From IMG/VR virus record IMGVR_UViG_3300012988_000016, positions 1-64,000 of that record: 64,000 nt of DNA, one strand, 5' to 3'. The notes beneath the pieces were generated by a model, which worked only from the letters and a program-made list of their open reading frames with translations, did not search any database and was not told where the DNA came from. Position 1 is the stretch's first letter, and the number at the start of each line of letters is the position of its first letter. The position numbers and the translations under genes are program-made. Below, in pieces: positions 1 through 64,000 of this stretch. This stretch comes from a virus.

Positions 1-1197
1 CAATACTTTCAGAAACGCAACGCCCTTTATGGGGATGATCATTCGATCAATCCTTCCCAGAAGCTGTTTCGAACCCGCCTCATGAATAGATTGAGGACTT
101 TGGACCCCGAGAAAGCTACCAAAGTTCAGCAACTATTAGGGCCATTGGAGCACAAGGAGTACAAGGCACTCCATAAGCGCTGGTCTTCTCAATACAGTGC
201 TTGGGCTAATCGTAAGACCAAGCATGAAGAGGCCCTGCAGGCCTACATGAAGAATCCTCAAGGTAAACCTCCAGGAGGATTCGTTGAGGAAGCCCCACCA
301 GAGCCAGAAAAACCAGTCACAGGTTCTCCAGAAGAGGGCCCCGATAAGGCCTCAGATATTTGGGACGATGCTTTTTCCCAGAATCAACATGAGGATGCCA
401 GTCACGAAGCTGTCAAACAGGCTAGTGTTTTTACTTATTCTAGAACCCATGTGATGGGATCTACCAGCAAAACGAGTGTCTATCATGGTGTCGACCCGTA
501 CGCCTATGGGGCACCAGACTATCCAGGTTGGATGCAGCCGCACCAAAGAGACTTGGGAGAGTCTGATTGGACAACCATCTTGGCTGAGGCCCGTCAATTC
601 TTAGGGTCCAGCTTGTTGGATGTGGCCGACCCGGGGGTTGACCCAGATGCTCAATTGAGAGCAGCTCTGGATCTGGCCATCTACTCAAGTCGTTACAACG
701 GTGCAGTGAATGCCACCCAATATGCCAATCTTTTGGCCAAGTTGGCGGGCAAGCCGCAACCCAGCACGACCCAAACCCTTTTGACCGTAACTGAGAAGAG
801 CGGGTCCTCGGACAGCACTTCTTCTTTTAACAACACATTGAGTGCCACCATTGGAGAAGTGACCCCCATGAAATCATCACGCACCGTTCGTGAATTCGCA
901 GCTAAGGTTGCAAAGTTTGATGCCAAGACCGCGTTTGAGATGACCGACTTCGCGGATCGTTTGGCGGAGCAAGAGCAACAAGACAAGGAACAGGAGCAGA
1001 AAACTGCTGGTGAGCTGCCCCCTTGGCTGAAGAAGGACGACGACAAGGAAGAGAAGAAAGACGACAAAGAGGAGAAGAAGGAAGCTGCCAAGTACGCCTC
1101 ACTCAAGGCTCTTGTGATCAAGACTGCTTCTGAGACTCCGGCCGCCGCTCGCGCCGCTTTCCGGCCACTACTCCAGGCTCTCAAGAACCTGGGCTGA
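1..1197 (+). CDS. Head-region protein, 5' end outside window (partial)
   Basis: The reading frame is open from base 1 to the TGA at 1195-1197, so the gene starts upstream of the window; the ATG at 82 is probably internal. At least 398 residues are present. I do not recognise a family. It is hydrophilic, with a Pro/Glu-rich stretch in its first half, a helical middle, and a Lys/Glu/Asp-rich run near the C-terminus followed by an Ala-rich helical end. Its place directly before small head genes and the prohead protease suggests a head protein. The C-terminal part of a portal is one possibility, because portal precedes protease and capsid genes in T4-like order, but no portal motif is visible. 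A CCCTTTTTACC element follows the stop. Confidence 0.8.
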   Translation, partial: QYFQKRNALYGDDHSINPSQKLFRTRLMNRLRTLDPEKATKVQQLLGPLEHKEYKALHKRWSSQYSAWANRKTKHEEALQAYMKNPQGKPPGGFVEEAPPEPEKPVTGSPEEGPDKASDIWDDAFSQNQHEDASHEAVKQASVFTYSRTHVMGSTSKTSVYHGVDPYAYGAPDYPGWMQPHQRDLGESDWTTILAEARQFLGSSLLDVADPGVDPDAQLRAALDLAIYSSRYNGAVNATQYANLLAKLAGKPQPSTTQTLLTVTEKSGSSDSTSSFNNTLSATIGEVTPMKSSRTVREFAAKVAKFDAKTAFEMTDFADRLAEQEQQDKEQEQKTAGELPPWLKKDDDKEEKKDDKEEKKEAAKYASLKALVIKTASETPAAARAAFRPLLQALKNLG

Positions 1198-1233
1198 ACC
1201 CTTTTTACCTAGAAGGACTTAGGAACCCCACAA

Positions 1234-1629
1234 ATGGCTAACAAACTTTCTGCAGAACAGTCAAAAAAGGCAAGCGAGATTCTCTCTGCTTTCGATCGCA
1301 TCGCTTCCGACATTCAAGCGAACTTCGCCTCTATGGGGTTGTCGTTCGACAATGCCAAGCAACTTGTCAACCACCTCGATAAGGTGGCGGATGAGGCAGA
1401 GGCTCACTTCTTCGGTCCAGAATCGATGGCTCGCCGTCAGGTGGTGGTCCTAAAGAGTGCCAAGGTGATTCAAAAGGATTCGGACGAATCTTACATGGAC
1501 ACCTTCAACAAGCCTATGGCGCCGCTCCAGACGGATGCTGATGAACCGTACATGAGTGCTTACGCCGACGATCAGTCGAGTGCCGTCAATAACGGTAAGT
1601 CGACAACGGGCCGTCCTCTCGCTCCCTGA
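1234..1629 (+). CDS. Small hypothetical head-region protein
   Basis: 131 residues, ATG start with an AGAAGGA ribosome-binding site. The N-terminal 60 residues look helical (a KASEILSAFDRIASDI-type amphipathic stretch). The C-terminal part carries a short internal duplication: DESYMDTFN and, about 25 residues later, DEPYMSAYA, each following an acidic residue. No family recognised. It sits between two head-region genes and ahead of the prohead protease, so a minor capsid or prohead-core role is plausible but is inferred from position only. Confidence 0.75.
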   Translation: MANKLSAEQSKKASEILSAFDRIASDIQANFASMGLSFDNAKQLVNHLDKVADEAEAHFFGPESMARRQVVVLKSAKVIQKDSDESYMDTFNKPMAPLQTDADEPYMSAYADDQSSAVNNGKSTTGRPLAP

Positions 1630-1655
1630 ACTAAGTTTTAGTAAGGGACGGGCAA

Positions 1656-2366
1656 GTGATCGATTACTGGAAATTGACCAAGGACTTCAAGCCTGGGGAC
1701 TTCGTACAGAAGTACATCCCCAGTCGAAGTGTCAGTCTATCGCCCTATGTGGGTCGCGTCACAGCGGTCCTACATGGGATCGGTTTTCTTGATGTCCAGT
1801 GGCCTTTTGACAATGAACGAGTCTCGCCTGAAGAGGTGGTGAAGGTCAACAAGGAATTCGCCGCCTACCTACCACCTAGTCTCAATTTCTCCTACTACCC
1901 TGGTTTGGAGCAAAAGAGAGAGGCTTCGAAGGGTCAATGGCGTTCAATCGAGCTGCCGGCTGGCTTCCATAAAGAGCTAGCTAGACTGTTCCACAAGGGT
2001 GCTCATGAGGTAAGGGCATATGACGAACTGTGGCATCGTTACGCCTCTTTCTCTGATGATACGGCTTTGAGGGACGAGGTGCAGAGATTTTATCGCTTTG
2101 CCTCCAACTCGGTAGACCTGTTCATCAGTGAGTTCGTCCGTAAGACGGCCACCTACTGGGCGGCTCAGAATCGTACCCACAGGGCCACCAGGGCTGAGGT
2201 TGATAACCGATGTCCCAATTGTCCTAGGTGCGGGACAGCGATGCGGAAAACCACCTATAAGATGTCTGAGGGACAGCGAACACGCTTGTTTGCTTGTCCC
2301 AAAGATTTGTACCTGATCAAGCAGGATGACATTCTTGGTCCAGGTGGGGAGCCTGTTGCATGGTGA
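1656..2366 (+). CDS. Zinc-ribbon protein with SH3-like N-terminus
   Basis: 236 residues with a GTG start and an AAGGGACGGG ribosome-binding site just upstream. The N-terminal 60 residues (FKPGDFV..., GRVTAVLHGIGFLDVQWP) read like a small SH3 or KOW-type beta barrel. The centre is helical. Near residue 186 there is a CPNCPRC cluster, with a further Cys about 25 residues later in FACPKD, consistent with a four-cysteine zinc ribbon. It overlaps the next gene by 7 bases, which suggests translational coupling. Function unknown; a head-assembly role is only suggested by location. Confidence 0.75.
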   Translation: MIDYWKLTKDFKPGDFVQKYIPSRSVSLSPYVGRVTAVLHGIGFLDVQWPFDNERVSPEEVVKVNKEFAAYLPPSLNFSYYPGLEQKREASKGQWRSIELPAGFHKELARLFHKGAHEVRAYDELWHRYASFSDDTALRDEVQRFYRFASNSVDLFISEFVRKTATYWAAQNRTHRATRAEVDNRCPNCPRCGTAMRKTTYKMSEGQRTRLFACPKDLYLIKQDDILGPGGEPVAW

Positions 2367-2746
2367 GATCAGCCAACATTCCAGGCACTGTCAAGAATTT
2401 CTTGACCATCCTAGTGGGCCGTCTCACTCGCTATGACAAACTTCTTCAGCAGAACGCCCTAAAGAAGGGTCGTCCAGACAACATCTATCGTCTTTCTCTT
2501 TGGCTGGGTGCCAAACAGGAAGCTGAGCAGTTGGTTCATTCCTATTTGAACGAATCAACTCCTGAGGCGCTAAATGCATTGAAGGCGGCCCTCATTAAGA
2601 AATTCCACGTGAACGATATGCCGCCTGTCAAGGCGGTAATCAAGATGATTGATGAGTTCATTGCGAGCGGTAAATCCCCCAAGTATGCCTCTGCCAATCG
2701 CCTTGTTGATCGATTCCTAGGTTTGCCTCTTTTCGAGGTGTTCTAA
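2360..2746 (+). CDS. Small helical hypothetical protein
   Basis: 128 residues. The ATG overlaps the end of the preceding gene, with a GTGGGGAG ribosome-binding site inside that gene. The protein is basic and mostly alpha-helical by eye, without membrane segments or cysteines. No family recognised. It ends three bases before the prohead protease start, so the two are probably translated together. Position between a zinc-ribbon protein and the protease makes a prohead-core or portal-vertex role possible, but nothing in the sequence proves it. Confidence 0.72.
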   Translation: MVRSANIPGTVKNFLTILVGRLTRYDKLLQQNALKKGRPDNIYRLSLWLGAKQEAEQLVHSYLNESTPEALNALKAALIKKFHVNDMPPVKAVIKMIDEFIASGKSPKYASANRLVDRFLGLPLFEVF

Positions 2747-2749
2747 GTC

Positions 2750-4297
2750 ATGGCCTTCTCCAAGTACGCCAATGCGGCAGTGGTTCAGCCCGTCGTAACG
2801 ATGTCGACATGGGACGATTTGCGTGCCAAGTCGATGGGCGGAGCTTTTGCCAAGACAGCCAGCTTGGAAGTGGTCCAGAAATACGACCCCAAAGAATATC
2901 TGCTTACACACTGTACCATCATCGCGTCTGTCGATACCGAGAACGGTCCTGGTCAGTTGGGACGTACGTTTGATAACGGTTTCCAGATCGATCGTCGTTA
3001 TCAAGACTACTACATCACTACCAAGACGGCACAGTATGTCAACAGCAATCAGGATAGCTGGGAACGTAACTTGTTGCTCGCAACGTTCCGCACCTTCATT
3101 GGTGGTCAGAATTACGTAGAACATTTGCAAATACCTGAGTTGTCTAAGGGACGCATCATTGATGCGGCGGCTCGTGATCTTGGAGACACGGTCTACGTAG
3201 ACATCTTGGTAGCAACGGAACTCAAGCATTCCCCTCTGATTGCGGCCATCAAGTCTCAGCAACTACAGACTCTAAGTATGGGTTGCACGGTCGCCCACAC
3301 AACCTGCACACAATGTGGGAATGTGGCGGAAGACGAGACCCAGCTCTGTCAACACATCAAATACTCCAAGGGCAATCAGTTCATTGATGCTCTGGGGAGG
3401 ACTCGTAAGATTGCCGAGCTGTGCGGCCATGTGACAGATCCTCGCTCGGTCAAGTTTATTGAGGCCAGTTGGGTCGCCAATCCTGCTTTCAAGGGGGCGG
3501 TGGTTCGCAACATCCTAACTCCAGATGAATTGGCCAAGGTTGGTAACAAGGTGCAAGTCGCCTTCTCGATGCCCACTCAGGTTCCGGACGCTTCTCAATT
3601 CGGAAAAGCGGCTCATCTGCAGACCAACGATATGAGGGTTGTGAGTCGTGTTCAGAACCCTGCCATTGCTCCTCGTACTAGGATTTCTCTATCGGATCCT
3701 TCGCATCCATCACAGGATCAAGAACAATTTGAAGGGGCTGATCAAGCGGCTCCGGCCAACCCTAAGAAAGATCAGCAACCCATAGATAAGGCAGTCGATA
3801 GCCTGGCTGATCTGATCAAAGAGAAGGCGTTGGAGAAGGTTCGAGGTGAGATGAATCAAAAAGATCTCCCCCCTCGTGCCGATTTGAAAGAAAATCAGAA
3901 CAACACTTTGCTGCGTGAAGCGGTCCAAAAGAGCTCCTCTTGGAAGCGTCTAGCAGAGGTGGTGTTGGCCCAAACACCCAATCCAGAGATGGCTCGCAAG
4001 GTCTTGACTGGCTTGTTGTTGTTCAAGAATGGCGGTTGGCAAGCCGTCAAAGAAGCTTCGTACTCAGGAACGGAAGTACTGGCAATCTCACGCTTTCTGG
4101 ACAACATCCAGGGAGTTAGGATTGCAGGCGAACATCGAATCTACCGCACCGTTTTGACTGTTGGCGGGATGTTGGCTTACGGAGATGCAGATAGCTACTT
4201 GGCGGCTTGTCGTCGAGCAGTTGGACGAGAACTGACCACATCAGAGACCGATGCCTTGATCACAAAAGGCAAACTTTTCGATCTCTCGAAATCGTAA
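2750..4297 (+). CDS. Prohead core protease (T4 gp21 / peptidase S78-like)
   Basis: 515 residues. It probably cleaves the scaffold and capsid precursors inside the prohead. The first 260 residues carry the family signs: a HLQIPELSKG block with the candidate catalytic His near residue 124, a VYVDILVAT strand followed by a helix, and LSMGC with the candidate nucleophile Ser near residue 175. A Cys/His cluster follows (CTQCG, then CQH), as seen in many T4-like prohead proteases, and then a SWVANPAF motif. Residues 260-515 form a long extension with an acidic/Lys-rich linker and a helical C-terminal domain, beyond the usual protease length. The next gene is a scaffold candidate and the capsid gene lies 2 kb downstream, which fits. 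No separate scaffold fusion can be proven. Confidence 0.85.
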   Translation: MAFSKYANAAVVQPVVTMSTWDDLRAKSMGGAFAKTASLEVVQKYDPKEYLLTHCTIIASVDTENGPGQLGRTFDNGFQIDRRYQDYYITTKTAQYVNSNQDSWERNLLLATFRTFIGGQNYVEHLQIPELSKGRIIDAAARDLGDTVYVDILVATELKHSPLIAAIKSQQLQTLSMGCTVAHTTCTQCGNVAEDETQLCQHIKYSKGNQFIDALGRTRKIAELCGHVTDPRSVKFIEASWVANPAFKGAVVRNILTPDELAKVGNKVQVAFSMPTQVPDASQFGKAAHLQTNDMRVVSRVQNPAIAPRTRISLSDPSHPSQDQEQFEGADQAAPANPKKDQQPIDKAVDSLADLIKEKALEKVRGEMNQKDLPPRADLKENQNNTLLREAVQKSSSWKRLAEVVLAQTPNPEMARKVLTGLLLFKNGGWQAVKEASYSGTEVLAISRFLDNIQGVRIAGEHRIYRTVLTVGGMLAYGDADSYLAACRRAVGRELTTSETDALITKGKLFDLSKS

Positions 4298-4343
4298 ATC
4301 TCTTTATACCCCACTACAAGGCATAGGAAAGGGTGATCCCGTC

Positions 4344-5570
4344 ATGCGCGAACGCACCACCTGGAATCGTGAAAAGATTGCACAGAACGTCAGAATTGCA
4401 GAAGACCCCCGTGCAATGAACCAAGACCATTTGAGCCAACAACCGGCAGCCGACAAGTATGAGATCGGTGGACCTTCGGATTTCGCCGAAGATGTTCATC
4501 CATCCAACACTACTTGGAAAGCTGAGTACAGCGGTGGTGAAGTCAAGCGCAACGAGATCGGAATGCCCGAACTACGTGGTGACACTTTCAACCATGCTGA
4601 GAAGACAGCTGCTGAACAGCAAGAAGAAGCTGCTGCGGAAGATGAGGTGCTGGAGAAGAAGGCCTCTCTCTGCATCAAGCTGGCCAAGCGCTGCCTGTCC
4701 AAGAAGGCTTCTGAGTCGATGATTGAAGATCAAGCTCTCGCATTCATGCATATGCCTGATGCAGCTTTGATCGAATCTGTCAATCGTCTGGCAGCCGAAG
4801 AGGAAGACGAAGAAGAGCAGAGCAAACAAGCTCAGCAACAGCAAGCTCAAGACTCGGAAGAGCAGAAGCAAGCTGGTCAGATTCCTGAGAACTTCAAGAA
4901 GAAGGATGAGAAGGAAGAGGGCCAGGAGCAGCAGGCTAAGCAAGCCCAGCAGCAAGCTCAGCAGGCTGACGAAGAGCAGCAAAAGCAGGCTCAGCAGCAG
5001 GCTAAGGATGATGCGGAAGAGCAGAAGAAGCAAGCTGCCTACCAGGCTTTCAAGGCCGCTTGTGATGCGATGGCCCAGACGGGCTTGCAGCAGGATCAGG
5101 TTATGTCGTTGTTCCAGCAAGCTCTGGGTCAAGGACAGCAGCAACAGGCTCCCGCTCAGGTTCAGCAGCAGTTGGGTGATGACCAATTGCTGGACCAGAT
5201 GCTCCAAGACGAGGTTGGTCAGCCAGTGTTGGCCAATAGCTTCAATGACATTGAGTTGGACGGTATCTCGATGGATGTTGGTGAGACTCACATCGCCGCT
5301 TCCGAGGATGAGGTTCTCAAGACCTTGTTTGCTTCCAATCAAGAAGTCATCGAAGCACAGCAAGCAAACGCAATCCTGACTGGTATTCCGGTTCAGGCTT
5401 CGACTGTGCACACAACCCGTACGGCCTCTAAGCGTACGATTGGCACTCAGCCCTCAGTTGGTGTGTCGGCAATCGGTAGCGGTGGAAACGCTGCTACGGG
5501 CGGAGATATCGACAAGTTGTCGAGCCTCTGGCAGTCGGCTCCAGACGTGAAGGGCATCTTCGGCATCTGA
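4344..5570 (+). CDS. Probable scaffold / prohead core protein, Gln/Glu-rich
   Basis: 408 residues, ATG start after an AGGAAAGGGTG ribosome-binding site. Residues about 90-240 are extremely rich in Gln, Glu, Ala and Lys (QQQQAQ, EEQKQA, KQAQQQ patterns) and should form long coiled-coil helices. The C-terminal 60 residues are Gly/Ser/Thr-rich and end in a hydrophobic SLWQ...GIFGI tail. Low-complexity charged helices, placed between prohead protease and capsid gene, are typical of scaffolding or internal core proteins removed on maturation. This is inference from composition and context; a permanent internal head protein is an alternative. The same composition produces a long spurious open frame on the opposite strand. 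Confidence 0.75.
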   Translation: MRERTTWNREKIAQNVRIAEDPRAMNQDHLSQQPAADKYEIGGPSDFAEDVHPSNTTWKAEYSGGEVKRNEIGMPELRGDTFNHAEKTAAEQQEEAAAEDEVLEKKASLCIKLAKRCLSKKASESMIEDQALAFMHMPDAALIESVNRLAAEEEDEEEQSKQAQQQQAQDSEEQKQAGQIPENFKKKDEKEEGQEQQAKQAQQQAQQADEEQQKQAQQQAKDDAEEQKKQAAYQAFKAACDAMAQTGLQQDQVMSLFQQALGQGQQQQAPAQVQQQLGDDQLLDQMLQDEVGQPVLANSFNDIELDGISMDVGETHIAASEDEVLKTLFASNQEVIEAQQANAILTGIPVQASTVHTTRTASKRTIGTQPSVGVSAIGSGGNAATGGDIDKLSSLWQSAPDVKGIFGI

Positions 5571-5651
5571 ATTGCTGAAGACCTAATACTCAATATCTAG
5601 ATGTAAATTTCGTCCCCCAGCAACAAAGCCCATTTTTAGGAGAATTTCAAT

Positions 5652-6269
5652 ATGCCTCTATCTCTCGGCCAAGGCTCGGGTGACTTCAGGGAAACTTCCG
5701 GCAGAGTGCAGATCTTCCACGTCGGTCAACGCAACAGCGTTGGCGTCTTGACGGCGGACGCTTTCACTCAAGCCAACCCCGTGAACGTCACTGCCGGTGC
5801 CAACAAAAGCACAACCCTCGCAGGTATCAGCAAACTAGGCGTCTTGGGCGCCAGCTTCGCATTCACTCGTCCAGACGCTGGTAACGGCTTTCACGGTGGT
5901 CCTGCCCAGGTAGGCGCAGCCTACGTGGTTGGCCAGAAGCCACTCGGCCTCTTCATCAACGATTCGTTGGGTAACGCCTTCGAAAACACCCCTGGTGTTG
6001 CCTCTGGTCGTGGCCCATACCTCTGCGGCTTCGGTACAGTCGGCGTTTCGCTCTGGGAAACCCAGAACCTAGCTTCAGGTAGCGCGGCTCTGACCTACGC
6101 TCCTGGCGATGCCCTCTATGCTTCGGCAAACGGGTTCATCACCAACGTGGCGGCTGACGCCTATGAAAAGTTCGGTGCCCTCAGCGCCAACACACCCACC
6201 ATCGTCGGCATCCTCAAGGTAGCCCCCGATGCGAACAACACGCTCTTGGTATTCGATCTCCGCATCTGA
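5652..6269 (+). CDS. Probable capsid decoration protein
   Basis: 205 residues, ATG start with a strong AGGAG site. The sequence is rich in Gly, Ala, Ser and beta-prone segments and lacks charged helices, as expected for a small head-surface protein. There is one conserved-looking PYLCGFGTVG stretch. It sits immediately before the major capsid gene, the usual place for decoration or stabilisation proteins, with a 47-base gap and its own ribosome-binding site. The two genes probably share a transcript ending at the terminator after the capsid gene. Assignment rests on size, composition and neighbours, not on a recognised motif. Confidence 0.72.
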   Translation: MPLSLGQGSGDFRETSGRVQIFHVGQRNSVGVLTADAFTQANPVNVTAGANKSTTLAGISKLGVLGASFAFTRPDAGNGFHGGPAQVGAAYVVGQKPLGLFINDSLGNAFENTPGVASGRGPYLCGFGTVGVSLWETQNLASGSAALTYAPGDALYASANGFITNVAADAYEKFGALSANTPTIVGILKVAPDANNTLLVFDLRI

Positions 6270-6316
6270 GCGGGAAACTAGGCCTCTAAGGGAATTCCCG
6301 TAAGGAAAACAAAGCT

Positions 6317-7198
6317 ATGCCTCAGCAAGTAAGCAACGAAGTCAAGCAGCAGATCATCTCCGAGTACATCAAGACCGCCGCCGGTCGTGCCAAGCTCGCA
6401 GCCTCGATGATCCAACCCTTGCGTCTCCGCCGTGACTACACGGCCGTTGGTCGCAAGACCTTCTTGGTAGAACAACTACCGGACGGCGCATTGCCAATCT
6501 ACGACAAGGATCCGGAAGTTACGGCTTTCGTGGTCGGCGAAGAAGGCTCGAACATCTTGGCTATCCAGAAGCCACGTCGTGTCATCTTCCCGTTGTTCGA
6601 GATCGCCTCGAACCCCGAAATACCGTTGACCCAGATCAAGGAGCGTCGTTTCGACCTCATTGAACGCAGCCAGGACCTCGCCAAGGCGCAGATTCAGGCC
6701 GCTGAAGATGAGCGCGTGTTCGCCGTCCTCGACAGCATCGCTGTCTCGGGCTTCGACACCCTCCCCGGCCAGACCAACCCGGATATCGCCGTGGTGGCCC
6801 CGATCTCGCCAAGCGTCCTCGCCGATGCTTTCGCGGAAATCGAACGCCACGACCTCCGTGTTGCTCGTATCTACATGAACGCCACCGACTACGCGGACAT
6901 CCGCAAGTTCGGTCGCGACATCCTGGATATCGAGTCGCAGGCCACCCTGCTCAAGACAGGTTTGCAGGCCACCCTCTGGGGTGCTCAGATCATCACGTCG
7001 CGTCTGGTTCCGGCCGGCTTCGTGTACGTCTGCGGCGAGCCAGAGAACTTCGGTCGCTTCCCCGTCCGCACGGAACTGACCGTGTTGTCGGCGGATGACC
7101 CGAAGGCCCGCACAATTGGTTTCAGCTGTTTTCAGAACGTCGGCATAGGCGCATTCAACCCGCGTGCTATGACCCGTTTGGTCGTCACCCGCATCTGA
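6317..7198 (+). CDS. Major capsid protein, HK97-fold type
   Basis: 293 residues, ATG start with an AAGGAAAAC site. The probable shell subunit. It starts with a helical arm (NEVKQQIISEYIKTAAGR), continues with an extended segment (PDGALPIYDKD), a long spine-type helix (RRFDLIERSQDLAKAQIQAAEDERVF broken by turns) and an A-domain pattern VARIYMNATDYADIRKFG followed by strands in TLWGAQIITSRLVPAG. That order is typical of HK97-fold capsid proteins from large myoviruses. No long cleavable N-terminal delta domain is evident, which fits a separate scaffold gene upstream. A strong intrinsic terminator follows directly, as expected for a highly expressed gene. Confidence 0.85.
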   Translation: MPQQVSNEVKQQIISEYIKTAAGRAKLAASMIQPLRLRRDYTAVGRKTFLVEQLPDGALPIYDKDPEVTAFVVGEEGSNILAIQKPRRVIFPLFEIASNPEIPLTQIKERRFDLIERSQDLAKAQIQAAEDERVFAVLDSIAVSGFDTLPGQTNPDIAVVAPISPSVLADAFAEIERHDLRVARIYMNATDYADIRKFGRDILDIESQATLLKTGLQATLWGAQIITSRLVPAGFVYVCGEPENFGRFPVRTELTVLSADDPKARTIGFSCFQNVGIGAFNPRAMTRLVVTRI

Positions 7199-7224
7199 AC
7201 CCAATAAGCCTAACGGCTTGATCG

Positions 7225-7262
7225 AAAACGCCTCCAGGGTTATCTCTGGGGGCGTTTTTCTT
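7225..7262 (+). terminator. Intrinsic terminator after capsid gene
   Basis: An 11-bp stem (7227-7237 pairing with 7246-7256, one G-T wobble) with an eight-base loop is followed by a T-rich run. Four A residues precede the stem, so it could also work for transcripts from the other strand. It separates the capsid genes from the homing endonuclease. Confidence 0.85.
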
Positions 7263-7281
7263 TGGAGCTTAAGTCACCGTT

Positions 7282-8229
7282 ATGCTACGATGTGAGATCA
7301 TGAGATCTATATCGTGCCCAGTCGCCCCTGAAGAACTACGTAGCTGGTATCTAGTCGAGAAACTCACAGACGATCAAATAGCTGATCGTTTAGGAGCCCC
7401 TACAACAGTCAAACGAGTCAGATCTTGGCGTCGCCGATTTGGTATTGAGACCATTTGTCGCACAGAAAGGCATCTTATTGTGCCAATCGAAGGTCGACTA
7501 CGATCGGTGCTTGTCGGCTCAATGTTAGGGGATGGTCGAATCTCAAAAAGCTTGAATGTAGCTCGATACTGTGAGCTTCACTCTGAAGCTCAGAAATCAT
7601 ACTTGGATTGGAAAGTCCAGGAATGGGGACCTTGGGTAAAGACTGAGCCTCTATACATCTCCAGAGACTTTCCAGCTTGGCGTTTCGAAACTGTCTCCCA
7701 CACTCAGCTTCTCTCCTGGCATGCCCTGTTCTATCCCAATCCTGGGCCAAAACAGCTGCAACCAGAAGTAGTTGATTTGGTGGATTACTTGGCTCTAGCA
7801 ATATGGTTCATGGATGACGGTTCTTCTGGCTGGTGGCCACGCATCACGTTTGGTATGCAGCCGTCAAGTCATGCAATAGCATTGACCATCTTCGAGAGAC
7901 TTGGATTCAAGCCTCGTTGGGAGGTGTGTGATGGTAACACAGGTAACTTCCACTTTGAGGGTGAAGATCAGGCGGAACGTTTCATCGCCCTGATTACGCC
8001 CCATATGCCAGAGTGTATGCACTACAAGTTGTCGTTTGGATTCCAGGGGCCTCAGTACCAACTACGCAAAAAACTCACATTTGAACGCCTTAAGGAGCTG
8101 GTCGATTGCGGCACTCCAATCAAACGCATGGCGAAGATTCTGGATGAAGCACCCACAACGGTGACAAGGCATCTCGAACGCCTAGGTATCGAACATCCCA
8201 GAACCATAGGCAGACCGCCCAGCAAATGA
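7282..8229 (+). CDS. LAGLIDADG homing endonuclease with terminal HTH domains
   Basis: 315 residues. Two LAGLIDADG helices are visible: LVGSMLGDG near residue 80 and LAIWFMDDG near residue 172, each ending in the metal-binding acidic residue. The N-terminus (DDQIADRLGAPTTVKRVRSWRRRFGIE) and the C-terminus (IKRMAKILDEAPTTVTRHLERLGIE) both look like small helix-turn-helix DNA-binding units. It is probably a free-standing homing endonuclease that cuts alleles lacking the insertion and spreads by repair. It follows the capsid terminator and has only a weak ribosome-binding site; ATG at 7300 is an alternative start. Neighbouring genes are intact, so it is not inside an intron or intein here. Confidence 0.88.
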   Translation: MLRCEIMRSISCPVAPEELRSWYLVEKLTDDQIADRLGAPTTVKRVRSWRRRFGIETICRTERHLIVPIEGRLRSVLVGSMLGDGRISKSLNVARYCELHSEAQKSYLDWKVQEWGPWVKTEPLYISRDFPAWRFETVSHTQLLSWHALFYPNPGPKQLQPEVVDLVDYLALAIWFMDDGSSGWWPRITFGMQPSSHAIALTIFERLGFKPRWEVCDGNTGNFHFEGEDQAERFIALITPHMPECMHYKLSFGFQGPQYQLRKKLTFERLKELVDCGTPIKRMAKILDEAPTTVTRHLERLGIEHPRTIGRPPSK

Positions 8230-8254
8230 CCCTTTTATGCCTCAACTTAGGGGC

Positions 8255-9403
8255 ATGATCCACTATAGCTACGATTATCGAATCCCAGAGTCCTATGATC
8301 GTAGGAAATTGGCTGAGGCGGAAAACATCCTGGCACTTCTGGCCGAATTTCGTCGAGTAGTGGATTCGATGGAGAAGAGGTGGGTCGAACTTAGTGCCGC
8401 TCAGGATGATTCTTTGACTACACTCCGAGCCTCCGTCTATCTGCCAGGGACGTTCGAAGTCCTCAATCGGGTGGGGGCTTATCGCATATTCTGGGGGATT
8501 TTGCAGCAATACAAGATCTCTTCAAGTGCCGATCGAAAGCTGATTGAGCAAGCTTCGAAGGAGTTTTCCAAGAATCGCATCCAGAGAGTTAAACCTGATG
8601 TAGCGCTTGAAGTCCTCAAGAAGAAGGTAGACACCTATCGGTCGTATGCGGATGCGGCGGATCGAGTGATCAAGAAGGGAGAGTTGCATAACGATGAGGC
8701 CTCAGGCACGACTGAGACGGCCGGATGTTTCACGCTCGTCAATACGGGCGACTTTTCGGCCCAGCAGATGGCTGATGTGGCCAAGGTGGTCGATCGAGCA
8801 AGCGCTCTGATCAAAGCCAAAGGGTTCGGCAAGATCTGCTACGGTACCATTCAGGTGACCAATACGGTGAATCGTAGCTCCAATGTGTTGGCCTTCTACG
8901 TTGCTAGAACAGACGAGTTTTTCGTACGTGGTAACCTCAAAGGCAAGCAAGGACCGGCTATCAGTACGATCATTCATGAGTTGGGCCACCGCCTACATCT
9001 CAAGTTCCTGAAGAGCAAAGACGCTGAGATTGAGACTCTCTACAAAACTCTTCTTAACGGGGATGAAACGGCCTTCAGAGAGGCCCTGAACGACAAGGCC
9101 AATTGGCCCAAGCCTGGAGATCTTCACAAGGACAAGGACGGCAAGGTGTATGAGGTGGAAAAGGTAGTGCTCAATCGAGCTTATGATTGGGTGGTCCAGG
9201 TTCATCTCAAAGAGGAGCCTACCATCAAGGCATCAATCTCTCTGAGTGGTTGGATCAACGTCAAAGGCCTCAAGAAAGAAACCTTTGTCAGTCCCTACGC
9301 TCGTACCAGCTATGTAGAGAACTTCGCTGAGATGTTCGATCACTACGTTGAAGAGACCTTGCCTGATGGGCAGGTGCAGATGTTGGAAGCCGTCATCAAA
9401 TGA
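8255..9403 (+). CDS. HExxH-type zinc metallopeptidase-like virion protein
   Basis: 382 residues. The motif HELGHRLH near residue 240 matches the HExxH zinc-binding and catalytic signature of metallopeptidases, and ENFAEMFDHYVE near residue 353 supplies a plausible third, Glu ligand. The first 200 residues are helical and charged. Start: ATG 8255 is preferred because it lies 17 bases after a CCCTTTTAT element, matching the next gene's layout; ATG 8237 inside that element adds six residues. Neither has a well-spaced ribosome-binding site. Phage head regions sometimes carry such domains; whether it processes head proteins, opens the host envelope or is inactive cannot be told. Confidence 0.78.
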   Translation: MIHYSYDYRIPESYDRRKLAEAENILALLAEFRRVVDSMEKRWVELSAAQDDSLTTLRASVYLPGTFEVLNRVGAYRIFWGILQQYKISSSADRKLIEQASKEFSKNRIQRVKPDVALEVLKKKVDTYRSYADAADRVIKKGELHNDEASGTTETAGCFTLVNTGDFSAQQMADVAKVVDRASALIKAKGFGKICYGTIQVTNTVNRSSNVLAFYVARTDEFFVRGNLKGKQGPAISTIIHELGHRLHLKFLKSKDAEIETLYKTLLNGDETAFREALNDKANWPKPGDLHKDKDGKVYEVEKVVLNRAYDWVVQVHLKEEPTIKASISLSGWINVKGLKKETFVSPYARTSYVENFAEMFDHYVEETLPDGQVQMLEAVIK

Positions 9404-9429
9404 CCCTTTTATAGCCTTACCCAGATATC

Positions 9430-10032
9430 ATGTCGCAAGCCAAAAATATCGTCCGCCGGTTTACAGCTCAGAACGACATTCGGTCAAAGCTTGATAAAGC
9501 TAAGACCAGTCTGAACACCATTGCTGCTAAATACATGCGGGACGGCACTCACGACACTAAGGCTATTTTGGAAGCTTTTGATGATGTGGTGGACCAGATC
9601 AAGGACGCATCTCGTCAAATTGACGATACTGCCGCCAAGAAGCACCTTGATCATGTTCTTTCAGCAATCGAACAGGGAATGGATGCTGCTAGGGCCCAAG
9701 ACCAACGTGGGATTGAGGCTGCCGTTCGAAACGCCGTTCATTTCCTCCAAGGTACTGCCGACTACTTGACCGAAAATCCCGAACTGCAAGAGAAGAAGGA
9801 ACAGTTGGCCGATCTGTTGAATCGAAACATTCTTCCAAAGGTAGATAAGGGTGCCGATCGCAGTTTCACTGAGGCTGTCAACCTCTGTCAAGACCTCGCT
9901 GTAGACGAGAGCCCTAGGCTACGTCCTTGGTTCAACGAGCTGGGTCAGGTTATCCAGAGAATGGTTGACGCTAGGCAGGACCTTCGGGCCGCCACCGCAC
10001 AAATGGACAAGATGTTGTTGTCCAAGGCTTAA
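9430..10032 (+). CDS. Helical hypothetical protein
   Basis: 200 residues, almost entirely alpha-helical by eye with heptad-like spacing, acidic and basic residues mixed, one Cys, no membrane segment. Its start lies 19 bases after a CCCTTTTATAGCC element shared with the gene before it. No family recognised. It follows the metallopeptidase-like gene in the same orientation with a 26-base gap, so the two may be co-expressed. A structural or scaffolding role is possible, but only position supports it. Confidence 0.7.
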   Translation: MSQAKNIVRRFTAQNDIRSKLDKAKTSLNTIAAKYMRDGTHDTKAILEAFDDVVDQIKDASRQIDDTAAKKHLDHVLSAIEQGMDAARAQDQRGIEAAVRNAVHFLQGTADYLTENPELQEKKEQLADLLNRNILPKVDKGADRSFTEAVNLCQDLAVDESPRLRPWFNELGQVIQRMVDARQDLRAATAQMDKMLLSKA

Positions 10033-10068
10033 ATAGCCGCCGTAATTGGCCTATATGGCCATCCGATG

Positions 10069-10085
10069 ACGGTGTACAGCACCGT
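10069..10085 (+). promoter_or_regulatory. Hairpin abutting a start codon
   Basis: ACGGTG (10069-10074) and CACCGT (10080-10085) form a perfect 6-bp stem with a five-base loop ending exactly at the ATG of the next gene. No ribosome-binding site is visible upstream, so initiation may be controlled by this structure. Confidence 0.5.
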
Positions 10086-10421
10086 ATGCCTGACGATCTC
10101 GTCGCCAAATCAGCTGAAGAACTGTTACAAATAAAGCTAACACTGGAATCCGACATCGATTCCATCCGAGCTCAAATTGACGCCGCTCAGGCGAAGGCGA
10201 GAGAGACGGGTGAGTTCGCCGATTCGGACTGGTGGGGTAGGGCCAAGTGGGCACTGAAGAGCAAGGGTCGCCAATGTCAGCAGATCCAGCTGCTGTTGCG
10301 ACAGAAGAACAAGGCCGCTCAAGGGAGTCTGGAGAACTGCTTCATGACCACAGCTCGTGAGCTGTTGCCAGCCGAGCAGTTCCAGGCCATCCTGGATACC
10401 GCTAGGTTGAAGGTAGGGTGA
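10086..10421 (+). CDS. Small coiled-coil hypothetical protein
   Basis: 111 residues. The N-terminal half is a probable coiled coil (EELLQIKLTLESDIDSIRAQ). A DWWGRAKWALKSKGRQ stretch follows, then a second helix. I have a general memory of similar short proteins in other phage genomes but cannot name a family. No ribosome-binding site is seen; a small hairpin ends at the ATG. It ends three bases before the uracil-DNA glycosylase start and supplies that gene's ribosome-binding site, so the pair is probably coupled. Confidence 0.72.
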   Translation: MPDDLVAKSAEELLQIKLTLESDIDSIRAQIDAAQAKARETGEFADSDWWGRAKWALKSKGRQCQQIQLLLRQKNKAAQGSLENCFMTTARELLPAEQFQAILDTARLKVG

Positions 10422-10424
10422 GGA

Positions 10425-11075
10425 TTGGATTCTTCTTGGAAGCAACGCCTGTCGGGTGAATTCACCAAGCCATACTTCAAGGAGTTGGTTGAGTTCGTTG
10501 CCATTGAGCGGAAGCGTGGTCCTGTTTTTCCTCCCCCACAAGATACGTTCAATTGTTTCAAGCTGCCCTTCGATGATGTCAAAGTGGTGATCTTGGGGCA
10601 AGATCCGTACCATGGGGCAGGTCAGGCCCATGGGCTTAGTTTCTCGGTTCAACCAGGCACCCAACTACCTCCTAGCTTGCGCAATATTTTCAAGGAGCTG
10701 GTGGAAGACCTAGAGATCCAGAAACCAAAGACCGGTTGGTTGGAGCCATGGTGTCGCCAAGGAGTTCTGTTGCTTAACACCACTTTGACGGTCCGAGCTC
10801 ATCAGGCGGGTTCACATCAGGGGCAGGGCTGGGAACAGTTCACTGATGAGGTGATTCGAACCCTCAGCTCCAGAGAGAAACCGGTCATCTTCGTCCTTTG
10901 GGGCCGTCATGCGAGGGCCAAGAAGGACCTGATTGACTCCAGGCATACCATCATCGAGTCGGCCCACCCTTCCCCTATGTCGGCCTCTAGCGGGTTCTTT
11001 GGATCCAAGCCTTTTTCGAAAGTGAATGCGGCCCTTCAGCAGATCGGGGAGGCTCCTATCGACTGGGCTATTTGA
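10425..11075 (+). CDS. ung: Uracil-DNA glycosylase, family 1
   Basis: 216 residues. Removes uracil from DNA, starting base-excision repair. The family-1 signature is complete: VVILGQDPYHGAGQAHGLSFS near residues 55-75 with the water-activating Asp in GQDPYH, LLLNTTLTV in the middle, and the DNA-intercalation loop HPSPMSASSGFFG near the C-terminus with its His. Length is typical for the family. The start is a TTG at 10425 preceded by AGGGTGAGG. It is a DNA-metabolism gene set among structural genes. Its presence argues that this phage does not use uracil in place of thymine, though that is inference. Confidence 0.95.
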   Translation: MDSSWKQRLSGEFTKPYFKELVEFVAIERKRGPVFPPPQDTFNCFKLPFDDVKVVILGQDPYHGAGQAHGLSFSVQPGTQLPPSLRNIFKELVEDLEIQKPKTGWLEPWCRQGVLLLNTTLTVRAHQAGSHQGQGWEQFTDEVIRTLSSREKPVIFVLWGRHARAKKDLIDSRHTIIESAHPSPMSASSGFFGSKPFSKVNAALQQIGEAPIDWAI

Positions 11076-11120
11076 CCGACTGGCCTATCTTTTTCAACCT
11101 CCTTAATCCTTTATGATTTG

Positions 11121-11133
11121 AGCCGTTATAGGA
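11121..11133 (+). promoter_or_regulatory. AGCCGTTATAGGA leader element (copy 1)
   Basis: A 13-base string identical to one at 41669-41681. Both lie directly upstream of an ATG and contain the AGGA that probably acts as ribosome-binding site. The TTATAG portion resembles a -10 box. See the finding on this pair. Confidence 0.4.
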
Positions 11134-11135
11134 AC

Positions 11136-11783
11136 ATGGCTGAAATCAACGCGACAGAAAAGTCTCCGAAAGAAGCCTCTGCCAAAGGCGTGGCAGCTAG
11201 GTTTAAGGCGGCAGCCAACTTCACGATGCCTAGGTCGATCTACCTACCTGCAGAGGTGAGGGATCAAGCTCCGCTCACCCCAGAGGGCACGGATTTGGCG
11301 ATCTGGCAGTGGGAAGGTCAAGGCAAGTTCTACGCGATTGCGTTTGCGGCCAAGCAGAACAAGCCTCTTTGGAACTACTCTTTCAAGAGCGACGCCAATC
11401 GTCAACGTCAGATCGATGAAACGGTCAAATCTCGTAAGCTGAGCTTGGAATTCAAGCAGAAGCGTGTGGATGACCGTAAGAACCACGTTCACGGCTTTGT
11501 GGTGGGCGACATCCTGTATAGCACGTGGGGTTACGACCAAACGAACGTGAACTTCTTTCAGGTGGTCGAAGTCAAGGGTAAAGTGATCGTCACGAGGCCG
11601 ATTGGTTCAAAGGTCGTTCGTGAGTCCCAGGGAGCTAGCTATGTTGTTGCTGTGCCAAACAGCTTCCATGGTCCCGCGGAACGTTCGATTCCTGGCCCCA
11701 ATGGGACTAAGATCGACGGTCATCATGCCAGCAAATGGGATGGCAAAGAGAAGTATGAGACGTCTTCTGGTTGGGGGCACTGA
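11136..11783 (+). CDS. Conserved phage hypothetical protein
   Basis: 215 residues. ATG 11136 is chosen because ATAGGA precedes it; an upstream in-frame TTG at 11118 lacks a site. After a helical N-terminus the protein is mixed alpha/beta, with a recognisable block VGDILYSTWGYDQTNVNFFQVVEV and a C-terminal GHHASKWDGKEKYETSSGWGH tail broken by loops. I recall this WGYDQTN block from other phage and plasmid hypothetical proteins, but no function is known to me. Two small conserved phage genes follow, making a cassette of short accessory proteins. Confidence 0.75.
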   Translation: MAEINATEKSPKEASAKGVAARFKAAANFTMPRSIYLPAEVRDQAPLTPEGTDLAIWQWEGQGKFYAIAFAAKQNKPLWNYSFKSDANRQRQIDETVKSRKLSLEFKQKRVDDRKNHVHGFVVGDILYSTWGYDQTNVNFFQVVEVKGKVIVTRPIGSKVVRESQGASYVVAVPNSFHGPAERSIPGPNGTKIDGHHASKWDGKEKYETSSGWGH

Positions 11784-11789
11784 GGCCTT

Positions 11790-11963
11790 GTGATCTCGCC
11801 CCGTTCCGTTGTAGCCCGCTTCAAAGAGGCCGTGATCCGCAAAGAAAAGGGTCAATACTGCGTGCGCTCGCCTGACAACGGTTCTTGGAGCGGCGGTTGC
11901 TACGATTCGAAGGGTGAAGCCGAGAAGCGCTTGGAACAAGTCGAATGGTTCAAGCATAAGTGA
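11790..11963 (+). CDS. Small conserved phage protein, 57 residues
   Basis: GTG start at 11790, six bases after the previous stop, with GAGG upstream; TGA at 11961-11963. The product has a short helix followed by QYCVRSPDNGSWSGGCYDSKGEAEKRLEQVEWF split across a turn. That pattern of a Trp-Ser-Gly-Gly-Cys turn before an amphipathic helix is familiar from small proteins of many phages. No membrane segment or signal. Function unknown. It is below common gene-finder length limits and easily missed. Confidence 0.7.
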   Translation: MISPRSVVARFKEAVIRKEKGQYCVRSPDNGSWSGGCYDSKGEAEKRLEQVEWFKHK

Positions 11964-12002
11964 TGATTTGATTTCCTGCCCGCAATCTACTAGCATTGGT
12001 AG

Positions 12003-12221
12003 ATGCGTCAGCCTCAAATAAGCGATTCGGTACACTATCAGGCCTATGGGACTCCAGGGGGAGAATACCTGTCGGTCCCCCGAGCGGCCATCGTCACAGA
12101 AGTCTTGCCAGATGGGAAGGTGCGACTCTGTATCCTAAACCCAACCGGCATCTTCTTTAGCCCACCCTTGGACTACGATGAGGACGGTAAACCAGGTAGC
12201 TGGCGTTACCCTCCCGCCTGA
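12003..12221 (+). CDS. Small conserved phage protein, 72 residues
   Basis: ATG start after a short CTAC/GTAG inverted repeat; no strong ribosome-binding site. The protein is beta-rich, with the blocks HYQAYGTPGGEYLSVPRAAIVTEV and LCILNPTGIFF separated by a charged turn, and a C-terminal GSWRYPPA. I recognise this arrangement from small proteins widespread in phages, especially those of actinobacteria, but know of no assigned function. It is followed by a 67-base gap with its own ribosome-binding site for the next gene. Confidence 0.75.
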   Translation: MRQPQISDSVHYQAYGTPGGEYLSVPRAAIVTEVLPDGKVRLCILNPTGIFFSPPLDYDEDGKPGSWRYPPA

Positions 12222-12288
12222 TTATCCATTTATCTACACTCTCCTTTAGAGGCCTGCTTCGTCTTTGGCTTCTGGGAGATGTATCTAA

Positions 12289-13449
12289 ATGAGTCAACCA
12301 ATCAAATTCACACCTGGCACTCCGATTCGCTTCATTGCAACCCGTACTTTCTCTGTGGGGTTGCCTAACAATCAGAGTTTCAACATCTCCAAAGGTATGG
12401 AGTTGGACTTCGATGGTACGAGCGTAACGCTGGACGGGTACCCTCCAGTGCCAGTCCCTAAGTTGCGCGGTACCATATCTATGGGTTGGATTGTCCCAGA
12501 AGCTGAATACGATCCGAACATCACGTTACAACCCATCTCGGCTGGGATCTCGATGCGGAATCCTGATGGTGGCAATCCGATGGATCCTCAAAAGCCCAGA
12601 ATAGCGGTCACGACTGTAGACGCTGAGGAACGAGAGGTTCGCAACGTCCAGGCTCACGCTCAAAAGACTCGACAACTCAATACCGCACCTCGTGGGCAAC
12701 GTCACGCCAGTGCGGCTGACTCACAAGAAGGGATTCCGGTTCGGACACTTTCTTCAGCTACTGTCCACAGAACCAATCTTGATGATGCTGGGGCGGCCAT
12801 TCGAGAGGCTGAGAAGATCAAGGTCCAGCCAGGCGTGGGCCGTACCCGTGAAGATCTGGCCAATAGTTTGCCAGAGGGTGAGCGAGAAGCTTATTTGGCT
12901 GAAGTTGAGGCATTTCGATCAGCTAGGGAGGTTGAAGAGGACCCTAGGGCATTGCGGGAGCGTGCCGCCAATCAGGCGATCCTGGAACGTCGAGTGGTCG
13001 GACGGGCTCCGGCTTTGAAAAATCAGGACAAGGACGGCTTCAACATCACCAATACGGTGGGGAATGGGATTGAGACTTTCGACCTGGGAGGTACCGGTGG
13101 AGCTGGTGCCGATCATGTCGAAGTGGTTGAGATTGATGGTATCAAGATCACCAATACCAATGGTCCACGCAAAAAGGTAGCTGCCAAACAGACGGCCCCA
13201 GCCCCCACCAGGGTAGTGGCGACCGTAAATCCTCCAGCTACAGACTCTAGGCGTCGCATCGCTAAGTCGATTTGCCCAGACTTTCCGGATAATTACAACT
13301 TTGACGACGCTCCTCGTAAGAAAGTTGCCCGTCTACAGGCCGATTATGAGGATCGTCCGGACGTGATTCGGGCAGTAGCAGCGGCCGAGACAGATCTAGA
13401 GGTCCGTAATCGGTTGGTTGAGGAGTTCCCAGAGGCGTTCGTCGGATAA
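12289..13449 (+). CDS. Probable virion protein with beta-rich N-terminal domain
   Basis: 386 residues, ATG start with GGGAG upstream. The first 95 residues (TPIRFIATRTFSVGLPN..., KGMELDFDGTSVTLDGYP, GTISMGWIVPE) look like a compact beta domain. The rest is hydrophilic and helical with long disordered-looking linkers, and two similar short blocks: DGFNITNTVGNG and DGIKITNTNGP. The C-terminal 60 residues are basic and helical. No enzyme motif. Placement suggests a structural or assembly protein. A hairpin follows the stop and overlaps the next gene's ribosome-binding site. Confidence 0.68.
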   Translation: MSQPIKFTPGTPIRFIATRTFSVGLPNNQSFNISKGMELDFDGTSVTLDGYPPVPVPKLRGTISMGWIVPEAEYDPNITLQPISAGISMRNPDGGNPMDPQKPRIAVTTVDAEEREVRNVQAHAQKTRQLNTAPRGQRHASAADSQEGIPVRTLSSATVHRTNLDDAGAAIREAEKIKVQPGVGRTREDLANSLPEGEREAYLAEVEAFRSAREVEEDPRALRERAANQAILERRVVGRAPALKNQDKDGFNITNTVGNGIETFDLGGTGGAGADHVEVVEIDGIKITNTNGPRKKVAAKQTAPAPTRVVATVNPPATDSRRRIAKSICPDFPDNYNFDDAPRKKVARLQADYEDRPDVIRAVAAAETDLEVRNRLVEEFPEAFVG

Positions 13450-13473
13450 CCCGAATTTCCCTAGTCTTCTTGT

Positions 13474-13507
13474 GCACGCCCTTTAGGCGAATCCTAAAAG
13501 GGCGTGT
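13474..13507 (+). promoter_or_regulatory. Hairpin sequestering a ribosome-binding site
   Basis: 13475-13487 pairs with 13493-13506 (13 bp, one bulged A, five-base loop). The AAAAGGG ribosome-binding site of the gene starting at 13508 lies inside the 3' arm. There is no T-run, so a translation-control role fits better than termination. Confidence 0.6.
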
Positions 13508-15004
13508 ATGACTGATCCTACTGACAGGTGCCTCAATCGAGGTCATTCAAAAACAGCGTCCCCTATTCTCTATCTTCAAGAGGAGCTTGGGGACGCTCGT
13601 TTGCGTTGCGATCAGTTGGTTCGATACGTGGATGAGGCTGTGAAACTGGTCGAACGGTCCGATCAAAAGGATCATCTGTTCGAGGTGGCGGGCCATCTGA
13701 TCAGGGGGATCCCTGAGTCGGCATTCAAACTACAGAAGGCTTTGCAGGCTGTAGCATTGGCGGCGGATCGTATCGATTACGAAGAACTCAAGCAAGAGTT
13801 ACGCCCTGAAAAGGTAGAAGAGTTAGAACGGGTCCTACAAGAGGTTAGGATTCGGACCGTCCCACATCGTTCGTTTCCAACCCAGGATATTGCTATGCAC
13901 CCCAAACAAGCCGCTCAACAGCTCCGAGAATTCGTCCGTATTGCCCGTGAAGAAGGTCAAATACCTGTACACGAGGTTGCCGCTTTCTTGACCAAACTTG
14001 ACCCGCCAGGCGTCACCGCCTCTCAAGAGATAACGGCAGCTGATAAGTTGGAGAAGCTGGCTGAGATGTTGGAAGATCCCAACCAAGAGCCGTTGAGCAG
14101 GGTTCGTTTGGCGGCGGTGGTTCGTCGGGTAGCGATGGAAGCTACGGTTGATGATGCGGTACGCTTGGCGGCCCAACAGCCGGATGAGGAAGGGCAGTCC
14201 AAGACAGCTCTTCAACTCTCCCCATCTATTCCTGCCTTGTTTGAAGGTATCAAGGACAAGGCCATGAGGGCCATGAGGGCTGCTAATTCGGAGCATTGGC
14301 GCCCCGCTTTCATGCAACTCTTCTTCATCGTTGACGACATTGGGACACTCTTGGTTCAGATGGGTGGCTTGGACACCACCAAATCGGAAGCTCTCAAACG
14401 AGAGATTCGTCAGGCGCTCCCCACCATTAGTCATGGAAAAGGGGACCCCGCTGAAATGGCTCACATGGCCTCAGAAGGGCTTGCTTGGGACGTGGAAGCC
14501 ACCGAGGAGAAGCGGACCAAGTTTGAGGAAGGCAAGCCAGCTGACCCTACTGAAAACATGGACAAGGACGATGCTGCCAAGTGGAAAGACAACACTGACC
14601 AGTATGGTGACAAGTTCAAGGCAGCCCGTTTCCAAGAAGGGGAGTCGGCCGACCCTACTCAGAACATGAGTCCGGAGGATGCCAAAGAGTGGGAAGAACA
14701 GAACGAACAGAACAAGGACAACTTCAAGCAAGCGGGTGGAGTTGAAGACTCGTTCGTTCGGCGTCTCAAGAAGCACGAAAAAGAGATCGGTATGGGGAGC
14801 TTGTCGGCTTTGATGCAGAAGAGTGGTTGGCAAGAATCTGTAAGAGAGATGGCCAGCAAGTTGTTTCAGATCGAAGGTAAACTGCCCAAAGAACAGGCGG
14901 ATCGGAAGGCCAAAGATTGGGTCAAGCCGTCTATGTTTCAAGCCATCAAGGACGGGCTGACTGCAAAGACGGCCTCTGTCGATGATCTGATCTGGAAGGC
15001 CTGA
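13508..15004 (+). CDS. Repeat-containing hypothetical protein
   Basis: 498 residues. Start ATG 13508 with AAAAGGG five bases upstream, occluded by a hairpin. The first 330 residues are mostly helical and charged. At about residues 339-405 there are two tandem copies of a 35-residue unit: KFEEGKPADPTENM...DNTDQYGDKF and RFQEGESADPTQNM...NEQNKDNF. The C-terminal 90 residues are helical and end in SVDDLIWKA. No family recognised, no cysteines or membrane segments. It ends four bases before the next gene. A large helical, repeat-bearing protein in this place may be a minor virion or injected protein, but that is only a guess. Confidence 0.7.
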   Translation: MTDPTDRCLNRGHSKTASPILYLQEELGDARLRCDQLVRYVDEAVKLVERSDQKDHLFEVAGHLIRGIPESAFKLQKALQAVALAADRIDYEELKQELRPEKVEELERVLQEVRIRTVPHRSFPTQDIAMHPKQAAQQLREFVRIAREEGQIPVHEVAAFLTKLDPPGVTASQEITAADKLEKLAEMLEDPNQEPLSRVRLAAVVRRVAMEATVDDAVRLAAQQPDEEGQSKTALQLSPSIPALFEGIKDKAMRAMRAANSEHWRPAFMQLFFIVDDIGTLLVQMGGLDTTKSEALKREIRQALPTISHGKGDPAEMAHMASEGLAWDVEATEEKRTKFEEGKPADPTENMDKDDAAKWKDNTDQYGDKFKAARFQEGESADPTQNMSPEDAKEWEEQNEQNKDNFKQAGGVEDSFVRRLKKHEKEIGMGSLSALMQKSGWQESVREMASKLFQIEGKLPKEQADRKAKDWVKPSMFQAIKDGLTAKTASVDDLIWKA

Positions 15005-15007
15005 TTG

Positions 15008-15304
15008 ATGTCTAACAAATACTCCTACGACCTCACTGCGGCGGCCCCTTCTTTCGACAAGCTCTCAAAGGCCATGAAGGAAAGCGTCGATAGCTTGATT
15101 GAGACACGAGTCAAGATCCGGAAAGTTCATCAGATGCTGTCTGATGTGGGCAACGATGCTTCTGGTGTGTCGTACACCGATAATTACGATGACCCAGATG
15201 TACGTCGCGTACAGAAGATACTGTATGAGATGGATCACGAGATAGGCACAGCCTTCAATGCTGTTGAGAGTTTGGAACGAAATCTGAAAAAGAAGGCCAA
15301 ATAA
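15008..15304 (+). CDS. Small helical hypothetical protein
   Basis: 98 residues from ATG 15008 (TTG 15005 adds one residue), with GGAAGG in the end of the preceding gene as ribosome-binding site. Two long helices are predicted by eye: residues 15-45 (LSKAMKESVDSLIETRVKI) and 60-98, ending in a Lys-rich tail. Between them lies an acidic YTDNYDDPD loop. No family recognised. Tight spacing on both sides places it in one operon with its neighbours. Confidence 0.7.
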   Translation: MSNKYSYDLTAAAPSFDKLSKAMKESVDSLIETRVKIRKVHQMLSDVGNDASGVSYTDNYDDPDVRRVQKILYEMDHEIGTAFNAVESLERNLKKKAK

Positions 15305-15306
15305 CG

Positions 15307-16164
15307 TTGGCCCAACCCCTTGTGTCTCGTCCGCCTTACGGCGAAACTCTTGCAGTAGCTGAGCTGCCAGGAGGCGAACCTGCGCAAAAGGGGATCTCCC
15401 TTGACCCTGGGATCCCTGGCTCGTCAACATTTTCAAAACCTGTAGATGACATTCGTAAGCCTGAGAATAAAGACGAGTCCATCTATCGGGTAGAAAGTCC
15501 TGACGATCTGACCAAAGACCAAACTAATCCCGATCAGATCGATCATTCTCAAGCAAAACCTAGTTATAATGGGTTAGGAAAACCGGAGCCTAGAGATACT
15601 AGTCCTTACCCTTACCGAGATGGTATCCCAAACACCCACAACGCTAGTTTTATCGCTGAGCTGTGGAAATTGGGGTCAGCCCACTCCAAAACACTGAAAC
15701 CTGCCAATGGGGTCAAGCTTGCGGCTGTGCCAGAGCAAATCCTTGAGGGCTTGGACTCACAGTTCAAGCAGCGAGCCACCAGCTGCTCCACCACCCTCAA
15801 AAGGGCTGATCTGGGCAATCTCAGATGGATCTTCGCAGTTGACTGTGGGAACGGCCCTAAGGCGGTCAAAATCAAGGCGTCTCGACCTGGCAATGTGATT
15901 GCCTTCGGGAAACTGGATCTTGAGATGTCGTGTTCGTGTCCAGCTTGGCAATGGTTGGGACCAGAGTTCCACGCCAAGCAGGAAGGGTATCAGCTAGGTC
16001 CCTTGGTGGGCACTGCCTCTACCCCGGACATCAAAGATCCTGAACGGGACAACCGAGTCTGCAAACACGTGGCATCGGTCCTCAGCTTCACCAAGAGCTG
16101 GGAAATCCCCAAAGCTAAAGCTCAGAGGGCGGTCAAGAAAGCCCTCAAAACCCAGAAAGAATGA
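15307..16164 (+). CDS. SWIM zinc-finger protein
   Basis: 285 residues, TTG start two bases after the previous stop with AGAAGG upstream. The first 100 residues are Pro-rich and look unstructured. From about residue 140 a folded domain ends in a SWIM zinc finger: CSCPAW near residues 209-214, then CKHVASVLSF near residue 252, giving the CxCx(n)CxH pattern. SWIM fingers bind DNA or protein. The spacer of about 40 residues between the Cys pairs is long for the class. The gene overlaps the next one by four bases (ATGA). Its phage role is unknown. Confidence 0.78.
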   Translation: MAQPLVSRPPYGETLAVAELPGGEPAQKGISLDPGIPGSSTFSKPVDDIRKPENKDESIYRVESPDDLTKDQTNPDQIDHSQAKPSYNGLGKPEPRDTSPYPYRDGIPNTHNASFIAELWKLGSAHSKTLKPANGVKLAAVPEQILEGLDSQFKQRATSCSTTLKRADLGNLRWIFAVDCGNGPKAVKIKASRPGNVIAFGKLDLEMSCSCPAWQWLGPEFHAKQEGYQLGPLVGTASTPDIKDPERDNRVCKHVASVLSFTKSWEIPKAKAQRAVKKALKTQKE

Positions 16165-16577
16165 AAATGCCTACCTACACTCTCAAGAATACGGTTGATG
16201 GTACCCTCGTAACTAGACGCCTCACTTTCTCCACATACGAAGAAGTCAAGGCGGGAACTCAAGTGTTGCTCGATGCTGACGGAGCCCCCCTCGAACTAGT
16301 GTTCAATCCTGGGGACATAGGATTTGTCATGAAGGATGGGGCAAGTGGTGGTTGGGCTTCTAAGGTAGGGAAAGAGAAGAAATATCGGGCTGGACGGAAT
16401 GTCGACATGGCCAAACGAGAGAAGGACCATGTATTCAAGTCTAGGTTGATTCCCAATTACCAGGGTCAGGAGGCTCATTCTTGGTCGGATGTACAGGATC
16501 ACGTCCGGACCACCAAAGGGGAGGATTCAGCTAGCACTTATCAGCCGCTTGTTTCTAAGGAACGGAGCACATCCTAA
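16161..16577 (+). CDS. FmdB-like phage protein lacking zinc cysteines
   Basis: 138 residues. The ATG overlaps the preceding stop; ATG 16167, giving MPTYTL, is an equally good start and matches how FmdB-type proteins begin. The N-terminus resembles that family in layout but has no Cys pairs. A block GFVMKDGASGGWASKVGKEKKYR follows, broken by turns, then a basic helix and NYQGQEAHSW. I recall this second block from phage proteins annotated as zinc-ribbon or hypothetical. The gene overlaps the next by one base (TAATG). Function unknown; compare the cysteine-bearing protein at 36754. Confidence 0.65.
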   Translation: MKMPTYTLKNTVDGTLVTRRLTFSTYEEVKAGTQVLLDADGAPLELVFNPGDIGFVMKDGASGGWASKVGKEKKYRAGRNVDMAKREKDHVFKSRLIPNYQGQEAHSWSDVQDHVRTTKGEDSASTYQPLVSKERSTS

Positions 16578-17224
16578 TGGCTAGAAGTTTCAGTATCATT
16601 CGGCGTCGTAAGGGCATTGTGGACTTGCTTACTCCGAAACAACCCAATGTAAAGGGTTACCGCCTTCAAGGAGCTGCAAATTTCGATGGTTCCTTCACCA
16701 CTTTGATGACAGCCGACATCAGTTCTGGCTTTCTTGATCCAACCATCAACCCTGCTGTATTGCATAGCGTCAACAACAGGGACCATATCCGAATTGTCTT
16801 CAATCCGGACACCTACAATGGGGCAGGTGTGTTTGACTCCAAGAATTTCTGGCTGAAATTCGTGCCCCTGGACTTTTCAGGCACTCCTGGGACGCCCAGT
16901 CCAGCAACCCTTGTGTTGACCGATTCAGAGCATTACGGCACCAGCCGAATCCTGATTTCTGGGACGGCTCCTCAGGGGGCGGCTTTGGCCAACGCCCAAC
17001 AATTGGACCTGCCGTTCACAACTCAAGACCTGTATATCAAGAATGAGGAGGCCACTGGCGGTCGCAATCTATACATTGCAGTTCTGGCTAGCGGTGGTGA
17101 ACAGCAGGTAGCTCCTCAAGAGACACTCACCATCTTCCACGGCCCTACCGACACCCTATTGGTTCGAGGTGTCGGAGGTACGGTAGCATTTTCGGCCTCT
17201 TTCACCAACTATCTACCACTCTAA
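16577..17224 (+). CDS. Probable virion structural protein
   Basis: 215 residues, beta-rich with many Gly, Thr, Pro and Asn and few charged helices, typical of tail or baseplate-surface domains. Notable stretches are GYRLQGAANFDGSFTTLM, HIRIVFNPDTYNGAG and LTDSEHYGTSRILISGTAPQG, each bounded by turns, suggesting two beta sandwiches. It starts a run of beta-rich genes extending to 30.7 kb. No receptor-binding or enzymatic motif can be named. A CCTTTTATCG element follows the stop. Confidence 0.7.
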   Translation: MARSFSIIRRRKGIVDLLTPKQPNVKGYRLQGAANFDGSFTTLMTADISSGFLDPTINPAVLHSVNNRDHIRIVFNPDTYNGAGVFDSKNFWLKFVPLDFSGTPGTPSPATLVLTDSEHYGTSRILISGTAPQGAALANAQQLDLPFTTQDLYIKNEEATGGRNLYIAVLASGGEQQVAPQETLTIFHGPTDTLLVRGVGGTVAFSASFTNYLPL

Positions 17225-17266
17225 GGTTCCTTTTATCGCTTTTGATCCACAAGCGAGGAGTATTGC

Positions 17267-17869
17267 ATGCTGAGGCTTACACACAACCAGACAGTTTCGG
17301 GCGCCATTCGTGTTGACGACATTGACGACGGTCTTCCCAATAAGAGCGTTCATCGTCTAGGCAGCCGAGGGGACCCGAAGGCATACAGGCGGGATGGTTA
17401 CGCCAATTCGCCCAAGCAGCCTTGTTACATCCCTCGCACCAAGATTGGGGATGCCACCATTGCTGGCTACATTGACGTGTTGGAGACCGAGAAGGTAATC
17501 CTTTCGGCCGCTTCCGGTAAGATCTCGAAATTGGTTCGAGCGGGTCTTATCACCCAAGCTACTGTCACACCAGCTAGCTTGGCCGCTCCCGTCATCACAA
17601 CCGCCACCCTCAACTCACCCTCGGCTGGTGACGTGACGGTAGTAGGTACTGGTTTGGCCTCGGTTGCTCCAGAAGTGACAACGGTCCGATTTGCTGGAAC
17701 TGGCGTTGGCAGCAAGACTTTGACATTGGCTCAAATTACTGGCGCTGGTGGTGGTTCAGCCTCCGACACCGGTATGGTGATCAAGGCGTCTTTGATTGCA
17801 GGTCTGACGACCGGCAATACGATGATCATTCGAGCTGACGCCAAAGATAGCAACACCAAAACCTTCTGA
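17267..17869 (+). CDS. Virion protein with Ig-like C-terminal domain
   Basis: 200 residues, ATG start with GAGGAG upstream. Residues 1-100 form an N-terminal domain containing YIPRTKIGDATIAGYIDVLET. Residues about 108-200 form a beta domain (SPSAGDVTVVGTGL, TVRFAGTGVGSKTLTL, VIKASLIAGLTTGNT) that resembles IPT/TIG or other Ig-like folds. The same domain, recognisably homologous, ends the protein encoded at 18279-19379. Such domains decorate sheath, capsid or fibre surfaces. Specific role unknown. Confidence 0.72.
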   Translation: MLRLTHNQTVSGAIRVDDIDDGLPNKSVHRLGSRGDPKAYRRDGYANSPKQPCYIPRTKIGDATIAGYIDVLETEKVILSAASGKISKLVRAGLITQATVTPASLAAPVITTATLNSPSAGDVTVVGTGLASVAPEVTTVRFAGTGVGSKTLTLAQITGAGGGSASDTGMVIKASLIAGLTTGNTMIIRADAKDSNTKTF

Positions 17870-17883
17870 AGCAAGCCTGTGAA

Positions 17884-18243
17884 GTGCAGTATCGTATCTT
17901 ACCAAGTATCCTTGAGCAAGAGGGGACTGGGTTCTACAAGGTTGACCATCGCTGGCAACCTAAGAGCCTTATCCCTGATCCGTATAGACGGAACTTGCTC
18001 AAAGATGCCTTGGGCCGACTCAATCGGTTGGAAGATGCATTGGAAGAACTCCAAAGCTTGGATCGTTACCCACTTTACATCAAACGCCTTGCTAGAATGC
18101 GAATCCAGATCAAAAAAGCTCAGTTTGCCTGGAGAACTGATGATCTGTCCTTCCTCACTTCAATCTCAGACTTTTTCGCAGATTACGGGGTTGTTCTCCA
18201 GAACCTCAAGATTGACCAAGCCCGAGGACGGTTCTCGGCATAA
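17884..18243 (+). CDS. Small coiled-coil hypothetical protein
   Basis: 119 residues, GTG start. This frame is preferred over an overlapping ATG frame at 17879-18247, because the latter is rich in Ser/Trp/Cys without pattern while this one gives regular amphipathic helices: LKDALGRLNRLEDALEEL and LYIKRLARMRIQIKKAQFAW. The N-terminus looks like a short beta segment. A similar leucine-rich helix pair occurs, by recollection, in phages with related structural cassettes. It lies between the two Ig-domain virion proteins and may assist or connect them. Confidence 0.68.
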   Translation: MQYRILPSILEQEGTGFYKVDHRWQPKSLIPDPYRRNLLKDALGRLNRLEDALEELQSLDRYPLYIKRLARMRIQIKKAQFAWRTDDLSFLTSISDFFADYGVVLQNLKIDQARGRFSA

Positions 18244-18278
18244 CTGACTTGTTTCACGATCCATCATAGGAGCATACC

Positions 18279-19379
18279 ATGCGTATTGGCGTAATCAGAG
18301 GGGATCTTCCAGGTCCGATTCACTTGATGGATCTGGAGCCCGTTTCTCAATTCAATCCACCAGTCGAAGCTAAGGGCCAGGAGCGGAATATCGGCCGCCC
18401 CACAACGGCCAAGTTGGACGTTGTGTTGTCCGGTTCTACCGGAGCAGGGGCGATCATCCAGGGTAGCGATATCTCTGGTTCGTTCCCGTTGACCATCAAC
18501 GGCACCAACAACGTCCTGAAGGTACGTACCACGTCCTCGGCAGCGTACAGCACAGTGACGATTGCCAACGCGGCCTACGCCAACATCACCAACCTGATTG
18601 CCGCCATCAACGCGGCCCTGTTGGGCTCTGGCGTCTCAGCTTTCACAGGTGTCGGTTCTGGTCAACGTGTGTCGTTTGAAGGTCCCAAAGGTTCTTCTGC
18701 ATACGTCGAAACCGCCACTATCGCCAACTCTGCCTACACCGCTTTGGGCTTGACGGCCACCATCCGGACCACCCCTTCTTCGGCGACCTTCATCACTGCC
18801 TTGAACCCAATTAGCGGCACTCTCAATGTGTCGAATACTGCCATCAATGCGGTGGGCTCTGGCAATAACGCAAACGCCTTGTCGTTGGTTCCCGCAGCTC
18901 GCGGCACCCAGACGGCGATTGCTGATGCGATTGCTCCGAAGTTTGCTGAGACTCCGGTGGTGATTGACAGTTGGCTGGTTGGTATGATTGCTGAATACCG
19001 TTCAGCTAGCTACAATCCAGACTCTCGTCGAGGGCTTGTCAGTGGAGCCGCAATTGCGGTTGTGGCAGATGATGGTTCAACCACCTTCACCACCACATTG
19101 CCAGTCACCAGCTCAGCCACCAAAGACAGCCCCACCTCTGGCGCTCTGACGATCGCGGGAACCGGTTTGGGTGTCTACGATCGCAAAGAGACGACCGTTC
19201 AGCTGACCGGTAAGATCAACAAGACCTTGCATCAAGTGGTGATTGAGAAGGCCGGCGGTTCCGTGACCGCTACTTCGATCGTCATCCCTGCTTCATTGCT
19301 GGCTGGTCTGACGACCGTCACCACCTTCGTTCAGGTGAAGGTTCGTCAACGTGTCTCTACCAAGCGTGCAGTAGCCTGA
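18279..19379 (+). CDS. Virion protein with LGF-type and Ig-like domains
   Basis: 366 residues, ATG start with ATAGGAG upstream. Residues about 65-160 (FPLTINGTNNVLKV..., ITNLIAAINAALLGSG, VSFEGPKGSSAYV, YTALGLTA) match the repeated domain inserted in the tail sheath at 37285. Residues 160-270 are variable, and residues about 285-366 (SGALTIAGTGLGVYD, VQLTGKINKTLHQVV, VIPASLLAGLTTVTT) match the C-terminal domain of the protein at 17267. It seems to be assembled from modules shared across this phage's virion proteins. Probably exposed on the tail or head; no enzyme motif. Confidence 0.74.
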   Translation: MRIGVIRGDLPGPIHLMDLEPVSQFNPPVEAKGQERNIGRPTTAKLDVVLSGSTGAGAIIQGSDISGSFPLTINGTNNVLKVRTTSSAAYSTVTIANAAYANITNLIAAINAALLGSGVSAFTGVGSGQRVSFEGPKGSSAYVETATIANSAYTALGLTATIRTTPSSATFITALNPISGTLNVSNTAINAVGSGNNANALSLVPAARGTQTAIADAIAPKFAETPVVIDSWLVGMIAEYRSASYNPDSRRGLVSGAAIAVVADDGSTTFTTTLPVTSSATKDSPTSGALTIAGTGLGVYDRKETTVQLTGKINKTLHQVVIEKAGGSVTATSIVIPASLLAGLTTVTTFVQVKVRQRVSTKRAVA

Positions 19380-19387
19380 TAGCTACA

Positions 19388-19413
19388 TGAGGGCCCCCTC
19401 CATGAGGGGGCTC
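19388..19413 (+). promoter_or_regulatory. Intergenic GC-rich hairpin
   Basis: 19394-19400 (CCCCCTC) pairs perfectly with 19404-19410 over a three-base loop, with a further GAG/CTC pair outside a two-base bulge. No T-run follows, so it may be an attenuator or transcript-stabilising structure rather than a classic terminator. Confidence 0.5.
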
Positions 19414-19470
19414 AGATATAGACCCAAATCCTAGATCCAGATGACCTAACGATCCCTAGAAGGGTCGAGA

Positions 19471-19734
19471 TTGGAATCCAAAATGAAATCATCTACTCCT
19501 GATAACGAGTTCCGTACGTCCGACCTCTATTTCGCAGCCTATTTGCAGGTTGCTGGGGTCACGATGACTCGCCACGATCGGAACGGCACTGGCAAGGTTA
19601 GCTTCATATTCGACACCTCGATATCGAATATGGACGAACTAAAGAACGCCTGGTTCAGTCAAACTGGCAAGGTGGCAGCACTGCCGTACGCAAACGCCGT
19701 GAAAACTCTCAAGAGCATCTGCCACATGCCCTGA
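19471..19734 (+). CDS. DUF5659-like small protein
   Basis: 87 residues. TTG start at 19471 with AGAAGGG six bases upstream; ATG 19483 is an alternative. The pattern FRTSDLYFAAYLQVAGV, then a variable loop, KVSFIFDTS and a C-terminal helix ending ANAVKTLKSIC fits the DUF5659 family of small phage and bacterial proteins as I recall it. Function is unknown in the family. It lies in a short non-structural interruption, just upstream of an HNH endonuclease. Confidence 0.7.
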   Translation: MESKMKSSTPDNEFRTSDLYFAAYLQVAGVTMTRHDRNGTGKVSFIFDTSISNMDELKNAWFSQTGKVAALPYANAVKTLKSICHMP

Positions 19735-19755
19735 CATTTACCTACATTACCAGAC

Positions 19756-20439
19756 ATGAAAAAATGTAGTAAGTGTGGGGAAGCGAAAGAGCTGGACGAC
19801 TTCCAGAAGGACAAGAGTAAGAAGGACGGTCGATATCCAGTCTGCAAGCTCTGTCGTAGCCCTCTGACGAAGACTTCCTACGCCAAGAATCGTGAATCGG
19901 TTCGTAAGAAGGCCAAAGCCAAGTACGACGCTGATCCGGTTACCCACAGAGCCATTTCCAAGAAGTTCCGCGAAGAACATCAAGAGTACTACAAAACCTA
20001 TCTGGCCAACTACTACCAGCAGAACAAGGAACAGTGGGTTGGTTATGCGGCCAACCAAGACAAGGAAAAGGTCCGCAAGCGTCGAGCTGTCTATGTGGCG
20101 GCCAATCGTGAGAAACTGCGAGCTGGCGTTCGAGATTGGTTTCGACGGAACCGTCATGCAGCCCGTCTACAAGGGGCCAAGTACAGGATGCGTCGTTCAA
20201 AGGCTGAAAACACGCTGACTGCGATTGAGGTTGACCAAATACTAGAGGTCTTTGACCATCGTTGCGGGTATTGCCTGGTAGACCTCAGGACACTGGCTAT
20301 CGAGAAACGTACATTGGATCACTTGCAGCCCCTTATTCATGGGGGATCCAACACGGCAGACAATGTGGTTCCCTGCTGCAAGCCTTGTAACTCTCGAAAA
20401 GGGTCCCGACATATAGCTTTGATGGCACGGTACCTCTGA
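19756..20439 (+). CDS. HNH homing-type endonuclease
   Basis: 227 residues. The N-terminus has a zinc-ribbon pattern (CSKCGEAK, then CKLC near residue 29). A long Lys/Arg/Tyr-rich helical region with repeated basic blocks spans residues 40-150. The C-terminal HNH domain shows CGYC near 170, LDHLQPLIHGGSN near 187, DNVVPCC and CNSRKG, giving the catalytic HNH residues and a zinc site. It is probably a free-standing homing endonuclease. The stop overlaps the next gene's start (TGATG), so it has become translationally tied to a tail gene. Confidence 0.9.
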   Translation: MKKCSKCGEAKELDDFQKDKSKKDGRYPVCKLCRSPLTKTSYAKNRESVRKKAKAKYDADPVTHRAISKKFREEHQEYYKTYLANYYQQNKEQWVGYAANQDKEKVRKRRAVYVAANREKLRAGVRDWFRRNRHAARLQGAKYRMRRSKAENTLTAIEVDQILEVFDHRCGYCLVDLRTLAIEKRTLDHLQPLIHGGSNTADNVVPCCKPCNSRKGSRHIALMARYL

Positions 20440-20819
20440 TGAACAAGAGTGATTACCTAGCAAACCAGATACTCAACGGATGGTTGAGAGGAATCACGCC
20501 TACCCTCCCAAGTGCCCTGTATGTGGCGCTCTACACGGTAGAGCCTACGAGTGCTGGAGGTGGGGTCGAGGTGGTGGGTGGGGCGTATCAGCGTCAGACG
20601 GTTGTGTTTGGAGCACCTTCAGGGAAGATGGTGGCCAACACAGGGGCGATCAATTTCCCAACACCTACTTCTGCGTGGGGTTCGGTGGTGGCGGTAGGCA
20701 TTTTTGACGCTTTGACGGCAGGCAACATGCTGTATTTCAAGGCAGTGCAGACAACCAAGAACGTTGACACCAAACCAGTCTATTTCCCAGTCGGTTACCT
20801 GACCGTTCAAGAGCTGTGA
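20439..20819 (+). CDS. Phage tail protein, small conserved family
   Basis: 126 residues; ATG overlaps the HNH stop. The sequence has the layout of a widespread small phage tail or fibre-associated protein: an N-terminal helix (LANQILNGWLRG), then PSALYVALYTVEPT, a Gly-rich EVVGGAYQRQTV, a FPTPTSAWGSVVAVGIFDAL block and a final FPVGYLTVQEL. I recognise this architecture but cannot name a confirmed function; it is commonly near tail fibre genes. A CCTTTTAC element follows the stop. Confidence 0.78.
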   Translation: MNKSDYLANQILNGWLRGITPTLPSALYVALYTVEPTSAGGGVEVVGGAYQRQTVVFGAPSGKMVANTGAINFPTPTSAWGSVVAVGIFDALTAGNMLYFKAVQTTKNVDTKPVYFPVGYLTVQEL

Positions 20820-20841
20820 TTTCCTTTTACGAAATGGTTAG

Positions 20842-21231
20842 ATGATGGCCGCTACCTTTCGTAATCGACAAGTGCAGGTGAACCGGATCACGTTCGATCA
20901 GGTCAACATCTTTCAGTCGGACCAATACAACCCCGTAACGGGTTTGATTCCGTCCAATGTCGGGCTAATCCTCACGCTCAACAATCAGACCGTATCTTGG
21001 CCGTTGGTGGATGGTACGACCGTCCAAGACAGCCAGGTGGTTTCGGGAAGCATCTATTGGAATCAGTTGACTGGTGGAGCTTACGGGATACGCTTCTATG
21101 CTAACCAGTTGGGTCATTGGAACCTGACTTTCAGCTACGCTCCTATCCCACAGCTGATTGTGATTGACTACGATGTCGTCAACCAACCGGCCGCAAGCCA
21201 AGCCTCTTTCATCAAGACTGGCTCCTGTTGA
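20842..21231 (+). CDS. Small virion-associated protein
   Basis: 129 residues. Tandem ATG ATG start; the upstream context is weak for ribosome binding. Beta-rich with many Gln/Asn and aromatic residues (VSWPLVDGTTV, GSIYWNQLTGGAYGIRFY, GHWNLTFSYAPIPQLIVIDYDV), which suggests a small tail or fibre sandwich domain. It ends nine bases before the next gene. No enzyme motif; role inferred from neighbours. Confidence 0.68.
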   Translation: MMAATFRNRQVQVNRITFDQVNIFQSDQYNPVTGLIPSNVGLILTLNNQTVSWPLVDGTTVQDSQVVSGSIYWNQLTGGAYGIRFYANQLGHWNLTFSYAPIPQLIVIDYDVVNQPAASQASFIKTGSC

Positions 21232-21240
21232 GAGAATCAG

Positions 21241-21852
21241 ATGACTCAGATTGATGAGGTTTTGGCTGACACTCTATCGATCTCGGCAGATGCTATCGCA
21301 CTGGCGATGGCGTATCAATTTGCCCTAGCCGATTCGGTGGGATATTCGGATCAGGTCAATGTCGAGTCCAACTTGAGTGCTGGTGCGATTGATGCAGTTT
21401 CGACCCAGGACAGTGCCCTGACTAGCAACGGTTATGAACGCAAGCCGTTCGATGGTTCCAACCTTACGGATCAAGTCTTGGTGGCGATGTTCTACGGGGT
21501 GGCTCCTTCGGATTTGATGTCCGTTGTGGATGCTATCCAATCAGGTAGAGTACAAGATGCGTTCGGTACCGATCTACTGACCCTGACTGAGACGACAGGG
21601 TTGGAATTCCAGTACAATCGTGTATCTTTGGATGGTCTGGAGACCACCGATGAGGTATACCCATGGATTGATGGTGTGCTACAAATCGCTTTTCAAGGGG
21701 ATGGTTTGCTGAGCGCTATACCAACATTCCAAGAGCCCCTACCATCCCTACAGCCCGCCATACCCCCAAAGACCAAGCAGCTTCCCAAGCTTCCCCCAGA
21801 AGAGATTCGTAGTTACATCATAGACCCACACCCTATTCGCAAACGTGAGTAG
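21241..21852 (+). CDS. Virion protein with degenerate Asp-rich 20-residue repeats
   Basis: 203 residues, ATG start with GAGAATCAG upstream. Residues 1-150 contain about seven weak copies of the 20-residue unit that builds the 1378-residue protein at 25655: DTLSISADAIAL, DSVGYSDQVNVE, DAVSTQDSALTS and so on, each with an Asp at both ends of a short beta strand. A Pro/Lys-rich tail follows. It looks like a short relative of the giant repeat protein, perhaps a fibre segment or adaptor. Function inferred. Confidence 0.7.
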   Translation: MTQIDEVLADTLSISADAIALAMAYQFALADSVGYSDQVNVESNLSAGAIDAVSTQDSALTSNGYERKPFDGSNLTDQVLVAMFYGVAPSDLMSVVDAIQSGRVQDAFGTDLLTLTETTGLEFQYNRVSLDGLETTDEVYPWIDGVLQIAFQGDGLLSAIPTFQEPLPSLQPAIPPKTKQLPKLPPEEIRSYIIDPHPIRKRE

Positions 21853-21870
21853 TAGAGGACCCCAGATAAG

Positions 21871-23742
21871 ATGCAAAATGAAGATCTACACAACCTGACC
21901 GAAAAACCTCCCACTGGCCCTAGGAAGCCAGATATGATGCTCCAAGCCTCCGCTGCGGATATGGCTGAATCGAGAGCAGCTGAGAGGGCGGCCCGATCTG
22001 CCAATAGCCCTGACCTTTGGAATCGCCTGTGGGCAGAGAAGGGGGAGGAAGAGTGGCGGGTCAATGCTTTGCGGCAAGTGTACACTCGTGTCGAAAGAAT
22101 TTTGCCTGAGGGGGCTAATGTGGTAGACCTGGGCGGCGGTGTAGGTGCATTGGGACGACGCCTCCGCGATACGAAAAAAGCCAACGTCCTGGTGGTGGAT
22201 CACAGTGAAGAAGCTCTCAAGAAAGCGGCTGAAGAAGGCCTGGAAACAGCTATTGCTGACCTGGAGAACGAAGCCGATCTTCAGCGAGTCGTTACTGGCC
22301 GCGATGTAGTGGTGGCGACTGAGGTGGTGGAGCACCTGAGCGCCGCCACTCGACATCTACTGTTCAGCACAGCGGCCAAAATAGGTAAAGCGCTGCTCTC
22401 TGTTCCCAACGATCGTTTGGGACCGGACGAAGAACCGCAACACACCATCAAATACACGGCCATGTCCTTCAAACGGGACTTGCAGCAGCACTTCAACGAC
22501 GTGCGGATTGAGGTGCTGGGGCCCTATCTGTTGGGCGTATGTGGGTATCCCAAAGGTTTCACCTTGTCGGTGACGATGCCCTGCCGTGATGAGGGTGCCG
22601 ACCTGGAGGCCACTCTGGCCAGCTTCCGTGGAGTGGCGGACGAAATAGTGATTGGTATCGACCCTAGGACGGTCGACAACACCAGGGAAGTGGCTGAGAA
22701 GTACGCCGATGTGATCTTTGATCTCAAAGATCCTGAGGGACCAAAGGATGATGAGACTCCAGATGGTGGAGTCCACTTTGGTTGGATTCGCAACCAATGC
22801 ATGGACCGTTGCACTGGCCAATGGATCTTCATGACCGAGGGGCATGAGCGTCTGATCAGTGGTTGGGAAACCCTCCTCTCTCTCAATAACCTGAATCAAG
22901 CTATCAAGGTCGGATTCGTCCTCCGGACGGGTCATGATCAGCAATGGGCGTTCCCCTGGTTGTGCAAAAACCAGAAGGATATCCGATACAAGCGTAAGAC
23001 CCACAATGTTCTGGACTACCCAGATGGGTCTTATGTGGTCCAACTACCGACCATCCGAACCCTACATGATAGGGTGCATGACCGTGAGCTCTCAAGAGCC
23101 GAGCAACGAAAGACCCAGAACCGTCTGACTCTCTTGGAAGATTGGAGAGCCAACCGCAACGAGAATTCGCTGCACTACTTGGGTACTGAATGGCGGGAAT
23201 ACGACCCTGTAAGGGCCAGATCCTACATGGAGGAATACATCCGTTTGCCCAGAAAGAATGGGGCAATGCGGTATCATACTCGCCTCCAACTGGCCAAACT
23301 GTACGCCCAAGAGGCAGAAGAGGCCGCCAAGAAGGGTGAGCAGGCCAAGGTCAAGGAAATACTAGCCCAGGCTAGGGAAACCTTGATGGGTTGTTCGGGC
23401 GATGACTGGAGTCGCACTGAGCATTGGGTTTGGTTGGGGGATCTGGCCTTCAATGAAGAGAAATACGAGGAAGCCCTTCAATTCTACTTGTATGCGGGAA
23501 CTAAAGTAGGAGAGCCCCCCTTCACCCTTTGGTGGGTAGATCTGTCCTGCTACTCTTGGATGCCTTGCCAACGACTGGCGATGTGTTTTGGAGAGCTAGG
23601 GAGGCTTAAAGATTCTCTTTATTGGGCACGTAAAGTACTAGAACTGCTTCCGGATAATGCTGCTGCTTGGGCATTCGAAGAGGCGCAAGCCAACATCAAT
23701 CTGTTGGAGGAGACTATCGAGAATGTCAGACAATCTGAATGA
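21871..23742 (+). CDS. Methyltransferase-glycosyltransferase-TPR fusion
   Basis: 623 residues. Three parts are visible. Residues 60-200 form a class I SAM-dependent methyltransferase-like domain: VVDLGGGVGALG near 84 (SAM-binding glycine motif), VLVVDHS, and VVVATEVVEHL. Residues 230-350 are a GT2-like glycosyltransferase: SVTMPCRDEGADLEATLASF, ADEIVIGIDPRTVDNT and a WIFMTEGHE strand in the place of the metal-binding loop, with Glu and His rather than a plain DxD. Residues 430-623 are TPR-like helical pairs. It probably adds or modifies sugars on a virion or host-surface component; its place among fibre genes suggests a virion target. It overlaps the next gene by 20 bases. Confidence 0.83.
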   Translation: MQNEDLHNLTEKPPTGPRKPDMMLQASAADMAESRAAERAARSANSPDLWNRLWAEKGEEEWRVNALRQVYTRVERILPEGANVVDLGGGVGALGRRLRDTKKANVLVVDHSEEALKKAAEEGLETAIADLENEADLQRVVTGRDVVVATEVVEHLSAATRHLLFSTAAKIGKALLSVPNDRLGPDEEPQHTIKYTAMSFKRDLQQHFNDVRIEVLGPYLLGVCGYPKGFTLSVTMPCRDEGADLEATLASFRGVADEIVIGIDPRTVDNTREVAEKYADVIFDLKDPEGPKDDETPDGGVHFGWIRNQCMDRCTGQWIFMTEGHERLISGWETLLSLNNLNQAIKVGFVLRTGHDQQWAFPWLCKNQKDIRYKRKTHNVLDYPDGSYVVQLPTIRTLHDRVHDRELSRAEQRKTQNRLTLLEDWRANRNENSLHYLGTEWREYDPVRARSYMEEYIRLPRKNGAMRYHTRLQLAKLYAQEAEEAAKKGEQAKVKEILAQARETLMGCSGDDWSRTEHWVWLGDLAFNEEKYEEALQFYLYAGTKVGEPPFTLWWVDLSCYSWMPCQRLAMCFGELGRLKDSLYWARKVLELLPDNAAAWAFEEAQANINLLEETIENVRQSE

Positions 23743-24205
23743 CGAACTGAACGCCTCGGGCGTATACATCATCGAAGTGATTCGTGACGGTAAGACTGGC
23801 CCTGAGGTGTTGGAACGGCGCGTTGTTCCGAATCTCGTGGTCAACACCGGCAAGCGCCAGATTTGGCGTATGAGCACGGGTCTCAACACGCACTCATTCA
23901 CCAGGATGCGTATCGGCACCTCTGGTGTGGCTGCCTCTTCCGCTCAAACCAATCTCATCACCCCTGTGACCGGCACTTTGGCGGCCGCTGCCGTCACTCT
24001 GTTGAGCGGCACCCGCACCATGCAGTGGATCGTCTCGTACGCTTCTGGTGCTGGTACCAAGTCGGCCACCAACATCCGTGAAGTAGTTGTGATGAACTCG
24101 CCCACCAGCCCTGGTGGTTCGGCCTTGTCTCGTTCGACGTTCACAGCCGTCAACAAGACCACGGCGGATAAACTACGTATCACCTACCGCGCCCGTGTGA
24201 CCTGA
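23723..24205 (+). CDS. Phage tail / fibre-associated protein
   Basis: 160 residues. The start ATG 23723 has GGAGGAG at good spacing within the end of the preceding gene. The pattern GVYIIEVIRDGKTGPEVLERRVV, NLVVNTGKRQIWRM, then FTRMRIGTSGVAAS and a C-terminal Thr/Ser/Arg-rich beta region is common in small tail-fibre-region proteins, where the NLVVNTG turn precedes a structural beta domain. It precedes a 230-base non-coding region with a strong terminator, closing this transcription unit. Confidence 0.72.
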   Translation: MSDNLNDELNASGVYIIEVIRDGKTGPEVLERRVVPNLVVNTGKRQIWRMSTGLNTHSFTRMRIGTSGVAASSAQTNLITPVTGTLAAAAVTLLSGTRTMQWIVSYASGAGTKSATNIREVVVMNSPTSPGGSALSRSTFTAVNKTTADKLRITYRARVT

Positions 24206-24216
24206 TTCTTCTACGA

Positions 24217-24243
24217 CTTGACAACATATCGGAAGTTGTCAAA
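24217..24243 (+). promoter_or_regulatory. Intergenic hairpin preceding terminator
   Basis: TTGACAAC (24218-24225) pairs perfectly with GTTGTCAA (24235-24242) over a nine-base loop. The following A-run would read as a T-run on the opposite strand. It immediately precedes the stronger 13-bp terminator hairpin. Confidence 0.5.
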
Positions 24244-24244
24244 A

Positions 24245-24291
24245 AGAAATGCCGTACTCGATGCTTTTGCTTCGGTACGGCATTTCTGTTT
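24245..24291 (+). terminator. Strong intrinsic terminator
   Basis: A perfect 13-bp stem (24245-24257 with 24275-24287) with a 17-base loop, followed by GTTTA. The A-run before the stem lets it also function for the other strand. Confidence 0.8.
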
Positions 24292-24437
24292 AAAGGGGTA
24301 TTGTCTGTTCCAATGAGATGACTAACTACTTAGCCTTCTTATTAGCGCACCTTTGTGAGGCGATCTAATCAGACAGTCTCCAACCCATAAGAACCCTTAT
24401 TGGGCGTTCTAGGTTGCCCCCTACAAGGAGTTTTGAG
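24292..24437 (+). other. Non-coding leader before fibre genes
   Basis: About 145 bases without a supported gene. It contains one imperfect hairpin (CCCATAAG near 24391 with CTTATTGGG, one bulged base) and ends in AAGGAG, the ribosome-binding site for the next gene. No tRNA-like fold is evident. A promoter is expected here because a terminator lies upstream, but I see no convincing -35/-10 pair. Confidence 0.5.
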
Positions 24438-25298
24438 ATGCTCTGGACGCCCAAAGGATTGACTGGATACGGTTGGAGTTTCTCTTCTACGGGTAGTACT
24501 CGTATTGCCGCCTCCTGGGGCACTTCTGTGACTCCTGGCAATAATACGATGGGGTCGTATGCCCAGGTTTTGACTTCCGGCAACGTATCGAAGGATGTTT
24601 TCGGACTTCAGATCCAATTTAGCTCAAATGCTGTTTCTACAGCCGCTAGGGATACGATTTGTGACATAGGTATTGATGCCGCTGGCGGTACCTCGTACAC
24701 GGTTCTCATTCCGTCCTTGTTAGCTTCCAGTGCAGCTCCTTCATTGGGAGCAACTGGTTCTGGCCTGAACTACTTCTTCCCACTTTACATCAAAGCTGGG
24801 TCTACGGTCGCTGTCCGAGCGTCGGTCAACAATGCAACAGTCGGAACCCTTCGATGCGGTATTCGGGTATACGGGGCTCCTAGAGACCGTAGAAACGTCT
24901 TGGTAGGTTCCAAAGTTATTGCCTACGGGATCAGTACCGGTAGCTCGACAGGTACCGCAGTGACTCCAGGAACAACCTCCGAGGGCACTTGGACTTCGTT
25001 GGGGACCATTGCTTCTGGAGACAATCCGTGGTTTTGGCAATATGGTGTAGGTATAAATCAAGGCACCATTACAGCTGTGGCCTATACGGGGGATCTGGGA
25101 ATCGGGGACGCTTCGAATAAGGTCATAGTCGGAGAAGATAGGGTCTGGCAAGGCACTACAACCGAACAGTGGTACGACAACGGTATCGCTGTGGGAAGCC
25201 TCTACCAAGCCAAAGCAGGGGATATTGTGTACGGGCGCCTCCAATGTAGTGGTACCGCAGTGTCTGGTATCTCAATGGGCGCCTATGGAGTGAAATGA
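24438..25298 (+). CDS. Virion protein with internally duplicated beta domain
   Basis: 286 residues. Start ATG 24438 with AAGGAG seven bases upstream; an in-frame TTG at 24414 lacks a site. The first half (residues 1-145) and second half (150-286) align as two copies: GTSVTPGNNTMGSYAQV against GTAVTPGTTSEGTWTSL, and TLRCGIRVYGAP against VYGRLQCSGTAV near each end. Both are beta-rich, Gly/Ser/Thr-rich and free of charged helices. Two-domain beta proteins beside fibre genes are often trimeric tip or adhesin proteins. Receptor-binding function is inference. Confidence 0.74.
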   Translation: MLWTPKGLTGYGWSFSSTGSTRIAASWGTSVTPGNNTMGSYAQVLTSGNVSKDVFGLQIQFSSNAVSTAARDTICDIGIDAAGGTSYTVLIPSLLASSAAPSLGATGSGLNYFFPLYIKAGSTVAVRASVNNATVGTLRCGIRVYGAPRDRRNVLVGSKVIAYGISTGSSTGTAVTPGTTSEGTWTSLGTIASGDNPWFWQYGVGINQGTITAVAYTGDLGIGDASNKVIVGEDRVWQGTTTEQWYDNGIAVGSLYQAKAGDIVYGRLQCSGTAVSGISMGAYGVK

Positions 25299-25301
25299 AC
25301 A

Positions 25302-25655
25302 ATGGCCTTAAATAATGCTCTTTACTCTCAATCTGCTCAGACGATCTCTTCTACTGAGTACAGCCTAACCGCCAACTCTACCTCTTTAGCTACGGTCACA
25401 ACTGTAGCAGTGATATCTGTGTGGATCGATGTCAATGCTTTAGCAGCTGGTGATGAATTTGAACTAGCTATACTTGAAAAGGCTGTAAGCGGCGGCACCC
25501 AGAGAAGAATGGTCATTGCCACTTTGGTGGGGGCTCAAGCTGACCCCCTGTTCGTCACAGCAGGGTGGCAGGTGGGAGTAGGTTGGGACGTCACTCTGAA
25601 GAAGATTGCTGGAACTGACCGCGCCTTTTCTTGGACAATACGATCGATTAGCTAA
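25302..25655 (+). CDS. Small beta-rich virion protein
   Basis: 117 residues. ATG three bases after the preceding stop, and its own stop overlaps the next ATG (TAATG). A single beta-sandwich-like domain: SSTEYSLTANSTSLATV, VISVWIDVNALAAGDEFELAIL, a TQRRMVIATLVG strand, then GWQVGVGWDVTLKK and FSWTIRS. It resembles small structural proteins that pair with fibre or tip proteins. Tight coupling to the giant repeat protein suggests they are made in similar amounts and may assemble together. Confidence 0.7.
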   Translation: MALNNALYSQSAQTISSTEYSLTANSTSLATVTTVAVISVWIDVNALAAGDEFELAILEKAVSGGTQRRMVIATLVGAQADPLFVTAGWQVGVGWDVTLKKIAGTDRAFSWTIRSIS

Positions 25656-28600
25656 TGTCTTGGAGTTTTGGTTTCGTACTATTCGGCGAGGGTGTTTTAC
25701 CTAGCACCATCGATGTAGTTACGTCTACTGATTCCATAGCTGTCACCGATATTGGGTTCAACCCATATCTCCAACTCAGCGACACAGTAGCGGTCACCAG
25801 CTCAGCCGTCATCGAATTCTTCGACGGCAACGTGATCGCGATCACTGATTCGAGCGTCGCTGATTTTCCAACCACCTCAGCGATAGATCGATCCGCCAGC
25901 GACACCGTTGCAGTAACCGATTCCGCTACTCTTCAAAACGTATTCGATCGTTCTTCGAGCGATACGTTGGTAGTCACTGAAGACGTGGTCTGGGACCTGT
26001 ACTTCAATGTTGACAGTATTTCAACCTCTGATTCTACTCTAAGAAGCCTTGAGTACAACAGGAGTGTTTCGGATACCGTCTCAGTCACAGATTCTGAGAG
26101 CAATCAGGTCGACAAGACCCTTTCGGATTCGGTCACACTCACCGATTCCACTGTAGCTTCTCGTGAGTATTCGATCCTCTTAGGAGATACCGTCTCGGTC
26201 ACAGATGCTGAGAGTAATCTGGTCGACAAGGGGGTGTCAGATTCGATCGCTCTGACGGATTCGATCACGGTCACTCTAGGTACCCTCATCGACATTTCGT
26301 TGTCGACCGACACGATTGCCACTACTGATGCGGCCAACACCTCCATGGTGTTCAATGTGTCGGCGAACGACACTGTGAGTACGACGGACTCAACTGTCGT
26401 CGAGTTCATCATTAGTGTGATTGATCGATCGGGCAACGATTCGATCGCTGTCACTGACAGCATCTTTGAAGAGCGCTTCCTAGAGGTAGCTGCTTCAGAC
26501 ACCGCATCGATCACCGACTCTATTGTTGTCTCGGCTACGTACGAACGAGCGTCTAACGATACGGTCGCCACCACCAGCTCAGCTGTTCTTGAGTTCTATG
26601 ACGGCAACCAGGTCACAATCACTGATTCCAGTGTTGCTGATTTCCCCGTTACTGGTGTGATTGATCGATCGGCCAGCGATTCGATCTCTATTACCGACTC
26701 GGCGACTCTGCAGAACGTGTTCGAACGTCTGCCGAGTGACACGATTGTGGTCGCTGAAGACCTCGTTTGGGACCTGTATAGGCCTGCAGACACCATCACG
26801 TTGACTGATGCGAATACTCTAAGTGTAGAATACGGCAGAAGTGTTTCGGATACTGTCTCGGTCACAGACGCTGAGAGTAATCAGGTAGATAAGGGAGTAT
26901 CGGATTCGATCGCTCTCACCGATTCTGCTGCCCTGTCAATCGAATACGGTCGAACCGGATCGGATTCTATTGCTGTCAGCGATCAAATCCAAAGAGAGAC
27001 ATCGTTCCCTCAGGACAGCGTATCAGTATCGGATACTGCCGTCATCAGTTTGGAGTACTCTCGTTCTGCCAACGATACTCTAACGGTCACAGACAATGTG
27101 TCGATCGGCCAGACGATCGACACCGCACTATCTACCGATAGTGCGGCCCTGACTGACTCGACCTTGCTGTCTATCGAATACGGCAGACTGGTCTCCGACA
27201 CAATCAGCACTTCTGATTCGATCTTGGTATCGGCAGAATTCGGCCGTCTGCTGTCCGACACTTGCTCGATTGCAGAACAGACTTTCATAGAGAAGACGTT
27301 CCCACAGGACAGCGTTACTGTCACCGATTCGACGATTGTTGGCTCAGAGTATAGTGTCATAGGATCGGATGCCATTGTCCTGTCGGATTCGATTCAGACT
27401 AGTTCTCAGTTTGATAGGACAATCCAAGATTCAATCGTCACGTCTGACTTCGCATTCCCTGAAATTGAGTCCGCTCTAACGGATGTCATCTCGATCCTGG
27501 ACACTTCTGCTACCAGCATCGAGTACGGGGTCAGCACGTCTGATTCGATCCTTATTACAGATCAGACTCTTAGAGAGAAAACGTTCCCTCAAGACACAGT
27601 TTCAGTCACAGATCAGACCACCCTGTCTTCCGTCTACAGCCTGACGGCTTCTGACGCATTGTCGATTATCGATGATGTCTCGGCTACTACCAGCCAATCG
27701 ATAGACCTGTTCCTAAATGACAGTATTACGGTCACTGATCTGACCAGCACCTCATCCGAATACGCCAAGAGTTTGTCGGATACGTTGGCGGCTACGGACC
27801 AAGGCAGCACAGAGGTTACGTTCAACCGCACCCTCACAGATTCAATCCTAACTTCAGAGCAACTGCTCGTAGAAAAGACGTTCATTTCGGACGTGGTGAC
27901 GCTCGTCGACAGTCAGAGCACGAGCCTTGAGATTGGGGTGCTGGCTAGCGACACGATCCAAGTATCGGATCAGACCCTTAGGGAGAAAACCTTCCCCCAA
28001 GATGCGATTCTCGTCTCTGATTCGTTGGTCCTGTCTTCTCAATACCAGAGGTATTTGGCCGATACTCTCCAGATCCTGGATGACGTCTCAGCCACAGCTA
28101 GCCAGGCGACGGACCTATTCTTTAACGACTCGATCGTTGTCACAGATCAGACGCTCCTTTCGTCCGTCTACTCTCTGACAATATCTGATTCGCTGGCCAT
28201 TTTGGACTCGACTGTTGTTGATGTTCAATCTACCAGCTCAGACACGATCAGTGTCTCAGATGCTGTAACGGCCGGTCTAGAGAAGGCCCTGGCTCTTTCA
28301 GATTCTGTGACGACCGCTGACAGTTTCCTGTTGGGGTTTGAGTACGGTAGAAATCCGATCGATTCGATAGTTTTGGCGGATCAGACGATCCCAAGCATTG
28401 ATAAAGATCGTTCGGCTTCCGACACAATCAGCACCTCTGACTCCTTCTTGCGTAGTTTGGAGTACGGCCGCCTACTGTCGGATTCGATTTCCCTCACCGA
28501 CTCCTCCATTGTTGATCTGTTCCAAGGCTTGTCGGTATTCGTTGCCGATTCCGCAGTCATCACGGATCAACTGATCCCGTCTACTGACTACATCCGCTTG

Positions 28601-29791
28601 ACTGCGGATGCGGTAACCCTATCGGATTCTCCCCTTGTATCTCTGTTTTCTGAAAAGGCCGCCTCTGATACGATTCAGGCCACAGATCAAAATACACTCT
28701 CGCTAGAGTTCGGCCGATTCCTGGTTGATTCAGTGACAGTGTCCGAGCAGTTGGTTCCAGACACCAGCTATGTTCGCCCTGTTTCTGATGCGATCGTTGT
28801 TTCAGACCAGAGCTCAATCTCCTCGGTCTACGAAAAGACGATTCTGGACACAATCTTCGTTGTGGATAGCCGTGCCGTAAGTTTGGACCAGAACCGGTCA
28901 AACAATGACGTCATCAGCTGTCTGGACCAGTGCACCCTGGCGTCTGAATACGTCAAAGTACTTCAAGACAGCATCCAGCTAGCTGAACAGCTGATCCCGT
29001 CTACCGACTACATCCGAAGCATCGCTACGGATTTGATCGACACCACTGAGCAGTTGATCGTTGAGAATGAGCGGGGGACAGTTGTTGAAGACGCCCCCAT
29101 CAGCGTCTCTGACGCGCTGTTGGCCGAAACTTCGTACCGTAGGTCAGCTTTTGACGCCTTGGACATCTCTGAGGTCTTGCTAGCGGAGACCCAGTACGTC
29201 AGAGACACTCAGCCGGACTCTATCAGCTGTCTGGATGGAGCTGAGGCTGCTATCGAGACCTTCCTTAACTTTTTGGATGACCTTGAGGTTTCGGATCAGA
29301 TCGTCATCTTCACCGAATCCAATTTCTCAATCGTCGAAGATGATGGGATTACGGTGTTCGACGACACGATCGTCAGAATCCTTAACAATGGGGTCGGTCC
29401 CAGCATCTCGGCGGATACTAACGCTGTCAAACGCTTCCGGTACATGCAGCAACTTCAGCGTGGGGACCTCTGTATCAGGACTTCAGATGCGACGGGTCCG
29501 TATGGGCCGGCGGCGGTCTATTACCGGCTCTACCAGATTTCTAAGTCTGGGGCCCCTATGATGGTAGGAGGGCGTCAGAAAGCTGTCAATGGGGCTGTAG
29601 GGGAGTTCTACGTCATAGGTTTGGCGGGTGAACACGGTCAACCAGGCGAATGGTTGATCAGATGGGAAATCCAAGATTCGGCTCAATCACCTATCCAGAC
29701 GGTGGACCAACGATTCCTGGTTTTGGATGCTTTGGCGTTGAATCCCAATGGGGGTTTTCCGCCTAGAGTCAACAAGTATGGTTGGGAATGA
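25655..29791 (+). CDS. Giant fibre-like protein of about 60 tandem 20-residue repeats
   Basis: 1378 residues. Residues about 20-1235 consist of roughly 60 consecutive copies of a unit near 20 residues long with the consensus xSD(T/S)(I/V)xVTDSxxxSxEYxRS. An Asp opens and another closes each short strand. Larger duplications are superimposed: repeats 2-5 closely match repeats 15-18, and repeats 31-35 match 38-42. The last 130 residues form a separate domain (RGDLCIRTSDATGPYG, VYYRLYQISKSG, GEWLIRWEI, QRFLVLD) homologous to the N-terminus of the next gene's product. It is probably an extended fibre or whisker with an anchoring C-terminal domain; paired Asp residues could bind calcium. That function is inferred. 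Confidence 0.8.
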   Translation: MSWSFGFVLFGEGVLPSTIDVVTSTDSIAVTDIGFNPYLQLSDTVAVTSSAVIEFFDGNVIAITDSSVADFPTTSAIDRSASDTVAVTDSATLQNVFDRSSSDTLVVTEDVVWDLYFNVDSISTSDSTLRSLEYNRSVSDTVSVTDSESNQVDKTLSDSVTLTDSTVASREYSILLGDTVSVTDAESNLVDKGVSDSIALTDSITVTLGTLIDISLSTDTIATTDAANTSMVFNVSANDTVSTTDSTVVEFIISVIDRSGNDSIAVTDSIFEERFLEVAASDTASITDSIVVSATYERASNDTVATTSSAVLEFYDGNQVTITDSSVADFPVTGVIDRSASDSISITDSATLQNVFERLPSDTIVVAEDLVWDLYRPADTITLTDANTLSVEYGRSVSDTVSVTDAESNQVDKGVSDSIALTDSAALSIEYGRTGSDSIAVSDQIQRETSFPQDSVSVSDTAVISLEYSRSANDTLTVTDNVSIGQTIDTALSTDSAALTDSTLLSIEYGRLVSDTISTSDSILVSAEFGRLLSDTCSIAEQTFIEKTFPQDSVTVTDSTIVGSEYSVIGSDAIVLSDSIQTSSQFDRTIQDSIVTSDFAFPEIESALTDVISILDTSATSIEYGVSTSDSILITDQTLREKTFPQDTVSVTDQTTLSSVYSLTASDALSIIDDVSATTSQSIDLFLNDSITVTDLTSTSSEYAKSLSDTLAATDQGSTEVTFNRTLTDSILTSEQLLVEKTFISDVVTLVDSQSTSLEIGVLASDTIQVSDQTLREKTFPQDAILVSDSLVLSSQYQRYLADTLQILDDVSATASQATDLFFNDSIVVTDQTLLSSVYSLTISDSLAILDSTVVDVQSTSSDTISVSDAVTAGLEKALALSDSVTTADSFLLGFEYGRNPIDSIVLADQTIPSIDKDRSASDTISTSDSFLRSLEYGRLLSDSISLTDSSIVDLFQGLSVFVADSAVITDQLIPSTDYIRLTADAVTLSDSPLVSLFSEKAASDTIQATDQNTLSLEFGRFLVDSVTVSEQLVPDTSYVRPVSDAIVVSDQSSISSVYEKTILDTIFVVDSRAVSLDQNRSNNDVISCLDQCTLASEYVKVLQDSIQLAEQLIPSTDYIRSIATDLIDTTEQLIVENERGTVVEDAPISVSDALLAETSYRRSAFDALDISEVLLAETQYVRDTQPDSISCLDGAEAAIETFLNFLDDLEVSDQIVIFTESNFSIVEDDGITVFDDTIVRILNNGVGPSISADTNAVKRFRYMQQLQRGDLCIRTSDATGPYGPAAVYYRLYQISKSGAPMMVGGRQKAVNGAVGEFYVIGLAGEHGQPGEWLIRWEIQDSAQSPIQTVDQRFLVLDALALNPNGGFPPRVNKYGWE

Positions 29792-29829
29792 TGGCGCTTT
29801 CATTGATTAGGTGGTCTTAAGGAGTAGAG

Positions 29830-30720
29830 ATGTCGGTAGCATTTTACAAGGGTCAGCAATTGGGTTCCAAGGACCTTGACATTTGCCTAGCAAATGCGTC
29901 GGACTACCCTATCAATGCGGCTGAAATATCCTACGCTCTATACGACCTGACCACTGGCAAAGAAGTGTTGCTGGGAGTACCCCGCAGAGATCCGGCCAAC
30001 GATTCGGTCGGACATTACTATGCCAGTATCGTGATCCCCAAAGACGCTCGTATCGGAGATTACCGAATTCGCTGGGTATTCAGGGAAGTGGCGGGGGGTA
30101 AGATTCATCAGGTGGTGCAAGAATTCAACGTCATCGACGGGGCGGCCGGACCGATGGTGATCGTCCCCTGTTCAGAGATCGCGTTGGTGAGGAGTCTTCG
30201 GATCCTTCTCAGGGACAACAACCCTGACCGAAATTACCACTTTCGACCGCCTGCCCATGAGGAGACGATCACTCAGTTAAATCGAGTGTTCGGCTACATT
30301 TGGGAAGATGAGGAACTGGCTGAATACTTGCTCCGCTCTCTCGACATGGTGTCGGCTGCCCCTCCCCGTACCCCCATTCCTTCTTTTGACGCCCTGTTTC
30401 GAGACTACCCTGACTGGCGAACCTTGGTGATCAATGGGGCGATGATGTACGCCTTGCGGGCAGTTGCGATCAATTGGGTGGCAGATGAGTTTGGCTACAG
30501 TATTGGAGGAATCTCTCTAGATCTGGAGAAATCGTCCAAATACCAACAACTCTCCCAGGATGTCAAAGACTCCTTTGACAGCCAACTTGAGAAAGCTAAG
30601 GCGACGGTCAAGATCATCAAAGGTTTGCAGCAGCCCCGATACGGGATCGGTATTCGGAGCTCGTTTGGGCCGTATGTGGGATCAGGTGTGTTGAGCCCAC
30701 GAAAGTTCGTCGGATTCTGA
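29830..30720 (+). CDS. Virion protein, anchor-domain paralogue of the repeat protein
   Basis: 296 residues, ATG start with TAAGGAG upstream. Residues 1-115 form a beta domain (SKDLDICLANASDYPINAAEISYALYD divided by turns, VGHYYASIVIP, GDYRIRWVFRE, VQEFNVIDG) clearly homologous to the C-terminal domain of the preceding 1378-residue protein. Residues 120-296 are mostly helical, ending in a basic loop and GVLSPRKFVGF. The shared domain suggests both proteins attach to the same partner or to each other. Probably a neck or fibre-attachment component; not provable here. Confidence 0.74.
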   Translation: MSVAFYKGQQLGSKDLDICLANASDYPINAAEISYALYDLTTGKEVLLGVPRRDPANDSVGHYYASIVIPKDARIGDYRIRWVFREVAGGKIHQVVQEFNVIDGAAGPMVIVPCSEIALVRSLRILLRDNNPDRNYHFRPPAHEETITQLNRVFGYIWEDEELAEYLLRSLDMVSAAPPRTPIPSFDALFRDYPDWRTLVINGAMMYALRAVAINWVADEFGYSIGGISLDLEKSSKYQQLSQDVKDSFDSQLEKAKATVKIIKGLQQPRYGIGIRSSFGPYVGSGVLSPRKFVGF

Positions 30721-30739
30721 ACTATTACACTTTAGATGT

Positions 30740-30760
30740 AATTCGCTTCATAAGGCGAAT
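30740..30760 (+). promoter_or_regulatory. Short intergenic hairpin
   Basis: ATTCGC and GCGAAT form a 6-bp perfect stem over an eight-base loop in the 79-base gap before the zinc-finger gene. No T-run. It may be a processing or weak attenuation structure. Confidence 0.35.
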
Positions 30761-30799
30761 GCCTTCTAGCTGAGGTGGGGCTGGTGTAAGTTACCGGCC

Positions 30800-31090
30800 A
30801 TGGACATCAAGACGTGTGCTTGTGGTCAGGTGTTCTCCTCTTTTAGAGTGTTGGCAGCTCACCACAAGGACTGCACTGTGTGGCAGGATCAATTGGGTCA
30901 GTGTGAAATATGTAAGCGGCGCCACTATCGCCATGTACAGGTTTGCCCAAATGAAGGTGAGGACCGCAATCGTCGGCGCCTCATTGAGAAACATGGTATA
31001 CCTCAAGGCCTGTTCGAGGATTGTTTGCGAGAACTGAACAAACAATACTCGGACGGCCGCCTCAAATCAAAGAGAGCCTATGACAACTAA
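30800..31090 (+). CDS. Small zinc-finger protein
   Basis: 96 residues, ATG start without a strong ribosome-binding site. Residues 6-26 show CACGQVFSSFRVLAAHH and then a Cys, close to a C2H2/C2HC finger, and a second Cys pair lies at CEICKRRHYRHVQVC. The C-terminal half is a charged helix. It overlaps the next gene by 11 bases. Small zinc-finger proteins in phage structural clusters may be regulators or assembly factors; no specific role can be given. Confidence 0.7.
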   Translation: MDIKTCACGQVFSSFRVLAAHHKDCTVWQDQLGQCEICKRRHYRHVQVCPNEGEDRNRRRLIEKHGIPQGLFEDCLRELNKQYSDGRLKSKRAYDN

Positions 31091-31370
31091 GAAGAATCTG
31101 ACGACAGAGGACCCTGTAGAACCTTCTACTTTGGAGGAATTGCGTAGTTTGCAGGAGGCTAGAGCAGGGATTGCCGACAACTTGCTGTCGCTGGAGCAAG
31201 AACGGATCCAGTTGTTGGCGGCGGCCCGAAAGGTTGACGATCAACGCACTCGACTTTTCGAGAAATGCTTGATTGATCGTGGGCTGAGCAGCAATACGAT
31301 TGCCGAGATAGATGCCAAGACTGGCAAACTGTTGGTGATTCAGACGACCGCTAGTCCCCCGAAGACCTGA
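31080..31370 (+). CDS. Small coiled-coil protein
   Basis: 96 residues. ATG lies inside the end of the zinc-finger gene. Residues 18-62 form a strong coiled coil (LEELRSLQEARAGIADNLLSL and following heptads); the remaining part (LIDRGLSSNTIAEIDAKTGKLLVIQ) looks like a short helix-hairpin. No family recognised. A CTGAT/ATCAG hairpin with a T-run follows the stop. It probably belongs to the neck-gene operon. Confidence 0.7.
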   Translation: MTTKKNLTTEDPVEPSTLEELRSLQEARAGIADNLLSLEQERIQLLAAARKVDDQRTRLFEKCLIDRGLSSNTIAEIDAKTGKLLVIQTTASPPKT

Positions 31371-31383
31371 TTTTTTTATCAGA

Positions 31384-31412
31384 TGGCTGAATGGAGAGGT
31401 GCCATTCAGCCA
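31384..31412 (+). promoter_or_regulatory. Hairpin presenting the ribosome-binding site in its loop
   Basis: 31384-31394 pairs perfectly with 31402-31412 (11 bp), leaving a seven-base loop AGAGGTG that contains the likely Shine-Dalgarno sequence. The A of the ATG at 31412 closes the stem. A short T-run lies upstream, not downstream, so termination is less likely. Confidence 0.55.
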
Positions 31413-32767
31413 TGCCTTACGCTTCAAATCGAGACCGCGATCCGCCTACACTCGAATTGGTGAAAGTTGCTGAACCCGCGGCACCTCTCAACCTTTTCAT
31501 GACGAGTGGGTATCAGCCGGGGGTGGTAGACCTATCTTGGACGGACCCTTCCCAACTTTCGGTCAACAGTAATTTCCAGATCTGTGGGGTCAACATTTAT
31601 CGGAGCTTTGACTCCGAATTTGGCCCCTACGATAGGATCAACCCCTATCCTCTGGGCGGCACGTTTTGGCGAGATCAGACCAACAATGTGTTGGTTCAGG
31701 ATGAGCAGGTTACCGATTGGGTAATGTTTGGGGATGCGGTAGCCGCGCAAAGAAACGCTCCTCGATACGTCTTTAGGACTAGTTTTGGCCCGATCGTCAA
31801 GGAGGGTTCTCAAAACATCCCCGCCAACACACCCTCTGACGTTGAGGTGAGAATTGATGGGATGGTGGCCCGAGTGGCCCGAGTGACGGGTGAGACGTGG
31901 GAGGTGGAGATAGACCCCAATCCCTATCCAAACGTCACCACTCAGCTGATGGACCCTGGGATCGTTCCAGGCCCTGACAGTGTGGTGACGGTCTCCTATC
32001 GGTACAACAGGTCTTTCGTTAGAACAGACCTGAGTCAGCGTATCTTCTATCGTGTCACCACCGTGGGGACGATGCTTAGCACACTTGCTGGCCCAGCAGA
32101 TCCTCATGAGCTGTTGGAGACGCAACTTGCCCGAGCCACTCTCACCAGCACCTTCGAATTAGAGAAGGTGGATTGGGTGTGGCGGGAAGCGGTTCGTCGG
32201 AATCGGTGGATTCTTGACCAGGGTGGGGAGCGGGTCAAAGTTTTCATTCGGAAGCAGGTTGGGCCTGTTTGCCCTTGCTTCAATACCCTCACCCATCACC
32301 AACCTGTAAGTGACTGTACCATCTGCTATGGGGTGGGCGTCATAGGCGGGTATGAAGGGCCGTACGACATCATCCTCGCCCCTGACGATGCGGAACGGAA
32401 GATAGGTCAGCGAGACACAGGCCGCACAGTAGAGCACTCGTACGAGGTCTGGACGACATCCAGTCCGTTGCTTTCTCAGCGAGACTTCATCGTCAAGATC
32501 AACGGTGAGCGATACAGTATAGGTCCAGTCAGGATGCCCTCCAACCGAGGTATGTTGCTACAACAACATTTCAACATAGGTCATCTGGACGAGAAGATGA
32601 TCCAGTACAGAGTTCCGATTGACGGGCCGAATCGCTTCTTGCCCAACCAGGCGGCTGAACTGGTGCCTCCTCTAAACTCTCCCGCTCAGATCACTGATAA
32701 GCCTGAGATTCCGGATGAACGGGAACTAAAAGGCCGCACCAAAACATGGGTTAACATCGTTTACTGA
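31412..32767 (+). CDS. Virion protein with FnIII-like and cysteine-cluster domains
   Basis: 451 residues. ATG 31412 is preferred; ATG 31391 lies inside the 5' arm of a hairpin. Residues 20-200 look like a fibronectin-III-type sandwich (GVVDLSWTDPSQLSVNSNFQ, VNIYRSFDSEFGPYDRI) followed by a second beta domain. Near residue 287 a CPCF...SDCTICYGVGVIGGYEGPYDI region gives four Cys residues, likely zinc-binding. I recall this Cys block from structural proteins of other large phages. The C-terminus is Pro-rich. It overlaps the next gene by one base. Probably a neck or head-tail interface protein, from context. Confidence 0.73.
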   Translation: MPYASNRDRDPPTLELVKVAEPAAPLNLFMTSGYQPGVVDLSWTDPSQLSVNSNFQICGVNIYRSFDSEFGPYDRINPYPLGGTFWRDQTNNVLVQDEQVTDWVMFGDAVAAQRNAPRYVFRTSFGPIVKEGSQNIPANTPSDVEVRIDGMVARVARVTGETWEVEIDPNPYPNVTTQLMDPGIVPGPDSVVTVSYRYNRSFVRTDLSQRIFYRVTTVGTMLSTLAGPADPHELLETQLARATLTSTFELEKVDWVWREAVRRNRWILDQGGERVKVFIRKQVGPVCPCFNTLTHHQPVSDCTICYGVGVIGGYEGPYDIILAPDDAERKIGQRDTGRTVEHSYEVWTTSSPLLSQRDFIVKINGERYSIGPVRMPSNRGMLLQQHFNIGHLDEKMIQYRVPIDGPNRFLPNQAAELVPPLNSPAQITDKPEIPDERELKGRTKTWVNIVY

Positions 32768-33264
32768 TGATCGCTCTACCCAAAATACGTATCAATTACA
32801 AGCCCTTGGTACCCAAAGGAGCACTCGATAAGTTTGAGCCCAAGAAGGTATTGAAGTCCCTTCAACGTCAAATCCTCGAAGAAATACGACGAGAGATTGA
32901 GGAATACGCCTTTTCCCCTAGAGCCAAGAGGGCTTTGAAGAAGGGTCTGAAGACCAGAATCTACGAGAGCAGCCTCATAGTGACCGCCACTCACCCCGCT
33001 TTCTTCCCCTTGTTGGAGGGGCGCAAGAGGGAACAAATGACTTGGCTGACCAAGGCTAGGCGGCCCATTCCAATCATCCTCGATACAGGAGAACTGATCT
33101 TTAGGTCCGCCACCCCCAGATCGATGGCTAGGGGTCGATGGTATCACCCTCGACGAGAATCTACCCATATTATCGACAAAGCGAGAGATGCTGCTCGAAC
33201 CGTCATCAAGAGACGTCTGGTGAGAGCGCTCCAGAAAACCCTACAAGATACCCTAAAGAGATAA
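32767..33264 (+). CDS. Probable head-tail connector / tail completion protein
   Basis: 165 residues, ATG overlapping the previous stop (TGATG). Basic throughout. Residues 25-65 and 135-165 are long helices, and the middle has strands around HPAFFPLLEGRKREQM and RPIPIILDTGELIFR. The helix-strand-helix layout, basic charge and position resemble HK97 gp10-type connector or tail-completion proteins, but identity is too low by eye to be sure. It is followed after one base by the next gene, so it is tightly co-translated. Confidence 0.65.
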   Translation: MIALPKIRINYKPLVPKGALDKFEPKKVLKSLQRQILEEIRREIEEYAFSPRAKRALKKGLKTRIYESSLIVTATHPAFFPLLEGRKREQMTWLTKARRPIPIILDTGELIFRSATPRSMARGRWYHPRRESTHIIDKARDAARTVIKRRLVRALQKTLQDTLKR

Positions 33265-33265
33265 A

Positions 33266-33868
33266 ATGAGCGATTCAGGCGGAGTTTCAGTCGTGTGTCT
33301 GACTATGGGTGGGCACTTTGTACCAGACATCAAGGTCGATATCCCCCATCGAGAGCAGATCTTCATAAAGATGGAGGACTACCTCAGATCGAGAGACCTT
33401 CATCGAGCCATCAATTCTGGGATCGTTTTTAAACTAGACACGGTGACCGTACGTCAACCAGTGGAGTCTGCCGTGGATATTGAGAGAATGGCCCAGCTGG
33501 AACTAGAGAACGCTCGCCTCAAAGAGGCTCTGGAACGGGCCAATAAGGTCAACTCAGACCTACATTCGGGGATGGCCAATCTCCAGCAACAGATGACCAA
33601 CGTCCTGTCTGCTTTGGGGCGCATAGAAGCCGCCCCAACCACGACTATTGTGCAACAAGTATCTGGACCTGGGGGTTATGTGCCGGCAAGTCAGAATACT
33701 GGTCCAGTAAGCGAAGCGGTGGGTGGGGAGGCCCCCATGTTTCTCCCAGACCTGAGTCAGGACTTGGGGGAGGCCAGAATCCAAATCACTGAGCAAGTTA
33801 GTGATGGGGATGTCTCTGGACCAGCTTCTAAGCTCCGTCAACTACGTGGTGGCGGCAAGAAGAAGTGA
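33266..33868 (+). CDS. Hypothetical neck-region protein with coiled coil
   Basis: 200 residues. ATG start one base after the previous stop. Residues 1-60 form a small alpha/beta domain (VVCLTMGGHFVPDIKVDIPHREQIFI, broken by turns, then DLHRAINSGIVFKLDTVTV). Residues 70-115 are a coiled coil (LELENARLKEALERANKVNSDL). The rest is Gly/Ser/Pro-rich with a Lys-rich end. No family recognised. Domain order suggests an oligomeric spacer or adaptor in the neck cluster. Confidence 0.68.
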   Translation: MSDSGGVSVVCLTMGGHFVPDIKVDIPHREQIFIKMEDYLRSRDLHRAINSGIVFKLDTVTVRQPVESAVDIERMAQLELENARLKEALERANKVNSDLHSGMANLQQQMTNVLSALGRIEAAPTTTIVQQVSGPGGYVPASQNTGPVSEAVGGEAPMFLPDLSQDLGEARIQITEQVSDGDVSGPASKLRQLRGGGKKK

Positions 33869-33903
33869 TTCTTCTTTTGATTCGATCAGCCTAGGGTAAG
33901 CCT

Positions 33904-34551
33904 ATGCTGAAGCGAATTGCACAAGACCCCCATCAGGAGAACATTCGTGTAGTCTGGCACGAACCTACGCAATTCGATCATTTGCGGCACGGCCCTCCCT
34001 ATCTGCCAAAATCCTATGAGGCTGTAAAGCTTGGTAAGGATCAAAGACTCGAAGTCAAACAGATCGTCAGGACCTCGGCGGTCAAGATGGCTGGTGGGGG
34101 GACGATGCTTTCGATGTTGGCCATGCTTCAGGCGTTGGCTTTGCTTCATCAAACTCATCACTGGAGCACCTCAGGGGTTAGCTTCAGTGGGGACCACTTG
34201 CTTTTCGAGAGACTCTACAACGAGTCTCTCGAACTTATTGACCAATTGGCTGAACGGATCATTGGGTCGGGAGATTCAACCACCATCACTGCATTCGAAC
34301 AAGCGACCGTTATGGCGGACTTGTTGGTTGCGTTGGGACCGGTCAAATCTCCCGAGGACATGGTTCGCATCAGTCTGGGGGCCGAGGCCACGTGTGTGAC
34401 TGCCATTTCTCAACTGATTGCCACCATGAAGGCAGCCGGTACTCTGAGTCACGGTATCAGCAAACTGTTGGAAGACATTGCAGATAAGCACGAGACCTTC
34501 GTCTATCTGCTCAAGCAACGTTCTCAAACGGAGACCTACGATTTCCGTTGA
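33904..34551 (+). CDS. Dps-like ferritin with intact ferroxidase site
   Basis: 215 residues. Helices from residue 68 onward read as a ferritin-like bundle. The segment from residue 81 (HQTHHWSTSGVSF, then GDHLLFERLYNESLEL and IDQLAERI) aligns with E. coli Dps: His86, His98, Asp113 and Glu117 keep the spacing of Dps His51, His63, Asp78 and Glu82, and Glu102 stands for Asp67. Dps proteins form hollow 12-mers that oxidise iron with peroxide and some bind DNA. The N-terminal 65-residue extension is basic and longer than usual. The gene is closely followed by the actin-like ATPase. Role in the phage is unknown; virion component or protection of DNA are both possible. Confidence 0.82.
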   Translation: MLKRIAQDPHQENIRVVWHEPTQFDHLRHGPPYLPKSYEAVKLGKDQRLEVKQIVRTSAVKMAGGGTMLSMLAMLQALALLHQTHHWSTSGVSFSGDHLLFERLYNESLELIDQLAERIIGSGDSTTITAFEQATVMADLLVALGPVKSPEDMVRISLGAEATCVTAISQLIATMKAAGTLSHGISKLLEDIADKHETFVYLLKQRSQTETYDFR

Positions 34552-34571
34552 AAAAACCAAAGGTAAAACAC

Positions 34572-35600
34572 ATGAAAAAAGATGAAGGTAAATCTGTCAG
34601 TCTAGGTGTCGGTCTGGACATTGGTACCATGAACATCGTTTCCGCCAGATCGAAAGATGGTGGCGTGGTGACCAAGCGAGTGCGTGACGCCTTTTTGGAC
34701 TTAGAACTAGCTGCAAAGCGTAGCTTGAAAATGTCCAAAGTCGACTACGTGGAACGTGAGACAGATGGAGCCTTGTTGGTGCTGGGTGATTCGGCATTGA
34801 CGATGGCCAATCTGTTCAAGCGTGAGGCTCGACGGCCCCTCAGCCGAGGCTTGATTGCCGCTGGCGAAATCGACGCTCAAGAGGTGTTGGGGCTGCTGAT
34901 CAATCAAGTGCTGGGCGATCCCCAGGAAGACGGTGAGCACTGCTTCTACAGCGTGCCAGCGGCCCCGATCGACGACCCCTCTCAGGACGTGATTTTCCAC
35001 ACAGAAGTCTTCCGTAAGATCGTCCGAGACTTCGGCTACCACGCCCATCCGATGAATGAAGCCATGGCAATCATCTACAGCCAGTGTGCCGAGGAGAACT
35101 TCTCCGGCTTGGCGGTCAGTTTCGGTGCGGGTATGGCGAACATTGCCCTGTCCTACCAGGCCAACAAGGCCTTGGATTTCGCTCTAGCGCGAGGTGGTGA
35201 CTGGATTGACGCTCAATCGGCCAAGGCGCTTGGAAAGACAGCTTCTCAGATGTGCACCATCAAAGAGAAGGGGATCGACCTCCGTAAACCCAATGGTCGT
35301 GAAGAACAAGCGATCGTTCTCTACGTCAGGAGCCTGATTGACTACACCCTTCAGAATGTGGCGGCACAGTTCAAGAAGGTGAAGAACGACATCGCTCTAC
35401 CAGACCCAATTCCGTTTGTCGTTTCTGGCGGCACCACCAAAGCGGGCGGCTTCCTCGATATTTTCAAGGAAGAGTTCGAATCTCACAAGAAGCGCTTCCC
35501 GATCCAGATTAGCGAGATCCGTCTCGCCAAGGATCCGATGACCGCTGTGGCGGAGGGCATGCTGGTACTCGCCTCTGAAGAACACGAATCAGATAAGTAA
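34572..35600 (+). CDS. Actin-like ATPase (ParM/MreB superfamily)
   Basis: 342 residues. ATG 34572 is chosen because AAAGG lies eight bases upstream; a TTG at 34548 overlaps the preceding stop but lacks a site. Superfamily motifs appear in order: phosphate 1 VGLDIGTMN near residue 14, connect 1 MNEAMAIIYSQC near 165, phosphate 2 VSFGAGMANIAL near 185, and the adenosine motif VVSGGTTKAGGF near 283, ending in DPMTAVAEGMLVLA. Such proteins bind ATP and often form filaments that move or position DNA, plasmids or phage. No partner DNA-binding adaptor like ParR is obvious next to it. Its location in a neck-gene cluster is unusual. Confidence 0.87.
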   Translation: MKKDEGKSVSLGVGLDIGTMNIVSARSKDGGVVTKRVRDAFLDLELAAKRSLKMSKVDYVERETDGALLVLGDSALTMANLFKREARRPLSRGLIAAGEIDAQEVLGLLINQVLGDPQEDGEHCFYSVPAAPIDDPSQDVIFHTEVFRKIVRDFGYHAHPMNEAMAIIYSQCAEENFSGLAVSFGAGMANIALSYQANKALDFALARGGDWIDAQSAKALGKTASQMCTIKEKGIDLRKPNGREEQAIVLYVRSLIDYTLQNVAAQFKKVKNDIALPDPIPFVVSGGTTKAGGFLDIFKEEFESHKKRFPIQISEIRLAKDPMTAVAEGMLVLASEEHESDK

Positions 35601-35614
35601 GGGAGAGTGGGCCA

Positions 35615-36754
35615 GTGTACTACAACTTGGTAGGACCCCTGAAGCGGCGAGTCATCCTTGAACTGAAGGACAGCTTTTCGAATCATCCTGTCTACAACAA
35701 GATCGTTCCGTTCATTCAGAACCGATTCTCGTTTGAGGAACGTCCTCAATTCGGGATCGTCATCAAGGGGTCCAGTACCAATAAGGTGCAGCTGGCGGCG
35801 GACAACTACGTGGGCACTGTTCAAAGCCATGTAATGTTGGCCTATGTGGGGCAACCTGAGTATCCTTTGGAATGGGTAAGAGAGGATTCTAGGGTAGTGA
35901 CCAAGAATGGGGGGATGCCCACTCCTCCTGGGGTCTATTTGATGGAGATCCTGACTGCTCCTACGGTCAACGGTGAAGACGGCTTCTTCGTCATCGATCC
36001 TATGTATACGGTAATCGATCGTCCCTTGATCGTCACTAGAGCGGGCATGACAGTAGACGCTCAATTGGAAAACCTGCCGCTTCAGAATACGTTGCGGCTC
36101 TATGCCAACAACTCTTTCTTTCTCAAAGAGGGGTTGGACTATACGGTAGATTACGATACCGGTAGGGTTACCTTCATCACCATCTTGCCAGCCAACACAC
36201 AGGTGTCGGCGGACTATAGGTGGGCAGGAGAATCGATAGGGCCAGTGGCGTTTCAGTGGAATCAAGCCAATTGGACCACTCTTCCAGGGGTAGTGTTGGC
36301 TTTTGGGAAAAGGTCCGCCCCAAAACAGAAGGTGGCGGTGGTGGTCTACCAGGATCGAATCGATGCTGCCGAGGCGTACGGCGGGAAGTTCGAAGTCAGT
36401 TTTGACTTCGATGTGATTGCCAGGGATCCGATGCAGATGGAGGAGATCGCAGATCTGACCACCATGTATCTGTTGGCTGACAAGAAGAGTCAATTGGAAT
36501 TCGAAGGAATCGAGATCTTAGATGTCTCGATGGGCAGCGAGGCTGAGGAAATAGCAGATGAGACGGGAGAGAACTTCTTCTACCAAGCCTCTATGTCGCT
36601 GCAATTGAGAGCTGATTGGGAAGTGCACGTGCCGCTTCCATTGGTGATTAGCAAGATTAATTCCGGAGGTATCACTCCTGTTGCTTCCGACGTGTTGTTC
36701 AGAACACACCCTATTCTTCAGAGAAGAGATGATGATTATGAGAGGATCGGCTGA
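35615..36754 (+). CDS. Probable neck / tail terminator-type protein
   Basis: 379 residues, GTG start with GGGAGAG upstream. The N-terminus (YYNLVGPLKRRVILELKDSF..., IVPFIQNRFSFEERPQFG) and the middle (LRLYANNSFFLKEGLDYTVDYDTGRVTF, split by a turn) suggest beta domains. Residues 245-350 (KVAVVVYQDRIDAAEAYGG, MQMEEIADLTTMYLLADKK, LEFEGIEILDVSMG, ADWEVHVPLP) have an alpha/beta layout like tail terminator or head-tail joining proteins. Position just before sheath supports a terminator role. It overlaps the next gene by one base. Assignment is inference. Confidence 0.65.
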   Translation: MYYNLVGPLKRRVILELKDSFSNHPVYNKIVPFIQNRFSFEERPQFGIVIKGSSTNKVQLAADNYVGTVQSHVMLAYVGQPEYPLEWVREDSRVVTKNGGMPTPPGVYLMEILTAPTVNGEDGFFVIDPMYTVIDRPLIVTRAGMTVDAQLENLPLQNTLRLYANNSFFLKEGLDYTVDYDTGRVTFITILPANTQVSADYRWAGESIGPVAFQWNQANWTTLPGVVLAFGKRSAPKQKVAVVVYQDRIDAAEAYGGKFEVSFDFDVIARDPMQMEEIADLTTMYLLADKKSQLEFEGIEILDVSMGSEAEEIADETGENFFYQASMSLQLRADWEVHVPLPLVISKINSGGITPVASDVLFRTHPILQRRDDDYERIG

Positions 36755-37173
36755 TGCCTAAGTTCAGTTTTGAATGTGCCTGTAGCACACAATTCACCCG
36801 CACCCTAAAGATGGGGGACCATGCGACTCATGAGTGCCCTGCTTGTGGAGCTGAGGCCCCTAGACTTTGGGAAACCTTTGGGTTTGATTTCGCCAAAGGA
36901 GGCAAGTCACCTGCCAATTCAGGAGTATCGAAGCACGATTATCCAACAGCTGACAGGGTGGTAGGAGTTGATGCTGAGTCCAGGTGGAAGGATCAAGCTG
37001 CTAGGGAAGTGGTCAAGTCCAAGGTCAGGAAACAGGTGGGGACCCACGCTTTGATTCGAAAGAATGGTAAAGACTTCATCGATTACGAGGGCGGTACTCC
37101 CGAACTGATCGAACGTCGTAAGAATTTGGCTCAAGAGGTGAGAACCATTCAGGCCAAACAAAAAGACGAGTGA
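36754..37173 (+). CDS. FmdB-type zinc-ribbon protein
   Basis: 139 residues, ATG overlapping the previous stop. The first 50 residues match an FmdB-like single zinc ribbon: MPKFSFECACSTQFTRTL, then HECPACGAEAPRLWE, with Cys pairs at CAC and CPAC. The rest is a charged helical region ending in Lys/Gln-rich residues. Phages often carry such zinc-ribbon proteins near tail genes; function is not established. A cysteine-free protein of similar start (MPTY...) is encoded at 16161. Confidence 0.8.
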   Translation: MPKFSFECACSTQFTRTLKMGDHATHECPACGAEAPRLWETFGFDFAKGGKSPANSGVSKHDYPTADRVVGVDAESRWKDQAAREVVKSKVRKQVGTHALIRKNGKDFIDYEGGTPELIERRKNLAQEVRTIQAKQKDE

Positions 37174-37197
37174 CCTCACTACTCCTCTTGTTTCCAC

Positions 37198-37211
37198 GTT
37201 CTAGGTAGAAC
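37198..37211 (+). repeat. GTTCTA-GG-TAGAAC inverted repeat
   Basis: A perfect palindromic pair of hexamers with a two-base spacer, upstream of the sheath gene and about 11 bases before a candidate -35 box. It could be an operator or a small hairpin. Confidence 0.45.
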
Positions 37212-37221
37212 CAGATTGAGA

Positions 37222-37250
37222 TTTAGACCCAAAGCGCCCCTAGATATGAT
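37222..37250 (+). promoter_or_regulatory. Candidate sigma-70-like promoter for sheath gene
   Basis: TTTAGA (37222-37227), 17 bases, TATGAT (37245-37250): 4/6 and 5/6 matches to consensus with ideal spacing. It lies 34 bases before the sheath ATG, in the longest gap of this region. An inverted repeat sits just upstream. Confidence 0.5.
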
Positions 37251-37284
37251 GTAAAAACAAAAACCCTAATCAATTCGAGGCTTT

Positions 37285-40200
37285 ATGGCGATCGGCCCCT
37301 ACTCAACTTACGTTCCCCCTGGCGTCTACACCCGTACATTGTCGGATGCCAATGCTGCAAATCTGGTAGTTGGTCTTAAGATCCCAGTGGAAGTTGGGGT
37401 GGGTCAAGAGGAATTGACTCAATCCGATTACGAATTGGTGCGTGGTTCTAGCGCAGGACTGGATCAGCAGATCATCAATGAGGATGTGAGCGCCAGCTTC
37501 GTTGTGGATGACTCGAACCCCAACCACCCTATCTTGGGTTTGGCGAATGGGACATCAACACAGTTCATCGTCAGAAACGCTCCCATTGTGACGGGGCAAG
37601 GGATTGGGAAGATCTCTAACGACATCAAGACCCTCTCGGTGACGATCAACGGCGTCCCAGTAGCGGTAGGGTCGGTTCAGGGTGCAAGTGGATCGGTGTT
37701 TCTCCAGATCCCGCCCCAACCAGGAGACAACGTTCGTTGCACCTATTGGTTCCATCGTTCGGACACGAGTTTCACGGATGATGTGTCGAACCAGGTAACC
37801 ACAGTAGCCGCGTCATTGACCACACCAGGTTACGCTCCTTTCCAGGTTGTGACTGGTTTGACCGATACTTTCGTGTTCTCGGTAGATGGTACGCCCAAGA
37901 CGTTGGTCTTTGGGGCAGGTAGCTACACAGCCGTTGGCCTCAAGAGTGTGATCGATGCTGCGGCCGTGTCAGGCTTGGCTGTGTCGGTTTCGACTGACGG
38001 TCAGGGACGTGACCACCTCACCTTCACAGCTGCCCGCTCATTGTCGATCGGTGGTGGTAACGCGAACGGTGTGCTGGGTTTCTCGCCCAACACGAACACG
38101 AACCGTAACGCTACCTTCCGCGTATTTCAGCGTCCAATCGTAGACGGTACGGACGGCGGTATCACCACCACAGACCCGACTAAGGTTGTGGCGGTGGTCA
38201 ACAATGTCCAAGTGGTGGTGTCGGCTGTCGACGGTACGAACGGTTTGGTCACCCTGCCTTTCGCTCCAGCAGCTGGGTCGACGGTGAAATTGACCTACTT
38301 CGCCAACACCTGGCAGGACACATTCGACTACTTGCCCAACACACTGGTGACGGACGTGATCCGTTGCGGTTTCGCGGCAGGTCGTAACGACTACATTCAA
38401 GGCCAAGACTTCGTGGTCTCGAATCCGAGCCCGGACGTGTCGATCATCCACTGGGGCAGCAGCTTCGTTGTTTCTTCGGCTCAACACACCAGTGGCACTA
38501 CCCCCTTCAATGAGGTTCAGATCCTCCCCACCTTGGTGGATGATCGTCTCTTCTCGGTGGAAGCCACACGTGTCGTGGATACGACGGTCATCCCTGCTTT
38601 GGTGTCTTCGAACCAATTCCTCCTACCTGAGGTGCCGACCACAGGTAACGGACGTGACACGCCCCTTGGGGCAACGGTCTATGGTGCAGTATCGAACGGC
38701 CGCAATGGTCTGGATACCAATCGTCCTGACTTGGTGACGGTTCACACTGGCCGAGATTTGGTAGATGCGCTGGGCCGTGCGGCGGCGGTGGTGACGGTGG
38801 TTGATGGGGAGAATCGCAAGATCACTCTCAAGAACCCTGTTCCCCCGGATCACAAGGCGTATGCGACTTTCTGGTACAGCCGTTTGACGGATGACACGTT
38901 CATCCTGACCAACAAGGTGACGGGTCCGGTTGGTACGGGTCAGTTCGAAGTGCTTGATACCACAACAGGCAAGAACCTTTATCAGGTTCGCTTCGGAACC
39001 AAGTCTGGCCTTTCTGAGATTGTTCAATGGCCTCGCGGTTCAGAACAAGTGACGGACGGCTTCCACACGGGCGCCGGCACTCCTGTTGCTGAAACAGTCA
39101 CTGTGACGTTTGGGTCTACTTTGGCCGAAAATGCCATCTATACCAACCTAGGAGCAGCTCCTTACTCGTTCTTCCAGACCTACAGCAATAACTGGAGAAC
39201 CACCATCAATGGTAACGCCCTAGTTACCAACTTGACCACAGCTGTGCCGGCTTACTTGGTGTCAGCCAGAACCCCCACCAGCGGATCGAATTCGATCACC
39301 ATTCCAGCCTCTCCCGCCAATGTTTTCAACATTACGGTCGATGGCGTGAATGTGGCGGTGACATTGACGGCTGGCGCTAGAACACCAACACAAATTGTTG
39401 GTGAAATCAATGCAGCGATTGATGCCAACGGCGCTTTCAGCGGCACCGCTCCCAACACCTTGGCAAGTTTTGTTCAGGTGAACGGTACAAACGGTGATGT
39501 GTTCTTCGTTATCAAATCGTACACTACTCCTGGCGCACTGCCTGGTGGTTTTGATAACGCATCTACTGTGGCGATTCGTCAAGGTACGGTCGAGAATGTG
39601 CTTGGATTCAGCACCTTCCAATCGGCTCAAGGCACTCCCACAGCCACCAACAAGCCAGCCACCATGTTGGGTGGTATTGCAGGGCCGTTCAACATCACCT
39701 CTGGTGTCAACGATGTGTTGACCTTCCGTCTAAACGGAATCGACTACACCACGACCTTGCCAGCAGGTGCCGCGGTTACGGCTTCTTCAGTGGTGACCGC
39801 CATCAACAGCACCCCTGGTTTGACAGGTGTTGCTTCAGCGGGTACTTTGGGCAACCTGAACAAGATTCGTCTAACCAGCACAGTGGCGGATCCAAGCTCC
39901 AGCATTGTGATGTTGGATGGTTCGGCCAACGATGTGTTGGGCTTCCTTGATGATGCGACAGCTAGCCAAACACTAGTTGCGGCTTCTGAGGTGGTGGATG
40001 CCCTAAACGCTACCTCAGGCTTCTCGGCCCGCGGTGTGGCGTACGTCAGCACCATCAATGGCTCACAGTATGTGACCATTGAGTCTCTGACGGTCGGTGC
40101 TGCAACATCAAGCATCGTATTTGTCAGTGGTTCGGCCTCGGCCTTCAACCCCACTACTGGAACTGGAATCGTTCCAGGAACTAGCGGTGACAATGGTGCT

Positions 40201-41550
40201 GATGCTCAGGACAAGTTCACTGTCAGCTCGAACAATGCAAGCGGTTCGGCTGGTTCTGGTATCCCAGGTCAGACCTACACAGATGCAAGGACGGGGCTAC
40301 GTTTCACCGTACTGCCTGCCACAGACGGCAGCTACACTTCTTCAGGCTTCTTTACCTTGGAAGTGTCCCCAACCTGGAAGGTCAATCCAGCAGTTCCGTA
40401 CTTGTCGCTTCCAGGTTTGGAAACGGTGGTTACCGACACGGTTGGTATTGGGGTGAACGACACCGCTACTGTCAACACTTTCAATCCTTCTGGACTGGAA
40501 CCAGCGATAGGCGACTTCTACTTCGTCACCTACAATTTCAGGAAGCAGGACTTTTCGACCAAACTTTATCAACAGTTCAAGACTGTGGAGGCCAATTTCG
40601 GGCCTCTCTCGGCTGAGAACAAGGTAACGTTGGGTGCCTACCTGATGATCCTCAACGGAGCCGTGTTGGTGGGTATCAAGCAGGTGCTGAAGGTTCAAAA
40701 CACCAATCAAGCTAGCGATCAAGACTTCATTGAAGCGATCAGTGAGCTTTCGATCCCTCTGCCTGGTAACGTCAAGCCGGATGTGTTGGTGCCTCTAACG
40801 GGAAGCAGCACGGTTTTCGCGGCCCTCATGCAGCACTGTGAAATTCAGTCTAATGAGCGCAACCAGTCAGAACGCATGGGCTTCGTCGGGTTCTCGTCGG
40901 GCACCACTCCAACCACTGCTCAATCGGTGGCCAGGAGCTTGCTCTCGAAGCGTATGATGGCTTTCTACCCCGACAGTGCGGTCATCACGCTTTCGGATCA
41001 GTTGGGTGCCAGCTACGAGACTTTGGTGGATGGTTCGTTCATCGCGGCCGCTATTGCGGGCGCGGCTTGTTCACCAGCCGTCGATGTGGCGACTCCCTAC
41101 ACCCGTCGTCGCATCCAAGGGTTCACCCGTATTCCTCGGATTTTGGATCCGATTACGGCCAATCAAACGGCGGTCGCTGGCATCACTCTCTTGGAGGACT
41201 TGGATCCTTTGATCCGTATCCGCCAAGGTTTGACGACCGATATGTCGGACATCTTGAAGCGTCTGCCGACCGTCACTCAGATTGGCGACTACGTTCAGCA
41301 GCAAAGCCGCGTAGCTCTGGACAGCTTCATCGGTACCAAGTTCCTCGCTAGCCGCACTAGTGAGGTTGAGGTCTCGATGACGGCCCTGTTCAAGCAGTTG
41401 GTTCAAGCTGAGATCGTCGGTGGTTGGATGGGGATCTCGGCCACCATCAACCCCATCGACCCGACGGTTATGGACTTCGAAGCTTGGTACCAGCCAATCT
41501 TCCCGCTCTTGTACATCCAGATGACGTTCTACCTCAGAGCTCGCATCTGA
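37285..41550 (+). CDS. Tail sheath protein, very long
   Basis: 1421 residues; typical sheath proteins are about 400-700. The contractile outer tube of the tail. The N-terminus PPGVYTRTLSD and the C-terminal 290 residues (FTRIPRILDPITANQTAVAG, DLDPLIRIRQGLTTDMSDIL, SRVALDSFIGTKFL, and the final LLYIQMTFYLRARI) are characteristic of sheath cores. The middle carries several copies of a beta-rich inserted domain: residues about 189-272, 666-779 and 799-895, each ending in a VLGF motif, plus a partial copy to about 960. A similar domain occurs in the virion protein at 18279. These inserts would face outward and thicken the tail. A strong terminator follows. Confidence 0.93.
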   Translation: MAIGPYSTYVPPGVYTRTLSDANAANLVVGLKIPVEVGVGQEELTQSDYELVRGSSAGLDQQIINEDVSASFVVDDSNPNHPILGLANGTSTQFIVRNAPIVTGQGIGKISNDIKTLSVTINGVPVAVGSVQGASGSVFLQIPPQPGDNVRCTYWFHRSDTSFTDDVSNQVTTVAASLTTPGYAPFQVVTGLTDTFVFSVDGTPKTLVFGAGSYTAVGLKSVIDAAAVSGLAVSVSTDGQGRDHLTFTAARSLSIGGGNANGVLGFSPNTNTNRNATFRVFQRPIVDGTDGGITTTDPTKVVAVVNNVQVVVSAVDGTNGLVTLPFAPAAGSTVKLTYFANTWQDTFDYLPNTLVTDVIRCGFAAGRNDYIQGQDFVVSNPSPDVSIIHWGSSFVVSSAQHTSGTTPFNEVQILPTLVDDRLFSVEATRVVDTTVIPALVSSNQFLLPEVPTTGNGRDTPLGATVYGAVSNGRNGLDTNRPDLVTVHTGRDLVDALGRAAAVVTVVDGENRKITLKNPVPPDHKAYATFWYSRLTDDTFILTNKVTGPVGTGQFEVLDTTTGKNLYQVRFGTKSGLSEIVQWPRGSEQVTDGFHTGAGTPVAETVTVTFGSTLAENAIYTNLGAAPYSFFQTYSNNWRTTINGNALVTNLTTAVPAYLVSARTPTSGSNSITIPASPANVFNITVDGVNVAVTLTAGARTPTQIVGEINAAIDANGAFSGTAPNTLASFVQVNGTNGDVFFVIKSYTTPGALPGGFDNASTVAIRQGTVENVLGFSTFQSAQGTPTATNKPATMLGGIAGPFNITSGVNDVLTFRLNGIDYTTTLPAGAAVTASSVVTAINSTPGLTGVASAGTLGNLNKIRLTSTVADPSSSIVMLDGSANDVLGFLDDATASQTLVAASEVVDALNATSGFSARGVAYVSTINGSQYVTIESLTVGAATSSIVFVSGSASAFNPTTGTGIVPGTSGDNGADAQDKFTVSSNNASGSAGSGIPGQTYTDARTGLRFTVLPATDGSYTSSGFFTLEVSPTWKVNPAVPYLSLPGLETVVTDTVGIGVNDTATVNTFNPSGLEPAIGDFYFVTYNFRKQDFSTKLYQQFKTVEANFGPLSAENKVTLGAYLMILNGAVLVGIKQVLKVQNTNQASDQDFIEAISELSIPLPGNVKPDVLVPLTGSSTVFAALMQHCEIQSNERNQSERMGFVGFSSGTTPTTAQSVARSLLSKRMMAFYPDSAVITLSDQLGASYETLVDGSFIAAAIAGAACSPAVDVATPYTRRRIQGFTRIPRILDPITANQTAVAGITLLEDLDPLIRIRQGLTTDMSDILKRLPTVTQIGDYVQQQSRVALDSFIGTKFLASRTSEVEVSMTALFKQLVQAEIVGGWMGISATINPIDPTVMDFEAWYQPIFPLLYIQMTFYLRARI

Positions 41551-41571
41551 GAAGATAGCGTCTGATTAGGC

Positions 41572-41613
41572 CAAAGGGTCGGTGCTCAAACGAGTATCCG
41601 ACCCTTTGCTTTT
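41572..41613 (+). terminator. Intrinsic terminator after sheath gene
   Basis: A perfect 11-bp stem, CAAAGGGTCGG (41572-41582) with its complement at 41598-41608, followed by CTTTT. It separates sheath transcription from the helicase module. Confidence 0.88.
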
Positions 41614-41668
41614 GGTGTATTTCTATTATCTGAAATCTAGCTTGCGAGGCTAAAGTTTCGGAATTCTT

Positions 41669-41681
41669 AGCCGTTATAGGA
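41669..41681 (+). promoter_or_regulatory. AGCCGTTATAGGA leader element (copy 2)
   Basis: Identical over 13 bases to 11121-11133. It precedes the helicase ATG by five bases and includes the likely AGGA ribosome-binding site. Confidence 0.4.
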
Positions 41682-41686
41682 CAAGC

Positions 41687-44600
41687 ATGGAACGTTGGGC
41701 TGAAACGAGCGAAGACGAGCTGATTGGCGAATTCCAAGTAGCCGAGTATTTGATCTTTCTGTTCGCACTGGATACCTATCTGAGGTATTCGGAGGAAACG
41801 ACGGGCCAAGACCAGTTGGAAGGGGATACGATCCGGAAAGGGGTCACCATCCTTCGTCTGGCCGATCATTCGTTAGATTCGATCAAGTCTTACCTTGACA
41901 ATCACTTGCCCTCGCCCACCCACAAGATGATGCTCAATCGGGCGATCAATATCTCGATCTCTACCGCGAATGGAGTGGCGAGACGAGCCCTCCAGTTCCG
42001 GACCTTGCTTTCTCGTGGCGGTCCCTCGACCATGAAGGGTATCTTCGATACCACCAAATACATCCGTCAGGTGCGTGAAGCCATCAGTGCGTCGATGTTG
42101 GAAGATGCCGATCGTGCGCTCGATATTTTTGCCGCTTTGCCGATGCGAAATACTCGTATGCGGGCTTGGATAGATCTGGCGGCCAAGGTGGCAGGTTCGG
42201 GAGAGGCCGCTCCTAGTGCGGTAGACGCTGGCTCAAGAGAGGCTGGAGAAACCTCCACCGAACTGGTGATTCATCAGGTGCAACAGATCGCCGCTTCTGG
42301 CGCGGATGAATCGCTCAAATCTCAAGAGGCTCAAGCAGAACTGTTGGATACGGTTGAGCGAGAGGCCACCAACGCAGCCAGACGATCGCTTGAGATCAAT
42401 TCTCAATCTGATGAGCCTCCCACTCGTTCGGAAGTGGTTGGCGTGGCGGTAGCGGCCGCTACTGCGGCGATGAGTGACCCGTCCAAACCACAGAACATCC
42501 CCACTCCTTTGCGCCGCTTGGACGACGAGCAACGTGCCGCCGCTTTGACGGATGGCAAAGTGAGGGTGGCGGCCGGTGCGGGTAGCGGTAAGACTTCTAC
42601 GGTTGTGGCTCGTGTCGAATACCTGATCAAAGAACGTCGAGTTCTACCTAGCCGAATCTTGGTGACAAGCTTCAACAATAAGGCTTCTGAGGAGCTGAAA
42701 GAGCGTCTTGGAAAAGCGGTGGGCGGTGAGTCGCTCCAACAGATGAGTGTAGGGACCATGCACTCTCTGTTCAAACGCTTCATTGGTGAGTACGGCACCA
42801 ATGCTGAGAAGGTCACCATGGGACAGTTGAAGAACGGCCCCAACGGCTTCATTGGGGACGGTAAGAAGATCGGTTATGCGGTCCAGAATATTTGGGAGGA
42901 TTGCTACGGGAAACAGAAACCAATTCCGAAGCTTCAATCTGTTTTATTGCTGAAAGCTCAATGGGCGGGAAACCACGTTACGCCCCTCGAAGCGGCCGCA
43001 AAAGCACGATCCTCCTCAGAAAGGGATGCAGCTCTTTGGTATGAGATGTACGAAGGCCTCAAAGGTTCGATTCCTGGTTGGAAACCCGTTTGCCATTCAA
43101 AGAGCTACGAATCTTTCATGACAAAGGTGCGCCCAAACAACATCCCGTTGGGCGACTTCTCCGACATGTTGTCTACCTTTCTCAAGATCCTGAAGCGTGA
43201 ACCCAGGGTCCAAATCACCATCCAGAAGATGTACGACCACATCATTGTGGATGAAGCCCAGGACCGTAATTCGGTCATGAAAGAGGTTTTGGATCTGTGT
43301 GCTGGACACGTGACCGATGGATCTGACGGCAAATCCTACTGGGTGGTGGGCGACGATAAGCAGGCCATCAATAGCTTCCAAGGGGCTCGCTCCGAATTGT
43401 TCATCAATATGGGTGAGGAAGATGGTTGGAAGACCCGCTCAATCCGCACCAACTACCGTTGCGAACCTGAATTGGTGGATGCTGCCAACAAGCTGATCGC
43501 TCACAATAAGGGCCAGATTGAGATGGAATCGGTGCCTAACCCTCAGAAGGTTCGTGGTTCCGGTAGCATTCAGGTAGTCACTCCTATGGATGAGGCGGGG
43601 GCGGCTCTGGGAGTCGTAGAGGGCATCAAACAGAACCTCGTCTTGGGTGCCAATGTGACAGACCACGCGGTATTGACCCGAACCAACAAGGAACTTCACG
43701 CCTACGAGACTGCTTGCATCATTCGAGGAGTTCCGTATGCCCGTAAGGGTGCATCATCTTTCTTGGGGTCTCCAGAGACGACTGCTTTGCTGGGGTACGT
43801 GCAGTTGGTGACTGGTTCTGACTTCACCAAAATGCAGAAGGCGTTGGGCAATGCGATCAACAAGCCTCGCCGATTCTTCTTGACCGACCCCAAGAAAGCG
43901 CCTGAGGCGGTTGAAGCGGCACTCTCTGCCTATGCACGTCAACGAGACGTTGACGTGAAGTCGATCAATCCGATGACGGCCCTTCAGGATCGGTCCTTTG
44001 TGCGTCACTTGGTGGACGCTTTGGCCAAACTGACCCGTTCTGGAAAAGCCTTCAAGTTCGAAGAAAAGATCGAAGACTTGGCCCAATCTTTGCAGGAAAT
44101 GAAGGCCCTGACTACTGACCCAGATTACACTACCAAGAATCTGTTTGACGATATCTTGGGTCTCAAAGGCACGGGCATCGTTGGTGGGGCGTTCGTCGAA
44201 CAGTCGTTCCGTGAGTCTCTTCAGGCTGACTTGAAAAACTCCACCTCTGCAGACGATGACGAGGCGGTAGATGAGGATGACGAGGAAGACAGCACCCAAG
44301 GGTTGGGTAACATTTCGTTCCTCTACCAGTTGGCGTTGCCCGATCCGACGGATGAGGACGATGAACTGAACCCGCCCACCACCCCCATGGGGTTCAAGCA
44401 GAAGATGGAACGCTACGCTTCCAAGATGAAGGATCTACGTACCGACATCACCAAGTGGTACAAGGAACAGTCCGCCTTGCCGCCAGAAAAGCGTTCTCCT
44501 CCACCAGGTGTCTATCTGGGCACGTGTCACTCGACCAAGGGAGCTCAGTGGCCTACCGTGTTCGTGGCTATGCCGGCCGGCAAATTCCCCATGGTGCCGA

Positions 44601-44878
44601 TCGTCAAACCAGGGGAAGAACCACCACCTCCAGAGGAAGTGGAGCAAAAGTTGGAAGACGAGCGTCGTCTGGCTTACGTGGCGATCACGAGGGCAGCGAA
44701 GAACTTGACGATCGTCTGCCCCAGTAGTGTGGGTGGCAAGGCAGGCGGAGTTAGCGAATTCGTGTACGAGGCCGGCCTCAACTTGGGTCAAAATATCAAG
44801 CCGGCAGAGCCTAATGAAAAGCAAGCTTTCGACGTAAGCAATGTTGATTGGCAACCTCATGATGGGATGGATGCCTGA
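41687..44878 (+). CDS. UvrD/Rep-type SF1 helicase with unknown N-terminal region
   Basis: 1063 residues. ATP-dependent 3'-5' DNA helicase by family. Motifs: Q-motif region RLDDEQRAAAL, Walker A GAGSGKTSTV near residue 300, motif Ia VTSFNNKASEEL, Walker B IIVDEAQD near 522, motif III VGDDKQAINSFQGA, motif IV region TNYRCEPELVDAANKL near 588, motif V GTCHSTKGAQWPTVFV near 945, motif VI RRLAYVAITRA near 995. Residues 1-280 are helical and unrecognised. An acidic run lies near 865. It sits between the sheath and tube genes, which is unusual, behind a terminator and with its own leader. It overlaps the next gene by one base. Confidence 0.93.
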   Translation: MERWAETSEDELIGEFQVAEYLIFLFALDTYLRYSEETTGQDQLEGDTIRKGVTILRLADHSLDSIKSYLDNHLPSPTHKMMLNRAINISISTANGVARRALQFRTLLSRGGPSTMKGIFDTTKYIRQVREAISASMLEDADRALDIFAALPMRNTRMRAWIDLAAKVAGSGEAAPSAVDAGSREAGETSTELVIHQVQQIAASGADESLKSQEAQAELLDTVEREATNAARRSLEINSQSDEPPTRSEVVGVAVAAATAAMSDPSKPQNIPTPLRRLDDEQRAAALTDGKVRVAAGAGSGKTSTVVARVEYLIKERRVLPSRILVTSFNNKASEELKERLGKAVGGESLQQMSVGTMHSLFKRFIGEYGTNAEKVTMGQLKNGPNGFIGDGKKIGYAVQNIWEDCYGKQKPIPKLQSVLLLKAQWAGNHVTPLEAAAKARSSSERDAALWYEMYEGLKGSIPGWKPVCHSKSYESFMTKVRPNNIPLGDFSDMLSTFLKILKREPRVQITIQKMYDHIIVDEAQDRNSVMKEVLDLCAGHVTDGSDGKSYWVVGDDKQAINSFQGARSELFINMGEEDGWKTRSIRTNYRCEPELVDAANKLIAHNKGQIEMESVPNPQKVRGSGSIQVVTPMDEAGAALGVVEGIKQNLVLGANVTDHAVLTRTNKELHAYETACIIRGVPYARKGASSFLGSPETTALLGYVQLVTGSDFTKMQKALGNAINKPRRFFLTDPKKAPEAVEAALSAYARQRDVDVKSINPMTALQDRSFVRHLVDALAKLTRSGKAFKFEEKIEDLAQSLQEMKALTTDPDYTTKNLFDDILGLKGTGIVGGAFVEQSFRESLQADLKNSTSADDDEAVDEDDEEDSTQGLGNISFLYQLALPDPTDEDDELNPPTTPMGFKQKMERYASKMKDLRTDITKWYKEQSALPPEKRSPPPGVYLGTCHSTKGAQWPTVFVAMPAGKFPMVPIVKPGEEPPPPEEVEQKLEDERRLAYVAITRAAKNLTIVCPSSVGGKAGGVSEFVYEAGLNLGQNIKPAEPNEKQAFDVSNVDWQPHDGMDA

Positions 44879-45534
44879 TGGCCGCTCAATACACTGAAGT
44901 CACTCTCCAAGACATGGAAACCTTTCTCAAGCGGGGCTTCCGTGCGCTCCGTCCTCAGAAAGGACACTCAAATGGAGGGGAGTACTATTACGACCTCCAA
45001 CTAAGTGATGCGGTCCATCTGAGGATTTGGACCTCAATCCGTAAGTCCTCCGATATGGGAGCCGGGGTGGGGGAAGACGCGATCCGTGTGCAGATGATGG
45101 GTGTCAAGTCCAACAGGCCTTTGATGAAAGGCAAGGCTCCCATCGTCAAGCGAACGCAGGGCTGGAAAAACTCTCTTCAGAACCGCATTGAAGACGCAAT
45201 TGAGGCTTATGAGGAAAAGCCTGAGTACTGGGATGCCAGCGGCAGCAAGTCTCCAGAGACCCCCAAGACGACCGAACCGTCCACCAGTGCACCGGTTCCT
45301 TCTGGCGGCCCCCGAGCGACTGATCCTCAGCTCAAATATTTGGGGTTCCTCACTTCAAGGATTCGTAGTGCAGAACAGTGGGCACCCTACGCCAAGATGT
45401 TCCCTGATTTGAAGTGGCCGTTCACGCGAGACGATCTTCGCAAACTGTCGATCCGTCAAGCCGCCACTTTGATTGATCTTCTGAAGAACAGCGGGGGCAG
45501 CCGCTATGCCGATGATTACGACTACAGCCGTTGA
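44878..45534 (+). CDS. Helicase-linked conserved hypothetical protein
   Basis: 218 residues; its ATG overlaps the helicase stop (TGATG), so the two are translated together. The N-terminal 110 residues form an alpha/beta domain (VHLRIWTSIRKSSDMGAG, DAIRVQMMG, PIVKRTQGWKNSLQNRIEDAIEAY, interrupted by turns). A Pro/Thr/Ser linker follows, then a helical C-terminal domain. I recall the N-terminal block in phage and plasmid proteins near helicase genes but know no function. It may be a helicase partner or a DNA-binding protein. Confidence 0.75.
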   Translation: MAAQYTEVTLQDMETFLKRGFRALRPQKGHSNGGEYYYDLQLSDAVHLRIWTSIRKSSDMGAGVGEDAIRVQMMGVKSNRPLMKGKAPIVKRTQGWKNSLQNRIEDAIEAYEEKPEYWDASGSKSPETPKTTEPSTSAPVPSGGPRATDPQLKYLGFLTSRIRSAEQWAPYAKMFPDLKWPFTRDDLRKLSIRQAATLIDLLKNSGGSRYADDYDYSR

Positions 45535-45552
45535 TCTGGTGTAGGTGCAGAG

Positions 45553-46386
45553 GTGGAATCTATAGACCTTAAGGTAGTTCTGGATCCAAATCTACCTCAG
45601 GTGGTCAATTCGGTGGTGGGGTTTGGGGAATTCACAACTGAGGACCCCACTACTGAGACAGCTCTCTACCAACTACTCGAACTGCCTAGATTCCATCGAG
45701 ACTTGATCTTGGGGCGGCCCTTCCCCCTGGTGTTCGTGTCAAGAGGGTTGGCCAACCTAGGGACCATTTTTGCCATCGCTCTCTTTCTCAAAAGAGAGAT
45801 TGCCATCAATCCGTCGATCCCTGGCCTGGTGGCGGCAGTCGACTTGGTGGACCAATATGGTGTGGGTGGAATGGCCCACATCGACCGAGATTTGGCACGA
45901 TTCTTTCGACTCCTTAGGGCCTATCTATCTGACACTCCTCAAAGCAGTCTTGAGGTGCGTCTCAATACGGTGTTGGAGTGGATCTACCAGTATGTAGGTG
46001 ATGGGGGCCTTCCAGCTCTGACAGCAGACGACGCTCACCCGAACATCATCGACCGAGGTACGAACGGCTTCGTTTTGGCGGAAGTTGAGCGTTGGGGGCA
46101 GGGCTCTTTGGAAGCCGGTTGGGAAGAACTGTATCGGGAGGGGTATCTAAGAGGAGCCGTTTTTAGCCCCATGCATAAAGAGACTGGGCGTAGGATGGTG
46201 TTAGGAGCTCGCAAGAGCGGGTATCTGACGTTCAACCTACTGATGGCGGCCCAAGCCCTCAATGATGCGGAAGACTCGATGGGGGAGCCCGCAGAATGGG
46301 TCTCCGATGGCTTATGGCTCAGATCCCCTCCTAATGGGACGCTGATCCCCATCTCGGCCTTGACCCAGTTGTTGATTCGCCTGTAG
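45553..46386 (+). CDS. Unrecognised alpha/beta protein in helicase module
   Basis: 277 residues, GTG start with AGGTG upstream. Beta-alpha alternation is clear: FPLVFVSRGLANLGTIFAIALFL, NPSIPGLVAAVDLVDQYGVGG, then a helical stretch and a C-terminal domain with NIIDRGTNGFVLAEVERW and MVLGARKSGYLTFNLLMAAQAL. The VAAVDLVDQYG segment with nearby acidic residues faintly recalls DHH or MYG1-type phosphoesterases, but the expected HDxD or DHH clusters are not evident, so I do not assign one. It lies between helicase-linked genes and a tiny acidic-tailed gene. Confidence 0.65.
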   Translation: MESIDLKVVLDPNLPQVVNSVVGFGEFTTEDPTTETALYQLLELPRFHRDLILGRPFPLVFVSRGLANLGTIFAIALFLKREIAINPSIPGLVAAVDLVDQYGVGGMAHIDRDLARFFRLLRAYLSDTPQSSLEVRLNTVLEWIYQYVGDGGLPALTADDAHPNIIDRGTNGFVLAEVERWGQGSLEAGWEELYREGYLRGAVFSPMHKETGRRMVLGARKSGYLTFNLLMAAQALNDAEDSMGEPAEWVSDGLWLRSPPNGTLIPISALTQLLIRL

Positions 46387-46401
46387 GGTTAACTTATCTC
46401 C

Positions 46402-46548
46402 ATGGTTTCCGTTCTACCTGACATGGAACAGTTGATTGAGAAGGTCAGCATCGAGGAAATGGGTGAAGACCCTCGTCCGTGCATTTGGCTGGTGTCGGAA
46501 TCCAAAACTCCCGATATCGAGCTGGATGAAGACGACTTTCCGTTCTGA
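46402..46548 (+). CDS. 48-residue protein with SSB-like acidic C-terminal tail
   Basis: ATG 46402, TGA 46546-46548. A short helix (DMEQLIEKVSIEEMG) is followed by CIWLVSES and the end DIELDEDDFPF. The final residues closely resemble the C-terminal tip of bacterial single-stranded DNA-binding proteins (E. coli SSB ends DFDDDIPF), which docks helicases, nucleases and uracil glycosylase. No OB fold is present, so it is not an SSB itself. No clear ribosome-binding site is seen, and the gene is shorter than usual cut-offs. Real-gene status is moderate. Confidence 0.5.
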   Translation: MVSVLPDMEQLIEKVSIEEMGEDPRPCIWLVSESKTPDIELDEDDFPF

Positions 46549-46596
46549 TTGTCTGTGATCCCCCAATAGAGCTTTCGTGCCCCGCCACAAGTAGGC

Positions 46597-47370
46597 ATGG
46601 GCACACTAACTACTGTTGTGATCGGTAGCGATGGCGTTACCGATTGGATCAAAACAGACGGGCAGCGGTACAATCTAGGGCCGATATCGGCTCTACGATT
46701 CGTATCTAGTTTGGTAGATAGGCGCCAAGCCAAGCGAGTCCTGGACACCTTTCTGTCTGGGAAAGAGGCCAAACTGTCGGTGGACATGGATCGGATGTGG
46801 GAGCTATTGGCACCACATCGAGCCCGATGGTCTGCCGTTAGTCCTTCTATGGTTTCCCAAGAAGAGAACACAAGGAATCCCACCATGAGCACTATTTCTG
46901 AAGATCTGAGCGTTTTTGAGAGTCACTTGGCCGCCCTGAAAGAAGCCGGCAGCCGCAAGGCATCGAACCTCCAGGACGGCGTGAAGGTGCTGTTCAAGCT
47001 GGCGGGTAAGATCAAGTCCCCCAATCAATCAAAGAATACCACCTACTACAATCTGGGAGCCCCCAAGGTTCATGAGGTGGGTGACAAGGTGGCTACCGAT
47101 GGTTTGACCTTCGACACCTATCAAGCCAACACCGATCTTGCCAATCAGATTATTGCCAAGTCGGAAGAAACCTCGCAGAAGATTGCTAGTTTGGCCAAAG
47201 CGGGTCGTAAGTTCAACGCTTCTAAGGCTCAATCGGATGTACGGACTGTTGCCGATAAGGTGGCGGGAATCCTCAAGGCCGATTTGACTGCTTCTTGGGT
47301 CAAGGCTGATTTGACCAAACTCGCAGCTCGCGCTGACGAACTCCATGGTTTGTTTGTGAACGCTAAATGA
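46597..47370 (+). CDS. Helical hypothetical protein, possible internal start
   Basis: 257 residues from ATG 46597 with only a weak upstream site. Residues 1-90 are mixed alpha/beta (TVVIGSDGVTDWIKTDGQRYNLG, LRFVSSLVDRRQAKRVLDTFL, split by turns). From ATG 46885, with AAGGA upstream, a second block begins MSTISEDLSVFESHLAALKEAG and continues as long helices. The product may be one protein, or two nested products of 257 and 161 residues. It is the last gene before the tube and may belong with the tail genes. A hairpin follows the stop. No family recognised. Confidence 0.65.
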   Translation: MGTLTTVVIGSDGVTDWIKTDGQRYNLGPISALRFVSSLVDRRQAKRVLDTFLSGKEAKLSVDMDRMWELLAPHRARWSAVSPSMVSQEENTRNPTMSTISEDLSVFESHLAALKEAGSRKASNLQDGVKVLFKLAGKIKSPNQSKNTTYYNLGAPKVHEVGDKVATDGLTFDTYQANTDLANQIIAKSEETSQKIASLAKAGRKFNASKAQSDVRTVADKVAGILKADLTASWVKADLTKLAARADELHGLFVNAK

Positions 47371-47373
47371 ATA

Positions 47374-47392
47374 ACCACCCAATCTGGGTGGT
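47374..47392 (+). promoter_or_regulatory. Hairpin before tail tube gene
   Basis: ACCACCC (47374-47380) pairs with GGGTGGT (47386-47392) over a five-base loop, with no T-run. It lies 23 bases before the tube ATG, just ahead of the AAGGAG ribosome-binding site. Confidence 0.45.
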
Positions 47393-47415
47393 GGTCAATG
47401 TGAAGGAGATGAGTT

Positions 47416-48138
47416 ATGGCCAAGCCGTCTGATGCCGCAAACTACATATACAGAATGGGTACAGCCCCTAATACTAGGGCTGCAATTTCCCAGAAGAACA
47501 AAGTGTTCTCCTACATCGTAGGCACCAAGGAATTCAAGCAAATAGGTGTCTTGTCGGAATTCGGTCAGGACGAAAGCCGTACGATTGATCCGGTTCGTGG
47601 TGTGGGTTTCGGAGATCAGATTGCTGAGTTGGTGCCCTCCGTCACAGAGCCCATGACTCTAACGGTCAACAAGACATTGATGAACACAATGGACCTGTTT
47701 CAGTCAATGGGATATCGTGGTGGCGTGAGCGGTTTGGTCCGCTCTCTCAAGCACCACCGTTGGCCGTTCGATATCAAGCAAGAGATGGTCATCTCTGAGA
47801 TCTCGTCCAAGCAGGATATGGATGGTGTGACCATTCAGGCGGCCCCCAATGCGTCCAAGCAGGCGAATGGCGAGCAGTTCTTGACCCCCGTCAGAGCTCT
47901 GTTCACCTTCTTTGAAGGCTGTTGGTTCAACAGCTATTCAAAATCTTCGACCTCGGATGCCGCTATCATCACCGAGAACTCAAGTGTTACGGTGACCGAC
48001 ATCCTCGATGGACGTAGCCAATATGGTGAATTCGTCGACACGGGGCTATCGCCCGTGCAGGCTAACGGCACTGCAGGTTCTGGTTTCTCCCTCCGTTTCG
48101 CTGGTAACAGTGCGACGGTCGGCACGCCAAACATCTGA
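47416..48138 (+). CDS. Tail tube protein
   Basis: 240 residues, ATG start with AAGGAGATGAG upstream. Forms the inner tube through which DNA passes. The middle shows the usual tube layout: VGTKEFKQIGVLSEFGQDES, then VGFGDQIAELVPSVTEPMTLTVNK, MDLFQSMGYRGG and RWPFDIKQEMVI. Length and the mostly beta composition fit. The following genes (two chaperone-like proteins and the tape measure) are in standard order. The only departure is that sheath and tube genes are separated by the helicase module. A long stem-loop lies after the stop. Confidence 0.88.
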   Translation: MAKPSDAANYIYRMGTAPNTRAAISQKNKVFSYIVGTKEFKQIGVLSEFGQDESRTIDPVRGVGFGDQIAELVPSVTEPMTLTVNKTLMNTMDLFQSMGYRGGVSGLVRSLKHHRWPFDIKQEMVISEISSKQDMDGVTIQAAPNASKQANGEQFLTPVRALFTFFEGCWFNSYSKSSTSDAAIITENSSVTVTDILDGRSQYGEFVDTGLSPVQANGTAGSGFSLRFAGNSATVGTPNI

Positions 48139-48155
48139 TCAGAGACCTAGCCGAC

Positions 48156-48188
48156 AAGGGCCTCTTGGGGTGATCCTCAGGAGGCCTT
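48156..48188 (+). promoter_or_regulatory. Stem-loop between tube and chaperone genes
   Basis: AAGG-CCTC (48156-48164, one bulged G) pairs with GAGGCCTT (48181-48188), with further weak pairing in the loop. No T-run. Such a structure could lower readthrough from the abundant tube transcript into the assembly genes. Confidence 0.5.
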
Positions 48189-48217
48189 CACCATACCCAG
48201 ATTAGAGGAGATTAGAT

Positions 48218-49390
48218 ATGACGACATTGAAAGCGAAGCGGCTCAATAGCGCCCTTCAGAAGGTACAGAATGTAGGACGAGTAGAAGAAAGCGTCACCAT
48301 TAGTGGCTGCTCTCTTGTCTTACAGAACCTGTCTTCCAAAGAGTACGATCAGATCGTACCAGAGCTCAAAGACTTGGATGGGGAAGAGTATCTACATACT
48401 CACATGGTCTCTCATTTGAGCCGGTCGATAGTTGAGATCGAGGGTGTCGATCTTCGTGATGTTCAGTTCATCGAAGACGAAATACCGGTTGGGGCCTATA
48501 CCTTGTCGGCTGTGGTCAGTAATGAGGCGAAGGCCAAGAAAGCCCAAGAGTTGTTGTTGGCCGAGACGGGCATCAAACTGACAATCGAACCTCCAGATGA
48601 TACTAGTGAGGTCAAGACAGTCAAGTTAGAGAAGTCGGAGTGGCTCAAGCGGAAGCTAGTGAGCTGGGGTCGAGAAGCCATTCTGGTTGCTAGATTGAAA
48701 TTCTCTGAGGTGGTTGACAAGGCTAACGTCCATGCCAGAGAGGGTGTTCAATTCAATATTCCTGATGAGAGTGCGGCGGACAAGTTCAGACGTTTGCTTG
48801 TTGAGGCGAAAGAACTTGAGGTAGAGATGCCCGATGACTTGTTGGGTAAAATCCTAAGTGATGTCGGATATATGCAACAATCGTCTCAAAAGGAGTTGGA
48901 CGAAATTCATCAGTCGGCCCTAGCCTTTGATGATGAACGAGCGACCGAACAAGCGATTGAAGAGAGGGAACCGGCGCCCTCTATCCGACCATTGCCAAAG
49001 CCCCCAGTCGAGTTACAGCCTGATCCTGAGGTAGCGTCAAGAGCTGCTACCTCCAGACAGATTGCTGCGGAATTGATGCAAAGCCGTCAACCCCTCAATC
49101 AAGGGGACTTCACGGCTCCTACTCCCGTATCAGAGTATGTCGCAACCCCTAGAGTACCTCCCCAAATTCGTGGAGCTGCTGTCCCATCGGATCGGACGGC
49201 TGAGATATCAGCATTAGAAGGTCAGATAGACCCTGCCTTGATTCAAACCCTCGATCAAGCCGTACAGGCCAATGCCCCGATGGATCTGATGAAACAGAAA
49301 CCTGTTGATGGCAAGGGAGTCAACACCATCCTCAACCAACCCCCTGTTGTTGGTCTGAATCCAAAATTCCGCCCCATTCAGAAGGTCTGA
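48218..49390 (+). CDS. Probable tail assembly chaperone
   Basis: 390 residues, ATG start with AGAGGAG upstream. Between tube and tape measure, where tail assembly chaperones lie. Residues 20-180 are helical with SVTISGCSLVLQNLSSKEYDQI, a pattern that recurs in the next gene (FLHVSGEINDVRFIFKSLNHHEFSML). From residue 240 a long Pro/Gln/Ala-rich region looks disordered, ending in short basic segments. No ribosomal frameshift site is seen at its end, so the two chaperone-like proteins are separate products. Function inferred from position and paralogy. Confidence 0.72.
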   Translation: MTTLKAKRLNSALQKVQNVGRVEESVTISGCSLVLQNLSSKEYDQIVPELKDLDGEEYLHTHMVSHLSRSIVEIEGVDLRDVQFIEDEIPVGAYTLSAVVSNEAKAKKAQELLLAETGIKLTIEPPDDTSEVKTVKLEKSEWLKRKLVSWGREAILVARLKFSEVVDKANVHAREGVQFNIPDESAADKFRRLLVEAKELEVEMPDDLLGKILSDVGYMQQSSQKELDEIHQSALAFDDERATEQAIEEREPAPSIRPLPKPPVELQPDPEVASRAATSRQIAAELMQSRQPLNQGDFTAPTPVSEYVATPRVPPQIRGAAVPSDRTAEISALEGQIDPALIQTLDQAVQANAPMDLMKQKPVDGKGVNTILNQPPVVGLNPKFRPIQKV

Positions 49391-49393
49391 CCC

Positions 49394-50656
49394 ATGGCAG
49401 ATCCCGATTACGATCAGGATCAAGCCCGCCTCCGTGCACAGCAAGAAGGAGACTCTGATGAAGAATTTCAAGCAGAGATTCCGAAGCTGCCGGAGATCAA
49501 TCCCGAGATCTACAAGGACGTCGAACCCTTGTTGTTTCGTGGATTCCTCCACGTTTCGGGTGAAATCAATGATGTGAGATTCATATTCAAGTCCTTGAAT
49601 CATCATGAGTTTTCGATGCTCAGTCTGATGAATCCCAAGGATGAGATGAACCACAAGAACCTTCAGAGGTTCTACGCCATGTTCCTGGCGTATGGGGTGA
49701 TGATGATCGGTCAAGACAACATATTGCTTGACAGAGATCGCTGGATCCCACGATTGGTGGAGGTCTTTACCAATATGGAGGAAGGTCCGAAAATCAAGGT
49801 AATTCGGTACCTTAGTGAGATCAATCGCCGTGCCACCCAAGCCACCGTTCTGACCGAAGCCTTTTCGATGGATACCTTCTCAAGATTGCGTTGGGCACAA
49901 CTCAAGGGTTCTGACCTGACCAGCACCTCAGTGACCGGCGTGTTGGGCACCAACAGTTTGGGGATGAACTGGGCACAACTCACTTGGCGGGCAATCAATC
50001 ATTACGCCGATCTCAAAGAACAGGCAGAAAGAGAATGGGAGAACGCCAAATTTATCGCTAGCTCGATGGCCGGAAAAGGGATGGTACGGATTCATAATCA
50101 AGACAAGAGGCGTCGAGAACAAGAAGCCAAAGACCAGATAGAACGTAGAGATAAGATCATTCGTTTCGCCCTCTTAGGGGAGTCTATGGACACCAAAGGG
50201 TCTCAACTGGGGCCTATCAAGGTAGCTAGGACGGTTGAGGAATTGAACCGACAACTTCAACACGACTTGAGAGGGGAAAAGGATTGGCACGACACAGTGG
50301 TCGACGCCCATGAAGCTCAAGTACGCGAGCAAAGTCGGCAGCGGATGGAACAGCTGCAACAGATGCAAAGAACGTATGAGGAAACCTACGGCACTCAGAG
50401 TCTGGTCGGGTCGTCCACCCGCTTGGAAGGTTTGACTGCCGAGGAAGCCAGGTTCCAAATCGAAAGAAAACGACAATTGGTGGCACAAAAGCTGTCCTCA
50501 CAGCAAGTACCCCCGGAACTGCTGGACCCTAAATACGCAGAATTTGCGGACAAGTGGGCCAACGTAAGACCCAGATCGGATCAAGATCCTCAGAAGATTC
50601 AATTAGTACCAACTGTCAATAGAGCCCCCGGATCCCCATTCAACCTGAAGAAGTGA
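49394..50656 (+). CDS. Second probable tail assembly chaperone
   Basis: 420 residues; the ATG comes three bases after the preceding stop. N-terminal 50 residues acidic, then FRGFLHVSGEINDVRFIFKS and HHEFSMLSLMNP, matching the fold-like pattern in the previous protein. Residues 110-200 are helical with DNILLDRDRWIPRLVEVF. The C-terminal half is long charged helices (KRRREQEAKDQIERRDKII, QRMEQLQQMQRTYEETYG). The pair likely coat the tape measure before tube assembly, as chaperones do in other tailed phages. The start of the tape measure follows after four bases. Confidence 0.72.
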   Translation: MADPDYDQDQARLRAQQEGDSDEEFQAEIPKLPEINPEIYKDVEPLLFRGFLHVSGEINDVRFIFKSLNHHEFSMLSLMNPKDEMNHKNLQRFYAMFLAYGVMMIGQDNILLDRDRWIPRLVEVFTNMEEGPKIKVIRYLSEINRRATQATVLTEAFSMDTFSRLRWAQLKGSDLTSTSVTGVLGTNSLGMNWAQLTWRAINHYADLKEQAEREWENAKFIASSMAGKGMVRIHNQDKRRREQEAKDQIERRDKIIRFALLGESMDTKGSQLGPIKVARTVEELNRQLQHDLRGEKDWHDTVVDAHEAQVREQSRQRMEQLQQMQRTYEETYGTQSLVGSSTRLEGLTAEEARFQIERKRQLVAQKLSSQQVPPELLDPKYAEFADKWANVRPRSDQDPQKIQLVPTVNRAPGSPFNLKK

Positions 50657-50660
50657 GCCC

Positions 50661-53600
50661 ATGGTCGATCAGAATAAAGAAGTCCTTCAGATTGGTGTTG
50701 ACGCCAAAGGGGCGATCTCTGACTTTGACAAGTTCGAGCGAGCCCTGACAGCTGGTCTCAAAGAGGTGGCCAATGCGGTTGCCTCGATGGGTCAAAAGAA
50801 TGAGGAGGTCAGCCGACAAGCGGTAGAAGACACTGAGCTTTGGACCGACAGTGTTGATGACCTGAAGGACGCCTACAAGTCTGAAGGGCATGAAATCACC
50901 AAGCTTGAAAAGTTGATTGTGGCTCTCCACAAGAAGACCGCCAAAGCCAATGCTGCTGAGTTGAAACAACTCAATCAGCAGATCCAGCAGCTCAAGAAAA
51001 TGCGGTCTGAGAAGGTCAAAAACCTCAAAGCTAGGGCCGGAAATGACCAGAAGTTCTCTAGAGGGGCTGAGGACCTTCGATCAGAGATGAAGGATGCGTT
51101 CAGCTCCTTCTTTGGCAAGGATTTCAAACGAGCCTCTGAGTCTGGGTTGAAGAGCTTGGTCAAGAGTCTCAAGATGGGTGGCCCCTTGGCAGAAAAGATG
51201 CGCTACAAGGGGATGGACTTGCAGCAAAAGGGTACTGTAAAGGGTGGCGTGCGTGGTGGGGTGATGAATGCGGCTGGGACGGCTCTCAAGGGGGCAGGAG
51301 CGGCCGGCGCTAAGCTGAACGACCTGTTTGCCAGTTTGGAGAAGATGGGCCCCATTCTGGCTATGGCAGGGACGGCGATCGTTGGTTTGGTCAAATTGTT
51401 TCTAGACCTGGATGCCAAGGCCAAAGCCTTCAACAAGGACATCCTTGCCAGTGCAGGCAGTGCTGACGTGTTGGCCCGATCGGGGGACGATGCTGAGGTG
51501 GCGTTCTCGAACATGTCGGATACGTTGCGGGAAATGCGAGACGCTAGCTATGATCTGAGCAACATCACTTGGGGGATCTCCTCAGATGAACACAAGGCCA
51601 TCCTCAATGTCTTGAATCAGGAAGGTGTCAGCATCAGTCGCATCAAAGAAGAAGCTGATTTGGCTGGTAAGTCGGTCAAAGAGTTCCAGCTTGATTTGGC
51701 TCACGTGAGTGTGGCGTACAGTCGAGCATTCGGGGTGCCGCTCCAAGAAATCAATCAGCTTCAAGCTGAGATGATGACCGAGATGTCGGCCAACCTACAG
51801 GGTACTACTGTGGCGTTCCAGCAGATGGAGCGAGCGGCCGATGAATCAGGCATCAAGGCCAACAAGTTTTTCAGCATGATTCGTGGAGTGTCGGCTGATC
51901 TGTCGTTGTGGGGCACCCGCATGGAAGATGCAGTCAAACTATTGGGCCGCTTGGGGAAGGTGATGAATCCCAGAGAGGCTCAGAAGTTCATGAATGTGGC
52001 GGTCCAAGGACTGAAGAACATGGGCCGCACAGAACGTCTTCGAGCCACCTTGCTGGCTGGTGGTGGGGCCACCAAGGGGATTGTTGATCGAGACTACAAG
52101 CGTAAGGCCGATAGTTTGGCCGAACAGCTCAACATGTCGGGGGACGAACTGATCAAGAAGATGAATGAGAAAGGCCCCAAAGGCTTGGAGGATGCGGTCA
52201 GTCAACTTCCGAAAGAAGCCCAGGGGGCAATGCGTAGTGCCCTGCAGGACATGAACCTCCAGAACAAACGTCGTAACAAGGGTACGTTTGGGATGTCGAC
52301 CGCCGCTAGGAATGTGGGCCCAGGCGGAGCTTTGGAGATCATGCAGAAAGCGATCCTTAGGTTGACCGGTAAGGGTAAACTATCGGACGCTGCGGGGGAT
52401 ATTGGTGGTGAGATGATGGCGGAGAATCTGGGTATCTCTGAGGAGCAGCTCGATCAGATGATCAAATTCGAATCCACCATCGATGCTCAGCGGGATGATC
52501 TGAAGAAGCTGCTTGAGAGTGGCACCGAGCAAGAGAAAGAAGACGCTCGCAAGGCCCTCAAGAAGGCTGGTCTGTACGCTAAGACGGATGAAGAGCTCAA
52601 GAAGAAGATCGACGGGGCGGGCTACGATCAGATCATGGACACGCTGGACGCTGACACCAAGAAGACGTTGGAAGGGGCGGCCAAGACAGAAGATTGGGCC
52701 AAGAAGCAGGCTGACCTACAGACATCCATGTTGGACAAGCTTGGGATGCTGGTCGACTTCATCATGAACAAACTCTATGATGTCATGATTGATATTTGGG
52801 ATGCCGTCACTTCTTTGACGGTCTTCGGTGGGGACAAGAAGGGCTTAGATCTGAAGAAAGCAGTCCTTGAAGTCCGAGACCCCGAGCAGTCTAGACTGCT
52901 CAAAGAGGTGGGTGGGGACATCTACAAGTTCCGTGGGGAGATGATGAAGCAGGGTTCGCCTTTCAGCAAGAACTTGGCAGACGCCCTTCACGGCAAAGAC
53001 AAGGACAAGGCTGAGGAAGCTATTCAGAGCCAGTTCTTCAAGATGACGGACGCAGATAGGACCAAATCTCTCACCAGTGCGGCAAGGGCGGCGGGCGTGT
53101 CGGAAGATAAGGTAAAAAACCTGGGTGGGCCTTGGGACGGTAGTCTGACGGGTCAGCTGGACAAGCAGGGGATCACTGGCGAACAGCGGGCAGCTTTGAT
53201 GCATCAGTTGGTCGGGCAGTTGGATCCTGCATTGCTTCCCAAGCTGATCAGCAAGATGGGTGGGGGGAGTTCGACTCAAAGTGCTGCGGTCCACCCCACC
53301 ACTCCTGGAGTCAGCACCCCTTCCGCTCCAACACCTGCCAGCAAGACGATGGAAACCAACTCATCTGACAGTCTGGCTCTAAGTAAAGACCAAGCTGAGA
53401 CTATGCAATCCATCGACAATCAGATGGATCGCTTCAAGATGGACACTGGTTTCCTTTCAGGACCGTACTCTAAGGCGGTTGAGAGCTCAGTGTTGGCGGC
53501 TGTGCGAACTGCCCTGTTTGAGTACTACATGTACAAGGACTTGAATCAGACTGACGTGGCGGCCGCTATTGGCGGTCTTGGCATGACAGGAAGGTCTTTC

Positions 53601-53918
53601 AGCCAAAACATCGGAGAGACAGCCGGACAGGGGTACGGTGGCGACATTGCTCTTAGAGTCATGAGCAACAAGCTGCCTGGACACGCGGGAGGCGGTATGG
53701 TGACCGGTATTGCCAACGGTATGGCCGTCACAGCTGCGGCGGGAGAGGGGTTGGCCTCTGTTGGTAAGGGGGAACGGATCGTCCCTGCAGGTAAGGGGGG
53801 TGGAGGGAATCTCACCTTCAACATAAATGGTGTGGGCGGAGCCGATTTGGCCAAGGTGATCGAGGCCAAGGTGATTGACGGGATCTACGAATACAAGCGA
53901 CGTGAGCGCTTCACCTAA
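50661..53918 (+). CDS. Tape measure protein
   Basis: 1085 residues. Sets tail length and exits with the DNA. N-terminal 200 residues are coiled coil (ELKQLNQQIQQLKKM). One hydrophobic segment, GPILAMAGTAIVGLVKLFL near residue 230, is a typical membrane-active stretch. Long Ala/Lys/Glu-rich helices fill the middle. The C-terminus has GHAGGGMVTGIANGMAV, AGEGLASVGKGERIVPAG and a NLTFNINGVGG strand, a common tape-measure ending. At about 1.5 angstroms per residue this predicts a tail near 160 nm. No peptidase or lysozyme domain is evident. It overlaps the next gene by one base. Confidence 0.92.
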   Translation: MVDQNKEVLQIGVDAKGAISDFDKFERALTAGLKEVANAVASMGQKNEEVSRQAVEDTELWTDSVDDLKDAYKSEGHEITKLEKLIVALHKKTAKANAAELKQLNQQIQQLKKMRSEKVKNLKARAGNDQKFSRGAEDLRSEMKDAFSSFFGKDFKRASESGLKSLVKSLKMGGPLAEKMRYKGMDLQQKGTVKGGVRGGVMNAAGTALKGAGAAGAKLNDLFASLEKMGPILAMAGTAIVGLVKLFLDLDAKAKAFNKDILASAGSADVLARSGDDAEVAFSNMSDTLREMRDASYDLSNITWGISSDEHKAILNVLNQEGVSISRIKEEADLAGKSVKEFQLDLAHVSVAYSRAFGVPLQEINQLQAEMMTEMSANLQGTTVAFQQMERAADESGIKANKFFSMIRGVSADLSLWGTRMEDAVKLLGRLGKVMNPREAQKFMNVAVQGLKNMGRTERLRATLLAGGGATKGIVDRDYKRKADSLAEQLNMSGDELIKKMNEKGPKGLEDAVSQLPKEAQGAMRSALQDMNLQNKRRNKGTFGMSTAARNVGPGGALEIMQKAILRLTGKGKLSDAAGDIGGEMMAENLGISEEQLDQMIKFESTIDAQRDDLKKLLESGTEQEKEDARKALKKAGLYAKTDEELKKKIDGAGYDQIMDTLDADTKKTLEGAAKTEDWAKKQADLQTSMLDKLGMLVDFIMNKLYDVMIDIWDAVTSLTVFGGDKKGLDLKKAVLEVRDPEQSRLLKEVGGDIYKFRGEMMKQGSPFSKNLADALHGKDKDKAEEAIQSQFFKMTDADRTKSLTSAARAAGVSEDKVKNLGGPWDGSLTGQLDKQGITGEQRAALMHQLVGQLDPALLPKLISKMGGGSSTQSAAVHPTTPGVSTPSAPTPASKTMETNSSDSLALSKDQAETMQSIDNQMDRFKMDTGFLSGPYSKAVESSVLAAVRTALFEYYMYKDLNQTDVAAAIGGLGMTGRSFSQNIGETAGQGYGGDIALRVMSNKLPGHAGGGMVTGIANGMAVTAAAGEGLASVGKGERIVPAGKGGGGNLTFNINGVGGADLAKVIEAKVIDGIYEYKRRERFT

Positions 53919-54550
53919 TGCCTAGAATAGCTTCAGCCAACCCTGATTTTAAGAGGATCAACGCCCCTTCTTCGGAGGATGCTTACGTCCATCCGGCGAC
54001 ATCCAGACAAGGGGCTATTCCGATGGCATTTCAGGTCACTAGTCCGTTCAATCAGAACACTTTGCTGATGCCTCATGCACTTGTGATGCACGTCAACCCA
54101 GCCTCACTACAGGAGAACTCCAACCAAAAAGTGGAACGAATTCAGACCATGGGTGGATTTGTCGAGCAGCACTGGGGGACAGATCTTGCTGAACTCTCTG
54201 CAGACGGAACTACAGGGGCGTTCATGAATATCTACACAGGTCTTACCTCGGCTCTTCGACAGAAGACGATCGCGTGGGACAGGTATCGAGATCTTCATGA
54301 TCTGTATCGGAACAACGGGTCGGTATACGACCCCTACGGCAACATCGTTCTTCAGGGGCATATTTTGCTGATGTACGATCGTGGCAACTATCTGGGGACC
54401 TTTAGAAGCTTTGAAGTAGAGGAGACGGACGACTCTCCGTTTGCTTTCCACATTAGTTGGAACTTCAAGGTTGAGCGTACGTTACTCTCTATCTCACCGC
54501 AGTACAACCTCCGGCCATCCCCTAATTTCCAGAGGCAGAACAATGGCTGA
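53918..54550 (+). CDS. Baseplate adaptor protein
   Basis: 210 residues, ATG overlapping the tape-measure stop. From residue 45 (LVMHVNPASLQENSNQKV, TMGGFVEQHWGTDLAELSADG, then YRDLHDLYRNNGSVYDPYG and YLGTFRSFEVEETDDSPFAF) it matches the C-terminal domain of the next protein. This domain type is common in baseplate proteins that join the tube end to the hub. The gene overlaps the next by eight bases. The paralogous pair probably forms successive rings near the tube tip; that is inference. Confidence 0.82.
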   Translation: MPRIASANPDFKRINAPSSEDAYVHPATSRQGAIPMAFQVTSPFNQNTLLMPHALVMHVNPASLQENSNQKVERIQTMGGFVEQHWGTDLAELSADGTTGAFMNIYTGLTSALRQKTIAWDRYRDLHDLYRNNGSVYDPYGNIVLQGHILLMYDRGNYLGTFRSFEVEETDDSPFAFHISWNFKVERTLLSISPQYNLRPSPNFQRQNNG

Positions 54551-56174
54551 TTCGAAGATTTACAAGCAAATAGAGAGTACGGCTGCCCTCAATCCTCCTG
54601 GAACCTACAGCTTTAGCCCAACTTCGTTTCTCACCTACTACAACGATTTGACGCTAGCTCAAGATCCGTTGGCTGCATACTTCATCCCACTATCAACGGT
54701 TGCCCAAAGGTCTCTGAATCCTAAGATCTTCGCCATAGGCGTCATCCCACCTTCGGTGAGTCTGACGGGTAATTTGTTGGATCGCAGTAGTACGATCAAT
54801 TCGATCCTATCGGCAGATCCGACATACACTGGTACTGTCAGTGGAATTTCCGCGGATCGTAGCACCTATGTGAGAGAACTGTTGGAATGGGCCTGTAGCC
54901 CTCCTCAAGGCCGTAGTGAAAACGACCCCATCTATCAAGAGGTGGTGGAAGGAAGGGATCAGGGGGCTAGTCAAAAGTCCTACAGTTCGTGTGGAGACCT
55001 GCCCAATTGGATGCTTTACAGCCTAGGAGTTAGAACCGATTACGTCAATCGAGCTGAGAATGGTGGTTGGAAAGAAGGGCAGAATATCAGCAAATTGGCC
55101 TTCAGCCCAGTAGCAGCCCAAATCACTCCAGACACTCAGTATAGTGCTGGAGACACAGTGGTGATTTACAGTGAGGCCAACGGAAGCGACGCCCATGCTT
55201 TGGTGGTGATAAGTCAGCAGGGCAATAAGCTGGAGACTGCCGAATACGGCCAACCTGGAGGAGCGATTCGTAATCGCACCGTCACTTTGAAAGATGGTGT
55301 GCCCTATATGGGCAAGCGCCAGATGCAAAAAATACTCCCATTGAAGGATGTATTGGCTGATGCAGAATCGAAAGGTCAATTGGGAGACGTTCGTCTTCCC
55401 AACGGGGTTCTGACATCAGTCAAAGCTGACGGTCCTACTAGTAAGTGGGACGGAGATTTGGCAGATACGGCTCGTAAACAACAGCAGAAGTTGGCCAACA
55501 CCCCATTGACTCCAGATGAGGTGGGTAAAGCATTCTTGGCCGCTCAGCAGGCTCAAATATCAGCCATCAAAGCGACCCTCGACGCGATGGCCAACACCCC
55601 ACCTTTGCGTATGCTGGTCAACCCCAAATCTTTCTCAATCAAAGGGGACAAGATCGCCTCTGATGGTAATTGGGGGCGAAATGGGCCGATCATCGAGCAT
55701 TGGGGCGACAACCAGGACAAGATCTCCGCTTCTGGTAAAGTGGCGGGCTATTACGCCATAGATATCATGCAAGCGGGTGGGCCTGGTTTGACCAGAATGG
55801 CTCGTAACTATTCTCAATCGTGGCAAAATCTGCAGAGCCTGTATCTGTTCTACAAGAACAATGGGGCCCTCTATACCCAAGATTACGCTGCTCCTGGGAC
55901 AGGTCAGACCAATCTTGCTTTGATGGGTTCGATCTACATCTACTACGACAACATCCTGTACATAGGGTCTTTCGACAACTTCAACCTTTCTGAGGCGGAT
56001 ACCGGCCCATTCTCGGTGGAATACAGCTACGACTTCACCATTAGAGCTGCATTTTTGATGGATCAGCCAGACACTGCACAGACTTATGGTAGAGTCAATG
56101 TCCCCAACTCGGCGGCTGCCCTCCAAACTTCTGCCCCACCCCAAATACTAGACGGAGCGAACGGACCTTTCTGA
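54543..56174 (+). CDS. Baseplate protein with NlpC/P60-like peptidase domain
   Basis: 543 residues. ATG 54543 begins eight bases before the previous stop. Residues 130-260 look like an NlpC/P60 or CHAP-type cysteine peptidase: SYSSCGDLPNWMLYSLGV with the candidate Cys near 150, GDTVVIYSEANGSDAHALVVI with the candidate His near 218, and a following polar strand. Such domains cut peptidoglycan during injection. Residues 350-525 (LRMLVNPKSFSIKGDK, IIEHWGDNQDKISASGK, LYLFYKNNGALY, YIGSFDNFNLSEADTGPF) repeat the adaptor domain of the preceding gene. Peptidase activity is predicted, not shown. It overlaps the hub gene by one base. Confidence 0.82.
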   Translation: MADSKIYKQIESTAALNPPGTYSFSPTSFLTYYNDLTLAQDPLAAYFIPLSTVAQRSLNPKIFAIGVIPPSVSLTGNLLDRSSTINSILSADPTYTGTVSGISADRSTYVRELLEWACSPPQGRSENDPIYQEVVEGRDQGASQKSYSSCGDLPNWMLYSLGVRTDYVNRAENGGWKEGQNISKLAFSPVAAQITPDTQYSAGDTVVIYSEANGSDAHALVVISQQGNKLETAEYGQPGGAIRNRTVTLKDGVPYMGKRQMQKILPLKDVLADAESKGQLGDVRLPNGVLTSVKADGPTSKWDGDLADTARKQQQKLANTPLTPDEVGKAFLAAQQAQISAIKATLDAMANTPPLRMLVNPKSFSIKGDKIASDGNWGRNGPIIEHWGDNQDKISASGKVAGYYAIDIMQAGGPGLTRMARNYSQSWQNLQSLYLFYKNNGALYTQDYAAPGTGQTNLALMGSIYIYYDNILYIGSFDNFNLSEADTGPFSVEYSYDFTIRAAFLMDQPDTAQTYGRVNVPNSAAALQTSAPPQILDGANGPF

Positions 56175-59100
56175 TGGCAAGAGGCCCTTTTCAAGGAACA
56201 TGGCAACAAGGTGTCCGCCCCACTGTGGTGACGGCTCCTGATGCGCTCGTGTATATCAATGGTGAGACCGACATTGTGGGGTGTCCGTCCTGTCGTCGGC
56301 GTTTCGATTGGAACAAGTACATTACCTCGATAACTACCGAAGCCTCAGTCGAGAGTTCCCCAGGGTCGGCATCCATCAATCTCTCGGTTCCAAGGCATGC
56401 GATTGATGACCTGTACTTCGACGGTACCCCTCTGATCTCCCCAATGATGGAAGTGGAGATCTACTCTAAGGGTTACTACACTGTTGAAGGGGTTCCCCAA
56501 TACTACCCCATCTTCTGGGGATTGGTGACAGATGTCAGTAAAGGGTTTTCTAACGGAGAGCACACCCTTTCGATCAATTGCGCCGATATTCTCAAATGGT
56601 GGGAAATCTGCAAGATGAACATCAACCCCGCTTTCACTCAAACGACAGGACAAGCAGGACGGAGCATCTTTGGGAACGTCTTCTTCGGAATGAATCCCTA
56701 TGACGTTATCTGGACCCTTGCTCAACAGTCGTTCGGAGATGTGATCGTTGGCACTGGGTCTCTAGTTAGTGTGTACAAGGAACCTCAACAGAAGGCCACA
56801 TTCAATTCAGCTTTGGGCGACATTATGCAATACTGGAACAAGCGTTTCAGTAAGATCCGTTCCAATCTGTTGCTTTACGGTACCACGGGAACGGCTGTTA
56901 GAGGTGATGTCATTCAGGCGGCCTACCAGTCTAAGAAGCCGCAGTTTGGCAAGCCTTTCGTCTCGCAGCTGGTCAGGCAAGCAAATGGTAATGACTCGGC
57001 TCAGTTGGATTTCGATCCTACCGACCCTGCAGTGGTGGCCTACAGGACTCAATTCTCTCAGGCCGGTCAGGTGAATTTTTGGCAGAGTGAGTATCAGACC
57101 AAACTAGAACTAGCAAATGCCGCCAAAGAAGCGATTGGCTTTGAGTTCTATATGGATGTGACGGGGGAGATCGTATTCAAACCTCCTTTCTACAATCTGG
57201 ACACCCTTTCAAACAAGCCGATCAGCTGGATTCAAGCGATCGATATCATCGATTGGGATCTGTCTGAATCTGAAGCCGAGGTGGTGACCCAGATTCAGCT
57301 ACAAGGGAACTACGGGGGCAATGTGGACTACGGCTTCCCAGAGGAAACTGTCCCCTACACGTCAGTGACAGACTACCATCTGCTTCGCAAGTATGGATGG
57401 AGATCCCACACTTACAATTCTGAGTTCATGGCCAACCCTCTTCAGATGTTCTACGTAGGGTTGGACCTGTTGGATCGTATGAATTCCAAACGATTCAGAG
57501 CCAACATCACAATCCCCCATCGTCCGGAGCTTCGCCTCGGCTTCCCTATCTATCTAGCTCCGGAAGATCAGATGTGGTACATCCAAGGGATAAGCCACAA
57601 TGTTGCGTTTGGAAGTCGTGCCACCACAACCCTAACTTTGACGGCTAAGCGGGAGAAGTTCAAAGCCCCTTCTGGTATTGGTGCCATCAAGCTTGTGGGA
57701 TACAAGGGACCCAAGGAGCAAAAGCCAAAAACTCTGCTTGCCTCGGAAGGGGCTAGTTTGACCACCAGGCAATTGTCAACAGGCGGTCAATTCAAGGCAG
57801 ACGTTGGGCGGGCGGCCGAGATTCCTCCTTCCAATTACGCTGTCAATCCCGGGGACGACGATCCTTACGCCCCCTTGATACTCCGACATCCTAAGACTGG
57901 GAGGGTGGTGGGGTACCCTAATGTGGTGTTGGCCTACACCAGACCCTTCCAAGCCACCCCAGAGACATTAGCCAAGTTGGCAGGTCAGAAGCCATCGACC
58001 GATCCCAGGACAGCTCAGAGCAAAGTGCAGGCATTCAATAAAGCTGCCCCTGATTTGCTCAATAGCTTCAATCAATACAACCATACGGCCACAGCAGATG
58101 ATCAGCTCAGAGAGAAACATCTGACCAACCGTTATAGTTACGGCCTGAATTCGGCAGGTGTCTACACCTATCTACACGATCAGTCCAAAGTGGTGAAGGA
58201 GATGTTGCTCCTACCTAGCAAGAACATCGACTTTGGCAACAGCTCGTTGAAGTTCCAAGGCGCTACAGGAATGATCCGCCCTGTCTCTGACGAGAGAGGG
58301 TTCGAGGTGATCGGTCATCATCGATACGGCCGAGGAGTCTCGTTGAGGGACGGTTCTTTGGTACTGAGCCTAGATGGGGGCAACACCAAAGCCAACATAG
58401 GCACTCAGCTGGCTTTGGGCGGCGGACTGTATGAAACCCTCCAGGCTCAATCGCAAGGTTTGACGACCGTCAGTACCGCCTACACGAATCCTGCTGATGC
58501 GGTGGCAAGGATGGGTCAAGAAGCCCTCCAGACTGCAGGAATGATCAATCCGGAGACTCAAAAACCTGAGTTCACCAATACCGACACCACATTCACCGAC
58601 ACCGCCACTCTTAATTCTGCTGAGCAGAAAGGAGCTGTTGTCGATGTTGAGGCCAGTCAGCTGAGTAAAGCTTTGACCTTGGCAGAAATGCAGGTAAAGG
58701 ACAGCTATGCACCCGCATCGAAAGACTGTATCTGTCTAACGGGTCGAGCCGATTTGGCTTTCCTCAATGTCGGGTATCAGATCAAAGTTATTCGACCCAC
58801 CACTCTAGACGACACCAAAATTCCTGCATCTAACAGCTTGTTGGAAGAAGCTTTGAATGACGGGACCCCTGTTAGCGATTCGGCCGCCACGCCCAGCAGA
58901 GACCAGCTGATCAACAGGGTCGAGGCCTTCCTATCGGACCTGTACCGAGCATTGGACGATCCTCATCAGCAATATGAGAAAGAGCTTCGTGGAGAGTTGA
59001 TCAAAGTGCCAACAGCCGCCCCTGGGGATATCCGATTTGGACAGAACCCTACTTCGGTGGACGACTTCGCACCCCCATACTCTACGCCCAACAGAGCGGC

Positions 59101-59416
59101 TGGCGGCGATCCAGCTGCTTTGGCCGTCCAAGCTGAAACGGCGCTCAATCAGGCGAGTTCGGCTTGGAGTCAATTTAGTGGTAAGTTGAAATCCAACGCT
59201 CAAAAGGCCGAACTACAAGGCTTGATTGATAAAGACATGGCCGATATAACGCGGCTTCAGGAAGAACAGCAACGTTTGCAAGAAGCGGTGGACAATCACA
59301 GCATCATCAACGGTGATACAGCGGCCGCTTTGAAGACTGTTACTGAGGATTTGGCCAAAGCAGAGCAAAGTTTGGCTAACCATCAAGGCAAGCTTAATCT
59401 TGTGGAGGCCGGCTGA
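56174..59416 (+). CDS. Baseplate hub protein (gp27 / gpD-like)
   Basis: 1080 residues, start overlapping the previous stop. An N-terminal zinc-like pair, CPSC at residues 37-40, precedes hub beta domains (SASINLSVPRHAIDDLYFDG, MMEVEIYSKGYYTVEGVPQYYPIFWGLVTDVS split by turns, GEHTLSINCADILKWW). Residues 300-510 (IGFEFYMDVTGEIVFKPP, HRPELRLGFPIYLAPEDQMWYIQGISHNVAF, broken by turns) fit a late-control-D/gp27 core. The region from 530 onward is a long extra part of mixed structure ending in a coiled coil (ADITRLQEEQQRLQEAVD). Position before the spike gene fits a hub. Confidence 0.85.
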   Translation: MARGPFQGTWQQGVRPTVVTAPDALVYINGETDIVGCPSCRRRFDWNKYITSITTEASVESSPGSASINLSVPRHAIDDLYFDGTPLISPMMEVEIYSKGYYTVEGVPQYYPIFWGLVTDVSKGFSNGEHTLSINCADILKWWEICKMNINPAFTQTTGQAGRSIFGNVFFGMNPYDVIWTLAQQSFGDVIVGTGSLVSVYKEPQQKATFNSALGDIMQYWNKRFSKIRSNLLLYGTTGTAVRGDVIQAAYQSKKPQFGKPFVSQLVRQANGNDSAQLDFDPTDPAVVAYRTQFSQAGQVNFWQSEYQTKLELANAAKEAIGFEFYMDVTGEIVFKPPFYNLDTLSNKPISWIQAIDIIDWDLSESEAEVVTQIQLQGNYGGNVDYGFPEETVPYTSVTDYHLLRKYGWRSHTYNSEFMANPLQMFYVGLDLLDRMNSKRFRANITIPHRPELRLGFPIYLAPEDQMWYIQGISHNVAFGSRATTTLTLTAKREKFKAPSGIGAIKLVGYKGPKEQKPKTLLASEGASLTTRQLSTGGQFKADVGRAAEIPPSNYAVNPGDDDPYAPLILRHPKTGRVVGYPNVVLAYTRPFQATPETLAKLAGQKPSTDPRTAQSKVQAFNKAAPDLLNSFNQYNHTATADDQLREKHLTNRYSYGLNSAGVYTYLHDQSKVVKEMLLLPSKNIDFGNSSLKFQGATGMIRPVSDERGFEVIGHHRYGRGVSLRDGSLVLSLDGGNTKANIGTQLALGGGLYETLQAQSQGLTTVSTAYTNPADAVARMGQEALQTAGMINPETQKPEFTNTDTTFTDTATLNSAEQKGAVVDVEASQLSKALTLAEMQVKDSYAPASKDCICLTGRADLAFLNVGYQIKVIRPTTLDDTKIPASNSLLEEALNDGTPVSDSAATPSRDQLINRVEAFLSDLYRALDDPHQQYEKELRGELIKVPTAAPGDIRFGQNPTSVDDFAPPYSTPNRAAGGDPAALAVQAETALNQASSAWSQFSGKLKSNAQKAELQGLIDKDMADITRLQEEQQRLQEAVDNHSIINGDTAAALKTVTEDLAKAEQSLANHQGKLNLVEAG

Positions 59417-61593
59417 TGCCTATGCCACGTAATCCCAAACATTTGCCTGGTACGATTCCAGGTAAAGACTTCGTAGACACTCATGACGCCAATGGTATCA
59501 AGATCGGCATGATCACTCGTGTAGACGAAGTGAACTTGAAGGCAGATATCAAGATCCTTAGCGGGAGCAGTGAGCGTTATGAAATAGACTTGACTCAATC
59601 GATGTCTGGCCCCCGAAGCTTTTGGGGCGGTATCCCTGAAGTCAACAGTATGGTGGTGGTAGGGTACCGTCGTATCCAGAAGCACTTGACGGATGCGGTC
59701 ATTTTGGGCTACATCCCCACGGGCAATCGTAGCGGTTTGCGGTTCGATCCTTTCTCGCCTGATAATCCTGCAGAAATCAGTGATGCGGATAGGGAATCAT
59801 TCGAGCGAGTCATCGGCACCACCAGGCGTATCAAACGTCTAAATCTACGGCCTGGTGATGTGGGCGGCATGTCGTCCTCTGGCGCTGAATTGACCCTCAC
59901 TAAAGATGTGAAGTTGGTCAATCGGGCAGGCGACTTGTTCGAGCTGCGGGACGCCGATAGAACCATCATCTCTCAAGCGATTCACCGTGTGGAGTCTGAA
60001 GCGGGGGTGAAGCGTATCTCAGGACCGATCCGTCGAGGGACCTTCTTCATCCCCAACGATCTTCTCAAAGCAGACGGAACCCTTAGAGACACCGATACTG
60101 AATACTACGGAAGGGATACGCTGCAACTAGCCGGCCCTGGTGTAGGGTCTGGATCTAATGCCAAGTTCTCCAATCAGAACGGCAAACTGCTCCCACTGTT
60201 CAACGATACGAACCAGTTCCCTCCGGTCACGTACTCCAATGGTCGTCGGGTGCATTACCCCCCAACCTCTCCCGCGGTCAGCATTGAGGACCCCAACACA
60301 GCAGCTGACGCCTTCGTTGAAGATCGTTTGGAACTAAACCACACCTCCGACTTGACTCAAGATGTCATTGAGGAGATTGACGGATTTTCGATGGACCGCC
60401 GAACTCCCTACATCGAACGGGTATTGGGGACGATGGTTGGGAACGATGCCTCTACTACTAGAGGTCAACGTCAATACGCCAAAATCTTGAAACCCAGGAT
60501 ATTCCCCGACTTCTTGGCTCAAGGTTTGGGTAAATTCACACTAGAAGAGGTGGACCGTAACCCTACGGTTCCAGACATTGAGGCCACCACCTCGGCGGCG
60601 GCGTTCTTCTTTCGAATGAGGCCGCCAAGATCGACTGGTGACAATGCTTTCGTAGCAGCGGTCAGCAAACAAGGGAAATTGTTTCTGAATGTGCCGGCCT
60701 CAACCGTTGAGGACTACACTAGCGGCTCCAAAAAGGTATCGGTGGAAATGAACCTGGAAGGCGCTTTGAAAGCGTTCATTGGGGCTTCCAATCCAGATCG
60801 TATTTCGGCCCACATCACCTTAGAAGGTGGGTTGCACCTGGACATCGGCAGAGATGCGGCCGGCAATGCGATCACGACCCGCTACCACTCTGGGACTCGA
60901 ACTATCTATGAGGGCAACCCCAACGAAGACGATGTGACGGCCGATCTTCAGGTGCGAGGTGTCAAACAGTCGGCCATTACTGGCGCAGAACTGAAGACCA
61001 TCGAGGGGTCGAAAAAGACCATTGTGAGTGGGCAGTACAAGTTGAGTGCGGATCGCATCAACCTGAACGCTTTCCAAGGGGCTTCGTTCAATTTTGGCGA
61101 AGTCAACCAGATGGTGAACGGGAAGACTCAGCTGAACTATGCCTTGCAGGTGTTGGAAAACATCGCTTTGGGCGGCAAAGTGTCGACCATCCTAGCTGGA
61201 GGTTTGACCCAGAATGTGGTGGCAGGGGCGATCTCTTACAGTGCCCTGGCGGGCGCCATCAGCTTCAACGCACCAGCTGGTGCCTACTCGGTGACAGTCG
61301 GCACAGGAGCCATGTCGATGACAACCGCCGCGGGTGCGGTTACGATCTCAACCGCCTCAGGGGCGATGTCGTTAGCGGCAGGAGCGGGGGCTATGTCATT
61401 GACGGCCGGATTGGCTATGAATCTAGCCGCCTCGACCAATATCTCGATGGTGGCTCCTCAAATACTGTTGGGGGGCCCAACCGCTACCTTTGGTGTCCTT
61501 CGAGGAATAGCTTCTTTGCCTCCAGGGGCCCCCACCTTAGACCCCATCACCGGCACCCCTTTGCTAGGGAGCGCTCTTGTGCGATCCATCTGA
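59416..61593 (+). CDS. Baseplate spike protein (gp5 / gpV-like)
   Basis: 725 residues, start overlapping the hub stop. Residues 25-110 (GIKIGMITRVDEVNLKADIKIL, GIPEVNSMVVVGYRR, AVILGYIPTG) form an OB-type domain as in gp5/gpV spikes. The centre has long loops. The last 160 residues repeat short Ala/Gly/Ser strands (LAGGLTQNVVAGAISYSALAG, GTGAMSMTTAAGAVTIS, SGAMSLAAGAGAMSLTAG divided by turns), typical of a triple-stranded beta-helix spike. No lysozyme domain is seen, so cell-wall cleavage may rely on the peptidase-like baseplate protein upstream. Confidence 0.86.
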   Translation: MPMPRNPKHLPGTIPGKDFVDTHDANGIKIGMITRVDEVNLKADIKILSGSSERYEIDLTQSMSGPRSFWGGIPEVNSMVVVGYRRIQKHLTDAVILGYIPTGNRSGLRFDPFSPDNPAEISDADRESFERVIGTTRRIKRLNLRPGDVGGMSSSGAELTLTKDVKLVNRAGDLFELRDADRTIISQAIHRVESEAGVKRISGPIRRGTFFIPNDLLKADGTLRDTDTEYYGRDTLQLAGPGVGSGSNAKFSNQNGKLLPLFNDTNQFPPVTYSNGRRVHYPPTSPAVSIEDPNTAADAFVEDRLELNHTSDLTQDVIEEIDGFSMDRRTPYIERVLGTMVGNDASTTRGQRQYAKILKPRIFPDFLAQGLGKFTLEEVDRNPTVPDIEATTSAAAFFFRMRPPRSTGDNAFVAAVSKQGKLFLNVPASTVEDYTSGSKKVSVEMNLEGALKAFIGASNPDRISAHITLEGGLHLDIGRDAAGNAITTRYHSGTRTIYEGNPNEDDVTADLQVRGVKQSAITGAELKTIEGSKKTIVSGQYKLSADRINLNAFQGASFNFGEVNQMVNGKTQLNYALQVLENIALGGKVSTILAGGLTQNVVAGAISYSALAGAISFNAPAGAYSVTVGTGAMSMTTAAGAVTISTASGAMSLAAGAGAMSLTAGLAMNLAASTNISMVAPQILLGGPTATFGVLRGIASLPPGAPTLDPITGTPLLGSALVRSI

Positions 61594-62165
61594 TGCCCGT
61601 CACACCCCCTGGAATCATTGGGGCGATCGTTCCCAGCCTGGTTAGCTGTTCTTTCTTGGGGACCAGTGTGCCCAAGTATGCTAATGGGGTAGCCCAAGGG
61701 CTGGTCAGGTGGGTTCCCCTTATCAAGATTCAGACGATCGACGGAGGAACGGCCGGCGTGGGGAGCAACATTCCACTCCCGTTGGTGGTACAGACCCCTG
61801 TCTTGTATGCCAACATCTTGTCTGGAATGTTAAGCAATGGCCTGAACGGCCTTTTGATGTCAGCTTTTGTGTCTGGCCTATCGACCGGTCTGACGACGGC
61901 CTTTGCTCAAATGCTGATCAAGACCACCCATCCTGGAGTGGGGGTGGGGACGGGGGTTGCTTCGTTCAGAGCTCCGCCTGCTTTTGCCTCTATCAGCTCA
62001 GGATTTGCAACTGCGGGGATGAACGGGCCAGCCTCCCTGCAGGCCGCCCGAGCGTTGGCGACAGGGCTAGATATAACTTTCGCTAGTTTGCTGATTCCCG
62101 TGGCCATTGTAGGAAGTCCCTCTACGATAGGGGCATCCAGTACCGGCTTTGGTACCATAATATGA
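61593..62165 (+). CDS. Small hydrophobic baseplate-associated protein
   Basis: 190 residues, ATG overlapping the spike stop. Gly/Ala/Ser-rich, with LIKTTHPGVGVGTGVASF and a final IVGSPSTIGASSTGFGTII. Similar small proteins follow the spike gene in other large myoviruses, by recollection. The HPGVGVGTG and IVGSPS segments faintly recall PAAR spike-tip proteins, but the full PAAR pattern is missing. Hydrophobic stretches are present but not clearly transmembrane. A role at the spike or baseplate is inferred from neighbours. Confidence 0.7.
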   Translation: MPVTPPGIIGAIVPSLVSCSFLGTSVPKYANGVAQGLVRWVPLIKIQTIDGGTAGVGSNIPLPLVVQTPVLYANILSGMLSNGLNGLLMSAFVSGLSTGLTTAFAQMLIKTTHPGVGVGTGVASFRAPPAFASISSGFATAGMNGPASLQAARALATGLDITFASLLIPVAIVGSPSTIGASSTGFGTII

Positions 62166-62180
62166 AATGGAGATAGCATC

Positions 62181-62384
62181 ATGGCAAGAGCGACGTTTGG
62201 AGTAGTGTCTGAGGTGGTGGAGAAGCGCGAAATAGACGCCGAGGGCAATATCGGCGATCTGAAAGTTCGGCTGAAACTAAATCTCAAGAACACCCTGAAT
62301 CAGACCCTGGAAGTTTGGGTGGACGCCCCCACAGAGGTAAACGATTTCTTCGCACCGGCCAATGGCCTGCCTGAGGCCAAATGA
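62181..62384 (+). CDS. Small baseplate-region protein (paralogue A)
   Basis: 67 residues, ATG start with a weak upstream site. Beta-rich with VSEVVEKREIDAEGN, VRLKLNLKNTLNQTLEVWVDAP and an acidic turn. It shares the VxLKLxxxxxxxxEVWVDAPxE pattern with the next protein, so the two are paralogues. It overlaps the next gene by four bases (ATGA). Function unknown; probably a small wedge or hub accessory piece. Confidence 0.7.
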   Translation: MARATFGVVSEVVEKREIDAEGNIGDLKVRLKLNLKNTLNQTLEVWVDAPTEVNDFFAPANGLPEAK

Positions 62385-62803
62385 GCAAGCGTGCTAGGAA
62401 GAAGCGCCAGACTCCACAGCTTCTGGGCTACATCGTAGGTATGAGCGAGTCCAGGGACTTGCTGACCATCAAAGATACGTTAGGCAATGTGGCTGAGCTG
62501 CGGCCGTTGAAAAACGACCCCATAACTTTGAGACTGAAACTACAGATGCCTCTGGCTTCTGGGCGTTCCATTGAATTCTGGGTGGATGCCCCTCAGGAAA
62601 TCTCTCAATTGCTGGAAGAGTACGCTATGGTCCCCAGGTCTGTGCAAGAATTGCTGAATCAGTTTGAGAACGACTTGAAGGGGGTCAAAGACGATCACGA
62701 TAAAGTGGTGGATGCACACGAGCAAGGTGCGGTCTATGCTGGAAATCCAGAATCTTTTGAGCGTCAGGAAGCTTTCGAGTCAAGACTGAAGTCAGGGGAG
62801 TGA
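62381..62803 (+). CDS. Small baseplate-region protein (paralogue B)
   Basis: 140 residues; ATG overlaps the preceding stop. Residues 10-75 repeat the previous gene's domain (TIKDTLGNVAELRPL, LRLKLQMPLASGRSIEFWVDAPQEI). A helical C-terminal tail (ELLNQFENDLKGVKDDHDKVVDAHE) is added. The N-terminus is strongly basic. It ends four bases before the partial gene at the right edge and provides its AGGGGAG ribosome-binding site. Confidence 0.72.
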   Translation: MSKRARKKRQTPQLLGYIVGMSESRDLLTIKDTLGNVAELRPLKNDPITLRLKLQMPLASGRSIEFWVDAPQEISQLLEEYAMVPRSVQELLNQFENDLKGVKDDHDKVVDAHEQGAVYAGNPESFERQEAFESRLKSGE

Positions 62804-62806
62804 TCT

Positions 62807-64000
62807 TTGGGCCTCTCGATACAAGGCTACGTCCTAGAACCTCCGCGAGTCGGTCAGGCGAATTCTCCGTTCACCTACACGCCCAACGTGTATTTGTCCA
62901 ACCCGTCGGCCTTCAACACGGCCTATCCCTCAGATGAGTCGGTACCTAGGACGGAATACCATGTATTCGTTTTGGATGATGCTCAACTGCCAGGCACTGG
63001 TCCAAACAACCAATCCTCCTTCGTTGAGGCTAAGTTTGGTTGGACCAAGAACGAGGTGTTGCAGCGATTTGACTACCAAGGGGCTGACGGGCGGTTCAAG
63101 ACCTTGCCTGGCTCGGCCCCTACTCTGGTTGGAAAGCTGACGGCCACCGCCAACACGACACGGCTTCAGGTGGTGGCCCCCATCAGTCTAAACTTGGGGG
63201 CCTATCCGGTTCGACTGTATGTGGGTGATACCGGTTCAGGAACAGCCTTTACGGTTGTTCTGGTCTTGACAGACGGTGGGTTCAGCCCACCTCCTGCTGG
63301 GACGGTTCAAATCTCACTCGCAACCGGCAACCTCAATTGGAATGCTGGAGACTTGACGACTTTTGCTGGACAGTCGGTACACTTTCAGCGTCAGACATTC
63401 TATGCCTTTGCTGATTCGACTGGCCGCATTGGAGTGGTGGGGGACGTGTTGTTGCTCAGCCCATTGCCCGCCACAGGGCAATTCCCTCTGATCCGAATCG
63501 GATACGCTGAATACCTGACACCAATCGAGAAAGCGTCAGAGGCTGGCTTTTCCGTCAACCCAACCGCTGGGACGGTTGAATGGGCCGTCAGTACTGGTCG
63601 ATTGAAGCTAAATTCGGCTGATGTGTCGGCCAACACCGGCCGAGCTATCTATTATGATGGGGTAGCGTTCTCTTTTGGTCAGAATCTGGCCCCAATCAGC
63701 ATAGGGACGATCGCCAGTCCTACAGCCCTAGCTCCCATCCCTCCAGAAGAGAGCGACACTTTCTTCCGTGTGTCGGGGGTGGTTCAGTTCGGTCAAACAC
63801 AATGGGTCGACACCCTCACCACCCCTGGCAAGAAAGGGGTGGTACAGATCCGTCGAAGTGATGGTCAGGTTAGATTTTCCGATTCTGATGTGGGACGTTA
63901 CGGATCTCAACAGGCACAAGTTATCACAGCTGACCTGCTGATTGAACGTGGCATCTCACTCAGGATGTTTAGGAATCCTGTCAATCTAGATGATGCCGAC
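62807..64000 (+). CDS. Baseplate structural protein, 3' end outside window (partial)
   Basis: The frame is open from a TTG at 62807, six bases after AGGGGAG, to the window's right edge: 398 codons without a stop. The product is beta-rich. Three loose copies of a motif appear: GTVQISLATGNLNWNAGDL near residue 165, GTVEWAVSTGRLKLNSADV near 245 and GVVQIRRSDGQVRFSDSDV near 345, each a strand-Gly-strand-Asp pattern. This repeated domain is known to me from baseplate proteins of other large phages. Its place after the spike and small baseplate genes fits a wedge or baseplate-rim protein. Length and C-terminal function unknown. Confidence 0.82.
   Translation, partial: MGLSIQGYVLEPPRVGQANSPFTYTPNVYLSNPSAFNTAYPSDESVPRTEYHVFVLDDAQLPGTGPNNQSSFVEAKFGWTKNEVLQRFDYQGADGRFKTLPGSAPTLVGKLTATANTTRLQVVAPISLNLGAYPVRLYVGDTGSGTAFTVVLVLTDGGFSPPPAGTVQISLATGNLNWNAGDLTTFAGQSVHFQRQTFYAFADSTGRIGVVGDVLLLSPLPATGQFPLIRIGYAEYLTPIEKASEAGFSVNPTAGTVEWAVSTGRLKLNSADVSANTGRAIYYDGVAFSFGQNLAPISIGTIASPTALAPIPPEESDTFFRVSGVVQFGQTQWVDTLTTPGKKGVVQIRRSDGQVRFSDSDVGRYGSQQAQVITADLLIERGISLRMFRNPVNLDDAD

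Follow-up and report, generated by a model that had tools for sequence, protein, structure and literature searches.

A Dps-type mini-ferritin gene with a lineage-specific extension in the neck cluster of jumbo phages

Introduction

Why does a gene for a Dps-type mini-ferritin sit among the neck and sheath-like genes of a very large phage, and what might its product do there? We addressed this question in a stretch of 64,000 nucleotides, here called the window, which makes up the initial 64 kb of a virus record of 308,895 bases (IMG/VR IMGVR_UViG_3300012988_000016). Phage Dps proteins have been reported before (PMC8008677, PMC6669764) and have so far been treated as occasional auxiliary genes for host stress. 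Here, Dps appears as a near-constant member of the neck cluster with an intact metal site and a lineage-specific extension. A first-pass annotation of this DNA had called a phage copy unexpected. Because phage Dps is known and catalogued (phrog_3636, phrog_858), the kind itself is not new and this surprise has to be narrowed; what was not found in the open-licence literature searched is a description of the subfamily in the neck cluster, of the extension that it carries, of its near-fixation in a jumbo-phage lineage or of its link to motifs of head proteins.

A divergent Dps-type ferritin

The gene product is a Dps-type ferritin, as first proposed, and the boundaries and residue numbering of the first-pass annotation were correct (Table 1). 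The 215-residue sequence matched the Pfam Ferritin family PF00210 (E = 1.4e-10, 41.7 bits with a cut-off of 24.5) and the phage Dps-like family phrog_3636 (E = 8.7e-13, residues 68 to 205), which was matched by 31/31 family members in a profile search. The single sequence also matched Dps chains in the PDB, and the best PDB match of the 31-member family profile was Nostoc punctiforme Dps4 (E = 4.8e-15). The NCBIfam cyanobacterial DpsA model gave sub-threshold matches in 31/31 members, and scores of 31.5, 22.5 and 21.4 bits were obtained for NF052461, NF006975 and NF041388, whose curated cut-offs are 300, 114 and 170. The protein thus represents a divergent member of the family and no equivalog. 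Weak matches to DUF5856 were seen in 18/31 family members; a literature search for this domain returned no papers.

An AF2 model of the monomer, built with the family alignment (pLDDT 84), yielded the ferritin four-helix bundle with helices A (68-88), B (94-121), C (150-177) and D (183-207) and, in addition, a BC helix (130-144), an extra element that is typical of Dps. All Foldseek matches in the PDB at E <= 0.001 were Dps proteins. Presumably, the phage protein assembles into a Dps dodecamer.

Table 1. Features of the window, with coordinates, strand and the evidence for each assignment
Feature	Coordinates	Strand	Evidence
Head-maturation protease	2750..4297	+	phrog_18299 6.8e-11; K-T-A-S at residues 35-38
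K/Q-rich scaffold-like protein before MCP	4344..5570	+	motif-rich; position and composition
Major capsid protein (MCP)	6317..7198	+	phrog_2522 3.9e-51
458-aa virion structural protein	31391..32767	+	phrog_1004 2.9e-4; matched by 11/14 homologues
165-aa protein, probable neck/tail completion	32767..33264	+	homologue match to phrog_5
200-aa neck-cluster gene, directly upstream of Dps	33266..33868	+	conserved neighbour
Dps-type mini-ferritin gene, 215 aa	33904..34551	+	Pfam, phrog_3636, PDB Dps by sequence and fold, AF2
N-terminal extension, residues 1-67	33904..34104	+	neck-cluster copies; absent from non-neck copies
Conserved motif WHEPTQFDHLRHGPPYLP, residues 18-35	33955..34008	+	kept in neck-type homologues
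K61-M-A-G64, possible maturation-protease site	34084..34095	+	loose form of recurring [K/R]-x-A-[S/A/G]
Ferritin four-helix bundle, residues 68-207	34105..34524	+	AF2 model
H86, ferroxidase ligand (E. coli Dps H51)	34159..34161	+	invariant, 32 homologues
H98, ferroxidase ligand (E. coli Dps H63)	34195..34197	+	invariant, 32 homologues
E102 (E. coli Dps D67 position)	34207..34209	+	mostly E/D; A, Q or M in some
D113, ferroxidase ligand (E. coli Dps D78)	34240..34242	+	invariant, 32 homologues
E117, ferroxidase ligand (E. coli Dps E82)	34252..34254	+	invariant, 32 homologues
Volactin-type actin gene, directly downstream of Dps	34548..35600	+	PF25216 E 1.7e-73
379-aa tail-terminator-like protein	35615..36754	+	phrog_123 E 0.003, weak
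139-aa zinc-ribbon protein	36754..37173	+	PF09723 1.2e-06, under its cut-off
1421-aa sheath-like protein	37285..41550	+	position, size, start; weak family support

Conservation of the ferroxidase ligands

The ferroxidase ligand set described in the first-pass annotation is present as stated, with H98, E102, D113 and E117 at +12, +16, +27 and +31 from H86. Eleven alignment columns were invariant among 32 viral homologues, a sample partly picked by patterns including H86 and E102, and H86, H98, D113 and E117 account for four of them. Given this selection, the ligand test was repeated on loci found via the neighbouring actin or tail-terminator genes, where sampling was blind to the Dps ligands. 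All four ligands were kept in every complete Dps copy of the actin-anchored sample. The tail-terminator-anchored sample contained 55 distinct Dps sequences, one of them a fragment, and the ligands were found in 54/54 complete sequences; their spacing was exact in 53 copies, while L141 carries all four residues in combination with a loop that is two residues shorter. The two anchored samples rule out a chance or pattern-biased ligand match. In case of the proposed substitution of Glu102 for Asp67, the residue is present but its position is less conserved, with E in 24, D in 6 and A and Q in one each of the 32 homologues, and M in several tail-terminator-anchored copies.

Mean pairwise identity between Dps copies was 40%. 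Retention of the ligands at this level of divergence indicates that selection maintains metal binding, which is very probably ferroxidase chemistry, and the phage protein would be expected to oxidise iron. Values of dN/dS of 0.11 (window and L003) and 0.10 (L004 and L006), at dS close to saturation, point to purifying selection on the gene. The invariant metal ligands also make an inert assembly shell, one of the roles first considered for the protein, unlikely.

Genomic context and distribution

The order 458-aa protein, 165-aa protein, 200-aa protein, Dps, actin, tail-terminator-like protein, zinc ribbon and sheath-like protein was observed in all readable loci, as judged from single-pass searches. 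The names neck, terminator and sheath combine weak family matches with position: phrog_5 ('tail completion or Neck1') was matched by one homologue of the 165-aa protein (E 0.0014), the phrog_123 (tail terminator) match was limited to the window protein, and PDB profile searches with the neighbouring neck proteins returned nothing significant. A homologue of the sheath-like protein is present in the 485-kb phage LR745208, and Tunturiibacter phage Tunturi_5 has an annotated tail sheath at a comparable place. The Dps gene lies amid neck-type genes and a sheath-like gene, and the context originally given for it was correct.

The TTG start of the actin gene overlaps the Dps stop codon. Dps was found directly 5' of actin in 12/12 actin-anchored loci with upstream sequence, and between the 200-aa gene and actin in 61/62 tail-terminator-anchored loci having both, where the 62 informative loci include near-duplicates. 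Two exceptions keep the actin in a slot that is without Dps: L174, where the neck cluster is otherwise there, and LR745208, where a Dps without extension is encoded at another place in the genome. Their absence from the slot indicates that Dps is dispensable. Distances between Dps copies correlated with those of neck genes at r 0.53-0.82, compared with 0.48-0.76 for neck genes among themselves, and the correlation with actin (0.55) was no higher than that with structural genes. As Dps distances track neck-gene distances, Dps appears to have travelled with the cluster as a co-inherited member and not as a stray moron.

A pattern-based scan of 84,980 cellular genomes, in which distant cellular Dps would be missed, returned no close relative of the phage Dps. 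Within the limits of the pattern search, the neck-cluster subfamily thus looks virus-specific. Together with the conserved synteny, this pattern-based result led us to reject a recent capture from a host.

The major capsid protein (MCP) has 454 relatives in viral contigs. The jumbo-phage lineage is a large one by this count, and the neck-cluster Dps is near-constant in it. No isolated phage in the collection examined carries a Dps of the neck type, and the collections yielded no cultured phage of exactly this lineage. Among the best 80 of the 454 relatives, the MCP is 91-98% identical; Dps identity between loci is about 40%. By MCP, Tunturi_5 is the nearest isolate at 47%, followed by Bacillus phage G at 38%.

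Several further observations were made on the neighbouring genes. The volactin-type actin is conserved in the neck cluster of jumbo phages, with a mean column identity of 67%, and its cellular relatives (35-41%) belong to Planctomycetota, Acidobacteria, Omnitrophica and haloarchaea. Its sequence gave no match in the PDB, and the volactin paper that we searched for phages makes no mention of them. In six loci (L033, L034, L037, L038, L040 and L174), a further small protein containing LWKYxDxxGxxFYLxEKK repeats is encoded after the 200-aa gene and before Dps or actin; some of these proteins end in RQAS/KTAS-WK, resembling Dps tails. A homologue of the 296-aa gene of the window is split in L003 (24-2235) by an intein/homing-endonuclease-like insert, and other mobile-looking ORFs lie among the neck genes of L003, L004, L033 and L035. 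Directly upstream of the neck cluster, positions 25655-29791 encode a 1378-aa protein of SDTISVTDS-type repeats; a repeat protein is also found in L004.

The N-terminal extension and its boundary motifs

The extension was poorly modelled (pLDDT 47-59 for residues 1 to 40) with the exception of a helix at 45-57. Its conserved part follows the pattern W-x-(D/E)-P-x-x-(Y/F)...G-P-P-Y-L-P. A regular expression detected it in 48/55 tail-terminator-anchored copies; inspection of the others added L149, L182 and a variant in L175, with L145 and L151 negative and two sequences incomplete. Neck copies without extension are L151 and L034/L145. The eight non-neck Dps proteins (L005, L014, L018, L020, L021, L022, L026 and L027) are all without the extension motif. 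Net charge of the extension is +4 in the window copy and ranges from +5 to -19 across homologues, whose ferritin domain is mostly acidic. A basic arm for DNA binding, as suggested in the first-pass annotation, is not supported and was set aside because this charge is not conserved; what is conserved is an aromatic and proline-rich motif. At the other end of the protein, many neck copies finish with a short aromatic C-tail (YSYDR, DPWK), and the Dps copies of L033 (4509-5417) and L040 (5021-5920) have an extra C-terminal domain of about 90 aa.

Short motifs such as KTAS, RMAS and KVAS recur between extension and ferritin domain and in C-tails, at varying alignment positions. We defined the class [KR][TVIMLQS]A[SA] post hoc from the sequences and counted it in related, and hence non-independent, homologues: 38/55 Dps extensions carry it (2.7 expected from shuffles), as do 14 C-tails (1.2 expected), whereas ferritin bodies stay close to expectation (4 copies, 3.6 expected) and non-neck Dps proteins have none (0/7). 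The window copy is without the strict form and has only the loose KMAG. Outside Dps, the motif was found towards the N-terminus of the head-maturation protease in 14/39 homologues (2.9 expected) and in the mid-region of the scaffold-like protein in 48/48 homologues (12.1 expected). This scaffold-like protein had no match in PHROG, so the name follows from position and composition. The N-terminus of the MCP bears the same motif as the Dps extensions, as one conserved sequence; the MCP being nearly invariant, its matches count as one event. Six neighbouring neck families showed no N-terminal enrichment, with 0-1 matches each (0.3-1.9 expected), compared with 15/23 for Dps (1.2 expected) in the same comparison.

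Per-family controls were used, as the raw KTAS 4-mer count mixed homologous proteins, including actin. A degenerate DNA pattern for KTAS gave one match over the 308,895-base record and three in reversed controls, and is uninformative because its codons are fixed. As a side observation, K-T-A-[S/A] sites in the window occur in the protease, the scaffold-like protein, the N-terminus of the MCP and a 498-aa protein of unassigned kind (13508-15004), which has an N-terminal HSKTASP and a C-terminal AKTASVDDLIWKA.

The recurring sites may represent a maturation-protease code. The simplest reading of the motif would be a head-maturation protease site, which would make the Dps extension a prohead-targeting propeptide and the protease of the window the candidate processing enzyme.

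Discussion

A virion role for the phage Dps is plausible. We see the scales as evenly balanced on whether the protein is a mini-ferritin that loses a prohead-targeting propeptide by cleavage and then remains beside the DNA in the head, protecting the genome. Dps would be made late, alongside neck and tail proteins, and its extension would draw it into the prohead. There, a basic-x-Ala-(Ser/Ala/Gly) site may be cut after the alanine by the head-maturation protease. The Dps shell would then stay in the head with the packed DNA and might be ejected along with it. By oxidising and sequestering Fe(II) with the use of H2O2, it could remove both free iron and H2O2, and the resulting decrease in Fenton chemistry and hydroxyl radicals may mean fewer DNA nicks in the virion, perhaps also on entry, for a genome of 300-500 kb. 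The wider proposition, in which the phages of a widespread jumbo lineage pack a mini-ferritin matured by proteolysis into their heads and deliver it together with the genome as a defence against iron and peroxide, is more tentative, and we hold it at somewhat under even confidence. Confinement of the extension to neck-slot copies counts for head packaging, the motifs that resemble maturation sites lend indirect support both to it and to a shielding of incoming DNA, and Dps-fold domains within proteins named prohead protease in BFVD provide a precedent. Counting against it are the different motifs of known phage proteases, the position of the gene among neck and not head genes, the neck copies that have no extension and the two slots that have no Dps.

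The main rival holds that Dps detoxifies iron and peroxide late in the infected cell and spares the host and the replicating DNA. Its place in a late operon would then serve timing only, and the extension would serve as an arm for localisation or for binding a partner. Such an intracellular role has been proposed for the Dps of Gratiaviridae and Lactobacillus phages (PMC8008677, PMC6669764), and it would fit both the extension-less Dps that other phages carry outside the neck cluster and the Dps that LR745208 keeps elsewhere while its slot is without one. It leaves unexplained, however, why the extension is tied to the neck location and why the boundary motifs recur in head-assembly proteins and not in the neighbours of Dps. 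We regard it as a real but doubtful possibility. The conserved slot between neck genes and tail terminator and sheath would also suit a Dps-derived oligomer, perhaps iron-holding, as a structural part of the head-tail joint, and the presence of iron in tails of phages is a topic of the 'Ferrojan horse' literature. This is quite unlikely, as the tetrahedral symmetry of a Dps 12-mer mismatches the 6- or 12-fold rings of a neck, perfect ligand retention implies metal chemistry and more than a mere shell, and L174 and LR745208 have neck clusters but no slot Dps. The overlap of the Dps and actin genes and their near-constant adjacency could further indicate a partner of the volactin-type actin, for instance a cargo or regulator of a phage filament. 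Since both exceptional loci keep the slot actin without Dps, and distances to actin correlate no better than those to structural genes, we consider such a partnership very unlikely.

If Dps is packaged in the head, this would explain how very long phage genomes escape oxidative damage and would show, for a lineage without a studied isolate of its own, by what code head proteins are targeted and processed. The extension would then provide a naturally evolved tag with which ferritin-like cages could be loaded into capsids. Should it prove to be a head-packing tag, these viruses would send protection against rust along with their DNA.

Comparison with known systems

The best sequence and fold matches to the phage Dps are cyanobacterial DpsA and Dps4 (5hjf, 5hjh) and T. 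elongatus DpsA (2vxx), with Foldseek values of E 1.8e-5 and TM 0.64-0.70 normalised to target. Cyanobacterial and phage proteins have an HH-aromatic motif in helix A in common. Dps4 differs in having His and Asn at the positions of phage D113 and E102, where the phage set is of the E. coli H/H/D/E type, and the motif of the phage extension is missing from it. E. coli Dps (1dps, 1f30) shares the ligand spacing H51/H63/D78/E82, with E in the phage at the D67 position, and the A-B-BC-C-D helix layout, although the two are only about 12% identical when aligned by fold. Its Lys-rich N-terminus binds DNA, in contrast to the phage extension, whose charge is not conserved.

The Dps fold is also borne by other phage proteins, namely phrog_3636, phrog_858 and those of Gratiaviridae, Lactobacillus phages, SU10 and phage G (gp346). 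A fold search of BFVD returned phage Dps matches, and similar proteins of Aeromonas and Cronobacter phages are annotated as 'DNA-binding protein'. Unlike the neck-type proteins, the other phage Dps copies examined, which are the eight listed above, lie outside the neck cluster and have no extension.

For the proposed maturation, the closest parallels are packaged proteins of other phages. Giant phage SPN3US packs ejection proteins whose N-terminal propeptides are trimmed by the prohead protease, an enzyme that cleaves after Glu and favours Ser at P1' (PMC10052503). T4 internal proteins and SPN3US E proteins are not ferritins and have another cleavage motif, and for the phage Dps cleavage is a prediction; the proposed logic of propeptide, prohead targeting and maturation cleavage is the same.
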